From assembly GCF_026151205.1 (NCBI RefSeq), contig NC_087077.1, positions 2,914,001 through 2,978,000 on the forward strand: a stretch of 64,000 bases of DNA, written 5' to 3'. The notes under the pieces were generated by a model, which was not told the DNA's origin, made no database searches, and saw only the letters and a list, made by a program, of their open reading frames with translations. Shown one piece after another: positions 1 through 64,000 of the stretch. The translations under genes and the position numbers were made by a program. This DNA comes from Bolinopsis microptera. Lineage: Eukaryota > Ctenophora > Tentaculata > Lobata > Bolinopsidae. Each line of letters begins with the position of its first letter. Position 1 is the first letter of the stretch.

Positions 1-171
1 TGTCCCTAACATAGAACAGTGCTGACTGACTGACACGTGCGGTCACTGTTACCCCTGAACTATCCCGGAAGTCCGTCAGGACGGAGTCCGTCTCGTACTG
101 ACAGAAGGAAAAGGTCAGAGGTTCGTCTCGACGAGGAACATCCGATACATCCTCCCACTGGTGACCTGGAG

Positions 172-651
172 TCAGGATCTTTGTGTCAGCAGAAAAACAC
201 ATCCACACTGTTTTGGGGAGAAGTATTTTGCCAGCTTTGTTCGTTTTCTCTTTAGGTGATTTCTCGTGTTTAATTCACGACACGTGTTGTTAGACTGGAG
301 TTTATCTGTTAGGAAGCTGTTGTTGATATTACTGTTGTCGGTACTGCTGGTACTGCAGCTGCCGTAAGTAATCCTATGGTTTACTTCATATCCCCCCATT
401 CCAACTGAACCTGATTCTATAAACACAGGTATGTTCGCATTCCTCAAATCCACTGAGTCATCTGTTGGTCGTGAGCCTGAGGGGAGGACCATGTTGTGGT
501 TTATCCTGGGAACGAGAAATGTGCTGAAAATACCTTCACCACTAAGATACGACACACTAAAGCATTCCGACATTCCTGACGCGCTGTCCAGATCACATCT
601 AGCTCCATTTCCCATCGTATCTTCAATCTCGCGTCTCCGCTTTCCGTTCAT
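172..651 (-). CDS. Hypothetical 159-aa open frame, unrecognised
   Basis: An uninterrupted minus-strand frame of 159 codons starting at an ATG at 651. The product is hydrophilic, with a basic start (MNGKRRREIEDTMGNG), a Ser/Asn-rich middle and a basic stretch near residue 130 (HLKRKRTKLAKY). I see no signal peptide, no transmembrane segment and no family I recognise. It could be a small single-exon gene, a terminal exon of a gene lying to the left, or a chance frame. It lies upstream of the first visible C1-THF synthase exon on the opposite strand, so if that gene extends left of the window this frame would be nested inside it. Length is the only support. Confidence 0.3.
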   Translation of the reverse strand: MNGKRRREIEDTMGNGARCDLDSASGMSECFSVSYLSGEGIFSTFLVPRINHNMVLPSGSRPTDDSVDLRNANIPVFIESGSVGMGGYEVNHRITYGSCSTSSTDNSNINNSFLTDKLQSNNTCRELNTRNHLKRKRTKLAKYFSPKQCGCVFLLTQRS

Positions 652-659
652 TACTTGAA

Positions 660-1581
660 GTAACGATGAAGTGAAAAATAAAGCAAAACGCTAGTAGTCT
701 ACAGAAAAATTGTAACTCCTGCCACGACTACAAGACAATGGTACTGATATGAGATATATAGCGGGGGTGGTGGTGGCTCGACCAGTTATTTAAAACACAC
801 TCCTCCTAACTACCGACCAACTTCACATGTTAACAAGATACTTCCGGAATAACTGCGACACGTGCGCGGTGCACTGCTGGGATCTTCTCGTCTACGATGA
901 AAATATGTTAAAATAGTTGCCTGCGGGTCATTCCCATTGGATGACATGTGAATAGTGCGTGAAGGCTGGTAACTTTGTATGGGAAATGTTTAAACTATGT
1001 TTAAAACGCGTCCAAGTATTTCATTCTGCTGCTAATGCAGTGCTTAACGATTGTCTCTAATTCCAGATTACAGTGCGATCTACTTTGAAAAATGTGGCCC
1101 AACTTAACTAATGTTCCAGCTGTGATTGTAGCTGCGCTTTGGCAAGTAGACCTCAATAGAAATGAATCATTTCAGTGATACTTCTCAACGTGCTTCACGT
1201 GAACTGTAGCTCGTTTCTAACAATGGACACGTGACAGATGAGCTAGTTGAGTCTCATGTTCACCACTCCAATCTGCCGTTTACTTTTACTCCTCGAAACG
1301 TGACTTAGACTCACGGCTCTGTGTACGGTAGATTTTGTCTACGACGGAAATAATTAAGATAAGGAGTGAAGACTTTAATTCCGAATTTTGAAGGAAAAAA
1401 TAATTATCTTAAGCATCTTCTGGTTGAGTTCTAAAACATTTGCAATTAGTATACGGGGAAAAGGTGGTTTTAAACGCATGATAAGGCTTCTGCAACTTCG
1501 GTACAATTAAAATTTTATGTTTTAAACAATGATTTAGATTCAAAATATAATAGAGAAACTTGATGAAAAATACCATTGCAG
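660..1581. other. Non-coding stretch, nothing recognised
   Basis: AT-rich sequence with stops in all frames. I looked here for the missing N-terminal dehydrogenase/cyclohydrolase exons of the C1-THF synthase and did not find any. It ends in a consensus splice acceptor (ccattgcag) at 1581. Confidence 0.5.
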
Positions 1582-2114
1582 TCGGTGACGTGGATTACGA
1601 GAGCGTGAGTAAAGTGGCTGGATTTATAACGCCTGTCCCCTGGAGGTAAGTTGTAAGATCTTATGAAACCTTCTGAGCATAATAATATACTGCTGAGTAC
1701 TGACTACTGAGGCATGGGTAATATTCTGAGTAAGAACTGCTAGAACATTCTGAGCTTTTGCTACCATTATTTTCGGGCTGAAATCTCTGCCATCGAGGTT
1801 TGGTTACACGATGGTTTACCGTAACTCTAGCACTGTTTTCCGAACCCAGTCCTTGAAACCTTATTAGAAAGGGCAACGCTTTTATTAATTTAATGCATGA
1901 AAAACGATCGATTTTAATAAAATAAAAACGAAAAAAACATCGCCGATGAGACAGTAAACACGTTAAATCCTGTAAAATAATGTTACAGGAGTTGGTCCGA
2001 TGACAGTTGCGATGCTGATGGAGAACACAGTGGGGTGTGCTGAGAAGCTGAGTCGGACATCTTCCTCCTGGATCTGAAATATCTTGCTCTCAGGAGAATC
2101 AATCCTGTTCCGAG
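1582..2114 (+). CDS. MTHFD1: C1-THF synthase: end of dehydrogenase/cyclohydrolase domain, two frame breaks
   Basis: Two exons, 1582-1645 and 1989-2114, encode the C-terminal end of a methylene-THF dehydrogenase/cyclohydrolase domain. Seen: VGDVDYESVSKVAGFITPVP, then after a 343-bp intron VGPMTVAMLMENTVGCAEKL, matching the GDV...ITPVPGGVGPMTVAML block of the family, then a linker ending RINPVPSD that joins the ligase domain at 2318. The frame is broken twice: one extra base at about 1641, where the conserved PVPGG should be, and one missing base at about 2071-2074 in the linker. With those two positions allowed for, splice phases fit. The enzyme interconverts one-carbon units on tetrahydrofolate with NADP. 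The N-terminal three quarters of this domain is not visible, so it lies left of the window or is lost. Either the domain is decaying or these are assembly indels. Confidence 0.75.
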
Positions 2115-2317
2115 GTGTGGTGGAGCTGTTAAAGGAGTGAATTTAGCAAATGTTCATGTTTCGTTGTTGAACTGATTTTATCGTCGATCATTAAAGTCGA
2201 CAGTGGATAGTGATACAAAAATCAGAGATAATTTTGATAAAATCTCGTTCGAAAAAATATGTTGAGCCGGTGCATGAGATAATCGAAACATCAACCCGGC
2301 AACATCATATATTTCAG

Positions 2318-5280
2318 TGACAGCGAGATTTCGCTGGCCCAAACCCCGAACAAGATCAAGAACATAGCACGTGATATTGGCATACCCGACAACATGGTGG
2401 AGTTATACGGGGAGTATAAAGCTAAGGTTTCTACACCTTTTTCTTGGACAGTCCCATGAACCAATATTGATTAAATCTAATATTTACTTACAAAATGAAT
2501 TGGTTTTTTATTATAAAAGCCCATTTTTTTCCCATATCCAAAAAATTTTTAATTTCCTACATTCTCAATTTTTTCGTTTTCTGTGGCCCGCTCGCTTCGC
2601 TCGCATAAAAAGTCTTTGTATTCGCGCGCCTGATACACACATTGAAGACGTGATGTGTATATGCTACTGCTTGCCAATACAGATATCGGGTGACACTGTA
2701 GACATATCCGGTTTCATAGACTAGATAAGTAGATAGTAAAATGTTAATAAAGTAATAATGACAACTATTTATGTCGTGTACGCGAAAATGCCCCAATAAT
2801 TAACATCTGGTTAGTGGTTACTTGATGCACAGATTTTGTAGCTAATAGCAACAAACTTTGGTCTGTGAAACGAAATTTGATAGACTGGATCAGTGGATCC
2901 CTGACTGAAGACATTTAAATAACGGTCCAGCAACTTTTAGTCTGCTCTTTCACTTAAATTCCTACTGAAATATTATCGAAAATTCTCAGAGTTGGCTCTC
3001 GAATTTCCTACTTTTTGTCAAAAATTTCCTACTTTTAAAAATTTCCTACATTCTTAGAATGCGAGAATGCGGGTTTTTGGATATGGGATTTTTTACCCCA
3101 ACGCAATATTCCTGGGTTTCAGATTAAGCTTGGATTGCTGGACTCCAAACAGGTCAAACAGGTCAAACAGGGGAACTACGTTCTGGTTTGTGGGTGAGTT
3201 TTACAATAAGCCTCGTGTTTACACTTGTCGGGTTCGGAACCCTTACAAATATGAAGTGACACATTGTGTGTTCTGTTAGTTTGAAAATTGAAATTTTTAA
3301 ATTCCAGAGTTCGAACACCATAAAATGCTGTTTACAATTCTTCATTTTGTGATGCTCCATACAAGTACAGTAAAATCCCGATTTACCGTACACTTAAAAA
3401 TATAGAAAGTTTTTTAAATCTGGAAAAGGGAAGAAGTACAGTAAATGGGGATTAAACCGTAGCTTCCACTCCAGGATAACCCCCACACCACTGGGGGAAG
3501 GTAAGAGCACGACGACAATAGGACTCGCTCAGTCACTATCTGCTCACCTTCACAAGCAGACCATAGCTTGTATCAGACAGCCGAGCATGGGTCCTACCTT
3601 CGGTATCAAGGGCGGAGCTGCTGGAGGGGGTTACTCACAGGTGCTCTATTTTTAAATTTTGTAACATTCCTTGACTTTTGATAATTCTGTTGTTTTTTTT
3701 TGTACTTTTTCCTAGTCAATCGGTTCGAACAATATTCAGATAATTTCAAAAGTGGTAATTGTCTAGCTATAAGGTTAGACTTAGCTATAAGGTTAGACTT
3801 ATACAACTTTTGATAATTCTATTTTGATAATTCTATTTGAAAAAAATTTTAGTTTTAATTATTAGTAAGATCCAGGTCATGCCGATGGATGAGTTCAACA
3901 TGCATTTAACTGGAGATATTCACGCTATTGCTACTGCTCATAACCTTGTTGGTAAGGGTGAACTATGCTAATTGATATTTAATTAATTGATCGTCTAATT
4001 AACATGGCGAATGGTAAACCTTCGTAAAAAATAAGTTTTCAAATTAATCTTAATTTATCAACTGAATAATTTCCATTTAATTTCAAAAGTAACAACCCCT
4101 AAATTTTCAGCCGCAGCAATAGACACTAGAATATTCCACGAGGCTACCCAAACTGACGAGGCACTGTTCAAGAGACTGTGCCCTCCCGGCAAACCCCTCC
4201 CTCAGGTTATGATAAGGAGACTAGACAAACTTGGGATAACCGGGAAAACTCCCGAGGAGATGGCCCCTGAAGATAGGGTCAGGTTTGCTAGGTACGGTCA
4301 TTATCATTAATTGTAGGTTTTTGTTGGCCCAGTTGGATTTGAATGTAATTAATATCTGCTGAAAAAAAGTGAGTTTTAGAGATACAATCTCAACAATGTT
4401 GCACTAACCTCACGAGCTTTCGTCAAATAACCATAAAATCAAGCAAATATCTAATTGACGATCAATTAGCCAAACTGAAAGCTGTATTCCAATTCTCAGA
4501 CTGAACATAGATCCGGGCACGATAATGTGGAACAGAGTACTCGATATGAACGACAGGTTTCTCAGGAAGGCAACTATTGGGCAGAGTCCCACTGAGAAAG
4601 GGATGGCTAGAGAGGTTAGTTAATAAAGTATTGAGTTTTGTAAATCAATTACCAGAGCAGATTATTTTACAATTGCCCGATGCCCGTAACTCGGATGATA
4701 TTAGGTGTGACATTTTAGAAAAATAACACATCCTGAAGAGCGGAGCAGTTTTTTCAGTTTTACACACCAATGTCCAGGGTGTTTGCCGGGGGGGGGGGGG
4801 GGGGGGGGCGATGATTGTAAGCTTGCTATTTATTTCAATTTGAAAAGATCCCAAAACCACTAAATTACCAAACTTTCAGACGAAGTGGGACATAACTGTG
4901 GCCAGTGAAATCATGGCCGTCCTGGCTCTTGCCACTGATCTGAGCGATCTTAAATCCAGGTACGAACATTTTAATGTTTTACGATTTTTAATCCAATATC
5001 AAATATTTTTGCGTCCAGAAATTTATTGACACACGCTTATAGAGTTACACCTTTATAAAAAAATATCATGCGTAACACCTTTATGTAACACTGTTTGTAA
5101 CACCGTGCCCATGTAACACCGTGCCCGGCCCATGTAACACCTTCTTCCAGGATTGGTAAGATAGTGGTAGCATACTCAGTGGACAATGTGCCAGTAACAG
5201 TGGATGACTTGGGGGTGACCGGGGCAAGTACTGCTCTCATGAGGGAGGCTCTGAAACCAAATCTCATGCAAACACTCGAG
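2318..5280 (+). CDS. MTHFD1: C1-THF synthase, formate-THF ligase domain, first eight exons
   Basis: Exons 2318-2426, 3123-3193, 3475-3640, 3876-3951, 4111-4291, 4500-4614, 4880-4959 and 5151-5280, all with AG/GT borders and matching phases. They encode the N-terminal half of formate-tetrahydrofolate ligase, which makes 10-formyl-THF from formate, THF and ATP. Visible motifs: the P-loop [11 protein letters not shown], then [17 protein letters not shown] (exon 3475-3640), [14 protein letters not shown] (3876-3951), [18 protein letters not shown] (4500-4614) and [18 protein letters not shown] (4880-4959). The last codons (KPNLMQTLE) end in phase 0 and join the exon at 26056, which continues [20 protein letters not shown] as in the family. 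Introns are 150-690 bp except the next one, which is 20,775 bp. A cytosolic trifunctional enzyme or a mitochondrial MTHFD1L-like form are both possible, because the N-terminus is not in view. Confidence 0.93.
5087..5150 (+). repeat. Short tandem repeat at the acceptor of exon 5151
   Basis: Repeats of the phrase gtaacaccgtgccc (with variants such as gtaacactgtt) fill the last ~65 bases of the intron and run into the acceptor cttcttccag at 5150. Confidence 0.7.
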
Positions 5281-5933
5281 GTAATTATTAATTTATTTTA
5301 TATCTTTTAGGTGCAACTTTTATTTTGTGTATTTGGGAGTTTGTTTTTTGTTGTAGATTATTTCAGATTCGCAAGATCTTGATATTCAACCCTGAGGGTT
5401 GATGAGTCCTCTTATAGTCAAGTTACGACCAGATAAGTGCATTTTTATGGCCAAATTCAATAAATGCGATAATAAAACTATTATTTAGAAAACTTTTTAA
5501 TGAACTATCTAATCGAATACAGAAAGTGGAAACATAGATTTTCAGAATTAAAATGATGTATAAATTCACCTGTTCAGCCCAATTTCTATGCTATGGACAA
5601 ACTTAGTTTTTAAAAATGGAATCAGAACGCAGTAAATTGCTCAGTCCCTCCGAGGAATTTAATAAAATTTTGCTAATTATAGCATTCTATATATAATTTG
5701 CGTGTCATATTAGTTTTCATCCACCTTAAATGCCCTAAGATTATGATATCAAGGAAGATCATGCCCTTAAATGTATCCATTGTGAAATCAATAGCTATTG
5801 CTATTCTTAAAAAATATCCCAACTAAATTACGCGGTTAAACCATGCGTATAAGTTCCGCTTCAGTCCACATTCCACAATAACTATGTCCCCTGAATTCCC
5901 GTTGTTGCAGAGCAGTGCTGTAGTCATCTGCAG

Positions 5934-6040
5934 TTAGCTGTAGTCATCTGGAATACCTCCGCTTCCACAGTTCGTTTTGTCCGTGACATAGTCCAGAAGT
6001 TCTATGACTTCCTTCGTCATAGTTACTCCCACCAACTTGT
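5934..6040 (-). CDS. Candidate terminal exon, LVG-module (related to 6190-6479)
   Basis: Read on the minus strand, an acceptor (tttcag) precedes a 35-codon open stretch in phase 1 that begins KLVGVTMTKEVIELLDYVTD and stops at 5934. It resembles the start of the exon at 6479-6190 (RLVGIRITDEFIKLSAHIDR), with the same acceptor phase. I infer an alternative or duplicated C-terminal exon of the pentraxin-like gene just upstream on this strand. No function is assigned to the module. Confidence 0.4.
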
Positions 6041-6189
6041 CTGAAATAGTTTTCAATATTTAATCATGGGAGCCAAGTTACATAAGGATAACATTGACTC
6101 ACGTTTCGGCCTCAACTATTTTTCCCCAGGAAAAGGACGCGCGCGTGTTACTGTTAGGCTAGACAACTTCTGGCGAAGGAGAAAATAAG

Positions 6190-6479
6190 TTACGAAGGGA
6201 TAAAATTTGTTAAGTCATTTGAAGAGAAAGTACGTTCAGTTATTTGGAAAGAAATTATGGCTATACTTAGTAGCCTACTCAAGTGGCCAGTTAAAATATA
6301 TTTCCAGTTACCACTAATCCCCTCCCAGATACTCGTCAATCTGTCTGCCATGTCCCGGGTAAATGTTTCGTTGAAATAATTCTCAGAATACAGTATTGAC
6401 CAGGGCCTGTCCTCATCACGGTCTATGTGGGCAGATAGTTTGATGAATTCGTCTGTTATCCTGATGCCCACAAGTCTCT
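6190..6479 (-). CDS. Candidate C-terminal exon with a repeated W-rich module
   Basis: After an acceptor (aatttcag, minus strand) the exon reads RLVGIRITDEFIKLSAHIDR and then RPWSILYSENYFNETFTRDM and LTSIWEGISGNWKYIL, ending at a stop at 6190. The second part aligns with the last residues of the larger frame at 6615-7322 (RTWDWQIFLSDQFLNQTF, then LLHSTWDDIAGYWKK). The two ends therefore look like duplicated or alternatively used terminal exons of one gene. No catalytic motif is visible. Confidence 0.5.
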
Positions 6480-6614
6480 CTGAAATTATTAGTTTTGTCA
6501 TTATGCTAGTTGTGTTATGAATTGTACATGATGTTTCCTGTTGCTTGGCATGCGTAGTAATGAGTTAAATTATTCTGGACTTATTCTTTTAATAATACCA
6601 ATCTCAAAATTAAA

Positions 6615-7645
6615 CTAAACAATATGATTGTGACGACTTTTCTTCCAATAACCTGCTATGTCATCCCAAGTCGAATGAAGAAGTTGCGAGTGTTCCGCGG
6701 CGAAGGTCTGGTTCAGGAACTGGTCCGAGAGGAAGATCTGCCAGTCCCAGGTCCGGTTCTTCAAGGCTGTTTCCTCTTCTAGCTCAGTCAGAGTTGAGTT
6801 TAGTCTTCTCTGGGTCTCCTCTAACTCCGCGAGAGTAGAATTTAGGTCCGTCGACAGCTTTTCTTCTATCCTTCCTTTTTCTGCCCGAGTCTCCGTCAGC
6901 TCACGAGCTGTTTCGGTCAGCTTTCTCTCTGCACTGGCCAGTTTTTCACTCTTTTCTACAGTTTCTTCGAATACCGACTCAAGGCAATTTTCCAAGTATA
7001 CATCGGTGATTGTCCCGCTCCTTCTTTGGTTAAGCAAATCTTCCCACCTTATCACTCTAGAAGATTCGTGCACGTCTACCTCTATATTGCACATTCCAAG
7101 CTCCATCATGCTACCTATCTCACTGGAGGACAGCTCCTTTGCATACACATTCAGATAGGCCATTTCCCCTGCAAAGTCATGGCTGCTACTAGTTCCATGC
7201 CATTTTCCTATACTAAGTTCGCCTCCAGTTCTCAATGACCTGCCTGCTGCTGTTCGCTTTGTCCCTAACAGAACTCCATTTACATAATATTTGTAATCCC
7301 TCGATTCCAAACTCCACGTCACGCATACAAAGTGCCAAGTTCCTCTCGGAACGGAGTGCTTGCTTTGCCAGTGTTGACATGAGCCAAAGATACATGAGTA
7401 ACTTCCATCAGCCAGTATTAACAGCTCTCTGTTGGAGTAATGACTGAAGAATGCGCGGTGGGGGAAGGCCCGATGTCCTTAATCCACGCACAAACTGATA
7501 TGGCACTGGTTAAACGACTCCAATCAGGACTATACTGGATAAAGCTATTAGGAGCAAACTTCAGAGCTTTAGCCCTACTTAAACTTGCTGTGTCTCCAAG
7601 AGACGGTGCGATGAAGAGGGCGACGATGCTAAATAACTGGAACAT
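6615..7645 (-). CDS. Secreted pentraxin/LamG-like protein with coiled coil, one frame break
   Basis: A signal peptide (MFQLFSIVALFIAPSLG) opens the frame at 7645. It is followed by a concanavalin-like jelly-roll domain of the pentraxin/LamG type: SICAW-like strand (AISVCAWIKDIG), then FFSHYSNRELLILADGSY, GTWHFVCVTWSLESRDYKYY, VNGVLLGTKRTAAGRSLRTG and GEMAYLNVYAKELSSSEI. From about 7000 down to 6750 the protein is a heptad-rich coiled coil (LTETARELTETRAEKGRIEE and LAELEETQRRLNSTLTELEE). It ends with the W-rich module also seen at 6190-6479. The frame changes by one base inside a G/C run at about 7459-7464; both halves are clearly one domain, so this is a missing base or a real lesion. It probably forms oligomers outside the cell. 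It lies wholly inside the 20.8-kb C1-THF synthase intron, on the opposite strand. Confidence 0.7.
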
Positions 7646-7649
7646 GATT

Positions 7650-8777
7650 CAAAAGCTTTAACGAATTGTAAGGGGATGAGTTAGAAATAGTAGCTCTCAG
7701 AAGAATCAGTTCGCGTTACCTTGTCCGCGTTACCTTGTCCTGAGGGACTCTGCAGAATATTATTAAATTTGCGTTTTGGTAATTACAGATAAGAACATAA
7801 TATTACCCCTGATTATTACTGGAAGGGAGCGAGACAAATTGAAAACGGGTAGATTTATCGGAAATAAATATTAAAATATTACTGTTCATTGCCCTAACGG
7901 TGTCTTAAATTCATTAATTTCGGTCATTTTTACTACAGAGGAGATAATATTACCCCTTAAAGCCTTAACATGACCGGTATTATAACAGAAGGAGGAAACA
8001 CCATCAGAATTGGTTCAGCTCCAAAGAAATAATCACTCCACCTTATCAGATTTTTATAATTTTAACGGGAATTCAATATGTGACGTTCGTACGATTTTGG
8101 CTAGCATCCCGCTAATTAATCACGATTAATTAGCGCTGCGTCAATTAAAGAGAAGTAGTGTTATTTGATTTAGACTCTATATGAAGGTGAAATTTATAAC
8201 AGTATCAAAGTACAGAGTAATTGTAAAGTTCTATAAAATTGTTGCTTCGTTATACGGGGCTCTGGATCATTTCATTAATTTGTATTTTGTGTTGTTGCAG
8301 ATACGAACAAATGACCTTTGAAGATAACTGGTTGATTCATGGCAGGATGCGGAATCATTTAAAATAGATCAACGTACCAGGGAATTCTTATCGTTCCAAA
8401 TTTCCTGGGAATTGGTGATAAACGAAACTTTAATAAGCAATTTACGTAAATATAAGATACAATTTAATATACATTGTAATGGTAAATACGCAGAATCAAT
8501 AGTGATGATACATATTATGTTTAAAAATTTGTAAAAACTCTCAAATATGGAATTGATGGTTTTTCACATGACAAAGAGGCATGGGCCAGCAAAAGATGTT
8601 TCTAAAACAACTGATAACTACGACTGATCTCGTGAAGAAGTATTATTCAGCATTAGAGTATTTAAAAACTTAACTTATAACTTATATCTGAGTTAAGTTA
8701 AATCTCTTCATCTACTTGTCTCTGTCTTCTTAGCACAACAAAGTATATAAAATTATCGTGCTACCATTTTATTATAT
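7650..8777. other. Intergenic/intronic stretch including 3' flank of SLC22 copy 1
   Basis: No coding signal. From about 8040 onward it is homologous to 12230-12500 and 14441-14540, the flank of SLC22 copy 2, so it belongs to the segmental duplication. It holds the intact (empty) counterparts of two transposon insertion sites found in copy 2: atacgaac at 8301-8308 and the TA before ccaggg at about 8375. Confidence 0.65.
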
Positions 8778-10402
8778 CTAATAAATCACTGTTCCCAACA
8801 TCTCCTTGTCATCCTGAACCTGCTGATACTTCTTGTTCCCACTCAACACCTCCACATCATGCGGTGTCTCCGGAACCCTAATCCTGTCGGTCGTGTCAGG
8901 CAGGAAGAACACCGCCACCCCACACAAGAGCGTCATCCCGGCAAACATACCCAGAGGTACCCGTCTGTCCGTGATGTCGTAGAGCAGACTGGTATAAGTA
9001 CCGATGAAGCTGCCCATTCGAGCACAGCTGGAGCTCAGAGACATGACCATGCCGCGGTGAGAAGTGGGCGCCAGTTCCCATGTAAGGATGTAGATGACTG
9101 CAAGCGCAGCAGATATGGAGATGTTGCCCAGGAGGCAGGCCACGAACTCCAGGGTCCACTTATCGTTGATCTGTACGTCAGGCATGGCAAGGAAATTGGA
9201 CAGAATACCGCACATGAGGAAGAAGAGCATCGCTTTCTTTCTTCCTATCACTCTACACGTGGGTATGCTCAGAGAGAAAGCCAGGACTTGACCCAAGTAG
9301 CGAATATGTAGCTGACGTAGATGTTATCTGATATCTTATTAAACCCAAAGGAGAAACCGTGGAACAGGTTAGCCACTACAAACCAGGTTGCCGTGCACAA
9401 CAAGGCCTGCTTCAACATGGTTGGGTACTTTTTGAAGTCCTTGATCTGCTCCCAGAAGTTCTGCACTCGTGAAGTGTAGGTGAGGTTCACTGTGTCTAGC
9501 GAGGTCTCGTTGTTGCAGATACGAGAGAACGCTTCCAGGGTTCTCTTTGCCTCTTCTTCCCTTCCACGAACTAAAGAAAATCTCGGAGATATGGGATAGA
9601 TCAGCAGTGGAGCGATCAGGATAAAGTTGAGGATACCGAGTGTAAGGAAAATGTAGTTCCACACTGGGATAAGATACGTGATCAATACAGTTAGCAAGTA
9701 ACCAAAAGACCAGCAGATAAGGGTGAGGGCGCCGATAGAGGTCCTCAGAGTGGTTGGTGCGAACTCGACAACCCAACAGTACACACCAGTAAAGTTTATA
9801 AACTGACCGAACCCTTGGAAGATCCTGATAGCGAGCATACCCTCATAGATCGGTATCCAGGTTCCCACTAAAGTAGCCGATGCTGCTATGACAGACCCGA
9901 ATATTGCACCATTCCTTCTTCCAACTCTGTCGAATATAGCAGTAGATGACAGCAAGCCAAAACACGCTCCGATGAAGAAGAGGCTGGAAGCAACTGACAG
10001 TTTAGCTTCTGTATCACAGTAGAAACCCCAGTCAATTGAGAAGGATGTCCGCTCACTGGTCCACATGAAATCTGTATCAGCCTTCAAATTGTTGTCACAC
10101 ATGGTATTGTAACTGTAGAAAGTTTCGGAGGCATTACTTTGGACTTGAAGGTCATTACACTTGTCGGAGACACAAGCCCAATCAGTGTAGGGTATAAAGC
10201 CAGTGAAGATGGTGATGTAAGTCTCCGCGGCGGTCACGTACACACTGCCTACAGCCGAGATGAATACTAACACCAACTTGAGGTTTATGCCCGTGAACAT
10301 TTTATCAACAGTCTGGTCTATAGTTAGAGGTTCTACTGTAGCTGCCTTGTCAGTGTCTGGGTCTTCTTTTCCTGCATCGTCGAGTTTCTCCCATGATCCC
10401 AT
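8778..10402 (-). CDS. SLC22-type organic cation/anion carrier, copy 1, frameshifted
   Basis: A major-facilitator carrier of the SLC22 type, nearly identical to copy 2 at 15270-16877. The first 377-codon frame (10402-9269) covers TM1, the long Cys-rich, Asn-glycosylatable extracellular loop and about TM2-TM7; a second frame (9296-8778) covers the rest, with the family motif ELAPTSHRGMVMSL. Compared with copy 2 there is one missing base at about 9296-9300, in the codons for YxFAxLG, so translation would stop after about 377 residues. The C-terminus also runs five residues longer (GTVIY). It may be a young pseudogene, a variant allele or an assembly error, since identity elsewhere is high on both sides of the break. 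It is single-exon, unlike the three-exon SLC22 gene at 29146-31096, which hints at a retrocopied or intron-loss lineage. Confidence 0.85.
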
Positions 10403-10439
10403 TCCTGAAGTGTTTTTTTGTCGAGTTGGCTTTTTCAGC

Positions 10440-10760
10440 TGCCTTTATTTATTGTTCGGGCTAGGACAATTTAAAAAATAACAGTTAAAAGACTGAAAAT
10501 TATATTGGGATTATATTATTCACAAAAAATAACTATTAGTAGTATTAGTACTCAGAGTCATGAACTAGAATTAGGTTATTTTCCAACATAAGATAAAAAC
10601 AGAACGAAATATTAGTGACAACTGATTCAAAAATGGCTTATGCTAAAATCGTTTTATCAATGGACTAATGAAGCGAACCGATCTTAAAAATGAAATCCTC
10701 TTACGTCTTTCAATTGCGCAGAAACGTCAGCATCAGAATTGTTTAAATTGCAAAAAAACT
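10440..10760 (-). promoter_or_regulatory. Duplicated 5' flank of SLC22 copy 1
   Basis: About 300 bp upstream of the start codon that align, with small indels, to 16905-17210 upstream of copy 2. Shared phrases include cctttatttattgttcggg, ggttattttccaacataag and gcgaaccgatctta. Conservation of this block in both copies makes it the best candidate for the shared promoter region; no specific factor site is claimed. Confidence 0.5.
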
Positions 10761-10858
10761 CATCAGTCTAATATATAATATATAATATATATAAACGGGG
10801 TTTATTTTTAGATTCCACGTAGTATTGTGTAATGTGTAGTATTAATACCAGTTAAGTA

Positions 10859-11011
10859 CAGTATAACCCCGATTTACCGCGGCCATCCCCTTCCCCAAAT
10901 AGGGTTAACATGTATAATGTAAACAAACAAAACCCCGATTCACCGCGCGAACCCTGATTTACCGCGGATGTTTCCTTCCCCCCAAACTCCCGGTAAATTG
11001 GTGTTTTACTG
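10859..11011. mobile_element. 153-bp MITE, pogo/Tigger-like ends
   Basis: Begins cagtataaccccgatttacc and ends as the inverted form (ggtaaattggtgttttactg), flanked on both sides by TA. The CAGT ends with a TA duplication fit the Tc1/mariner superfamily, pogo/Tigger branch. A second copy lies at 22779-22912 and a degraded one near 3368-3450. Confidence 0.75.
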
Positions 11012-11349
11012 TATTATCTTAACAGCTAGCAGATAGCATGTCCATTGGACGCTTAATATTGGGTGCACCTCATTCTGGCCTCATCGCCTCTCTCCGCTCA
11101 TGTTGATTATATTACATAGATTTCTTAATATGGATTCATTTCATGGGTTCATTTCATGGGCGTCAAAACATTTTAAAATCAAACTTATTTATTTTCTGTT
11201 TTTGACACCACTTGGGAAGTCGTAATTTGGGGTCTAAAATCACTATTTTAGGTTGAATATTCATTTTTTCCTTTCCATTTTAAAAGTGAAAGCAAACAGC
11301 ACAATTATGATAAAGGCAAAAAAACTGCATTAAAATTCAATAATATGGT

Positions 11350-12152
11350 TCATCGCTATTATAAAATTAAGTCGAGATAATGGTGTCAGTAAAATGGCAA
11401 CCGATATATAATTAGAAATTAGAAACAAAAAGTAAAAAAGTTTGAAAATTAAATTATTCACACAAACTCAATAATCAAACAAAAAATAAAAGGAAGGATT
11501 TCAGGATGAACACTGATTATGGAGACTTCAAAAAGCACAGCTTGCTTTTAGGAAATCTTTCACGAAATAAGTTGTAAGTAAACTTTCTAGTCTCTAGAAT
11601 ATGGAAATATATAAATACCGTCTCGCTTTATATACAGTAAGATGAGTAAAGATTTGAAGTGGAACTTCGAGTTCCGGTCTGCAGAAAGGTATGAAACGTC
11701 ACGACAAATTTTATAAGTTTAGATCTTATCAGATGTTAACATTTTAACGGGAACGTTATTTTAACTTTATAATTATCTGATATTAAAATGTTGTCTCAGA
11801 GAGAATTAACAAAGTTTATCACAAAATAAAGTCGAGATAATGGTGTCAGTAAAGTGGCAACCGATATATAATTAGAAATTAGAAACAAAAAGTCAATAAG
11901 TTTTTAAAATAAATTATTCAAACAAACTCAATAATCAAACAAAAATAAAAGGAAGGATTTCAAGATAAACACTGATTATGGAGACTTCAAAAATCACAGC
12001 TTGCTTTTAGGAAATCTTTCACGAAATAAGTTGTAAATAAACTTTCTAGTCTCTAGAATATGGAAATATATAAATACCGTCTCTCTTTATATACAGTAAG
12101 ATGAGTAAAGATTTGAAGTGGAACTTTGAGTTCCGGTCTGCAGAAAGGGGCG
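11350..12152. repeat. Tandem duplication of a ~330-bp block (two copies plus partial third)
   Basis: The block at about 11354-11690 (starting gtcgagataatggtgtcagt) recurs almost unchanged at about 11826-12152. Part of its end (gatttgaagtggaacttcga) recurs at about 12870-12920. A related fragment (ggtgtcagtaaaatgg, cgtctcgctttatat) is at 36885-36945, so the block derives from a dispersed repeat. Confidence 0.75.
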
Positions 12153-12501
12153 AAACAGTGCAGACAGTATAGTATGGAGACTAATTTTAGCTGATTAAAT
12201 CTAATCAGATTTTTAAACGTTTTACCGGAATTTTATCATAATTTTATAATTGTTTGACATTATAATTTTATTTTAACGGGATTTCGATATGTGACGTACG
12301 ATTTTGGCTACCATTCTGCCAATAGATTAGTTGTTTAGTAATTAGAGTGGAATAGTATACTTTAATTTAGACTCAATTAAGGTGAAATTTTTAACAGTAT
12401 TAAAGTACAGAGTAATTGTTAAATTCTAAAAATGTTGCCTAATTAAACGGGGATCTGGATCATTTCATTAATTATGTATTTATGCAATCACATATACGAA
12501 C

Positions 12502-12788
12502 TAGGCTATCCACTCCGATAATCGTAACCGATAATTATATCCGATAATTCGGCAATAAAAGTTATCTGTTTATCTAGATAAAATATAATTTTATACAGTG
12601 AAATGTTAAAGAAATTTTAGTGAATTTTCAAGGAAATTTTAGTGGTTTTGCTTCTCCCTGTTCCCAAGTAATCCTGGAAACGGGTACCAGTATGTTACTG
12701 TTAACAGGAGTCAGGAATGGCACTCAATTAAATTCTAGAAGTGTTCTGGGGCGATTCACAAGATTTCATACTGATAATGGATAGCCTA
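12502..12788. mobile_element. 287-bp non-autonomous hAT-like element
   Basis: Ends are inverted (taggctatcca at the left, tggatagccta at the right). The element is flanked by a perfect 8-bp direct repeat atacgaac (12494-12501 and 12789-12796), the duplication size typical of hAT. The same octamer occurs once, uninterrupted, at 8301-8308 in the paralogous flank of SLC22 copy 1. Confidence 0.8.
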
Positions 12789-13598
12789 ATACGAACAAAT
12801 GACCTGTTAACGAGTTTGTTTATTACAAGTAGTGTTGTGTAATATTAATACCAGTCAATAATTACGTTAATGAGTAGAGATTTGAAGTGGAACTTCGAGT
12901 TCCGGTCTTCAGAAAGGGATGAAACGGCACAACACACTTTATCAGTTTAGATGTCATCAGATTTTAAAATTTTAACGGGAATGTTATTATAACTTTATAA
13001 TTATTTGATATTAAAATCTTATTTTAACGGGATCTGAGAGAGGTTAACAGAGTGCTAAGGTAACAGATGGGCAAATTGCCAACAGATAAAATGACTTATG
13101 ACACGTCTGGCGAGAATCGAGATCATCAGGAATGTTGAACCTAAAAACAGGCACTGGACAGTCTTTATAGCTGGGATCTTGACCTGACCGAGAGTCGAGA
13201 GAGTCTAATTTATCTTATCGTAGGATGGTTGGTGTCGGACGACTTTAGGGCCAGAACCTGTATCTCTGGTCGGCATGGATGGAGGTAGATAGTTGACAGG
13301 ATGATATTGGTCACGGCGTAGGAATTTGGGTAGAAATCGGCTTAAATTTGGGGCATAATGATGTGTACAATCACTGTACACTGTACATTCGAATAGGTAG
13401 TAATTATGGATGGGAGACTTTATTGTTTGAGTAATTGTGTGTACTCGCCATTATTGGTATTAACTATTAATTAAGCATACTGAGGCATGCACCTATGCAG
13501 CATACTGAGGCATGCACTATGCAGCATACTTACATAACTATGAAGATAATTAGTTTATTTATAGGAGGAAGCGAGATTATTTAGAATAGTTAAACATA

Positions 13599-14440
13599 CC
13601 TTAATTCCCAAAAATTTGGGCGACCAAAAATTTGAGCGGGCCTCTCGCCCAAATTTTTTGCAGACCAAATTAATTGCATAAATCTTTTCCGTCTGCTAAA
13701 TTTTTTGCTAACCAAACTTTTGGCATTTGGCCTGTGGCCCTGAAATCTATAGAAAGATGGATTTTTCTTCATATCCAAGTGAAATAATATTTGAAATTTT
13801 TGTTTTCTAATCTGTCATTCATGGCTTGACCAAGTAAACAGGCTTATATTTTAAATGAATAGAAATAACTGGAATTAGACTTCAAGACCTTTGGTCTGAG
13901 TTTACAGTAGTTCGCTACACACAATTATGTTTCCCCCAAAGCTAAGCGTATGTGCCGCTTAGTTTGATAGATCATGATGTAAACCTTCTAATTTTCTTCC
14001 AAACCTTTCGACCATCTGGTGAGGCGTCATAATGATAATTGTATGTGAGAGGGGTATGATAAGATATGCTGAGTGTAAGTAGACTAAACTATCTGATTGA
14101 GAGACTAAATATCACTATTGTATATCTATCATTTTGTACTGTGCCATCATCACTGTATTTTTTAGTAGTTACTGGGCAGATCGTAAATTTCATAATGTGA
14201 AACAACTCAGACTACCACCTACATGCTTAAAATTGAAAGCAAAATGACTGGAATAATAAGGAATAATAATGAACTAAGGAAAATATCTAACTGAAATTTT
14301 AGTGGAAAATCGTTCATTTTTCGAAGAATTTGTGCCCAAATTTTCGGTCGCCCAAATGAGTTCAAATTTTCTGCCCAAATTTTTCGGGCTCAAATAAATT
14401 GTGCTCAATATAATGGCACACAAATTTTTGGGAACTAAGG
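13599..14440. mobile_element. 842-bp TIR element with TA target duplication
   Basis: Starts ccttaattcccaaaaatttg and ends with the inverted form caaatttttgggaactaagg, flanked by TA on both sides. It has no coding capacity. Flanks (gcgagattatttagaatag to the left, taccaggg to the right) match the contiguous sequence at about 8340-8380 beside SLC22 copy 1, which is the empty site. The interior is rich in repeats of the motif cccaaatttt. Confidence 0.75.
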
Positions 14441-14619
14441 TACCAGGGATTTCTTTCGCTCCAATTTTTCCTGTGATGTGGTGATAAAATAAACAATAAT
14501 ACGCAATTTTTAATTGATAAGTTAAATTGATAAGCTAAAACTACGTCAATATAAGATAAATATACGACAGAAAATATCTAAAATGATCTACTATCTTGAT
14601 CTGTACTAATAATCCCAAA

Positions 14620-15019
<400 letters not shown>

Positions 15020-15269
15020 AAGTGGTTTAATTGATGGTTTTGAACCCCAAATGTGATACTAAAGTATAGATTACTATTGGATACGTGAGGGGCCCATAAT
15101 TAAATGTTCTCTTATGCGGCCGGTTTCAACTGAGCGTGTTCATACTCTTGCACCGTTTTAACTTTTGCACTGTTTATACTTTTGTATTTCAAATGCGATA
15201 ATGAAGTCCCGGCCGTATGCAAGGGTTGCACTATAGTATTCAATATTTACATATCTAATGAATCACTGT

Positions 15270-16877
15270 TCACAACATCTCCTTCTCATCCTGAACCTGC
15301 TGATACTTCTTGTTCCCAGTCAACACCTCCACATCATGCGGTGTCTCCGGAACCCTCCTGTCGGTCGTGTCGGACAGGAAGAACACCGCCACCCCACACA
15401 CGATCGTCATCCCGGCAAACATACCCAGAGGTACCCGTCTGTCCGTGATGTCGTATAGCAGACTGGTATAAGTACCGATGAAGCTGCCCACTCGGGCACA
15501 GCTGGAGCTCAGAGACATGACCATGCCGCGATGGGAGGTCGGTGCCAGCTCGCACGTGTAGATGTAGATGACTGCAAACGCAGCGGAGATAGCAATGCTA
15601 CCCAGGAGGCAGGCCACGAACTCCAGGGTCCACTTATCGTTGATCTGTACGTCAGGCATGGCAAGGAAATTGGACAGAATACCGCAGACGAGGAAGAAGA
15701 GCATCGCCTTCTTTCTCCCCATCACTCTACACGCGGGTATGGTCAGGGAAAAGGCCAGGACTTTACCCAGCGCAGCAAACAGGTAGCTGACATAGAGGTT
15801 ATCTGATATTTTACCCCACCCAAAGGAGAAACCGTAGAACAGGTTAGCCACTACAAACCAGGTTATCATGCACAGCAAGGTCTCCTTCAACATGGTTGGG
15901 TACTTTTTGAAGTCCTTGATCTGCTCCCAGTAGTTCTGCACTCGTGAAGTGTAGGTGAGGTTCACTGTGTCTAGCGAGGTCTCGTTGTTGCAGATACGAG
16001 AGAACGCTTCCAGGGTTCTCTTTGCCTCTTCTTCCCTTCCACGAACTAAAGAAAATCTTGGAGATATGGGATAGATCAGCAGTGGAGCGATCAGGATAAA
16101 GTTGAGGATACCGAGTGTAAGGAAAATGTAGTTCCACACTGGGATGAGATAACTGATCAATACAGTAAGCAAGTAACCCAAAGACCAGCATATAAGGACG
16201 AGGGCGCTGATAGAGGTCCTCAGAGTGGTTGGTGCGAACTCGACAACCCAACAGTACACACCAGTAAAGTTTATAAACTGACCGAACCCTTGAAAGATCC
16301 TGATAGCGAGCATGCCCTCATAAGACGGTATCCAGGTTCCCACTACAGTAGCCGATGCTGCTATGACAGACCCAAATATTGCACCATTCCTTCTTCCAAC
16401 TCTGTCGAATATAGCAGTAGATGACAGCAAGCCTATACATGCTCCAATGAAAAAGAAGCTGGAAGCAACTGATAGTTTAGCTTCTGTATCACAGTAGAAA
16501 CCCCAGTCAATTGAGAAGGATGTCCGCTCACTGGTCCACATGAAATCTGTATCAGCTTTCAAATTGTTGTCACACATGGTATTGTAACTGAAGAAAGTTT
16601 CGGAGGCATTACTTTGGACTTGAAGGTCATTACACTTGTCGGAGACACAAGCCCAATCAGTGTAGGGTATAAAGCCGGTGAAGATGGTGATGTAAGTCTC
16701 CGCGGCGGTCACGTACACACTGCCTACAGCCGAGATGAATACTAACACCAACTTGAGGTTTATGCCTGTGAACATTTTATCAACGGTCTGGTCTATAGTT
16801 AGAGGTTCTACTGTAGCTGCCTTGTCAGTGTCTGGGTCTTCTTTTCCTGCATCGTCGAGTTTCTCCCATGATCCCAT
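15270..16877 (-). CDS. SLC22-type organic cation/anion carrier, copy 2, intact
   Basis: A complete 535-aa single-exon frame, the usual SLC22 length. TM1 (about residues 40-60) is followed by a long extracellular loop with several Cys and an NAS glycosylation site, ending before TM2 with the family-typical TSFSIDWGFYCD. The MFS motif DRVGRRNGAIFG follows TM2; YPISPRFSLVRGREEEA marks the cytoplasmic loop after TM6; ELAPTSHRGMVMS lies in the second half. The C-terminal tail is cytosolic. Such carriers move organic cations, anions or zwitterions across the plasma membrane; the substrate cannot be read from sequence. It is nested in the large C1-THF synthase intron, antisense to it. High identity to copy 1, also in the flanks, marks a recent segmental duplication. 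Confidence 0.92.
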   Translation of the reverse strand: MGSWEKLDDAGKEDPDTDKAATVEPLTIDQTVDKMFTGINLKLVLVFISAVGSVYVTAAETYITIFTGFIPYTDWACVSDKCNDLQVQSNASETFFSYNTMCDNNLKADTDFMWTSERTSFSIDWGFYCDTEAKLSVASSFFFIGACIGLLSSTAIFDRVGRRNGAIFGSVIAASATVVGTWIPSYEGMLAIRIFQGFGQFINFTGVYCWVVEFAPTTLRTSISALVLICWSLGYLLTVLISYLIPVWNYIFLTLGILNFILIAPLLIYPISPRFSLVRGREEEAKRTLEAFSRICNNETSLDTVNLTYTSRVQNYWEQIKDFKKYPTMLKETLLCMITWFVVANLFYGFSFGWGKISDNLYVSYLFAALGKVLAFSLTIPACRVMGRKKAMLFFLVCGILSNFLAMPDVQINDKWTLEFVACLLGSIAISAAFAVIYIYTCELAPTSHRGMVMSLSSSCARVGSFIGTYTSLLYDITDRRVPLGMFAGMTIVCGVAVFFLSDTTDRRVPETPHDVEVLTGNKKYQQVQDEKEML

Positions 16878-16904
16878 TTCTGAAGTGTTTTTTGTTGGCT
16901 TTTT

Positions 16905-17210
16905 CAGTTGCCTTTATTTATTGTTCGGGCTATGATAATTACGTCATTATCAAGAATGTTTGTATAAAAATGTTGACAATTCCAGAAATAGCAATTAAAA
17001 GAGGAGAAATTCTATAATTCGCAAGGAGAACTATTAGTAGTAGTAGTACTCCAGAGTCATTAGGTTATTTTCCAACATAAGATAAATCAGAACAAGCTAC
17101 GAGTGACGACTAACTCAAGAATGGCTATGCTGAAATTGTTATATCAATGGAGCGAACCGATCTTAACAATTAAAACTCGTATTTCAATTGCACAATAATC
17201 AGTTGAAATG
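16905..17210 (-). promoter_or_regulatory. Duplicated 5' flank of SLC22 copy 2
   Basis: Homologous to 10440-10760 upstream of copy 1 (shared ggttattttccaacataag and gcgaaccgatctta). Candidate promoter region by conservation between paralogs only. Confidence 0.45.
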
Positions 17211-18847
17211 GTAAACTTGAAGATGGTATTATCAGTGGCAAAGGGTAGCGTGGAGCACCTAACCTAGACTTAGACAATTTTACAACCAGTTCTTATCGTT
17301 AGGGAGTTGAAAACTAAGCAACTATCACTGTTTAGGTTCAATGAAAATGAAGGGAGACTCTAAGATTAACAGTTAATCTTTGAGTCTGTTAATTTAACTG
17401 TAAAATGTCCATCCATTGCAATTTTTTAATATCATTTCTGCAGCACTAATTCAATTTTTACACTCCTGTGTCTATGCAGGTCCCGTCCATTTATAAATGA
17501 AATCTGATAGGGTTGATCTGATATGATCAAAGCATTGGTTTAATCTGTATCTGTATAACGACGCTTTAAAGATTTTGCAAACCTTTGAGAGATTGGATGA
17601 TAGGGTTTATGAGACACCATATATTCAATATTTTGTAACATGAAAAGTATATGTCTCTAGAGTTTTACTACAGTTGTCATTAAAGTTAAACGAAATCGTC
17701 TGAAAGCTGATTGGGATTCGGTGAAACGTAATTAGGGATTCTCGTACGCCCGAAATCTCATCAGACACTCCAAGATCACAAAACTCACGTGGCCTAACTA
17801 GATCATACAATATCTATCTAAGTTTTATTAGTCCTTACTCTTACAGTGTAGCATGTGCAAATAAATTTACCAGCCGTGTATAGTCTGTTGGGAACTGTCA
17901 TGATTACGGCAATTAATAATTTTGTTTCATAACTGTCAATCGTACTATGTCTTAATCAATCGTACTATGTCTTTAAGTATCAACAGTATCAACAGTAAGC
18001 TTAATTAACAATTAATCTAACACACTGTTACACACTCTTACACACTCTAACAGGTATGTTAAGTTAAGAGTCAAACACGTGTTGTAGCTAGGTTGCTAAA
18101 TTGTGAAAAAAGATATTAATATTTGCCACTGCAGAATAAATCGCAAAACAAGAAAATAGCATTTTATCCAAACTACCACTACCAATAACAAGTAATTCTG
18201 TAAGTAATGTTAAAGGCGAAAGACTTAGTACAGAGTCCAGAATTCGGTCGGAATCCCCGTAGTAACACGCACAATCAAATATCCTGGACTCTCTTAGCAG
18301 ACTAAAGATGTAAATTGTAAACCGGTGACAAAATGTATGTTTTACGTCTTTACACCGCTCGGAAGAGAGGCTGAAGCTACTTGTGACATTTTAGGCAAAC
18401 AGTTGGTAAATAAACAAAACACTGAACTTCACATTATTATGGTATGGCCTCTCCTTTGAGCACCTTTATCATACTGCACAGTTTCAAATTGAACCAATCT
18501 GCACTTCAGTGTGAAATGTCCTAATAAATAGTGCACATAATCTCAGTGTACATATAGCTGCTATACTGCGTACTAAATTGTGTGCATTAGTAAATATGGT
18601 GTACATAGTTAATAATAAATAATAAAAACGTTCATCGTAACCCACAAATCATTTAGATTTTGGAAAGGTAGGATTTACTACTCAATACTGACTAAAAGGG
18701 CAAAATCAGAACTATTCGCCGATATCATTATTAAGAGCTCTCTTCCTATTCAGATATTTTCATAGTCAGTCACTCTCTTCATATTCAGATATCATAGTCT
18801 TGCTCTAATTATTCGTCGCGAGATTACTGTCCCCTCAGGTAGGTAAT
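17211..18847. other. Non-coding stretch
   Basis: AT-rich, with no gene or named repeat that I can support; only short local repeats such as the doubled caatcgtactatgtctt near 17940-17972. Confidence 0.5.
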
Positions 18848-19264
18848 ATCTTATCTTATCTTATCTTATGAGGATTCGTTGCGACGCAACAAGGCCATCG
18901 AATGAGTCGACCACCTTTGTTATTTTACTTCGGCATTACCTGCATTACAATGTAAACCAGCACTTTCAAGGAAGAGCTTTACAAGAATCCGAAGGATCGT
19001 TCCTAAGGCCAGCAACGGTTAAGGCACTATGCCACACTTTCTTCGCCCGAGGCTTCGCTGTGTTGATCAAGCACAGCTCCTCATTTAACCCTCACACCCG
19101 ATTTCTCGAGCATTCGGCTGAGTGAACCGTGGGGCTACATAGACCACTCGGGATCCTTAGCAGAGCGTCAACGACGCTCACCCCACGACTAGGCAGGCAG
19201 TGGGATTCGAACTCGCAATCTTACGATTACAAATCCGATGATCAACCAACTACGCTCCCTGGCC
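18848..19264 (-). mobile_element. tRNA-derived SINE with (ATAAG)n tail
   Basis: On the minus strand the element opens with a tRNA-like head at 19264-19193: A box agcgtagttggttgatca, an anticodon-arm-like gatttgtaatc (loop TTTGTAA, anticodon TGT, so Thr-like) and B box gagttcgaatccc. A body of about 320 bp follows, and it ends in four to five pentamers of the form ataag (plus strand 18848-18869, ttatcttatcttatc). It lies about 10 bp after the stop codon of the receptor gene and in the same orientation, so it is probably in its 3' UTR. I could not find a clear target-site duplication. Confidence 0.75.
19193..19264 (-). tRNA. tRNA-Thr-like head of the SINE (not a functional tRNA gene)
   Basis: A and B boxes and a plausible anticodon arm with TGT are visible, but the acceptor ends do not pair well and the sequence continues into the SINE body. 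It most likely serves as the internal RNA polymerase III promoter of the SINE. Confidence 0.5.
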
Positions 19265-19274
19265 GTTTAATACC

Positions 19275-22200
19275 TCAAGAAGCAAAGATAGTCCTCCTCC
19301 TTTTGCTGGAAACGTGCTCCATAACACCCTCAGCAGATATTTTACAACCAACAGACAGCTCCCTTCCCTCTGATAGTTCGGACTGTTTTCTACTGCCCTG
19401 TACTGACTGTCTCCTACTTGCTGGGGCCTCGTTTTCACAATCGTCCAGTATCGTTGAAACTCTCCTCATAAACCCAATGTTGCTCATCCTCAACAAAATA
19501 GGCGAGCTCTGATCCCTGAAACCTGTGGGAGGGTCGAAACAAGAGTTGGGCTGGAGACGGATCCTGCTGGAGAAGTTGCCGTTGGTGATGAGACAAGATC
19601 TGGGGTTAGGTTGAAGAGAGGGCCGGGAGAGGGAGCAGTATTCTGGAGGTGCGGGGCTAGGAGGGGTGACCAGGTGGGTTGGGGTGAGGGTTCTAGTTAT
19701 CGTGTGTTTCACTGCAACTGAGAGGTATGTCTGGAACCTACTGTTTCTCCTGGGGTTAGGTTCGGGGTTAGTTTAAACTTGCACCAACAGAAACCGGATA
19801 AAAGGTAAAATGAATAAGAAAACTAATTACTAATATTAGTAACTAATTACTAACGCGATGAGTATGACCGGGTTCAGAGCAGAGTTGATAAAGTGACTGA
19901 GGGTGTGGGAGGTGAAGAAGAGAATCTCGTCTGTCCTCAGCGCCGTGTCATCGTGAAGCATGTCACTATAAATCCACTGGTGAATTGTTATTTCATTAGG
20001 GGGATATATATAATATGGTTGTAATATTGTTTAATTGAAATTTAACGTATTTTTCAATGATTTATGGTGTTGTTCAGTCAATTTGAGAGTTGCAGTTCCA
20101 CATCCGATTGGTAGGTGGAACTGGGCAACTGCGTAAATGAACTTCCATGGGAACGTACGGACAGGACTGAAATCGCAGCCTGTATATTTTAACTCCTATA
20201 ATGCAGTTAGATCCGGTCATGTATAAAGTACTTACTACTCTTACACTCTTAGTAGTTAAAATAGGAGTTGTAAACCTTGGCACTATATAGCGGTATGGAC
20301 TGGTGGCGGACTGGCATCAGTATGAAGGAGATAAGAGGAGATAAGAAGAAGCAGATCCTTCACGTATTACGTGACATTTTCCAAGCTCTCTACTTATTAT
20401 ACATGGCTTACATTATATGTACACGATCCTTAAGTCGTCATTATACATTCAAAAGGTTGAATAAGAACCAACCTACTAATTAAGTACACAATTGGTTAAT
20501 TAATTAATTAATATATTAATTAGTTAATCACTTCATGTTCCTACCTCATGACAGTAATAGTGAGCGAGGAAGGCCAGGTTGAAGACAAGGAAGATGACAG
20601 TGATGATAACAATTGTGATCGCACTCTTGTCCCTTTTCCTCAGAGACCTGTATCTCATTAGGGTCGTGCACGTCAGAATACCTATAGAATGTATTCGTGA
20701 GATTTAAGGAATTTTTCCGATTGCATCTGTAAAATATTTGAATTTTTTGGATCTATGCTGGCATCTGAAACTTTGACAGTCAGTCGAATTTTTGTACACT
20801 GGTCTTAGAGCTCGTTCAGATTCATAAAAGTCGGGTTTTGTTCTGGAAATAGCATAGGCTGTAATAATCCTATTAGCCATTCAACGAATTATCAGTATTA
20901 TATCACCAAAATGGCACGTTTCAGAAATATTACTTATTATCAGCTCCTTTCACTCATTGGCCCAGTCTTCTCACATGACCACTAGATGCTTAGTGCTTAC
21001 AAGGTTCCAGCTTACTTTAAGTTTGATATAAGTGCAGATAAAATTTTTTAATTAAAAACTTCGTTTTCTGTCTTGAACCATCCTTGAAACCCCCTGAACC
21101 CTTAGATTTGTAGACTACAGTATGAGAGTTCACATTTAACCAACCCTTGCAGATTTAATTATCTATGCACACTTTCAGAAACACGTTTATAGATTACATG
21201 TTTTTCGGGGTACAGAGTGACTGTGTCCACCGTCGGGAAAAACACTGCCAAGTTTATTCATAATATTACCCCATTCTATAAATTATCTCCATGTCTAATT
21301 CGATAAACCTGACCACACATAAACCGCGCAACTCACCTCCTGCTAATACCGGAACAGTTGGGAGAGCGTAAGGAATGCCGTAGAAGAGAATAGTAGTTAG
21401 CAAGTGGGGGTGAGCTACTGGAACGCAGATAAAATACGGGTTATCACACGAGACCATGTCGATGGAGAAGTAGGCCAGGCTTATAGCGATCAGGCTGCCG
21501 TAGTAGGAGAGGACAGAGGCGAGGATAGCGCTGTACCGGGGCTGGTAGAACACAGCCCTCACCTGGATTGTCTGGGTGATGCACATGGTACAGGTGATGA
21601 AGACGGAGGCTCTACAGCTCACGAAGTAGAGGAAGCTGTAGATTTTGGCAAAGAGAGAGGGCGAGAGTGCTGTGAACGTGTTTTCTAGTCCTTCAACTAG
21701 CTGGGTTTTGATCATGACGTAGCTCACCCCTGATTTAGGAAAGAAATATCAATTAAAATGTTTGCTCAATGATAAAATAAGAGAATGAAGTAGAAGTTCA
21801 TATATTAATGAACAATTTACAGATATCTGATATTCATATACTACGATTAACATAATGTTGACATATATTTGATTAGAGCGGGTTGTCGAAGGAATTTATA
21901 TAAGTATGTAACTTAAAAACCGAAGCCAAAAAGGTTCAACAACTGAAAGATTTGGATTCTGATGGGAAGTGAAGCACAATTTTTTGGCACGTGTCAGAGA
22001 ATCTGCGGTTTAAGCTAATTGAAGCTAATTGGTTAATTGCAGTCTCTTATACATAATATTCTGCACCTCACCACTAGAACTCTACCTGCAGCTGATGCTC
22101 CGACAACAAGGTCTGTAACAGTAAGTAAGAGGTATAGCATCGGGGCTGTGTCCTTCCTTCTCGGTATGTAGTAGCATACCAGGATACTGTTACCTGAGCA

Positions 22201-22633
22201 CGTGATGGTTTTATAGAGTGAAACCCGGAGTTTTACCGGAGTTTTACCGGAGTTTTACCGGAGTTTTACCGGAGTTTTACCGGAGTTTTGGGGATTAACT
22301 AATGACAGTGTTCTGATGAGGGTCAGCTTTCTTAGTTAGGTACTCGAAACATAAACTTGTTATAAAAACCTGCTACTTCAAATCTCCAAATTTCTGCTGT
22401 AGTGATCAAGTTAACTATAGATTAACAAGGAAAATATTTTAAAATGCTGTCGCGAGGACACGAATAAACCTACCGATGATGGCAGTAAAGCAGGCGAGGA
22501 CAGTGAGAAGGGTGAGGGCAGCATACGCCAGGGTCAGGTGGTTAGAGTGGGGCCCACCCCCACCAATGTGGGACCCACCCCCACCAGTGTGGTGGAGGTG
22601 TGTGCTGTTACCGTAGACGTGGTAATCCGACAT
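19275..22633 (-). CDS. Orphan 7TM receptor, six exons, nested in MTHFD1 intron
   Basis: Exons (minus): 22633-22474, 22193-22086, 21729-21337, 20681-20545, 19976-19855, 19749-19275. All borders are AG/GT and all phases fit, giving a protein of 464 aa. TM1 is in exon 1 after a His/Gly-rich extracellular start with an NST glycosylation site. TM2 carries LTVTDLVVG (Leu-x3-Asp, as in class A). TM3-TM5 lie in the 393-nt exon; TM6 follows a basic loop (RYRSLRKRDKSAITIVIIT); TM7 is SHTLSHFINSALNPVILI, with Asn-Pro as in NPxxY but Leu-Ile instead of Tyr. DRY is not recognisable. The tail is Ser/Pro-rich. The ligand is unknown. The plus-strand paralog at 33710-36461 has identical lengths for exons 2-5 (108, 393, 137, 122). 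Confidence 0.88.
22229..22290. repeat. 11-bp tandem repeat (gagttttaccg), about 5-6 units
   Basis: Direct repeats of gagttttaccg within the first intron of the nested receptor gene. Confidence 0.9.
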
Positions 22634-22778
22634 TATAGCTGTGGGGTGTGGGGTATGTTCAGGAGTCAGGACGTTACAGAAGCAATTGATTTAATGTTGT
22701 CCAACTATGTAGTCTAACTTTCCTCGCGTCCTAAGATGGCGTTTCTCTTGTATTGTCTGTTCTATTGTCTCAGATATA

Positions 22779-22912
22779 CAGTAAAACCCCGATTTACCTA
22801 TTTCTTTCCCCCAAATACGGCCTAATATGTATAATATATTGTGAACATAAAGAACCCGATTACCGCGGTTGTTTCCTTTCCCCAAACTCCGCGGTAAATC
22901 GGGGTTTTACTG
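22779..22912. mobile_element. 134-bp MITE, pogo/Tigger-like ends
   Basis: Begins cagtaaaaccccgattta and ends in the inverted form (taaatcggggttttactg), flanked by TA on both sides. Same family as 10859-11011. The interior includes cggcctaatatgtataat, similar to gggttaacatgtataatg in the other copy. Confidence 0.85.
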
Positions 22913-23489
22913 TATATCATATAATATGGTTGTGAAACTGTTTGCAGAGAATTCGAAAAGAGACTGGGTTTAGGAAGGCAACTGAAAACATCGTGCAACG
23001 AAAATGAAATCTTATGAAGTTACCGATAGCGAAATAGCGAAAATAGCGAAAAGAAATGAGTGTTACAAATACTAATAGAGGCCTTCTGTAATCATATAAG
23101 CGAAAATTCGAAACTAACGAGGCGACTGAATATTTCAAGTTCTGGGTGAAAATATCTCGACTATAATAAAGGAACGTGGCCTGTGTTACAATCTATTGGT
23201 CTGGTGAACGTGTCTAGGCTATAATATATTACCACATTTTGCATCATCAATGAAAATTATGTTATGTAGGTAATGTAGCAATGGCGCATACTCTTGGATC
23301 TACCTAGTCAATAACGAATCATCTTTCATCGCCTACAGTCAGTAAGAATTAGCTGTCGATGGTGATCGCTTAACATTTTTGGCCACGTTTTTAATTCCTA
23401 TACCAGTTCACATATATCATCCAGACAAATTCCAGTGTCTTAAAATAGCGGCCAGTTTTAACACGCGTTATTTTAATGTTCAACACGCC

Positions 23490-26055
23490 CTCCCCACTTC
23501 TCACCCTCTTATTCCTTTTAGGGTAGCCTCACTTCTCACCCTCTTATTCCCTTTAGGGTAGCCCCACTTCTCACCCTCTTATTCCCTTTAGGGTAGCCTC
23601 ACTTCTCACCCTCTTATTCCCTTTAGGGTAGCCTCACTTCTCACCCTCTTATTCCCTTTAGGGTATCCTCACTTCTCACCCTCTTATTCCCTTTAGGGTA
23701 GCCTCACTTCTCACCCTCTTATTCCCTTTAGGGTAGCCTCACTTCTCACCCTCTTATTCTATTTAGGGTAGCCCCACTTCTCACCCTCTTATTCCCTTCA
23801 GGGTAGCCTCACTTCTCACCCTCTTATTCCCTTTAGGGTATCCTCACTTCTCACCCTCTTATTCCCTTTAGGGTAGCCTCACTTCTCACCCTCTTATTCC
23901 CTTTAGGGTAGCCTCACTTCTCACCCTCTTATTCCCTTTAGGGTATCCTCACTTCTCACCCTCTTATTCCCTTTAGGGTAGCCTCACTTCTCACCCTCTT
24001 ATTCCCTTTAGGGTATCCTCACTTCTCACCCTCTTATTCCCTTTAGGGTAGCCTCACTTCTCACCCTCTTATTCCCTTTAGGGTATCCTCACTTCTCACC
24101 CTCTTATTCCCTTTAGGGTAGCCTCACTTCTCACCCTCTTATTCCCTTTAGGGTAGCTTCACTTCTCACCCTCTTATTCCCTTTAGGGTATCCTCACTTT
24201 TCACCCTCTTATTCCCTTTAGGGTATCCTCACTTCTCACCCTCTTATTCCCTTTAGGGTATCCTCACTTCTCACCCTCTTATTCCCTTGAGGGTATCCTC
24301 ACTTCTCACCCTCTTATTCCCTTTAGGGTATCCTCACTTCTCACCCTCTTATTCCCTTTAGGGTATCCTCACTTCTCACCCTCTTATTCCCTTTAGGGTA
24401 GCCTCACTTCTCACCCTCTTATTCCCTTTAGGGTATCCTCCCTTTTTACCCTCTTATTCCCTTTAGGGTATCCTCACTTCTCACCCTCTTATTCCCTTTA
24501 GGGTATCCTCACTTCTCACCCTCTTATTCCCTTTAGGGTATCCTCACTTCTCACCCTCTTATTCCCTTTAGGGTAGCCTCACTTCTCACCCTCTTATTCC
24601 CTTTAGGGTATCCTCACTTCTCACCCTCTTATTCCCTTTAGGGTAGCCTCACTTCTCACCCTCTTATTCCCTTTAGGGTATCCTCACTTCTCACCCTCTT
24701 ATTCCCTTTAGGGTAGCCCCACTTCTCACCCTCTTATTCCCTTTAGGGTAGCCTCACTTCTCACCCTCTTATTCCCTTTAGGGTAGCCTCACTGCTCACC
24801 CTCTTATTCCCTTTAGGGTAGCCTCATTTCTCACCCTCTTATTCCCTTTAGGGTATCCTCACTTCTCACCCTCTTATTCCCTTTAGGGTATCCTCACTTC
24901 TCACCCTCTTATTCCCTTTAGGGTATCCTCACTTCTCACCCTCGTATTCCCTTTAGGGTATCCTCACTTCTCACCCTCTTATTCCCTTTAGGGTATCCTC
25001 ACTTCTCACCCTCTTATTCCCTTTAGGGTATCCTCACTTCTCACCCTCTTATTCCCTTTAGGGTATCCTCACTTCTCACCCTCTTATTCCCTTTAGGGTA
25101 TCCTCACTTCTCACCCTCTTATTCCCTTTAGGGTATCCTCCCTTCTCACCCTCTTATTCCTGACAGGGTAGCCTCACTTCTCACCCTCTTATTCCCTTTA
25201 GGGTATCCTCACTTCTCACCCTCTTATTCCCTTTAGGGTATCCTCACTTCTCACCCTCTTATTCCCTTTAGGGTATCCTCACTTCTCACCCTCTTATTCC
25301 CTTTAGGGTAGCCTCACTTCTCATCCTCTTATTCCCTTTAGGGTAGCCTCACTGCTCACCCTCTTATTCCCTTTAGGGTAGCCTCACTTCTCACCCTCTT
25401 ATTCCCTTTAGGGTATCCTCACTTCTCACCCTCTTATTCCCTTTAGGGTATCCTCACTTCTCACCCTCTTATTCCCTTTAGGGTATCCTCACTTCTCACC
25501 CTCTTATTCCCTTTAGGGTAGCCTCACTTCTCACCCTCTTATTTCCTTTAGGGTATCCTCACTTCTCACCCTCGTATTCCCTTTAGGGTATCCTCACTTC
25601 TCACCCTCTTATTCCCTTTAGGGTATCCCCACTTCTCACCCTCTTATTCCCTTTAGGGTATCCCCACTTCTCACCCTCTTATTCCCTTTAGGGTAGCCTC
25701 ACTTCTCACCCTCTTATTCCCTTTAGGGTATCCTCACTTCTCACCCTCTTATTCCCTTTAGGGTATCCCCACTTCTCACCCTCTTATTCCCTTTAGGGTA
25801 GCCTCACTTCTCACCCTCTTATTCCCTTTAGGGTATCCTCACTTCTCACCCTCTTATTCCCTTTAGGGTAGCCTCACTTCTCACCCTCTTATTCCCTTTA
25901 GGGTATCCTCACTTCTCACCCTCTTATTCCCTTTAGGGTAGCCTCACTTCTCACCCTCTTATTCCCTTTAGGGTATCCTCACTTCTCACCCTCTTATTCC
26001 CTTTAGGGTATCCTCACTTCTCACTTCTCACTTCTCACCCTCTTATTCCCTTTAG
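23490..26055 (+). repeat. 35-bp minisatellite built from a 3' splice site, about 73 units
   Basis: Uniform 35-bp units, each with a C/T-rich tract (cttctcaccctcttattccc), then tttag, then ggta(g/t)cc. The last unit reads tttag|ggtagcccggtg and is the real acceptor and first codons (Gly-Ser-Pro) of the C1-THF synthase exon that starts at 26056. Two unit types alternate, differing at ggtag versus ggtat. A few units have other changes (for example near 24437, 25158 and 25324). Just before the end a short cacttct triplication is visible (26018-26040). Confidence 0.97.
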
Positions 26056-29000
26056 GGTAGCCCGGTGATGGTCCACGCTGGACCCTTCGCTAACATTGCA
26101 CATGGCAACTCTTCTATAATTGCGGACAGGGTAAGAAGCAAATGTTTTCATTTTAAGGAAATTATTTATTGTTCGTATTTCTGATGTGATTTAGAATAAC
26201 TATGTATCATGAAATGTACTTTAAATTGATAGATTTCTCACCTTTAACCAATGAAAAATTAAAGAATCCACTATTCTATCGAAGCAAACATTCCTACTTA
26301 AAGATGATATTATTTTATAAATCTCTGCTGCTAGATGGCGCTGAAACTGGTCGGAAGTGATGGGTACGTTTGTACGGAAGCCGGGTTTGGAGCCGACATT
26401 GGTGGTGAGAAATTCTTCGATATCAAGTGCAGATACAGTGGGCTCCGTCCCAATGCTGCTGTCTTGGTCTGCACTGTTAGGGCTCTTAAAATGCACGGTG
26501 GAGGTCCTAATGTGAGTATTTAACTTTTATTACATTGTTTTGTGCGGTGTTTTCCAGCCGATTGGTACTCTTCTAAGACAGAGGATTATTATTGTCAAAA
26601 TAGGTTTTCAAAATGATTGCATAATTGCATTGTCAAAATAATTGCATCGTAAATAAACTTATGATGCATCCAACTTTAGCCCAGGACTTGGGCGCGGGTT
26701 TTTATTGATAGCAATGATGAACATTAATAAACTGAAAGCGCGGCGAAAGGACATTATCTCAAAAAGTCGAATAAATTTCAATTAAAAATTATTGATCAAC
26801 AACAACAAAAATAGGTATGCTCATGAAATGAACTGGAAGTGGCAAATTTATATGAACCTCTGATACTGGCAGAATATTTATTATGTATATAAATGTATAT
26901 AAACATATAATAAAATAAATGCATCAATTTTCACGACTTTTAATGCGACGGTAATTTGTATCAATTATTATAGAAAATTGCGTGAAAATTGCGTGAAAAT
27001 TGCTTGAAACTTACGAGAGCAGCACAATTTGTCACCAGTAGCAACTGCATTTGTTGACTAAAACTTATAATGACTTTAACAGTAAACAATAATACTAATG
27101 GTATTCATTATTAACCGAGCTGCAAAGGTTTATTAGGCCTGCGCAACATTCTAATTGTTGTGATTATAAGGACCATTTCCGCGGTTAACGGGAGTTATTG
27201 TTATATTATACACTTGTAATATGTTGTGTGTTATGTTATAGTATCTAGGGTTTGTCTACTAATTGGTGGAGGATACCTCATTAATTACATCAATTACGAA
27301 TAAGACAATATATAATGCATAATCAACTTCTCCTACAACAAAAATAAAAAATGAATTAGAAGGTTAGCCTTTTAATTCAAAACAAGATAAACCATTGTTT
27401 GTACCGGTACAGATTACCGCATTAACTTAATGATCATTAATTTATTAATAATTTTTGTATGTACGATCCTGATTAATAATAATAGTAATGCCAGTGAGCT
27501 AGCAGGCGCGGTCACCATGTCAGGAATAACTAACAAAAAAATTAAAACTTGGAGTGGAAATTTGGCGAATTATACGCGTATTTTTAAAAACCTTGAATAC
27601 GGCATATCATTTGATAAAAAGAGAAAAAGGTAGTTCGTATTTAAAACAACACTCTAACAGTGTTAGTAACACACTTTAACAGTGTTAGTAACACTCTCTA
27701 ACAGTGTTAGTAACACTCTATAACAGTGTTAGTAACACTCTCTAACAGTGTTAGTAACACTCTCTAACAGTGTTAGTAACACTCTCTAAACTCTCTAACA
27801 GTGTTAGTAACACTCTCTAACAGTGTTAGTAACACTCTATAACAGTGTTAGTAACACTCTCTAACAGTGTTAGTAACACTCTCTAACAGTGTTAGTAACA
27901 CTTTCTAACAGTGTTAGCAACACCACGTGACCTAGGTTACACCTGGAGGAGGACTAGCTCCGGAGTATAAAGAGGAGAACTTGGAACTGCTCTCCAAGGG
28001 TCTCGTTCACCTGACCAAGCAGATAGGGAATGTGACCCAGTTCGGGGCACCGTGTGTGGTCGCTATTAATCGGTCGGTATTGACATTTTATAGCATAATA
28101 TTATAGATTTATGAGTATGTATTTAGTATTAATATAGACAATTTCGTAAGTTCTCGACAAATTTACGTTCGAATTCGACGGACGTTCGTTTACCGCTCAA
28201 CGCAGAAATATTATAAACAAGCATAATAATTTTTCTTTGTCACAACTCACGTCTTCATCACAATAATGCCTCACTCACCATTCTACAGATTCCACACTGA
28301 TACGGAATCAGAGTTGGAGATGGTCCGGAAACACGCTCTGAAGAGCGGAGCATTTGACGCACAGGTTGCGGAACACTGGGAAAAGGGGGGCGAGGGAGCC
28401 GTCAATCTGGCTCATGCTGTCGTGAACGCTTGTAAAACTCCTTCTAATTTCAAGGTGAGTGATCAATTAGTTGACTAATTAGTTTATTAGTTGATGAGAG
28501 TTGTGAGTCTGGTCAATTATTAAGAAAGGGTAAAATGCTGGTGATTCAAATCAAAGTGGCGCATTGGCTGGAAATGAAACTATTGAGTTTTTATATTGCT
28601 GGTCTAATAAGTTTGTAGTCGGACCTAGTAATACATGTTTATAATTCTATTAGCTCTTTTCCATACGCTGCTTCAATCGTGAGCCCATTTCCATGCAATC
28701 ATTTCCCCAGTTTTTGTACGACTTGGAACAACCTCTAATCTCGAAGATGAACATCATTGTACAGAAGATATACGGCGGAGAGGGGGTTGAGATCTCGGAG
28801 GAGATAGCTGATAAGATTAAAAACTTGGAAAATCAGGTTCAAATTCCAGAAAATTGCTTTATATAGCTTAGGGCATTACTGAGTACTCTGTTTGCGAACT
28901 GTATATCGTCAAACATTTTATATCGCCATGTACGTTATTTATCGTCATAATTATTTATCAATTGTTAATTACATAGAAAATGTTAGCGTTATCAAATGGC

Positions 29001-32000
29001 AACAAATTTAATCATTACTCGTTAATTTGCAATTTTTATAAAATACTACACGCAAATCGTTTTCTTCAAAATTTTCATATAGCGAAAAATTAAATTGTTA
29101 TTATTTGAGTAATCTGTAATAGTATTTTTCTCCATCCTCGCCCTTTTAGCATGAAAAAAGCCTGTTCCTCAACTTTAAGATCACTTTTTGATCATCCCGT
29201 CTCTCTCGTACGTCCCTTGCCGTTTCCGGTATCGGCCGACCTCTGGTTTCCGGTAGTACCAGTGAAGTTAGAGCACAACTCGCTGCGAGGATCCCAAACA
29301 GACTTAGTCTCTGCATACTGGTCAAATCCGCCGCTGAGAGGAGAGGGCCAAAAAATGCGGAAACTCGTCCGAAAAGAGAGCCTGCACACGATATCAACCC
29401 TCGGTGTGTAGTTGGAGCCACTTCCCCAGCTAGAAGAAAGATAAGACAGAAGCTGGAGGCAGCGAAAAAGGAAGCAAACATTGACATTATCCTCTCCATA
29501 TTCCAATGCGGGGAGAAACTCTTGTTGATCGTACCAAGGAAGAAACACAGCGAAGCTGAAACGAGATTTTATGTAAAATTGATGAGAAACGGCTAACTAA
29601 CTTATCCATTGGGCGTTGAAGAACATACATTTGTAAATTTTGATGAAAGGTGAATTATTAAATCGCAAACAGCACCACAAAACTTACCACCAATATAGAA
29701 GGAAACCAAAGCCACTTTACGTCCGACCACCTTCAGAACCAGCATAACACTAACATTAGCAATCAGCTCACCTACTGCAACATACAAATATGTCACATAC
29801 AGGGAGTCACAAAATTTGTCCCAACCATATACCAAACCGTAAAAGAGAAGAGCCGATACCATAAAAGCCCAACAAATGCAACCTGTCTCCAAAAGCATCC
29901 CTGGATACATTTTGAACTCTAGCAACTGCTTTAGTAACGGCATCTTCTCTTTTAGAGTACCCCTTTCACTCTCATCTGTGCCATCTGTCAACTTCACTCC
30001 CTCAAGATTTATGTCCACTTTTGCTAACTTAGCCCATCGTTTTAGGGTGCTAGCAGCCTGGTCGGATTTCCCTATTGAAATGAGATATCTTGGAGAATCA
30101 GGATAAAACAGCAGTGGAAGTTGACAAAATGCCTGAACTAAACTAACTGCCACACAAATAATCCTCCAGTTGTGAATGAAATAGCTTATGGAGACGAGAG
30201 TCGGATATCCCACTACCCACATGACTGCAATCCAGCTGTTATAAAAGGGTCGATACTGAATAGGAGTCATCTCGAAGATCCAAATGTATGCTCCCAGGTA
30301 TCCTAGCTGATCACCCAACCCCTGTAAAATCCTCAGTACAATGAGGGCCGTGAAACTGGTAGCAAAGGTGCTACAGAAGGTTGCTATGGTGATTATCACC
30401 GCCCCACCAGCTGCAACCCGCCTTCTCCCCACCCTCTCGTACAGTAGGGACCCTGAAGCTACTCCTAATATGGATCCTATGTAGTGTACAGAGTGGTACA
30501 GACTCAGAGATGAGGGAGAACAATACAGGTCCAGCTCTACTGAGAAACTGGTTCGTGTAATGTTCCATATGAAATCCTCTCCGTGGGACAAATTAGACTT
30601 GCAAATGTTTTCAGTTTTGTAAAATTGTTCGGATTGTCCTTGCTGTATTGCCTTTGTGAGCTGGTCATCGCATTTCGCTGAGATACATTGGAATCCTTCA
30701 GATGGGATAAAGCCAGTAAAAATTCCTATGTAAGAAGAAAGGCAGCCTACCTGAAATGCATTATAGACAGTTTTTGGGAGTTCCAAATAATGTATTAGGT
30801 TAAGAGGAAAAATCGGAGAGGCTGCAATGCAAAGCTAATCGTCAGAGTCAAATCCCGAATACAGCATTGGTCTGGAATATAGCATTTAAAGTGAATGAAG
30901 ACGAAATATGATTTATTTATACACAATTTCCAGAAGTTATTTCATAATATGAATTATTAGAAAAGTGATGTAAAAGAATATAAGTCTTTACCATTCCGAT
31001 CGTTGTAGCCCAAACCCAAAGAATACCTAGCAGAAAAGGTGGGCTTTCGCTAAACTTATTTATAAGACTTTCGACAGAGATGGTCTTTACCGGCATATTC
31101 GAAATTTATTTATCGTCAAAATAAATCACAAACGGGACAAAACGTAAGATGATACACAGCATTGAGCAATGATCACGCATGGTCAAGATTAAGAGATAAT
31201 TTTATCAAGGCTGATGTCCCAAATTGATTTAAACTTGGTGTTTTTGCGGTTTCACCTTTCATCAATTTGAATACGGGTCGATTTTTTAACTTAACAGAAT
31301 TCATCATTGATCCTACAAGTTATATAAAAATAAGCTATACCCTAATATTTTATAATCTGGACTAAAGATAAAATCATAACTTTTTGATTAATATCATAAC
31401 TTTAATTAATGATCATAACTTTAATTAATGACCATAACTTTGGTAACCTTTTTCAACTATTTCTAAACGCGACATTTCAGGGATACGGAAACCTCCCGAT
31501 TTGTATGGCAAAAACCCACTTGTCCCTCAGTTGTGATGTCAGTAAGAAGGGAGTTCCCACTGGGTTTAAGGTTCCTATACAGGATGTTAGGCTGAGTGCT
31601 GGAGCGGGATTTGTGTACCCCCTTGCTGGAACCGTAAGTTGTATTAGTCCTCGTGTTACAATCTTTATATTACACTTTATGTGTCATATTATTTTTATTA
31701 CTATTCACTTACCTTATCAGCTTGTACCGGACTATTGTGGTCTCAACAATTAAAATATATTTCTATCAATGAACCACTTCCAGGTATCTTAAAATTGAAT
31801 CGTGCAGCAAATGTAATACTAATTATACTAATTACACGTTAATCTGTAACAATTAACCCCGTGAAGCCAAAGCAATTCATAACAAATTGTTGTCAGTATT
31901 AGCATTATTATGCTACATAATATATGTGACATGAATTAAGTCCTCAATTATAATATAATTGAGAGATATAATTGTAAGATACGTAAAACTGTTCTGAGAT

Positions 32001-32142
32001 CTAGGAATCTGTCACTTGATGTCTCTCTAGTTTCTACCACAAGTTGTTTCAGATCAGCACGATGCCAGGCCTACCCACCCGACCTGCCTTCTATAACATA
32101 GATGTGGATACTGATACCGGGGATATCACTGGTCTCTTCTGA
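26056..32142 (+). CDS. MTHFD1: C1-THF synthase, formate-THF ligase domain, last seven exons
   Basis: Exons 26056-26130, 26335-26511, 27936-28072, 28289-28454, 28711-28836, 31481-31633 and 32053-32142 (TGA at 32140). All phases agree with each other and with the exon ending at 5280. Visible motifs: [52 protein letters not shown]; the loop [51 protein letters not shown]; and the C-terminal [18 protein letters not shown] ending GDITGLF. This is the conserved C-terminus of formate-THF ligase, so the domain is complete and looks functional. The intron 28837-31480 contains a complete minus-strand SLC22 gene. The exon at 26056 directly follows a minisatellite built from its own splice acceptor, and the exon at 27936 lies about 10 bp after a second minisatellite. 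Confidence 0.93.
26131..28836 (+). other. Introns between late ligase exons
   Basis: Non-coding apart from the exons listed for the ligase. The intron 26512-27935 is AT-rich and contains a chance frame at 27430-27633 and the 22-bp minisatellite at its 3' end. The remaining introns here are short. Confidence 0.6.
27640..27925. repeat. 22-bp minisatellite of small hairpins, about 12-13 units
   Basis: Units of the form taacactctctaacagtgtt plus ag. Each contains the perfect inverted repeat agtgtta-g-taacact. The array ends about 10 bp before the acceptor (gtgacctag) of the ligase exon at 27936. Confidence 0.92.
29146..31096 (-). CDS. SLC22-type carrier, three exons, nested in MTHFD1 intron
   Basis: Exons (minus): 31096-30992, 30750-29688 and 29555-29146, with GT/AG borders and matching phases, giving about 525 aa. 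Exon 1 starts [20 protein letters not shown] and enters TM1 ([14 protein letters not shown]), which joins [20 protein letters not shown] in exon 2. Then come the long Cys-containing extracellular loop, [13 protein letters not shown], the MFS motif [33 protein letters not shown] and [20 protein letters not shown]. Exon 3 carries [20 protein letters not shown] and the tail [20 protein letters not shown]. It is a distant paralog of the two single-exon copies. Substrate unknown. It lies antisense within the intron 28837-31480 and looks intact. Confidence 0.9.
31378..31441. repeat. Short tandem repeat (cataactttaattaatgat) in ligase intron
   Basis: About three units of an 18-19 bp phrase with cataacttt and attaatgatc, roughly 40 bp before the acceptor at 31480. 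Confidence 0.75.
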
Positions 32143-33709
32143 TCTCGCCAGGATCTCCTGACCTCATCCAGCTCTGCTGATCTCGCTAGGCTCTGTAGGT
32201 GTATTCAGATCTAGAGCTAGGTCTAAAGTTTTAGTCATATCTAGTCTTGTTCTTAGGTGTTAAAGGATTCAATTATTTTCGATTCATAATGATTTTGCAA
32301 TTATTACTAATTCTTTTAAGTTTTAGAGATAATTTGATTTTTATTGTAGATTTTTAGTATATTATACTTTATGTGATAACATCTTATATATCTGGGTCAC
32401 ACGATTTTCGTTTTTTATAATTATGGTTTCATACAACTTTTGCATTTTTATTTTATATTTACGATCCTAAAATTATCATAATCTATGCTTATTAAAATTA
32501 AACGATTTTTATTTCTAATGAATTAGAATGTCTCTATACCGGGCTACAAATCGGGTAAAAGGAATGAGCAGGAAAAGTGGCACGGACTGTGGTCTGGCGG
32601 TCAAGTGGCATAGTATATAGAGGTTTTACTGTACTTTAATAGGCTCTCTTCTTGAAATCATAGCTATTAGTGGTTAGTAATCTTCTTATAAAGAGAACAG
32701 ATCATGGTCTATATTATAAGTTTAGAATTCAGAACTACATGGTTCAGTATCTTAATAATGTCTAATATCACTTGCTACTCGAGTTCTGGACTACATGGAT
32801 GCATATTCTCTGTGTTATCGTCTATATTATAAATATTATCTAGGAATCGCCTTGTAGAGTTGTTACTTTTATTGAGAAATTCGGGATATAACTAAAATCG
32901 GAACCTTGAACCAACAGCTTATAATTTCAATCGGCTATAATTTTGTTTTTTGTACTTTGTCGCAGTTGTTGGCATGGCAACAGATATTAGATATTAGATA
33001 TTATATAGTTTTTTTATAGCCAGTTCTTAGCCACATTATTTCCCCACTTCTTGGAGCCAGTCAGTCGTGGGTTGGCAGGTACTCGGTACTGGCAGCTATT
33101 AATGTTATGGTCATGTTCTCACATTATTGTGGCTTCAAACTTCATATCCTTAAGTGGCGAATTTCACCTCAAATAAAAATTAGCACACCAATTAAAATAT
33201 TTTGTACAGAATTTTTGACACTATTAACGTAATTTTTCTTAGGTATTGGTGTTCCAATTACGATGAGGTAGTTTGATAGACTTTTATTTGATTGGTGTCA
33301 GCACCTGATGTATCAACTGAAATTCATATAGTGCACTTTACCAAATTTTGTCATTTTTGCAGTTCCAATTGCATGGTGTATGGTTTAAGATGATATCATT
33401 ATCTTAGGTTTTTCTGATAATTTAATAATTTCAATTCTAATGAACCATAAACTAAATCGTTTTGTCACACTGCTGACACTAATTAAGCATATGATCTTAC
33501 AACTACTAAGATTCAGTTCAAAATTAGGAAAGGTCGTAAACTTATTCGTTATGCTTGGAAAGAAGATATCATAGCCAAAAGAGTAACACTAATAGTAGTA
33601 GTACTAACAGTAACAATACTACTACTACTACAACTAGTTTTCTCGTCTAAGCGCAAAAACTGCAACTTTAAGAAGGATCAGGTGACAGCAAATAAGGGAG
33701 ATCCTCAAA
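32143..33709. other. Non-coding region: MTHFD1 3' flank and receptor 5' flank
   Basis: AT-rich, with no coding signal. A short fragment agaggttttactgtac near 32618-32634 resembles an end of the pogo-like MITE family. No confident poly(A) signal could be assigned to the ligase gene. Confidence 0.5.
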
Positions 33710-36461
33710 ATGAATGTCAGTGTTCCTACCACCATCACCACCCATCGAGTTGGTGTTTACTATCCCGGAGATTACGGAGACAGTCCAGTTCCGCAACACA
33801 TCCTGGTTGCGTACGCTGTTGTCAGCGTAGTCACCCTTCTCTCAAGCTTCTTCGCTGTCGTCGGTATGTGGCGATGTGAAATCTGTACTTTTTCTTGGGT
33901 AGTTAATTGTGTACATGTTAGTATTACATAATAACTGCTAATCCATACAGATTTCCGCTCAAATATTCCACATTACATGAATCCTTTAAGACATTTTCAG
34001 TTTGATCATTGATAATATCGTTGATAATGATACTCGGTTATCCTCCGCCTGTCAAATTCGTAAAAGTGATATGTTTCAGGGAATGCATTGCTGGTGATAT
34101 ACTACTTTCCTCTCAGACTGAGGATAAGTGCAATGTTGTACTTATTTCTTACTTCCTCTGATCTTGTGGTTGGGATCTGTGCTGCAGGTATCATTGGCAA
34201 ATTTTTGATTGCGATATAAAAAAGGAGGGGATTTAGTTTTGAAAACATATTGCTTTCTGTGCGTGGTGCTTTTATTGTTTTAAACATATAATTTCAATTT
34301 ACAAATTATCGTCATTGATTATCGCCAATAATTAATATCTATTAACAAGTTTCATGATAATTTCATAACAATTTCGGTTTTCCAATACACACTAATTTCC
34401 CGCGTGTGCTGGCAAGATACTATTTTGGAAAAATAATACTCCAATATCCAGGGGTGAGCTACGTCATGATCAGAACCCAGCTAGTTGAAGGACTAGAAAA
34501 CACGTTTACAGCACTCTCACCCTCTCTCTTTGCCAAAATCTACAGCTTCCTCTACTTCGTGAGCTGTAGAGCCTCCGTCTTCATCACCTGTACCATGTGC
34601 ATCACCCAGACAATCCAGGTGAGGGCTGTGTTCTACCAGCCCCGGTACAGCGCTATCCTCGCCTCTGTTCTCTCCTACTGTACAGTGTGGATTACTGTAG
34701 CACTGTGTTATTACTCCCTCGACATATTAGCCTGGAGGACTGCTTATTTGTTGTATTTACCAGATATTCAGTCGGAGATGCTCAATAAGATGCTGTTTCA
34801 CGGAGTTCCATTTGCTCTCCCCACTTTACCTGTTCTTATTTGTGGTTCGTAAATTTAGGAGTTCGCTTTTATTTGATATTCTCATAGTTGGTCAGTTCGT
34901 ACAAAAGTCGTAAAAAATTCGTACAGTTCGGCACCTTTTAAAAGTTCGGGATTAGTTCGGGAAAAATTCGCCTCATAAATTTTCGAAAAGCTAATTCCAA
35001 AAATCTTATAATTTGAAATATGAGGGGTTTAAGTTTTGTTTTTTGACAAATGATACAAATTGTATAACTTGTGTGCGGACGTGTTAATATTTTAAATCTG
35101 AAGTGTAACCTCCAGGAGAAAAATCACACATTTTTTGGACTGAAGTGATTAAAAAACAAAATATTTTTCTTAAAATTCGGTAAAAATTCCTCGACAGCTT
35201 TTTTAAATTCGTACAGTTCGGCACCTTTTAAAAGTTCGTACAGTGCGTACTGACCAACTACGGATATTCTTGTAGTTTTGTTGGCAAATAGTATTCTTAA
35301 AAGAAGTGACCGACCGATAGATGTGGATTTTGGTGGGTAGGGCAGGTGAGGCATTTGTTGATTGGTTAACAATGGTTACGATGTCACGTGTCAAAAAATG
35401 CTTCACCTCACCACCATAATCAGCATTTATTGAAAAGCTTTTTATTTAAACATTTCAAACCTTTTACAGGTGTGGTGACTTGTTCAATTCTGATAAAATC
35501 CAGATCCTTCAGAAAGAGAAACAAAAGTACCATCACGGTTGTGATCATCACCCTTATCTTCCTGGTATTCAACCTGGCATTCCTCACTCATTTCTACTTT
35601 CATCAGGTCCAGAACAATAAAGATTGGGTGCACCTTGTTATATAATTGTTATATGGTTACTGTGATGTCGTGATCTGATGAATTGGCTGAATTGTGGCTC
35701 ATCCGCTTTACCAGGCTTTGGTTATAATCTAAAGGTCGTCTTTTAAGATATTTCTTCCTTGATTGTTAATGGATTGTTATTTCAGTGGATCTTTGGAAGG
35801 GAAATTCACGATGACACGGCGCTGAGGAAAGACGAGATCTTCTTCTACTCATCGCACACCCTCAGTCACTTTATCACTTCTGCTCTTAACCCTATCATAC
35901 TAATCGTGTTAGTAATTAGTAATTAATTATTACTAATCGTGTTAGTTTACTTCTTATCTAATTAGCTTATTGCTCAATCCTCATCAAGTCAGTTCCGGCC
36001 TGTATACCTCGTTGATATTTAATTTAAATCAATTTCCAAGTGAAACGTTCAACACCTTGAATATAATTTATTCTAATGTTTCTAAAAATCTGCCGTAACA
36101 GCAAGAGAAGGCTCTGAATTATACTTTGTTCGTTTTACTCTAACATTCCATTTATTTCAGGCGGAACGAGAGGTTCCAAACTCACATGACACTAAGCGTG
36201 AGATCCTCCCTTCAACCATCTCGCACACCAACCTTTAAAGCTCCACGATCTCCGAGCCACGAGTACTTATCAATGTGCAGACTATCCATTGCTGGACCCA
36301 CCTGCCATGTTAGTAACAACACGTTTAGACTAGCGTCCCCGTGCTTCATGGACACTGTTAGTCGCTGTAGTATCATCAAGGATGTGCCTACTATACTGGA
36401 ACAAGAAGGCAATAGTCCAAGAGCTCAGCGAAGAATACTGAGAAAGGCAGCTACTAACTAA
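33710..36461 (+). CDS. Orphan 7TM receptor, six exons (paralog of nested receptor)
   Basis: Exons 33710-33863, 34080-34187, 34452-34844, 35470-35606, 35786-35907 and 36161-36461; all phases fit, giving 404 aa. The extracellular start has an NVS glycosylation site. TM1 is HILVAYAVVSVVTLLSSFF; TM2 has LFLTSSDLVVG; exon 3 carries TM3-TM5 with two Cys-rich helices (YFVSCRASVFITCTMCITQT); the basic third loop is KSRSFRKRNKSTITVVIIT; TM7 is SHTLSHFITSALNPIILIV. The tail is Ser/Pro-rich and cytosolic. It is rhodopsin-like by TM2 Asp and TM7 Asn-Pro, but lacks clear DRY and NPxxY. The first 227 bp of exon 3 are 98% identical to the nested paralog although the rest is far more diverged. Ligand unknown. 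Confidence 0.88.
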
Positions 36462-38330
36462 GGTTAAGTATTAACGACAATTAGGTTTAGAAAGTTAGAA
36501 GGGATTATTGAATTTAAGGGGAAAATGTACAGTAAAAATCTTTCGTTATATTAGTGAGCGTTTCTTGTTCGTATAATTATTGGACGTATTACTATTACTA
36601 TTAATCTGACCTCAGACAATGTTTAAAAATACTAGCAGGAACCCGTATAACCTTAAGACTCAAGAGACTAAAATAATTAATACCGTACCTATTTAATTCG
36701 CGTTTTTGACACCACTTGGGGGTCCAAATTTTGGGCTCTAAAACTCCTATTTCTTGGCTAATTTTGTATTTCTTCATGCTGATTTGGAGGCCATTAAAGC
36801 ATTTGACCCAGTCGCAAAAAAGTTTCAGTTATATATCTTTTACGGTTTTTGCGGAAAGTCGCGTTAAAGTTGATGCCGTGGTGTCAGTAAAATGGTACGG
36901 ATCCATATATATATATATATCGTCTCGCTTTATATGTAGTAAGATGACGAAATTCTTGTTGGTATAGGATTGATTTTAATTTTTTATTAGCAGCCATGAT
37001 GTAGCTATACGATTGTTTATCGTTCATATTTATATCATGAATACGCATTCTTTTAAAAGAACCCTTAATACAACATCTAGTTTTTCTCCATTAGGTTTAT
37101 AAAGTTAGAAAATACACGTTCGCTCCTCAAAGTCACCGCTGAATGCACTATTGTAGTTCTAGTACAGTCTTACAGATTCGATTTATTGCTCAATGTTAAC
37201 AATAACAATATATCATGGATGAAAACGAGAAAATTCTGGATGCTGGAAAATCATTGTAAGGGATAGCAGTAGCAGTAGCACGATGACTGATGAGGCGAAT
37301 AGAATCAGACGAAGGTTATCTATATTAATAATAATAAGGCGTATTTGCGAATTTAATGTCGACCTTATTTTAAATCTTCCGTTTTGAAATTCAAAAATGT
37401 TTACATATTCGTTACCCACCCGATAATTCTAGATTTTGAAAATTGTCAACCATCTTACCAGATTGAGAAATTCCACCTGCTCTACATTAATATCGCGTAT
37501 AACTATAAGCTCACAACTGCTGTCGTAAAGAATCCAGATGGAACTTGAAACTCTGCGCAGATGTCCGACAGTTACCATAATCTGAGGTATGAATACACTT
37601 GAAGTTGAAGCTTGTTGGTACTAAACTTTAATTACAGTCTAGATCCGGATGTGTATTCACTCGATACAGTAATCACAATACCGTTGGCGTCACGCAAGGA
37701 CAAAAGAGAATCGCCAAAAATCGAGACTCTAACTTCAACTCGAACTAGGCAAAATCGCAGCGAAAGATAACGAGCATGTGGTGTTAAACTTAGTTTACTA
37801 AACGGGTAGTACGTACACGGCTGTATCGTGGCTTTCGCCACGATACTATTACTAGTGATACGACACTTAGTAAAACAACAATGTGGGTCACGACGTGATA
37901 CAAAAGAATATATGCCTATGGTAAATTATGCGATATCCAAGTCCAACTACAACGTCGGAATTGTATTTGTATCATTAAATCGCGTTGTCTAGAAAATATC
38001 ATTAATCTGACTGAAACAACTATGTCTATAGCCCAGGCGTTCTCACTTTCTTTGTCTATGACTAACGAGAAAGTTGTGGAACACAACAAGAAAATTGAGA
38101 ATAATCTTGTGCGAGAGTAGGGACCCAGATGTCGTTTCTAAGACTAACCCGAATAAATTTTAAGGAGGCTTCTCATTGCAGTAGCGGGATCATTGATCAT
38201 GTTCACTTTTTAATTTATAGCTTGTATATGCAAAGTTGTCATATGAACTCTACTACAGATCTAGCTCATTTCTTAGATTTCTTTACCTGGGGACCTCAGG
38301 CTATCATGTTCATTAACATAGAGATTCGTT
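36462..38330. other. Repeat-rich non-coding region
   Basis: Holds dispersed repeat fragments: 36699-36950 (gtttttgacaccacttggg, also at 11198), 37094-37237 (also at 46283-46438) and 37820-37905 (a half copy of the MITE at 38438-38606, including ggtcacgacgtgatacaa). No coding signal. Confidence 0.6.
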
Positions 38331-38367
38331 GTCATACGTTGTATGACCCGCCGCGCACGAAGTGCGC

Positions 38368-38410
<43 letters not shown>

Positions 38411-38432
38411 TTGTATATCGTCGAAGACGATT
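38331..38432. repeat. Left terminal inverted repeat of composite element, with poly-C run
   Basis: gtcatacgttgtat, then gacccgcc, a perfect hairpin gccgcgcac-gaa-gtgcgcggc (38350-38370), a run of about 41 C (38370-38410), then ttgtatatcgtcg. The inverted counterpart is at 45425-45526. Confidence 0.75.
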
Positions 38433-38437
38433 CACTA

Positions 38438-38606
38438 TAGTGAAGCGACCGTGGGGGTCACCACGTGATTCAAGAGATTCGGCGGAATGACAGGCTGAGC
38501 GCGGTAAAAGATTTCTAGGTCGGTTATATTCAACCCATGGATCACATCACCAATAGTAATAATAATTGTTGTATCACGTCGTGACCCCATTGTCGTTTCA
38601 CTATAA
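38438..38606. mobile_element. ~170-bp MITE with 38-bp inverted ends
   Basis: Left end ctatagtgaagcgac..., right end the inverted form (gtcgtttcactata). Shared inner phrases are ggtcac-acgtgat and its complement atcacgtcgtgacc. It lies between the left inverted repeat and the LINE 3' end. A related half copy is at about 37863-37905. Confidence 0.65.
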
Positions 38607-38782
38607 ACAGGATTAAACAGGATTAAACATGAGATTACCAGAGAGAACACTAACGGACTCGTTTTGGCTATACAAGAATGAATAAATGAATAAATAAAAT
38701 TATCAAAACTGAATCATTTAAAAATAATAAAATTTAACCGTTTACAATTTCACGAAAATAAAAGAAGATCGTCTATAATAAT

Positions 38783-41342
38783 TTAAGGTAATACAGTAAA
38801 TAAAGTTCGAGTACTACATCTGTTTGCGAGGGTTATAAGGGACGTTTTAGGAGGATTACGTAGATTTGAGGAGTCTGTAAGGTACTTCCCGAAACCTTTT
38901 ATATGGGGTGAGTTCATTATTGCTCCATATTCTTTTAGCATCAACAGACTTTTGAGGTTGTCAGAGAGGTTGGACCTGAGTTGATGGTTATAGTAGGGGC
39001 ACTCAGTTAGGACGTGGTCTTCGGTTTCTAGAATGGGAGTTTCAAAGGAGGGGAGCTCCTCTAAAAAATGTATGACATCCGTTTCTGAGGAGCAGCAGAA
39101 GCGACACGTTTTAAGAGCTGTGTTGAGTTGATCTTTGGTGTAGCGACCTTTTTCTATCCTAAGATCGTGACTGCTAGATCGGAGTTTAGCAATATTGACC
39201 CTTTTAAGCCGGCAGGGGAGCTGTAAATAGGGTTCTTCGCCAAACTCGAATTTAACCGCTGTGTAGAAAGACATTTTGGGCTGGTTGAGGAGATCTCTCT
39301 TCCAATGGTCAACAAATGTCTCATGTATGTACTCACAAGCGTCTAGGGTGGGTGATAACTGCGGCTTGGAGACTGTACTCATCTTGGCAATAGTTGACCA
39401 AGCATCATACCAGGTTAGATTCAGTAGCTTTTGCTCTTGAAAGGTGTGGTGCAAAAGAGTGTTCACGTTACCTTCTACCGCCAGTGATGCCCGATGGAAG
39501 TAAGCTAAACATTGGGGAATGACGGTAACTGTTCAGGGGGTTCTACCAGTGTCACCATAGCAGAAGTTGTTATTAGCTTTCTTGTGAACGCCTAGTACAG
39601 TATCCATTTGAGAATCTTCAGATGAGTTGTTTCGAGAGGATCTTTAGCTGCAGATTTAGGCAGGCTCACTTCTTCTTTTTTCGACAGGATAGCCTTTACG
39701 ATGTTTGTTGATGAGAGCCAGACGGGACATGCATAGGTCGCTACAGGCTTTACTAGACTATCGATGAGTTTAAGCATCGTGCTGGTAGATAGCGCTTTTG
39801 TGTTGATAATTCGCCTCATTGAGAAGAATGAGCGTAGAGCTTTCTTCCTAAGTTCGTCGATAGCTTGCTTAAACGATCCATTCAGAGAGAATTGGATTCC
39901 GAGATAGCAGTATCTTTTTACTGGTATAATGTCCAGGCTTCCTAGTTTAAAGCCATAAGAACATTTAAGTGTTCGTGAGCTTGTATTGAAGACCATCACA
40001 CTGATTTTTTCGATGTTCACTGATAACTCCCATTTTTCTGCATAGTCGTGCAAGCAATTCAGCAACGTTTGTAGGCTGAACGCGTCAAGTGCTAGGAGGA
40101 CTAAGTCGTCAGCCCATAGGAGGTGGCTTACTTTGATGCCGTTTAAAATTGGGACATTCAGCTCTTCGATTTGTTCCAGTCTGATGGAAAGCTCGTGGAT
40201 ATAAACTTTGAAGAGCTCAGGGGACATCGGGTGCCCTTGTTCTGTGCCGATGGTAACGTCGATAGCAGCGGAGAGCTTTTGGATCATATCAGCTTAACTC
40301 GGGTTGACGAGTTGTTATACATGTGGCTGATGCAAGTGAAGAAATTGCCTGAGAGACCCATGTTGCCCAGTTTGAACAGAAGTGCATCCCTGCATACACT
40401 GTCAAATGCCTTCCGATAATCGACGAAGCAGGCAAATAGTCGCTTCTTCTCTTTTTTGACATATTTCTCTATGATAGTGTTCAGGGTGAGCAAGTGGTCA
40501 TTACATTGTGCTCCACTCCTGAATCCCAGTTGATACGGTCGGTCGGGATAAGCTATTTCCCTAAATTCTATCAGCCGTTTAAGGAGCATGTTCGAAAATA
40601 GCTTGCCAAGACAGCTGCCAATGGTAATGGCCCGATAGTTATCGGGGTTCTGACGGTCACCCTTTTTATGGAGTGGAGTGGTGATAGAGTTGTTCCAAGG
40701 GTAGGTTCCGCACTGAAGACAGGCATTGAAAAGCTTAACTAGAACAAGTTGGAGTTGCTCGTTGGAGTTTTTCAGCATCTCGTTTGATATCAGGTCATCG
40801 GACACGCTCTTGTTGTTCTTCAGTTTCTTGATCGCATCTTTTGTCTCCTGTAAGGTGAAGTCTCGATTCAAACTGTCGACTAGGTTTTTAGTGTTCTGCA
40901 GCTCGTCGGTTGTGGGAGTAGAGACGACGTCATCATCTGCGTGGTGATTCTTACTACACTTACGGTTGTAAAGGTCGTTAAAAAATTTATGAAAGAGGAG
41001 AAGATCATAAATGTCAAATGGCTCTTCATCTTTGTGTTGTTCGGACAGTTGCTTGAGCGCCGCCCAGTTAACATTACCACTTTCGTTTATCTTTTGATTC
41101 ATCTCGAACAGATATTTCCCCTTTTTCGTGCTCTTAATAGCCCGGTACTCCTTTTTTTTGAGAAAGTGCTGATACTGATAGCGAAGGAAATTGCTGTGTG
41201 GGTTGCGATTTGCATTCCTGTCAGCTCTGCTAGCCTCACTTTTCGCACGCCTGCAGTTAAGATCAAACCATTTTTTCTTGTTAGTACGTGTTCCACGTTT
41301 GGTTGTAGTAACCGAATTCGCAAGGTTGTGGTATGTTGCGAC
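38783..41342 (-). mobile_element. LINE reverse transcriptase and C-terminal region (frames broken)
   Basis: Minus-strand reverse transcriptase of a non-LTR retrotransposon in three frames: about 41342-40284, 40287-39592 and 39466-38783. Visible in order: a pre-RT region, TTPLHKKGDRQNPDNYRAI, YQLGFRSGAQCNDHLLTL, FVDYRKAFDSVCRD, then GTEQGHPMSPELFKVYIHEL, the catalytic box LLWADDLVLLALD, YLGIQFSLNG (thumb) and, near 39500-39590, GVHKKANNNFCYGDTGRTPL. A Cys/His-type end (CRFCCSSETDVIHFLEE) follows. Frame changes near 40285 and between 39466 and 39592 mean it cannot make a full protein as written. The clade is not assigned. Confidence 0.85.
41335..41342. repeat. Target-site duplication, left copy (gttgcgac)
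   Basis: The octamer gttgcgac flanks the hAT-like element on its left; the identical octamer is at 44339-44346. Confidence 0.9.
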
Positions 41343-41498
41343 CATCGATGGTAAATACGTCAAAAAATCGCCTGTAAATACGCCGTATTCAAAAATTCTA
41401 AGAAATACGTGAAATACGGCAAAATTTGGCGCTTAAATTCTTTGATGGTAAAATTTTTCAAAATACGCGCGTATCTCTATGGAAATACGTGATTACAG

Positions 41499-42006
41499 AT
41501 TTTACCAAAACCCATAATCATGGGTAGAGTGGACCGCTGCCAGTGTCTCTCTTTCCCAAACAAAAGGAAATGATATTAATTTGACTGACCGTTCTCAAAT
41601 GCAAAATGATACCGAGAATGAAATCGGTCGCTCGCTTTTCCCATTCATTCACGGCTTACGAATTGTAATAATTTTCGATTGATTACATGTCAATCAGATG
41701 CTGTAAAAATCTCTTTGGGTTGCGTTCGGGTCGATACCTAGTATTTCGGGGTAAGGGTGGTAGTTATCACTTATTGAATTAGCTGAAGTTTATTGAATCT
41801 TTATTGCCGAGTACAGCTGCCTTTGGGTAGTTCTTCTTAATCTATTACAATTGTAAATGAATGGGAAAAGCGAGCGACCGATTTCATTCTCGGTATCATT
41901 TTGCATTTGAGAACGGTCAGTCAAATTAATATCATTTCCTTTTGTTTGGGAAAGAGAGACACTGGCAGCGGTCCACTCTACCCATGATTATGGGTTTTGG
42001 TAAAAT
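41499..42006. repeat. Perfect inverted repeat, ~149-bp arms, ~207-bp spacer
   Basis: The arm 41499-41647 (attttaccaaaacccataat ... cccattca) is repeated, inverted and as far as I can see base for base, at 41858-42006. The spacer end (gtagttcttcttaatctatt) plus the start of the right arm also occur at about 46190-46275. Confidence 0.9.
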
Positions 42007-43402
42007 ATCATCTCTTTTTGATTATAATGTCAGGCCCAGGGTACTTTATAAAGTCGAAATATAAACTGATATCTTCATTATAATAAGGAGGAAGTTTCAA
42101 CGATTTCGAAATTTTTCCTTTAAAAACATTTCCTTGTGTTTAGGTAAGCATATCGGTCCATCACTGACTGAATATACCACTTAATACTCATTCAAGTTGA
42201 CATTAAATTCATATATAATGACATTAAACTGTCGTGGCAAAGCAGAATTTGTTGGAAATCACGAATGAGCAAAATGTTCACCTTTCGCACGTGCAAACTT
42301 TGAGCGGACGTTGCATGCGCATCCAATATTGAATCGCCGTAAATTTTTGCATGTAATTGTTTTATATATAGCTTGATAAGCATGCAAAGTTTCAAAGTAT
42401 TTCAAGAAGAACTGTAATCACAACGGCACTCTAAAGTTGACAGAAAATGACGAAAACAGCAATTTTCAGTGATTTTAGCAATTTTCTATCAATTTGGGCG
42501 TGTCCCCACGTGTGCAACTTTTCGATTTTCAACTTTAAAACTAGCCTAATGCACAATTTATACCTATAGGAAGCAGAACTGAGCTCCACAACCCAAGGCA
42601 TGGCCCAACACCAAAGAATACTAAATCGCAAAATTGACGTTTTTATAAAATAATTCTTCAAAAAAGCACAAACTTCAATGACGAATATCTTTATGAAGGA
42701 GCAAGCTAGAAAAACTTTCCGGTAGATTTTCAGAATGCTTGAACAATTATCTAAGATGAAATTTTCCTCAGATTTTGAATAAAATTACTCCTTAATGGGT
42801 TAAAATTAATTTTAAAAGTTATTACTTTGTCAAAAATCAAGTTTTAAAAACGGTTAACTTGATGACGTCATCAAGGGGTGTTTATGACGTCAAATAAATT
42901 TTTTATACAATGTAAACTAAAGTGTAAACAATTATTTGCAAGAGCTGTGGTCGGAAATGGCTGTATCTTTTATACTTTTGAATCTATGGACACTTAAATA
43001 CAAGCTACAATTGACTGGCAAAGCGTCTATCCCTGAATATATATGTATATCTATCTATGTCACGACAATCTGTCGTAAAACAGGGGTTCTAGAAAACCTA
43101 TTTCCCGATGCCCCTGAAACTTGAAACTTTTTTTGCAGTCAATTTGGTCAACGTCTAGACGCCCTGAAAAATTTCAGATCTCTAACTCAATTTTAACATG
43201 GTTTTTAGGGCACCTGAATATGGCGATTTTGGGTTTTTTACCGAATTTCGTATAACAGTGCTGGCGAGTATTTTATGCAAATTTCTTAAAAATCTGAACA
43301 TAACTATTTTTTATTCCTGTCATCTTTGACATCAAATTAGAATGTTTTGAACTAAAAATAAATCTGCTGAACGACTTCCGATGAGTCTTAATGCCTGGAA
43401 AA

Positions 43403-43463
43403 CTCCTGCCGGAGGCGGCGGCCTTCGGCCGCCGCCTCCGGCCGGAGTGCACGCTTCGCGTGC
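43403..43463. repeat. Two adjacent GC-rich hairpins
   Basis: ggaggcggcggcc-ttc-ggccgccgcctcc, followed by gtgcacgc-ttc-gcgtgcac. Both have a ttc loop, similar in design to the hairpins in the composite element's inverted ends (gccgcgcac-gaa-gtgcgcggc). Confidence 0.9.
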
Positions 43464-43489
43464 ACAAAAGAGGCTTGTAACGTGTACCA

Positions 43490-43562
43490 AAGGGGGTATA
43501 ATAGTAAAAGGGGTATAATAGTAAAGGGGGTATAATAGTAAAGGGGGTATAATAGTAAATGG
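43490..43562. repeat. 17-bp tandem repeat (aaagggggtataatagt), about 4 units
   Basis: Direct repeats within the hAT-like element; the repeated-residue frames on the minus strand here (YYYTPF) are artefacts. Confidence 0.9.
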
Positions 43563-44129
43563 GGAACATAGTATACCCACAATAAATGCAACGGTCGTGC
43601 TTGCCAGCACTGTGATTAGTGATATTTGCGCGTGCGTCGCTGGCTCAGTGGTATATAGCAATACTGACAGTCGTTTTGGAGACTTTACCGTTACGGTGCT
43701 CGAATGAAAACGCTGCAGCGACTTGCTATTCTTATGCTGAACCAACCAATCAGTCAGTCTGCTGCAAAGCAGAGCTTCTAAGGGTATAAAGCAGTTATGC
43801 CTCCCTCGAGGAATAGACTTTCAACCGAGACCCAGTTCCAGTGAATTTTTTCTATTACAATATTTGCAGACTAAGATCACAAGTCTCTCTTGCTTGAATT
43901 TTGAAACCGGTTACCGGATTAACACGGACTTCCCAGCGGCATAAATTTAAAAAGTGACTAGGAATCCAGCCTGGAAAGAAAAAACGGCTATAATAAATTT
44001 TTAAAACGGCTATAATAATTTTTTCGGCCGGAAGACGATTTCATTTCACCTTGCTAGTTATATTACAGAGGTATTTTTAGTTATTCATTAGTTATTCATA
44101 ATTGCCAAAAGTATCATGGGAAAAAAATG

Positions 44130-44205
44130 ATCCTATCCAAGTCTCGAACTCGCTATCTGATGATATGGAGCTAGCGTATTAACCAATTAGGCCACGATTC
44201 CATGT
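44130..44205 (-). tRNA. Degenerate tRNA-like sequence
   Basis: Minus strand: A-box-like tggcctaattggttaa and B-box-like gagttcgagac with about tRNA spacing. The acceptor and D stems do not pair, so this is a tRNA relic or the head of a SINE carried in the hAT element. Confidence 0.4.
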
Positions 44206-44338
44206 ACTGTAATGTAATATTTATATATATATCTTCGCGCGTTACTGCAACTTAATTTGAAATACGTAATTTATCATCGGGAAATACGTATGCGTAGTAT
44301 CTACGCGTAGTCTCCCCAAAACGCATTTACCATCCTTG

Positions 44339-44346
44339 GTTGCGAC
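44339..44346. repeat. Target-site duplication, right copy (gttgcgac)
   Basis: Matches 41335-41342 exactly. Confidence 0.9.
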
Positions 44347-45417
44347 CAAATCTTTATTGAGCCGTGTTGCTTCGTCTGCTGTGTTCGCTGGTTGGTTAAG
44401 GAGGTGTTCTATTTTGTCCTTAAATGTCTGATCATTCTGTGCCGAGCGAAACTGGGTTGCTGAGTCGGCAGAGAGATTCTCTGATATGTTCCATTTGAAG
44501 GATTTGGGTGCATCCTGGATGTCTTTAGTGTCATTACTGGTAGAGATCCTCTTTAGATGATTGGTAGAGATAGTCATAGAGAGTGGTCTGTGATCGGAGT
44601 ACTGGGATATGCTCTCGATTTTGAGTTGGCGAATTTTATCGTGGAGACTCGTGGATACGCAGATATAGTCAACAGTGCTAACACCGTGGCGTTGAATACA
44701 AGTGGGTGCACCAAAAATGTCACCCAGGGTCCTACCATTGAGAATGACTAGACCAGTTGTTTGCAGGAGTTCGATGAAGGGTCGCCCGTTTGTGTTCAGC
44801 TTAAGGTCCGAGTTGTTGCGTTTCGTCAGCTGTTTGCAGTAATGGGCGTTAAGTTCGTAGTCTTTCAGGTGTCTATTGTCAGACATCATGTCATCCATTG
44901 TGCCAGTTCTAGCGTTAAAGTCACCGAGAAGAATGACATCCTCGCTGAGCGGTATATCTGCCAGGAATTCTTGGAGGTGTTCTAGAGTTGAGTTGCTGAC
45001 TTCAGTTTCTATATCTCTTCTCCGCTTCTTGAAAGAACCATTGGTTGGAGAGTCGTATACATTAACTAAATAGGTGTTCCTATCAAGATCAAAATAGTTG
45101 GCTTTCAGCTTAACTACAACGATGTCCTCCGAGGCGTTCATCTGGACATGAGTTACACCGGCTTGTAGGCTTTTATGGACTCCAATACAGACACCACCAG
45201 AATTTGACCCCTTTCGGTTTGAGTTAAAGCAGCAGTAGTTACTAAAGTTAATCTCCCCTTTAGTTTCTTGCAGTGCAAAGATATCGTGGCTTTTGAAGAG
45301 ATCTTGGATTTCGGGTATGTCGACTTTAGGTCCTTCAGTTTTGTCCCGAGAGTGGTTGATGTTCCAACACAGGAACCTAAGGGAGTGCCGGGACCTCTTT
45401 GGTGTAGATTTAGTCAT
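44347..45417 (-). mobile_element. LINE apurinic endonuclease domain
   Basis: Minus-strand frame opening with a basic stretch and then FLCWNINHSRDKTEG, the start of the exonuclease-endonuclease-phosphatase fold. Visible catalytic motifs are the Asn of WNIN, QETKG (Glu), GGVCIGVHKS, VILLGDFNARTG (Asp, Asn) and SQYSDHRPLSMTI (Ser-Asp-His). The enzyme nicks target DNA to prime reverse transcription. The frame is interrupted by the hAT-like element at 44338 and would continue in the frame at 41342 without it. The apparent tail downstream of 44346 is hAT sequence. Confidence 0.9.
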
Positions 45418-45424
45418 CGCTATA

Positions 45425-45526
45425 TGATCATATTGTACGTTATATAAGATATATCGTTTCTACGAGTACGATAAAGGGGAGCCGCGCACTCGTGCGCGGC
45501 GGGTCATACATGATACAACGTATGAC
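45425..45526. repeat. Right terminal inverted repeat of composite element
   Basis: Contains the hairpin gccgcgcac-tc-gtgcgcggc (45481-45500), then gggtcatacatgatacaacg and tatgac at 45526. Inverted, it matches 38331-38432 with a 7-bp gap. Its inner edge almost touches the LINE endonuclease start codon (45417). Confidence 0.75.
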
Positions 45527-45533
45527 AAACTAA

Positions 45534-45749
45534 TTATACGTCACTGATTGTTGACGTGATCTGACCCCTCTTTGGGGGCCGGATCAGTTTCCTATCCATA
45601 ATTTTTAACGCAGCATTAAGACTCTGAGCCATGACTTCCCTAGTGATTTCTCTTTTACCACTGAAACTCTGAGCTACACACGCGTTAACATGATCTGCTT
45701 TAGCAAGTCCGAGAGTTAGCTGGATCCATTCAGCTCCATCATCTCTCAC
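45534..45749 (-). CDS. Short conserved-looking frame, possible LINE first-ORF fragment
   Basis: A 71-codon minus-strand frame (RDDGAEWIQLTLGLAKADHV ... SLNAALKIMDRKLIRPP) that stays open upstream for about a dozen more codons to near 45780. It lies just upstream of the LINE and on the same strand. Codon use looks coding and no stop interrupts it until 45534. It may be the end of a LINE first ORF or of a host exon; I do not recognise the family. Confidence 0.35.
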   Translation of the reverse strand: MRDDGAEWIQLTLGLAKADHVNACVAQSFSGKREITREVMAQSLNAALKIMDRKLIRPPKRGQITSTISDV

Positions 45750-45864
45750 TTCATCAAGCTTATAAGCCTTAAGTATTTCTCCGATTTATACATCACACAA
45801 CCACGGCACCGGTTCAACAAGCAAGTCTTATCAACGTAATGATAATTGTAACTGATAAGCGAGC

Positions 45865-46015
45865 AACAACGTATTGAAAAGAGTAATTACTGAACTGGTG
45901 AATATTGAAAAGTGTAATTACTGAACTGATGAATATTGAAAAGAGTAATTACTGAACTGGTTAATATTGAAAAGAGTAATTATTGAACTGGTGAATATTG
46001 AAAAGTGTACTGAAC
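45865..46015. repeat. ~31-bp tandem repeat (tattgaaaagagtaattact), about 5 units
   Basis: Imperfect direct repeats of gaactggtgaatattgaaaa plus gagtaattact. Confidence 0.85.
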
Positions 46016-46139
46016 TGATCGATGAAATGCCGTTCAACTTCAAGCATCATGGTTTGGATGGAATGTCGAGATACCATGAATTGTTTGTTGATAGTGGTGT
46101 GAGTTTCGATGGTACCTTTTCTGAAGGCGATAGTTTATA

Positions 46140-46480
46140 GGGTTAGGCTACCGTAGGCTTGAAGCCTGGCAGTGCCCTTTGCTGCTTCGGGTAGTTCTTC
46201 TTAATCTATTACAATTGTATGTGAATGGGAAAAGCGTGCGACCGATCTCATTCTCGGTATCATTTTGCATTCCAGATGCCAGAAGGTTTATAAAGTTAGA
46301 AAATACACGTTCGATCCTCAGGCTCAAAGTCACCGCTGAATGCACTATTGTAGTTCTAGTACAGTCTTACAAATTCGATTTATTGCTCAATGTTTACAAT
46401 AGTAATACCAATATATTCTGGATGAAAACGAGAAAATGCCAACAGATCCTTGCAAACTCCAGTTCTTTTTACAGCATCCT
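46140..46480. repeat. Dispersed repeat, also at 37094-37237 and 41810-41900
   Basis: The first part (cttcttaatctattacaatt ... ggtatcattttgcatt) matches the spacer and right arm of the palindrome in the hAT element. The second part (aggtttataaagttagaaaa ... gatgaaaacgagaaaat) matches 37094-37237 at high identity. This is the longest copy in the window, so both parts belong to one family. Confidence 0.7.
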
Positions 46481-47166
46481 GTAGGAACTGACCGGATATT
46501 CGGCTTTAATGTCCGGTTCCGTTTTCGGTCCGGTTTCCAAGAATTTGGCCGGATATTCAACCGGAAATTTCTTTTTAAATGTTTGAAATGTATATTTGTG
46601 TCTAAATTCTTACTAATACTAAGGGGCATCCAGTAAGTGCTCTCATGTCTCAGTGACCAGTAAATTCCACGCCTCCACGGTAGCTTGTTATCCGTCGGCG
46701 AATGTTCTATACCCGTCCATGTGAAATTTTGTGTAACACAGAGAGCCAAAATAGCTACCATTTATTATGCTTTATTTATAAGCATTTCAAGCCCCTGCTT
46801 TATTGTGGTGAGCAAACCCGTTGCTAACTCCCCTTATATCAATGAATAAAACAAAGGCCATTATCCCATTAAAGCTTTAGACATTATCCTCGCGGTTACA
46901 TCGACGCCGTGAACTTATCTTTATGATCAGAGCTGGCTGCTGGATCTTGGGCTTTACTTCCAAAGCAATTTGTACATTTGTGCCAGGCAAATCGCAGTGA
47001 ATTCAATGTGCGTTCGCGTTCCGATTTTAATCCAACTCGTTTCTAGGGCTCATGGTAGTCGGGTGCCGCACACGAGCGATAAGACTTATTGGCATTGCTA
47101 TAAGGGAAGGGGGGGGGGGGAGCGCACAAAACGGACAAAAATGTTATGGAAATAACATTTAGATGC

Positions 47167-47390
47167 TTTCTCCTCCTCGGCCTCCTCCTCCTCCTCCTCC
47201 TCCTCCTCCTCCTCCTCCTCCTCCTCCTCCTCCTCCTCCTCCTCCTCCTCCTCCTCCTCCTCCCCCCCTCCTCCTCCTCCTCCTCCTCCTCCTCCTCCTC
47301 CTCCTCCTCCTCCTCCTCCTCATCCTCCTCCTCCTCCTCCTCCTCTCCCTCCTCCTCCTCCTCCTCCTCCTCATCCTCCTCCTCCTCATA
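47167..47390. repeat. (CTC)n / (GAG)n trinucleotide tract, about 220 bp
   Basis: Nearly pure cct/ctc repeat with a few interruptions (ccccccct near 47262, cat near 47320 and 47370). Homopurine-homopyrimidine, so triplex-prone. The long poly-Leu/Pro/Ser and poly-Arg/Glu frames here are not genes. Confidence 0.95.
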
Positions 47391-47399
47391 GTGATAGTG

Positions 47400-47975
47400 A
47401 TACATGCAAGGTGATTTTAAAAGAATGTTGCGATTTAAAAAAATCATATCCGATTCTAAAGGGCGCTTGACAGTTGACCGTGACGTTAAGTTCCTCGTTG
47501 AAACGTCGGATTTGGGCGCACCACTTTCGGCTTTCTTATCGAAATATTATGGCCCGAGGCAAAGTGCTGCGAAGTAGCCTGCACCGGGTCAATCCGGATT
47601 AACTTAGACAAAAAAAAGTCTGATCCAGGCCCTTGGCTCTTTCACTTTGCCAAGGTCCATCCAGTCAGTGTTTCCAGTGAACACTGAACAGTACGTTAAT
47701 GGTAGCTTTTAATCAGCGGATGTTGCAAGCAGATGGTTTCCTGCTTTGTTGTGGCATACAAACCCGTTGCTAACCCTCCATAAAAACAAAGATCATTATG
47801 CAATTAGAAAAGCCATGGACATTGGACATTGGACAATGCCCTCTGTTAGAGCGTCGCCACGACCTTGAGAGAGTTGGGTTTTTAGTTTTATGTCTAGCGC
47901 ACTCTAAGATCAAGTTTAGTTGAGCAAGGCATAGTGATTTCTTGATGTGTCATACTCAATACTTCAGTAGTCAGT
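47400..47975. other. Upstream region of the LDL-A receptor gene
   Basis: No coding signal. It contains a degenerate duplicate of 46800-46870 (caaacccgttgctaac at 46815 and 47760; cattaaagc/aaagccatggac), another sign of repeat content. Confidence 0.5.
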
Positions 47976-50900
47976 ATGGTACGCAGTTTTCCTGTTGGTG
48001 TTTCGATCGTCTTTCTGATCCAGTGGCTCGATTATCCGGTAGTGCAGACGACAACCTCTCCGGCAAAATACTCTACATCATCGCCATATACAAACTCAGA
48101 TGGTAGCTATAACCGTAAGTTTATTTAAATTCCATGTTGATGTATTGTAATGCCTCTTAAAAGCTTGAGATAAATTCAAATACATTTATATCATGATATA
48201 GGTGAGCCATACTGTGAAAGTTACAATTTCAGGGTACTCGTGCACAGTCCAAGAAAATAACGGTTTTCTGAAGAATATCTGCAAAATGGGCTATAGTACA
48301 TTTTACAAATGCACCAACTCTGATGTCTTCTATAGCCACATTTCCCATCCGATGAGAGATAAGTATCATGCCGTATATTTCACAGAAAGCACTGTTGACA
48401 AAGTTTGTGATGACGACCCACATTTTTATCAAGCATGCGGACTTAAAGCCAGGGAGGTAAGAGTACAAAACAAGTTTAGTGGTACTGCATGTGGAGACCT
48501 CTTGTGTAGAAGAAAGAAGTACATAAAGAATCGGGAAGATTGGTGGTTATGGATGCCATCAATTAGAACACTTTACTGGTTAAGATCTCAAGGTAGGCTT
48601 TGTGATGAAGTTCCTGACTGTGTCAATACAAACATTGATGAAACTGATTGCGATAAAGCTAAAACTGAGATGAGTTCTTCAATAAAAAATGGTTACACTG
48701 AAGGTGATAAGTGTAACGGTAAATTAGCCATAGCAATAGGTGAGGATTACCATTTCAAATACTTTGAAGATGAAAGTGACTGCAATGGCTATAAGTATGG
48801 GCTACACTGTGGGGAAGATTATTTTCCGCCAATTGAAGTTTGTTATCGTAAGTCCAGGTGTGGCTCCAATGACATTGAGGACATCTGCACTGCGACAAAA
48901 GTAACACAAAATTCCTGCATTCACAGAAAAACTGGTAAATATGTTCCCATATTTGACATTACCCGATGTGCTGCTTTCCAATTGGATGATTCGTTTACCG
49001 GATATGAGTACATAGATTATACGAGTACATATGAGTATGAGTATATGTATGGTGAGTACATGTCTGATGGGCGCCTTAGGCGTAACGCTTTTACGCTTTA
49101 TGATGATTATGATGAAAAAGAAGGAGATCCTCCTAAACAATACTTCAGCTACTGTCAAAATTTTATGGATCAGTCGAACTGCACTGACCCTGATAGGACA
49201 GAAATGAAGTGTAAGATTGGGGGATACTTATCCACTGTATCCAAGTTAAAGATATGTGTCAGTTATCCAATTTGCGATGATGGCCTCGACACTAACTGTA
49301 TTACTTTATCGCAATTTTGCTACGTGCACAAACATAAGCTCTGTGACAACATTGATGATTGTCAAGATAGAAGTGATGAAACCCACGACCTGTGTAAGAG
49401 CACCACAGAGAAGGGTTGTCAGCGGATGACTTGGAAAGTTGGTGTCCTCCCGCTGCCACTGTCTTGGCTGCACGATGGAGTGGAGGACTGTTTGGATGGG
49501 AGTGATGAGAAGGAGGGTGGTTGACTTGCGGTGTTGGTAAGACACTCCGGTTTGTGCGAGACAACTCGTCATGTGAGAACGTGCTGCTCTGCCAGGTAGG
49601 TGATCCAGGCTATGTGGAGTTTAATCTGCTGTGTGATGGGAGGGAAACATGTGGTAATGAACAGGAAATGTGCGACGAGTCCCACGAGAAGCAGAGCCTA
49701 TCCAGGAGAGCGATGACGACAAACAGGGGCCTAAGCAAACATATCTCATACTGCATAGACGGACTATCGAGTGTCCAAAATCTTACCAATTTATGTACCA
49801 CTGATGAATTTATCTTTCCTAAGCAAGAGATCTTCGGAATTGAGGAAACGAAAGTACATTTACCCAAAACTGCCAGGAATTGCGATCATCTGTATGGAGA
49901 GGAATATGTCTACACCAGCTGCAATGGCAGATGCCTTAATTCTTCCTGCCCTCTCAAAGACATACCCAAGTATGAGTCATGTCCAGGACAGTATCCAAAC
50001 AGAGTAGGAACATTAGTCAACAATGAGTACATCACCTTCTTTAGGAAGTCCTTCTACAATTACGTCTACGTCAATGATTTCTTTGTCTGTAAAAACGATT
50101 TAAAATGTGTGGACTATGCCCAAGTTTGTGACCTGGTAGATGACTGCGGGGATGGGTCAGATGAGGCACAATGCACCAACCACTTTCAGTGTAAAGACAA
50201 CCAAACACGGCAGTACATTCCAGTAACGAAGCTATGTGATGGGAGAATCGACTGTCTAGATTTATCTGATGAATGTAATAAGGAGTGTTCTAAAGAAATA
50301 CTGAACAATGTCCATCTTAAGAGAATTTCATGGACGATAGGAGTTACTTCTGTGGCAGCAAACTCTGTTATTATAGTAAGGACCCTCATCTCCCTCAGAA
50401 AGTCCAGGACTTCTGTTGCGTTTATCAACAAATCCTTAATTCTAGCAATAAGCATGGGTGACCTAATGGTAGGGTCATATCTTCTAGCAATATCGGTTTT
50501 GGATACAGCAGTTTTTGGGAAAGACTACTGCCTAAGGCAAACAAGTTGGCTTACCAGTTTTGGATGTTCAATGCTAGGAATCTTCAGCACTTTTGGTTCC
50601 CAGGTCTCCCTTTTCTCTATGACAGGACTCAGCTTGGTTAGGCTGGTTGGGATTTGGAATTCTATGAGGATCCCAGGTGAAGTAAACTTGAAAAAGGTCC
50701 TTCAAATACTCGTTGGGATGGTGACCATCATGCTGTTTTCTGTAGTTATTGCGGTTACTCCCCTCGTCAAGAACTTTGAGGATTTCTTTGTCAATGGGCT
50801 GCATTATGATTCAAGAATGAAGCTCTTTATGGGCTTTTCAGACAAAGATAAGCACTTCAGTGTACTAGAGAAATATTATGGCAGGATGAGAAACAGAACT

Positions 50901-51523
50901 CTGACTTGGGGTCAGATCAACAAAATGGTGGATGGGATGTTTTCTCATGACCTAAAATATGAGGACTTCACCAAGACAAAGACGAAAGTGGACTTCTTTG
51001 GAAATGACGGGGTTTGCTTATTCAAATACTTTGTCAAAGAACAAGACCCCCAAAGAATGTTTGTTTGGGCAATCCTTTTTCTGAACTTTGCCTGTTTCAT
51101 TTTCATATCTGTCTCTTACGTGATAATAGCCTTTCTGTCCCATAAGTCCTCGCAAAGTGTAGCAACTGCCGGAAATGACAAACAACTGCAACAAAGAAAA
51201 CAACGGATTAATAGACGAATCTCCATGATCATAGTAACAGATTTCTGTGCTGGGCGCCCTTTATTATCACCTGCGTTCTTCACTCACTAGAGTTGGTTGA
51301 TGCTACTGACTGGTATGCACTTTTCTCTATGGTTATCCTTCCCATCAACTCTGTCATAAATCCAATCCTGTATGATGACTTCATCTCAAAGTACATTGAA
51401 AGAGCAACCTCAAAAATGTCTTCAGTAACTCAGCCTATAATATCATTACTGTGGAGGTCCATAAGCCGAAACCCTCCTGAGACTGCAGAAAATGATATTG
51501 CTATGGACGAAATAAACATCTAA
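47976..51523 (+). CDS. LDL-A-repeat G-protein-coupled receptor, three frame breaks
   Basis: Exon 1 (47976-48114) encodes a signal peptide (MVRSFPVGVSIVFLIQWLDY). A 87-bp intron follows, then one long exon 48202-51523. The ectodomain (about 750 aa) is Cys-rich with several LDL receptor class A modules; acidic calcium boxes are visible as DNIDDCQDRSDE, GVEDCLDGSDEKEGG, LVDDCGDGSDEAQC and GRIDCLDLSDEC. Seven helices follow, e.g. NKSLILAISMGDLMVGSYLL (TM2 Asp) and LPINSVINPILYDDF (TM7 NPxxY). DRY is replaced by LVRLV. Overall plan as in relaxin-receptor-like and GRL101-like receptors but without visible leucine-rich repeats. One base is missing at each of about 48229-48232, 49521 and 51246-51254, where the frame shifts but the domain continues. 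Two of the three are in or beside G runs. Confidence 0.85.
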
Positions 51524-51713
51524 ATGATGATGACGATTTTGTGGATCATTCAAGCAGAAGAAAACAGTCTCATCTTGTAAGTGGCAACTGATGTTCCAAA
51601 GCATTCTGTACGGTGTCTATTTAAGTATTTATTTTAGTATTTGTTTTTCTGAGAGCAATCAAAGCTCAGATAAATATTGTCTTAACGCTGATTCATAATG
51701 TTAGACTTAGAGG

Positions 51714-51719
51714 AATAAA
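51714..51719 (+). terminator. Poly(A) signal aataaa for the LDL-A receptor gene
   Basis: The canonical hexamer aataaa, about 190 bp after the receptor stop codon and on its strand. Confidence 0.5.
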
Positions 51720-52307
51720 CTAGAAGTTTTTGTGAGTATGTTAAGAGGGCATGAAGTTGTGGATACAACTGAGATTGAGATAGTGCATAGACACGATTCT
51801 GAGCTTAAACGTTGGAGGGAAGGGGGCGACATTTGTTATTGAGAGTTGCGCTCCATATCAGAGTTTACTGATTTATAACTGGAAGCGTCCCGATCTGCAC
51901 GGGCTTCGGAGTGGGATTGTATCGTGTTGGGTTGAGGTTGTCAGAATTTGGGTTTAGTTCGAGTTGGGGATCTTCGTTGGGGCGACCATCGTGTCTTAGC
52001 ATTAGTAGAATTATGTAGCTGTAGGAATCTTCGTATTTTAGTTATCTTATATTCATTGTAGTATTTATCTTTATGTAGTAACTAGTTTTACATGTATCAT
52101 TCTAAGATTATTATTTGTAGACGGTTATTTTTAGCTGTCGATCTTTAATAATTGATTTTCACTTCTCTTAGAAATTTATAAGTATGATGCCCCACTCGCT
52201 ATCTTTATGATATAACTTGGATCACTAGTATCAAGTTACACTGTATCAAACTGTATTATAGTAGCTTTAGTTTTCGTTGCCATTCGCGTGAGCTACGAGT
52301 AACACTA
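51720..52307. other. Non-coding stretch
   Basis: 3' flank of the LDL-A receptor gene; nothing further recognised. Confidence 0.5.
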
Positions 52308-52740
52308 CTATATAAGTATAACTAGCTCCAGGACCAGTTCGCCAGTGTAAACACCAGCTGATCTGGTGTGTACTTTATGCCACACTTCATGCCACACTGG
52401 TGTCAATGCTAGAGCCCCACTTGAAGGACCCTGCACCACTTGCCGGAGACAGTGGGCGTACATCATGTGCTTATCCTGGTGCCACACCACTATATTGGGG
52501 TGGATGTTGGGGTGGGTAGTGCTCCAGACCTCTAGACACGATGTTCACGAAGGAGACCTGGTGTCAGGAGTCAGCTAGGATAATGGCCAGGTCGTAGATA
52601 GCTGTGATGTGACTTCCTCCCATGAAGGCTCCTGTGATGATATTAGCGGGGGAGGAAACTAGGGGGGACACAGAGGAAAAACAGTAGCATCCTGGAGTGA
52701 TTAGTGAGTAGAGAACAAGGGCCTGGAGTCAATCACAAAT
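52308..52740 (-). other. Coding-like block on the minus strand, unrecognised
   Basis: After an acceptor-like ctccag the minus strand reads ALVLYSLITPGCYCFSSVSP and then ANIITGAFMGGSHITAIYDL up to a stop (near 52574), hydrophobic and plausible as membrane segments. Another frame continues at about 52500-52308 with VVWHQDKHMMYAHCLRQVVQ. Local GC content is higher than around it. This could be one or two exons of a membrane protein with a frame break, or a relic. No family recognised. Confidence 0.25.
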
Positions 52741-53187
52741 ATTTTAATTGAAATACAATATTGTGCGTAAAATTAATCTTTTTAAATTTATGCTGATATC
52801 CTTTCTCTCTCTCCCTTCCCTTGCTTTAACTTTAAGATCGTGAAGGGGACAATTTCCACCCAGCTGTCAGGCCACTTTTAAATACCCCGTAGCTTACTTT
52901 ACGGTACATTACTCATAATTTACCTTCCAGGACCATAGAGATACATACAAGCCACACCGGTTATACTTTACGTCACAGCAACTCTTCGCAAAAGTAAAGA
53001 CTAAAGCGATAAGAAGACTAAAGACTATCGAACCTAGACCCCTATAGAGTATAGACACCTATAGAAACTTACACAGATTTACAGAAGGAACAACCCGGTT
53101 AGCTTCTTCTTATATTTATACAGTATTGCCATTGGTATCTATTGTTACCTTTTATCCTTGCTAGTTAATTAGGATTTTGGGTAAATT

Positions 53188-53242
53188 GAAGTAGGATTGA
53201 AGTAGGATTGAAGTAGGATTGAAGTAGGATTGAAGTAGGATT
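53188..53242. repeat. 11-bp tandem repeat (attgaagtagg), about 5 units
   Basis: Direct repeats gaagtaggatt. Confidence 0.9.
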
Positions 53243-54021
53243 TTACGTTGGCCCCAGCTGTTTTATCAGCTGATATTTCTGGTTGAAGCACTGAACTACC
53301 AGTGACTTCAGATAACGTCAGACGTCAGATAACGACACTATATCTTTACATTAATATACGTTAATTGTATAAATATGCCAACTTTCGTCCCGCCTGTTCA
53401 CCTAATCACGTACTGATAAAATCTCGCTGTGTAAGCAACTCATTCCAATCATTTTCCATCGCTCTCTCTACTTTACAATCTTATGAGTTACGCTCTGATA
53501 AATATATACAGATAGATTTCGACCCCCACATTCGTCTGTCTGTATCACCTGTAAGTTTGGGTATTGAGGTATATGCCCATATATGGTAGTGTAGGATTAC
53601 CTTACATGGCTGGTGTGCAACCACCATATGTTTGGTGATTTCCTTGTGCAGTACTGTACATACATTTTTCTCAATTTTGTAGGGATTTCTAATTGCTAAA
53701 CACGTCTGTAATGATGTACAAGTATTAAAAAGTGTATTTGCTCGTAAATTTCTTGTGGTTGCTTGATATGTTCGTGCTTTACATTTTTCCCAGTATTTGT
53801 TACTTAATGTCGAATCAATCAAATTTATTCGTCATATTTAGACATCAATGAACTCTTAAATAATATTTGAAATCTTGCTAGTTTCTCATTTTTTGCGAGA
53901 ATTTGTACAACATTTTTATTAAATGAGTCCTAGCTAGATTTAAGAGACTTGTTTCTTAACTGTTACCATTTATTATCCAACTACTGCCAAACGTAGTCAT
54001 TTAATGATAAGTCAGGATAAC

Positions 54022-54075
54022 TGCTAATTGAAGGGTAATTGCTAATTGAAGGGTAATTGCTAATTGAAGGGTAAT
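54022..54075. repeat. 18-bp tandem repeat (taattgctaattgaaggg), 3 units
   Basis: Three direct copies in otherwise unremarkable sequence. Confidence 0.9.
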
Positions 54076-54657
54076 TACTTAGAACAATCACTCATGAGTT
54101 AACACACTAGCTTATACTGGGTCCACTTGAAATACATCATTGTGCTGTGGATGATGATGGATTATTAGCAGTAAAAAGCAGGGTTTATTTTTACATGCCA
54201 GGAATACCGTTCCTATGACTGCAAATGTTTCTTGGGCGAAATTGTATTGATCCCGTCTGTTGCGACAAAGAAAAGGCTTTTATCAGGGAAGGAATTATGA
54301 CTGCTGAGTAAGATTTTTTTTTCTTAAGATCTAGCGATAAGATCAGTAACCAGTACTTTAGATGGGCCTATTACTGTCACGTGGATTATGATCTGAGGCA
54401 CCGACCCTGATTTGCAAGTCATTAGAAATTGTGATATAGGAATAAAGGAGTGGTACTGGATTCAGCTTCAAGTTCTATAAACCCTGCGGTTATGCGCGTA
54501 AACTGCTATAATAATTACCATCAGTCGATCAAATATTACGTCCGCTCATCTATTTTTCAGTTGCTTCCTATCCCATCAAAATACTCCAGATTTTTGTTCA
54601 AACACCACCCAGTAAGCTTTGAAGGTCCCTGACGGACTATCTCGTTAAAAACCACAA

Positions 54658-54790
54658 ACAAGTGACCGCCCCAGATAAGTGACCACCCCAGATAAGTGAC
54701 CACTCCGGATAAGTGACCACTCCAAACAAGTGACCGCTCCAGATAAGTGACCACTCCAGATAAGTGACCACTCCAGATAAGTGACCAGCT
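54658..54790. repeat. 16-bp tandem repeat (agataagtgaccactc), about 8 units
   Basis: Units vary between cagataagtgaccactc and caaacaagtgaccgctc. The repetitive frames on the minus strand (HLSGVVTYLEWSLIW) come from this array. Confidence 0.92.
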
Positions 54791-57700
54791 AATCTGTCAT
54801 TACTTACAGTTGACGACACTGTTATAATCATCTGGAGTCTTATTATAGAGCACACTCTAGCGCAGGTGTTTTTTATATCGTACTGCTTTTGATATATAGC
54901 AGTATATATATATTGTGTATGTTTGATCATCACGGATCCGTTGTCTTAACCACGTTCAATTCTCCCGTGATTTCCGCCAGTCGTTAGCTGTGTGCATGTT
55001 TAAATTGATCAATTTACTGTAAATATGTAGCATACCAGGGTAATAGTTTTCTAGTGTTTAGTAGTGAGGGCTCACCAAATGTGTCCATATATCAATTTAA
55101 AATATTTTACATTCTTACAAGTCAAACATGATAAGTGGCGAACACTAACAGTTGATGATATATTTGTTCAGATATCACGTGAAGGATAAACTTAGATAGA
55201 CCCCCTGAGAGAGAGGTGGAGTGACATAATTCACGCGTTACACAGCATGCTCTATCTTTATCACTGCGTGCTCACAAATCTACCGGCCCTGTTCCCACAA
55301 CTTTATGATGAATATTAGTTATGTTTATGGTAGATTTCGGGTATATCACATTATTACTACTATTTTACTACCCATGTCGTCTCTGGTGGTCACAGCTGAC
55401 TTGTTACTTGCCCGTGAAATGTTGCAATCACTGATTGTTCTGGAGGGAACTAATATACCCTGTTTATTTCGTGGAGGGTTACACCCGCTATATTTGTTTG
55501 GATAGGGTTGTTCATCACAATACCCCGGTGATTGATTGAACGGAGATTGCTTGGTGGAAATATACGTTATTATCAACCGAGTTGTGCATGCCTTTTAACA
55601 GGTCAGGTATGTGTAATTGCCCCTACACACGCGTACAGTTTGCGCTTTTTTTGTTCGTTGCAAAATTTAAATTTTAAATTTCGCTAAGTTTACAATTACA
55701 GGATCACGGAAGTCTTAATTTGCTTTGACTCGCGAATAATATAATAAAGTTATAATCTCTTAATCTAATCATGCTACTCACAGCATGCTCTTTATAACCG
55801 TATACTATGTTAATATTATTTAAATCCTGTTGTTCTGATACTTCAATTTCATATTAATGATTAAATAACGCACGTGCGTGGCCATTGTGCGCGCACCATG
55901 GCCATGAAGCGGCTTTTTTAACCGTTAACCCCGGACTTCCTCCTTTAAACAGCATTATCCCAGGTTTCTCGCGACACTCTGATATCACCCTTCTTTAATC
56001 GCCGTTTAACTCTGTCACACTATCAAATTTCCCTGTTCATCGTGTGTCTTCTGTGCAATTAGTGAAGTGATTAGCGCACTTTTGTGCTAATCTGGATGAG
56101 ATTACTCTATATTTGCAGATCTGACGGTTTGTTCGAGCTATACCGTATGACGAAAATACTGTTTCCATTTCCTTCTTTTGCCAAGCGCGTACATTATTTC
56201 CACAATCTTTTATCCACGATTGAAAGCTATTTTGAGTACAAGCCTTGTGTTCTACCAGCAAATATATGACCTTCTGATATTAACAACAGGCCAATGGCCT
56301 GCTAACATACACACACACACATACATACAAACAGACGCACACTCTGACTCACTTACTGTTTTGTATTTGTCGGAACTACCCTTTATGCTCGCCAGATACA
56401 GATGAGATGAGAGACAGGGTGGCTATGACTTACTTACTACTACCTACCATATCCCTCGTTACTAATTATGACTCTTCCTCTAACTACTGGACTGTTAACA
56501 ATCACAGTCTCCGTCTCTCTATCCTTTAGTCCTCCTGATCTATTGCGCCTCATATCCTCCCATTAATATATTAATCAAATCCTTGTTAAACATTTACCGC
56601 GGCTGCCCCCTCAGAACCCCCTCGTCCCCTCGTCCCCCTCTCCCCATCTCTCCATCTTAGTACATTTAATAACGCTTAACAATGACCTTACCCAGGGTAC
56701 AAAGCATATATTGCCAGTAATTGTTCATTATAACGTGGTGCGGACTACTCCTTTTCCCTGTTGCGAGGGGTTTGCTGAAGGGTCATTGTGCTGATGATGG
56801 TGGGGTTGCGGTGCACTCTGTTGACACCCTTCAATCCCAGCCGTCCGTATCTCATGCTATTCCCAGAGACACTATTAAGGTATTTAGGTGCAGTTAAGAA
56901 TCAAAGCCCTGCAACCTTTTTTAATCTTAATTGGAAAATGACTTATAGAATATGAGGCAGATTATCCTGTGAGGCTGATATATCCTGATACATATAATTA
57001 TATATACATAATGTATATACTATATAAATCATCATCCTGATATGCTGATCATCATCCTGATATGCTAATCCCTCGCTAATCCCTCACTAATCATCAGCAT
57101 GCTCCCTCTCAGACATTATAATTGGAATTATTACCCAACTGCTTGGCCAGTCCTACCAATAACGCGATTTATTTAGATTAACAACAGCTCCTTTATAAAT
57201 CTTTTAAATTGGAGACTATCGAACTAGACCTCTGACACGCGCCTATCAAATGTATCAATCTTTTAAAACTGGCCGTCATTTTGACGATTGGGTATTTTAA
57301 AACGAGTCAGCCTTGCTTGCAATAAATAATAATACCATCATTGATTGTTCTATCCCATCTTCTTATATTCCGGAATAAATTTTACCTGAACCACCCCTTG
57401 TAGCGTGATAACGGCGACCCAAAGTTTTAGTAACTTCGCCCAACTTGTCATTACATGTTAATTTTAGGAAACTTCACCACTGACTTGAGTAAAAATGTCA
57501 ATTTTGGCTCCAATATCTCTCATATCTATCATCTGAAATGTTACTAAGTTTGTCATTCATCTATAGCAGTCGGTTTAGATCAAATATAACTCTGTGGTCT
57601 GTCGTCAAGTTTTCAGAGATGTTATGATAATCGCTCTGTTAATTTCAACTTTGTGAATTAACTTGCTAATTCAGCCAGCATTAAAGCGTCACTGATGTTA

Positions 57701-59399
57701 TAAGTCCGTCCCGGAAATGGGCTCCAGTTAGAGCCAATATTGCTAACTCAATTAGAGGTCGTCTGTTTAACTTTTTCTCTTAGTCACGTAGTGTTATTGG
57801 TTGTTACTGGACGCAATAGGAGTCAGAATATCTGTCTGTTCAACTCCAGATGTACAAGACACTTATCAAGTTTAGTTTAATGCTTGCGTCGACTTAAAGC
57901 CTTCTGTAGTCTGTACTTTTAGTGTTTGCTATATGCTGCGATGATAGAACATAGACACTAGACAGTGTAAGGTAGTGTTAATTATATCTCTGATGCTTGT
58001 TCTGTTGAATGTTTTATCTTTATCGATTATTTTGATAATTTTAAGGAAAACCATACTCATTGAACATTACTCGTGAAGTTGACTGAGAGCAATTAGGTGC
58101 TAAAAATGAGGACACAAATATTCTAATTTTCAAACTATAATGTTGAACTGCAGCGATTAACACAAAACTATATCTTCCCCTAACCTGAAACCTTGACACA
58201 CCCAACCATAAACAGCAGAATACAATGCCGTCAATATATCTTATAATGATATTGTCAGCACATGTCAGTCTAATAGTGTAATGACTGGCGGGACTGACGG
58301 CCGGACGGCACTGCTGTATATCAGTGGTTTAATTATTATCCTCTGGAGCATGAACCTGCAAAGAAGTACAGTGGTGTATCCTTTAATTATTATAAGTGTG
58401 ACCGGGTTATTGCTAAGGGTATCTTCATATAACACTGCACAGATTTTGGGCGTTGTATTTTCACTTTTCAGCCGATCCAATTATCTTAATTTCGATAGAG
58501 GTGGGCCCTGGCATGTCTTGCTTGTGCTTAACTAATCACTACTTAGTCTACACATCACTAATAACCACAGATGTTGTCCTGAACCAGTATAATTGAACAC
58601 GTGCGTGTACTGCTTGCTGAATCTCAAGTATAGTTCAGGTTGTAGTCCCTCCCGGACCTGCAAGAACCTGCCACCAGATTAATAATCACGTGCGTGTTAT
58701 ACCACTCCTCTCAAAATATGCATGATTGACAACTACATGAGACATTTATCACATTCACGGATGCTTCATGATTGTTCTGAGTATACAGAGTTGGAGGTTT
58801 AATACGTGAATTTGTCACACTTTTGAGTGCTTCCAGTCATTTATTGGTCTGCTGATTTTCTTCAGCATATGCAGTATGCACATGTCAGCTGTACTTGTTA
58901 AGCTCTGTTTGGAGCTAGGTACACAGTTAAAGTAGGCACAAGCGTTAGAGTCGATCCTCCGTCAGTCTTTTTCAAGAATTTTGACGGTTGAAAGTTCTAT
59001 TCAGCTGTTATTTTAATATTTCAGGTTCTATTTCAGGTGTTATTCTCGTGATATTTTAATATTGCAGGTGCTATTTCAGGTTCTATTCAGGTGTTATTTT
59101 AATTCTTTACATATTAGCTTTCAACAACTTCCAGCCTCGTTACTAACAATAATAAGCTACCATTGTTGTATCTCACACACACATACACTCATGACAAAAT
59201 TATCCGAAATTAGCATACATTGTAAGCCAATTGTTACTGACCAATCTATAAGCATTCTCCACTCCGCTTCAGTTGTCCTGCATTCCCAGGGTTACATTAC
59301 ATGGTTAGTTGGTTACGGTTTTTATGCTGTTTCAGTTCATTACTCGGCGGCCGACCAACTCTTGTTGGTCTTCTATTAGTGGTTCCCTCAGTGGTTTTA

Positions 59400-59432
59400 T
59401 TTCCTCTCTCCCTCTCTCTCCCTCTCTCTCTC

Positions 59433-59463
<31 letters not shown>
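59400..59463. repeat. (TC)n microsatellite
   Basis: About 60 bp of ctctctccctctctctc with few interruptions. Confidence 0.95.
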
Positions 59464-62462
59464 AGCCTTTTATCTATTATAAGCTTATGGTCCGCCGCTA
59501 CACGTCACATATGTCATCATGCTCATTAATTTCCTGTTTCCTTTCTTTTGAGTGCCTTCCAATTTCTAAAACTTCAAAGTTGGATTCACGATTAATTTAT
59601 TAATTTCATTGTGGACTCAGACGATTGAACTTCCAATTTACGTAATCATGGACTGCGACTACACACTGCATTTAAACTGTGTAATTCAAACTTTTAATAA
59701 TATTCTATTGTCTAACTTTGTACACTGTACATATAACATACCGCTGCAGAAAAAGAGTTGTCGAACTTCTTAGTTCTTTCTACCCTTAAATACCTGTTAA
59801 CTGCATTCCCCTGGCGCACTTAGTCTCAATCCACTCTCCGCATATTTCGTCAACTTTTTCCTAATTTCTCCACCTTCAAGCAGAGAAATCAGATTTTTAC
59901 TGAGTAAAAAGTGCATCAAACCCTTTAATTGCATGTAACATATCTTTTCCTTGTTAATGAGCTCCACTCCATAAACTCCCCCCGTCTTGTTCGTTTTAAT
60001 TTTTCTCCAGATAGAAGCTACTGCTCCCTGATAACCACACATTCCACCGACTTCACCACAACTTCACCACAACTTCACCACAACTTCACACCACCACATG
60101 ACACCATACATAACATGTATTGATAATTATATGTACAGTTGTCGCTAGCAAGCACAGAGATCATGATGATAAATCAACTGTTGGATGTATCTATTCATGT
60201 CTGGAGGGAGTGCATATCATTATCATACTCGAATAATCGGGGTAGCTGTTTCTCTGCCTTTCATCATTTCTATCATTCTGTATCCTTTTTTGCCGAAATT
60301 TCCTCAATTTTAGATGCCAGTTGAAAAATAAAGATTTGCACTGTATAATAGATTGTTCCTGCTTTCTGGTGCATCTTTCCAAGACGACTGTTATAATTTC
60401 TATACAATAAACCAACATTTCGGGGGATCAAATTTCCGGCACATCTTAACGTTACTCATCCTGATCCCAGATGGACTGATCATGGAAGTGTAGGACTGAT
60501 CACAGAAGTATCACAAACGATCCATCCTAATTACATAATTAGCTAATTATCTCCATCTCTCCTAATTACTTGCATCCTCTTCTTGCCTGCTTCAACCGCT
60601 ACCCGGTTATTTGTTCGTCTGTTCGCATATTTGATCTGACTGTCCTTGGTATGATGGGCGACTGTAAATTGATCATGAATAATCCACTGTGATAGTTAAC
60701 ATAGTTATTTTTTATATTTCTTTTTGCTATAGATTTGCACTTCATTTATGTCCAGGTTCATTATAATATATAATGAAGGACTTCTGGGCAATGAGCTTGG
60801 TTGTGTGACACACTCAACTAGGGAAGTTGAGAGCCCTCAAGTTAACATAGTTAACTGTGACAGACGTGCAAAAACCCATCAACACTTAACTATCACAGTT
60901 AACATAGTTACACAGTGACCTAAAACTTACTTCGAAATTAATTTCTGACACTACGCTTAGCCTAAACGCTTACCCCGACGGCCGACTCTAGTAATCCCTT
61001 GTTCATAGCGTAACAGGCCGAGGGTAATTGTCCGTTTATTTCGTCACCCTCTCCGTGTTTGTTTGGCAGACTCTTATCAGCTCCTGTGTCTCCAACAGTG
61101 ACCTGATCATCTGTCTATTAGATCTGGTACCTAAACCCAGTTGATATTTCCATTATACTTGAAGAATAGTACTAATACTAATTAGTGTGCACTGCCTGTA
61201 CAACTTTAGCGACGGAAGTATGACTCGGCAACCACACGTGCCACTTACACACTACAGTGTAGGGAACTTCTACCATATATTGTACTATATATAGTACTTT
61301 AGTGAACTTTTATTGAGTTTTTCAGAACTGCCCAGCCTGCACTCTTGTTTTTTCTAAAGAATCACGTTTTGAATAAGAGAAAGAATGCAAAACGTTCAGT
61401 ATTTCATTTGTTGGAGCTCTGTCATTTGCAAAGTTTAGAGTTTGGTTCCTCAAGTTACCTCAACGAACATACTTTTACTTGACGCTCACATAATGTCTTA
61501 TCATCTGCTTGATTGGATTGCTTTACTTGGATGCAAATAAGCTAAAAAGTGTTCTTTCAGCATATTATTATTATATACACTGCTTACTACCACCGTGTCC
61601 GATGCTCGAGTTGGAAATTTTTCGAATTCTTTATGTAACTAAATCTGCCAACGTACCCTGAAGTAGTGTAGTTGTTGAAGTCGTTCAATGAGAAATGATG
61701 CGTTTACTTTAGTGTTAGTCACATAACTATACTAACGTTTATATGATTCAATAAATCAATATGTTGTTGAAGTGTTAATAATTTATAAGATGATATGTGG
61801 AGTAGCGCCTGCCTTTGTTGTACAACTCCGAGTTAGGAAGATATTTATTTAGCTCTTACATCTTAAGTCGTGTAGTGTTATTGGGTCTCGTTTAACTTTC
61901 AGCATAACTTATTAACTCGCTTATTATTTGAATTTTGTCTGCCATACATTTGATATTTGGATTCTTGGCTTCGTTGCAACTAATAGTAATAAATAAGTCT
62001 AAAATATAAGTCTAAAATTAACGTTAACGTTTTATCGTGCCGACTCTGACGTTTTACTGTGGCCAAATATCGTCTTTTTAAGGAACGCCTAACAGTCTTA
62101 CTTTTATTTTACGCACTGGAATTTATTTGATGTGTTAACATAGGCGTATGTTTTATACTGGTCTAGCTTGTCCTTATGACCTTTCTTTCTCTTTTTGAAT
62201 GACTCTTTGCGTTTTTGTATTTTACTATCTGACATTACATTGACATAGCTAAGATTTTATAGTTGTAATTGTAAACCTTGTACTACTGCCTTTGGAATGC
62301 AACTGAAAACTGATTGTATTAAGAATTGATATCTATGACAAATAAGCATCAGTGATTGGAACACTGCTGTGAAATAGTGCATATTTAAAGTTTGAAGAAA
62401 CGGTCATAATATCTTCTTGTATAAGATAAAATAACGACCCCGTACTTTCAGCATGAGATGTA

Positions 62463-64000
62463 ATGCTCATACATCTTCTGGCCCTAATCGGATTAACAGT
62501 CGCTCAACAAGAACTCTGTTATAAAGGCCCAGGTTAGTAAGTTACTAAATAACCATTTGGAAAATGTGAAACTTATTCTCCCTGATTTTTTCGCAGGTTT
62601 TTCTATAATACTGTGCATTTTTGTTTTCCCCCTATGAGCCCGGTATAGAGGATTTTACTGTGATATTTTTTACTATTTCTTTGCTCAAGATTAAATAGGA
62701 TTCAACTTAACTAGTTCGAGCGGATACTGCTGCTGGTACGGTTGGGTGCCACATCACAATACTTGGGGTTTTATCTCCAAAGAAAGATATGATCTCACAC
62801 TCTCACAGTCCCTTAAATCTCAGGAGACGTGTACACGGGTTTTATAAACCGAACTACGAAGGGTGACTCTTGTGAGTCATGGTCCCAGCAGAGTCTCATT
62901 ACCCTTGAGGAGGAGGTCAACCACAACTACTGCCGGTACGTTCTAATTCTCATGCAATTCCAGCTAAATCTGCCTTTTTGGTTTTGGTTTGGTTTTGGTT
63001 TAGGGAGCAAACTTACCATATAGGTCCAGGATAGAGATCAAAGTATACAGCATATATAATTCTGCAACTTATTCTCGCACTACTTGCTAGCCATTGTGTG
63101 AAGTACCTGCAGGTGGCACACTTCGCACCTCGCCCACTTTAGACTGTGTAGACAAACCACACCATGTCGACAGTATGGCTACGTGGCTGGCATCTGGTTG
63201 CTAAATTTTAGGCGGACTTTTGGGAGGAATTTGATTTTTCGTGTGGCTATATTTCAGCACGGCTCAGCGGTTATCAAATGTTGCAGGGTCAAATTAGTAT
63301 AATTGCCAATTTTATAATACGTATCCGGATATACCGGAGCGTCAGCCGCCAAGATTGAGCACAGTTTTTTGTACAGTTAACCCAAATATAGAAAAGGCGT
63401 GGTGGTTAATTACAAAAATCAGCGATCTAATCTTGGGAAAATTTTTGGATCCGATGTTATTATATTTAAGGAAAATTGTGTACCTGGTTTGAAATGTGCC
63501 AAATTTCGCAACATTATGGCGGACCTACTTTAAAGTAGAATTTGTTGATCGCTCCACTTCCCAGTCCTATGTCGATCAATCTGCATACTAAGCTTAATTT
63601 TAGAATAGAACAAAAGTGTATAATAAAAGGTGTCGATGTTGAGTTGCTGTTGTTAAACTCTTAAATTATCTGCGAGTTATATAAATATAACTTGCAGTAT
63701 TCAACAGGACTCCACCCATCATGTCTAGTGTTGCTGATCGTGAGGAGGCAGTGCATGTTCCTTATCTCACTTTACTTGAGAACTTGTGAAAAACAAACGT
63801 TGATCATCGCCCCAATCAAAAAGCAACATCAATTTATCAATCTCAACCGATATAATCGGTTAGGATTATCCATAACATAATTATCTAATTAGTCCCCTTT
63901 CTCAGAGTGTTCCAGAACATGTCCTCAACCCCGTACTGTGTCTACAACGGACAGAGACAGCCATGTGACGTTGCCAAGTGCGATGTCTCCACGTTGCGGT
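62463..64000 (+). CDS. Secreted kringle-domain protein, 5' exons (runs off window)
   Basis: Exon 1, 62463-62532: signal peptide MLIHLLALIGLTVAQ, then ELCYKGPG. Exon 2, 62824-62935: GDVYTGFINRTTKGDSCESW and LEEEVNHNYCR. Exon 3, from 63906 to the window end: VFQNMSSTPYCVYNGQRQPC followed by DVAKC. Phases agree (1, then 2). Together they show the kringle pattern: first Cys with YKGPG, YxGxxNxTxxGxxCxxW, NYCR, a Tyr-Cys pair, then the closing Cys (DVAKC). Kringles are triple-disulfide extracellular modules that bind peptides or lipids. An NRT and an NMS site could be glycosylated. What follows the kringle is outside the window, so the protein type (protease, receptor kinase or other) is open. Confidence 0.82.

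Follow-up and report, generated by a model that had tools for sequence, protein, structure and literature searches.

The C1-THF synthase gene of the lobate ctenophore Bolinopsis microptera raises the question of how the spliceosome finds the true start of an exon when it is preceded by dozens of near copies of its own 3' splice site. Minisatellite-like repeats that extend over an exon-intron boundary, known as mirages, are described for the amphioxus genes Adh, BflGb6, BflGb9, PGBD5 and troponin C in the accessible parts of two reports (PMC3087553, PMC3902484). In the window analysed here, a stretch of 64,000 nucleotides, the array in front of exon 9 is probably a boundary minisatellite of this mirage type, which was born from the intron 8/exon 9 splice site itself and leaves the mRNA normal because the last unit is chosen.

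The formyltetrahydrofolate synthetase (FTHFS) part of this folate-metabolism gene is encoded by 15 exons, from 2318 to 32142, which form a single open frame of 616 residues; exons 8 and 9 are numbered within this gene model. The model matches the FTHFS structure PDB 4ioj with an E-value of 2.2e-177 in an alignment that covers both sides of the junction in question, and the continuity of the protein from exon 8 to exon 9 agrees with that structure. Exon 9 begins with GGTAGCCCGG and is joined in frame to exon 8, in phase 0. Intron 8 stands out by its length of 20,775 bp, compared to 159-2644 bp for the other 13 introns of the 15-exon model. A search of the whole genome with PF01268 listed 13 FTHFS matches, all 13 of them at the C1-THF synthase locus.

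Table 1. Features of the C1-THF synthase locus (positions within the window) and of the second array in PIGB; hyphens within motifs mark splice junctions.
Feature	Position	Strand	Remarks
C1-THF synthase exon 8	5151..5280	+	Ends ...QTLE, donor GAG-GTAATT
Intron 8, 20,775 bp	5281..26055	+	Array at 3' end, minus-strand ORFs/genes inside
Laminin-G-like protein ORF	6615-7478	-	Inside intron 8
391-aa stretch related to MFS transporter ORF	9269-10444	-	Inside intron 8
MFS transporter ORF, 547 aa	15270-16913	-	Inside intron 8 (ORFs, Pfam)
Whole array	23491-26062	+	73 head-to-tail units, 35 bp each, last 49 bp
72 decoy units, 35 bp	23491..26006	+	Branch-point-like site, pyrimidine tract, AG, GGTA(G/T)CC
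Terminal unit, 49 bp	26007..26055	+	AG 26054-26055 is the exon 9 acceptor
Exon 9	26056..26130	+	First 7-8 nt correspond to the exonic part of the array units
PIGB array	L032:125-1605	-	61 bp x 24.4 (TRF); last 52 bp of the exon plus GTAAGTTAG

The repeat itself conforms to the original prediction of a 2.6-kb minisatellite with about 73 copies of a 35-bp unit. TRF detects one tandem array at 23491-26024 with a period of 35, 72.4 copies and 96% matches, and a count of the AGGGTA core gives 73 occurrences spaced by 35 bp at 71 intervals and by 49 bp at one, which means that no unit has been missed. The donor of exon 9 likewise reads AGGGUA. Chance is no issue for 73 copies at this level of identity. 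On the plus strand the unit reads TCACTTCTCACCCTCTTATTCCCTTTAG followed by GGTA(G/T)CC, with an AG in all 73 units and GGTA directly after it in all 73. The exon-derived ending had been expected to be ggtagcc throughout, which is correct for 31 of the 73 units; the other 42 read GGTATCC. Altogether the 73 units comprise 17 distinct sequences. As had been proposed, the last unit provides the acceptor of the C1-THF synthase exon at 26056, and the "some 70" decoy acceptors in front of it amount to 72, with the first AG at 23520-23521 and the last at 26005-26006.

Branch points in animals follow the loose pattern YTNAY. A site that fits this pattern is located 18 nt before the G of the AG in all 73 units and reads exactly CTCAC in 70 of them. 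A branch-like TTCAAC is also present upstream of unit 1. The terminal unit carries two additional CTCACTT 7-mers (TRF: CTCACTT x3.7 at 26013-26038) and thereby four CTCAC motifs, while the 71 inner decoys have two (59 units), one (11 units) or none (one unit) and the first unit has one. The distance from the used AG to the previous AG, 49 nt, is the longest in the array, with 30 or 35 nt in the other units.

The origin of the repeat can be approached by asking where else its sequence occurs. With up to three mismatches allowed, a 24-base core of the unit has at least 72 forward matches in the 264.65-Mb genome, all of them inside the array, with no reverse-strand match listed and 0 matches listed for the core pattern read backwards; these match counts are lower bounds, and one unit, at 25165, has four mismatches to the core. 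A dispersed satellite or a transposon-borne repeat finds no support, as all listed genome matches lie inside the array, and the expectation that the repeat is not a dispersed family is thus borne out for the Bolinopsis microptera genome. The residues GSPV at the start of exon 9 are kept in P0002 from Mnemiopsis (GSPVLVHAGPF) and in a further protein, P0003. As GGTAGCC starts the codons for these conserved residues, the beginning of exon 9 predates the array, and as the core is without a listed match elsewhere, the array grew from the splice site. This agrees with the birth by splice-site amplification that had been proposed, since the unit contains 7-8 nt of the exon, adjoins the real acceptor and is not matched elsewhere in the genome. 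At the join, six units show GCCCCACTT or TCCCCACTT, and the CCC that GTAGCCC in the exon has in common with CCTCCCCACTT at the left edge suggests a microhomology that seeded the array. In such a scenario, a 35-bp stretch running from the 3' end of intron 8 into the opening 7-8 nt of exon 9 would have been tandemly duplicated, probably across this CCC, after which slippage or unequal exchange would have raised the number of units to 73.

The most direct view of splicing across the array comes from the protein P0001, whose 927 aa are encoded on a 3,169-bp contig that was presumably assembled from public reads. The protein is identical to the gene model at 614 of 616 residues, compared to an identity of 89% for Mnemiopsis, and runs unbroken over the exon 8-exon 9 junction with no insertion, as results from use of the last acceptor. 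In tblastn, its residues 576-620 align at 5146-5280, and its genome matches extend across some 58 kb (-26391 to 32139), which is why the contig should derive from spliced RNA. This RNA thus had exon 8 spliced to the last of the 73 acceptors. The junction between 5280 and 26056, on which the original prediction had staked its own refutation, therefore holds in P0001, which comes from the same species or one very close to it. By contrast, the expectation that an early unit should be used, with repeat sequence inserted into the mRNA, finds no support in this junction, and with a YTNAY site in each of the 73 units an early choice is not forced by AG scanning. P0001 would thus represent the correctly spliced product of the same or a very close species, which is strong evidence and not final, as a single contig gives no splicing proportions and may come from an allele or a close relative without the array. 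A protein search with the region that starts at the end of exon 8 and extends to exon 15 found no variant isoforms among the best 120 of 7786 matches; none of these 120 is named Bolinopsis, and the top identity is 72%. The C1-THF case is a striking boundary repeat of a known kind and not a broken gene.

A mechanism for the choice of the last acceptor has to reconcile it with the scanning for an AG from the branch point used, a logic that also underlies distant branch points and AG exclusion zones in the accessible part of PMC1431707. With a branch-like site present in every unit, a scan need not leave the unit in which it starts, and the early units are not forced on the spliceosome. As the previous AG is only 49 nt away, the scanning rule would also place the branch point for exon 9 in the terminal unit or at most about 15 nt upstream of it. 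Scanning would then operate inside a unit, and the actual decision would be which unit binds U2AF and U2. The main factor may be exon definition, given that only the terminal unit is followed directly by true exon sequence with its exon 9 donor; the four CTCAC motifs, likewise confined to the terminal unit, could be of further help. Any leakage into the decoys would lead to premature stops and the loss of the transcript by NMD: when the insert of 49 to 2,534 nt is joined to the downstream exons, a premature stop follows after 17-69 codons in 72 of 72 decoys. Several points speak against a simple version of this model. Exon definition alone cannot tell the last unit apart from its nearest predecessors (the possible exons measure 124, 159, 194 nt and so on), and because the distinction from the preceding two to three units is poor, a small NMD-sensitive tail of misspliced transcripts is predicted. 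The used acceptor has a middling PWM score (4.3, 11th of 14, with a matrix trained on the same sites), the uniqueness of the terminal unit was noticed post hoc and may be an array-edge effect, and an early unit is not obviously handicapped, with TTCAAC preceding unit 1.

The premature stops in all decoys, together with the retention of AG and GGTA in 72 of 72, would also be expected if the array were a "poison acceptor" rheostat, in which some of the splicing is diverted to the decoys, the resulting RNA is degraded by NMD and the enzyme output depends on the copy number. The retention of the AG is nevertheless unremarkable. Outside the dimorphic column, the 72 decoys contain 29 variants, none of which falls in the two AG columns, and the chance of such an outcome is estimated at about 0.17-0.3; selection on the decoy AG is not significant by this estimate. 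In addition, tandem repeats are not in excess at predicted boundaries, which makes a regulatory role of this kind unlikely.

The difference at two of 616 residues leaves room for another explanation, namely that the reference allele is misspliced via early units and that P0001 comes from an allele or a sister species without the array. This is quite improbable in view of the 614 of 616 identical residues, set against 89% for Mnemiopsis. The loss of correct splicing should also be costly, since only one FTHFS locus is found among the genome matches listed, and the amphioxus mirages, including those of Adh3 and the globins, are reported in the accessible parts of the sources to leave regular splicing undisturbed (PMC3087553, PMC3902484).

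The choice of the last unit could also be sought in RNA structure, if ACCCU of a unit paired with the AGGGU of the same or a neighbouring unit and masked the decoys, while the terminal AG escaped via the flanking exon sequence. The predicted probability of an unpaired AG has a mean of 0.0057 for the 72 decoys and is 0.0165 for the terminal unit (window 120, span 80), which ranks 1 of 73 for openness under each of the three settings used; the gene's 13 remaining acceptors have values of 0.05-0.78, and the predicted fold of 25800-26140 is better than 100 of 100 shuffles (z -2.5). However, arrays of shuffled units also mask the AG, 8 of 40 at least as strongly, and the terminal AG is itself predicted to be about 98% paired, so that masking is a very unlikely answer. 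An assembly artefact with a small true copy number is extremely improbable: long arrays can misassemble, as in one amphioxus mirage case in the accessible part of PMC3087553, but 17 distinct unit sequences among 73 are hardly expected from a small true array, and the array sits on a 20.9-Mb contig.

A boundary minisatellite with correct use of the last acceptor, the reading favoured here, is joined by a second array on the same contig. About 112 kb upstream, the gene PIGB contains 24 units of 60-61 bp at the donor of exon 2. Its exons 1-2 match PF03901 at 4.4e-22, and the relative P0129 reads PLLILRVLG over the exon 2 junction. The ends of the units, the real donor included, read CTG-GT in 20 of 24 cases and CTGATGAG in the remaining 4 of 24, and the tail of exon 2 is found again by tblastn at many units. 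The protein search brought up no transcript of the same species that spans this junction. The NCBI model P0121 (PIGB) starts downstream of the array, at the Met that ends the apparent exon 4; boundary arrays are a possible source of gene-annotation errors.

These two cases do not mean that repeats are drawn to exon boundaries. In 264 kb of contiguous sequence, which comprises the window and 200 kb upstream, TRF finds 40 arrays with a period of at least 15 and at least three copies. Within the C1-THF gene, a tandem repeat (period of at least 7) lies within 100 bp of 5 of 14 acceptors and 0 of 14 donors. The idea that repeats are attracted to 3' splice sites is rejected by the 99 predicted exons in the 264 kb (one spurious exon inside the array was dropped from 100), where 11 of 99 acceptors and 7 of 99 donors compare with 10.9% of 20,000 random places, as given by a rough exon finder trained on the C1-THF gene itself and with most of the 100 exons taken without a homology check. 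Local recurrence of at least 80% within 2 kb is likewise not enriched, rather the reverse: it is seen at 5 of 200 predicted boundaries, compared to 29 of 500 positions picked at random. The five recurring boundaries are two of the spurious exon in the array, exon 9, the PIGB exon 2 donor and the 5' end of the first predicted PIGB exon. The last of these is a putative acceptor with a 34-bp repeat. Among the 28 curated C1-THF boundaries, only the exon 9 acceptor recurs, with an identity of 1.0, and the other 27 stay at or below 0.70. It seems that arrays come to lie over boundaries because repeats can form at any place. The PIGB case is the only unbiased find, one in 200 kb, and a genome-wide frequency derived from it would therefore be guesswork.

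The C1-THF array shares with the amphioxus mirages a position across the boundary and many units with splice signals, and mirages can affect either boundary. Specifically, it has a 35-bp unit repeated 73 times over the boundary, an AG in every unit and a regular mRNA, the latter in the single P0001 contig, whose source is the same species or one very close to it. It differs in copy number, with 73 units compared to 6 and 3 in two haplotypes of BflGb6, and in unit size, the globin mirages having units of 150-160 bp and Adh3 of 10-72 bp in the two amphioxus reports. It also occurs in Ctenophora and not in cephalochordates. In human IFI6 (6-16), a minisatellite at a splice boundary provides multiple donor sites, and alternative donors are used. 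There, too, a boundary minisatellite supplies several sites, although they are donors and not acceptors. Exons with a distant branch point and an AG exclusion zone have the scanning logic in common with the C1-THF array, in which the previous AG is only 49 nt away. Recursive splice sites, or ratchet points, consist of an AG directly followed by a GT donor. An AG near a GT is likewise found in each C1-THF unit, but the sequence is AG-GGTA and not AG-GT. Recursive splicing is thus rejected, as it would add a G each time. In the open-access literature, where most subscription papers are absent, no ctenophore boundary minisatellite was found by title, and the accessible part of PMC12221973 yielded nothing on repeats in introns. 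With respect to the literature searched, the ctenophore phylum, the number of 73 copies and the second array at the PIGB donor are new.

If confirmed, the array would show that boundary minisatellites also occur in a phylum far removed from the cephalochordates. It is conceivable, though doubtful, that boundary arrays are common in ctenophore genes, at acceptors as well as donors, and that the spliceosome reliably picks the exon-adjacent site among dozens of near-identical ones. If they are common, such arrays would be natural experiments in which the information on the exon side can be told apart from the splice site proper. Among sites so nearly identical, the choice of the last unit has to depend either on the exon side or on the few differences of the terminal unit. 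Confirmation in a genotyped animal would turn the C1-THF array, with 72 near-identical acceptors before one real one, into a near-ideal natural competition assay.

A second tandem repeat that covers an exon-intron junction, as does the array at the C1-THF synthase exon 9 acceptor, was found at the exon 2 donor of PIGB, a gene located upstream on the same contig. It comprises 24 units of 60-61 bp, each consisting of the end of exon 2 together with its donor (GTAAGTTAG), with the GT gone from four of the 24 unit ends. A 34-bp repeat just before the first PIGB coding exon, which it adjoins, contains CCTAG in its units; it could represent either a row of repeated acceptors or a repeat within the 5'UTR.

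Coordinates of repeats, ORFs and the PIGB gene (L031 and L032, stretches of the contig)
Feature	Local position	Contig position	Strand
PIGB gene	L031-L032	2817868-2826328	
PIGB exon 2 donor array	L032:125-1605	2824125-2825605	minus
34-bp repeat, 3.6 copies	L032:2328-2449	2826328-2826449	
9-bp triplication, C1-THF exon 2	window 3146-3171		
22-bp repeat, ~12 copies	window 27648-27923		
MFS transporter ORFs, two C1-THF introns	window 5281-23490 and 28837-31480		minus
Predicted hydrophobic exons	window 20545-22638		

Within the C1-THF gene, the partly palindromic 22-bp repeat (CTCTAACAGTGTTAGTAACACT) stops 12 bp short of the acceptor at 27936, leaving the acceptor itself outside. The in-frame triplication in exon 2 (CAAACAGGT) encodes KQVKQVKQ, a triplication that in a protein comparison is absent from P0002 of Mnemiopsis and from P0003. 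Intron 8 hosts an MFS ORF of 547 aa and a related 391-aa stretch continuing in another frame, while intron 14 carries one such ORF; a laminin-G-like ORF also lies within the introns of the gene. The one ORF scanned from among the predicted hydrophobic exons had no match in Pfam. In a whole-genome search with the FTHFS domain (PF01268), all 13 listed matches fell at the single C1-THF locus, and therefore no second, mitochondrial-type FTHFS gene was seen in the assembly among them.

The PIGB product in the NCBI model, P0121 (372 aa), starts downstream of the array-bearing intron and lacks the first PIGB exons; truncated gene models may be an effect of boundary arrays.
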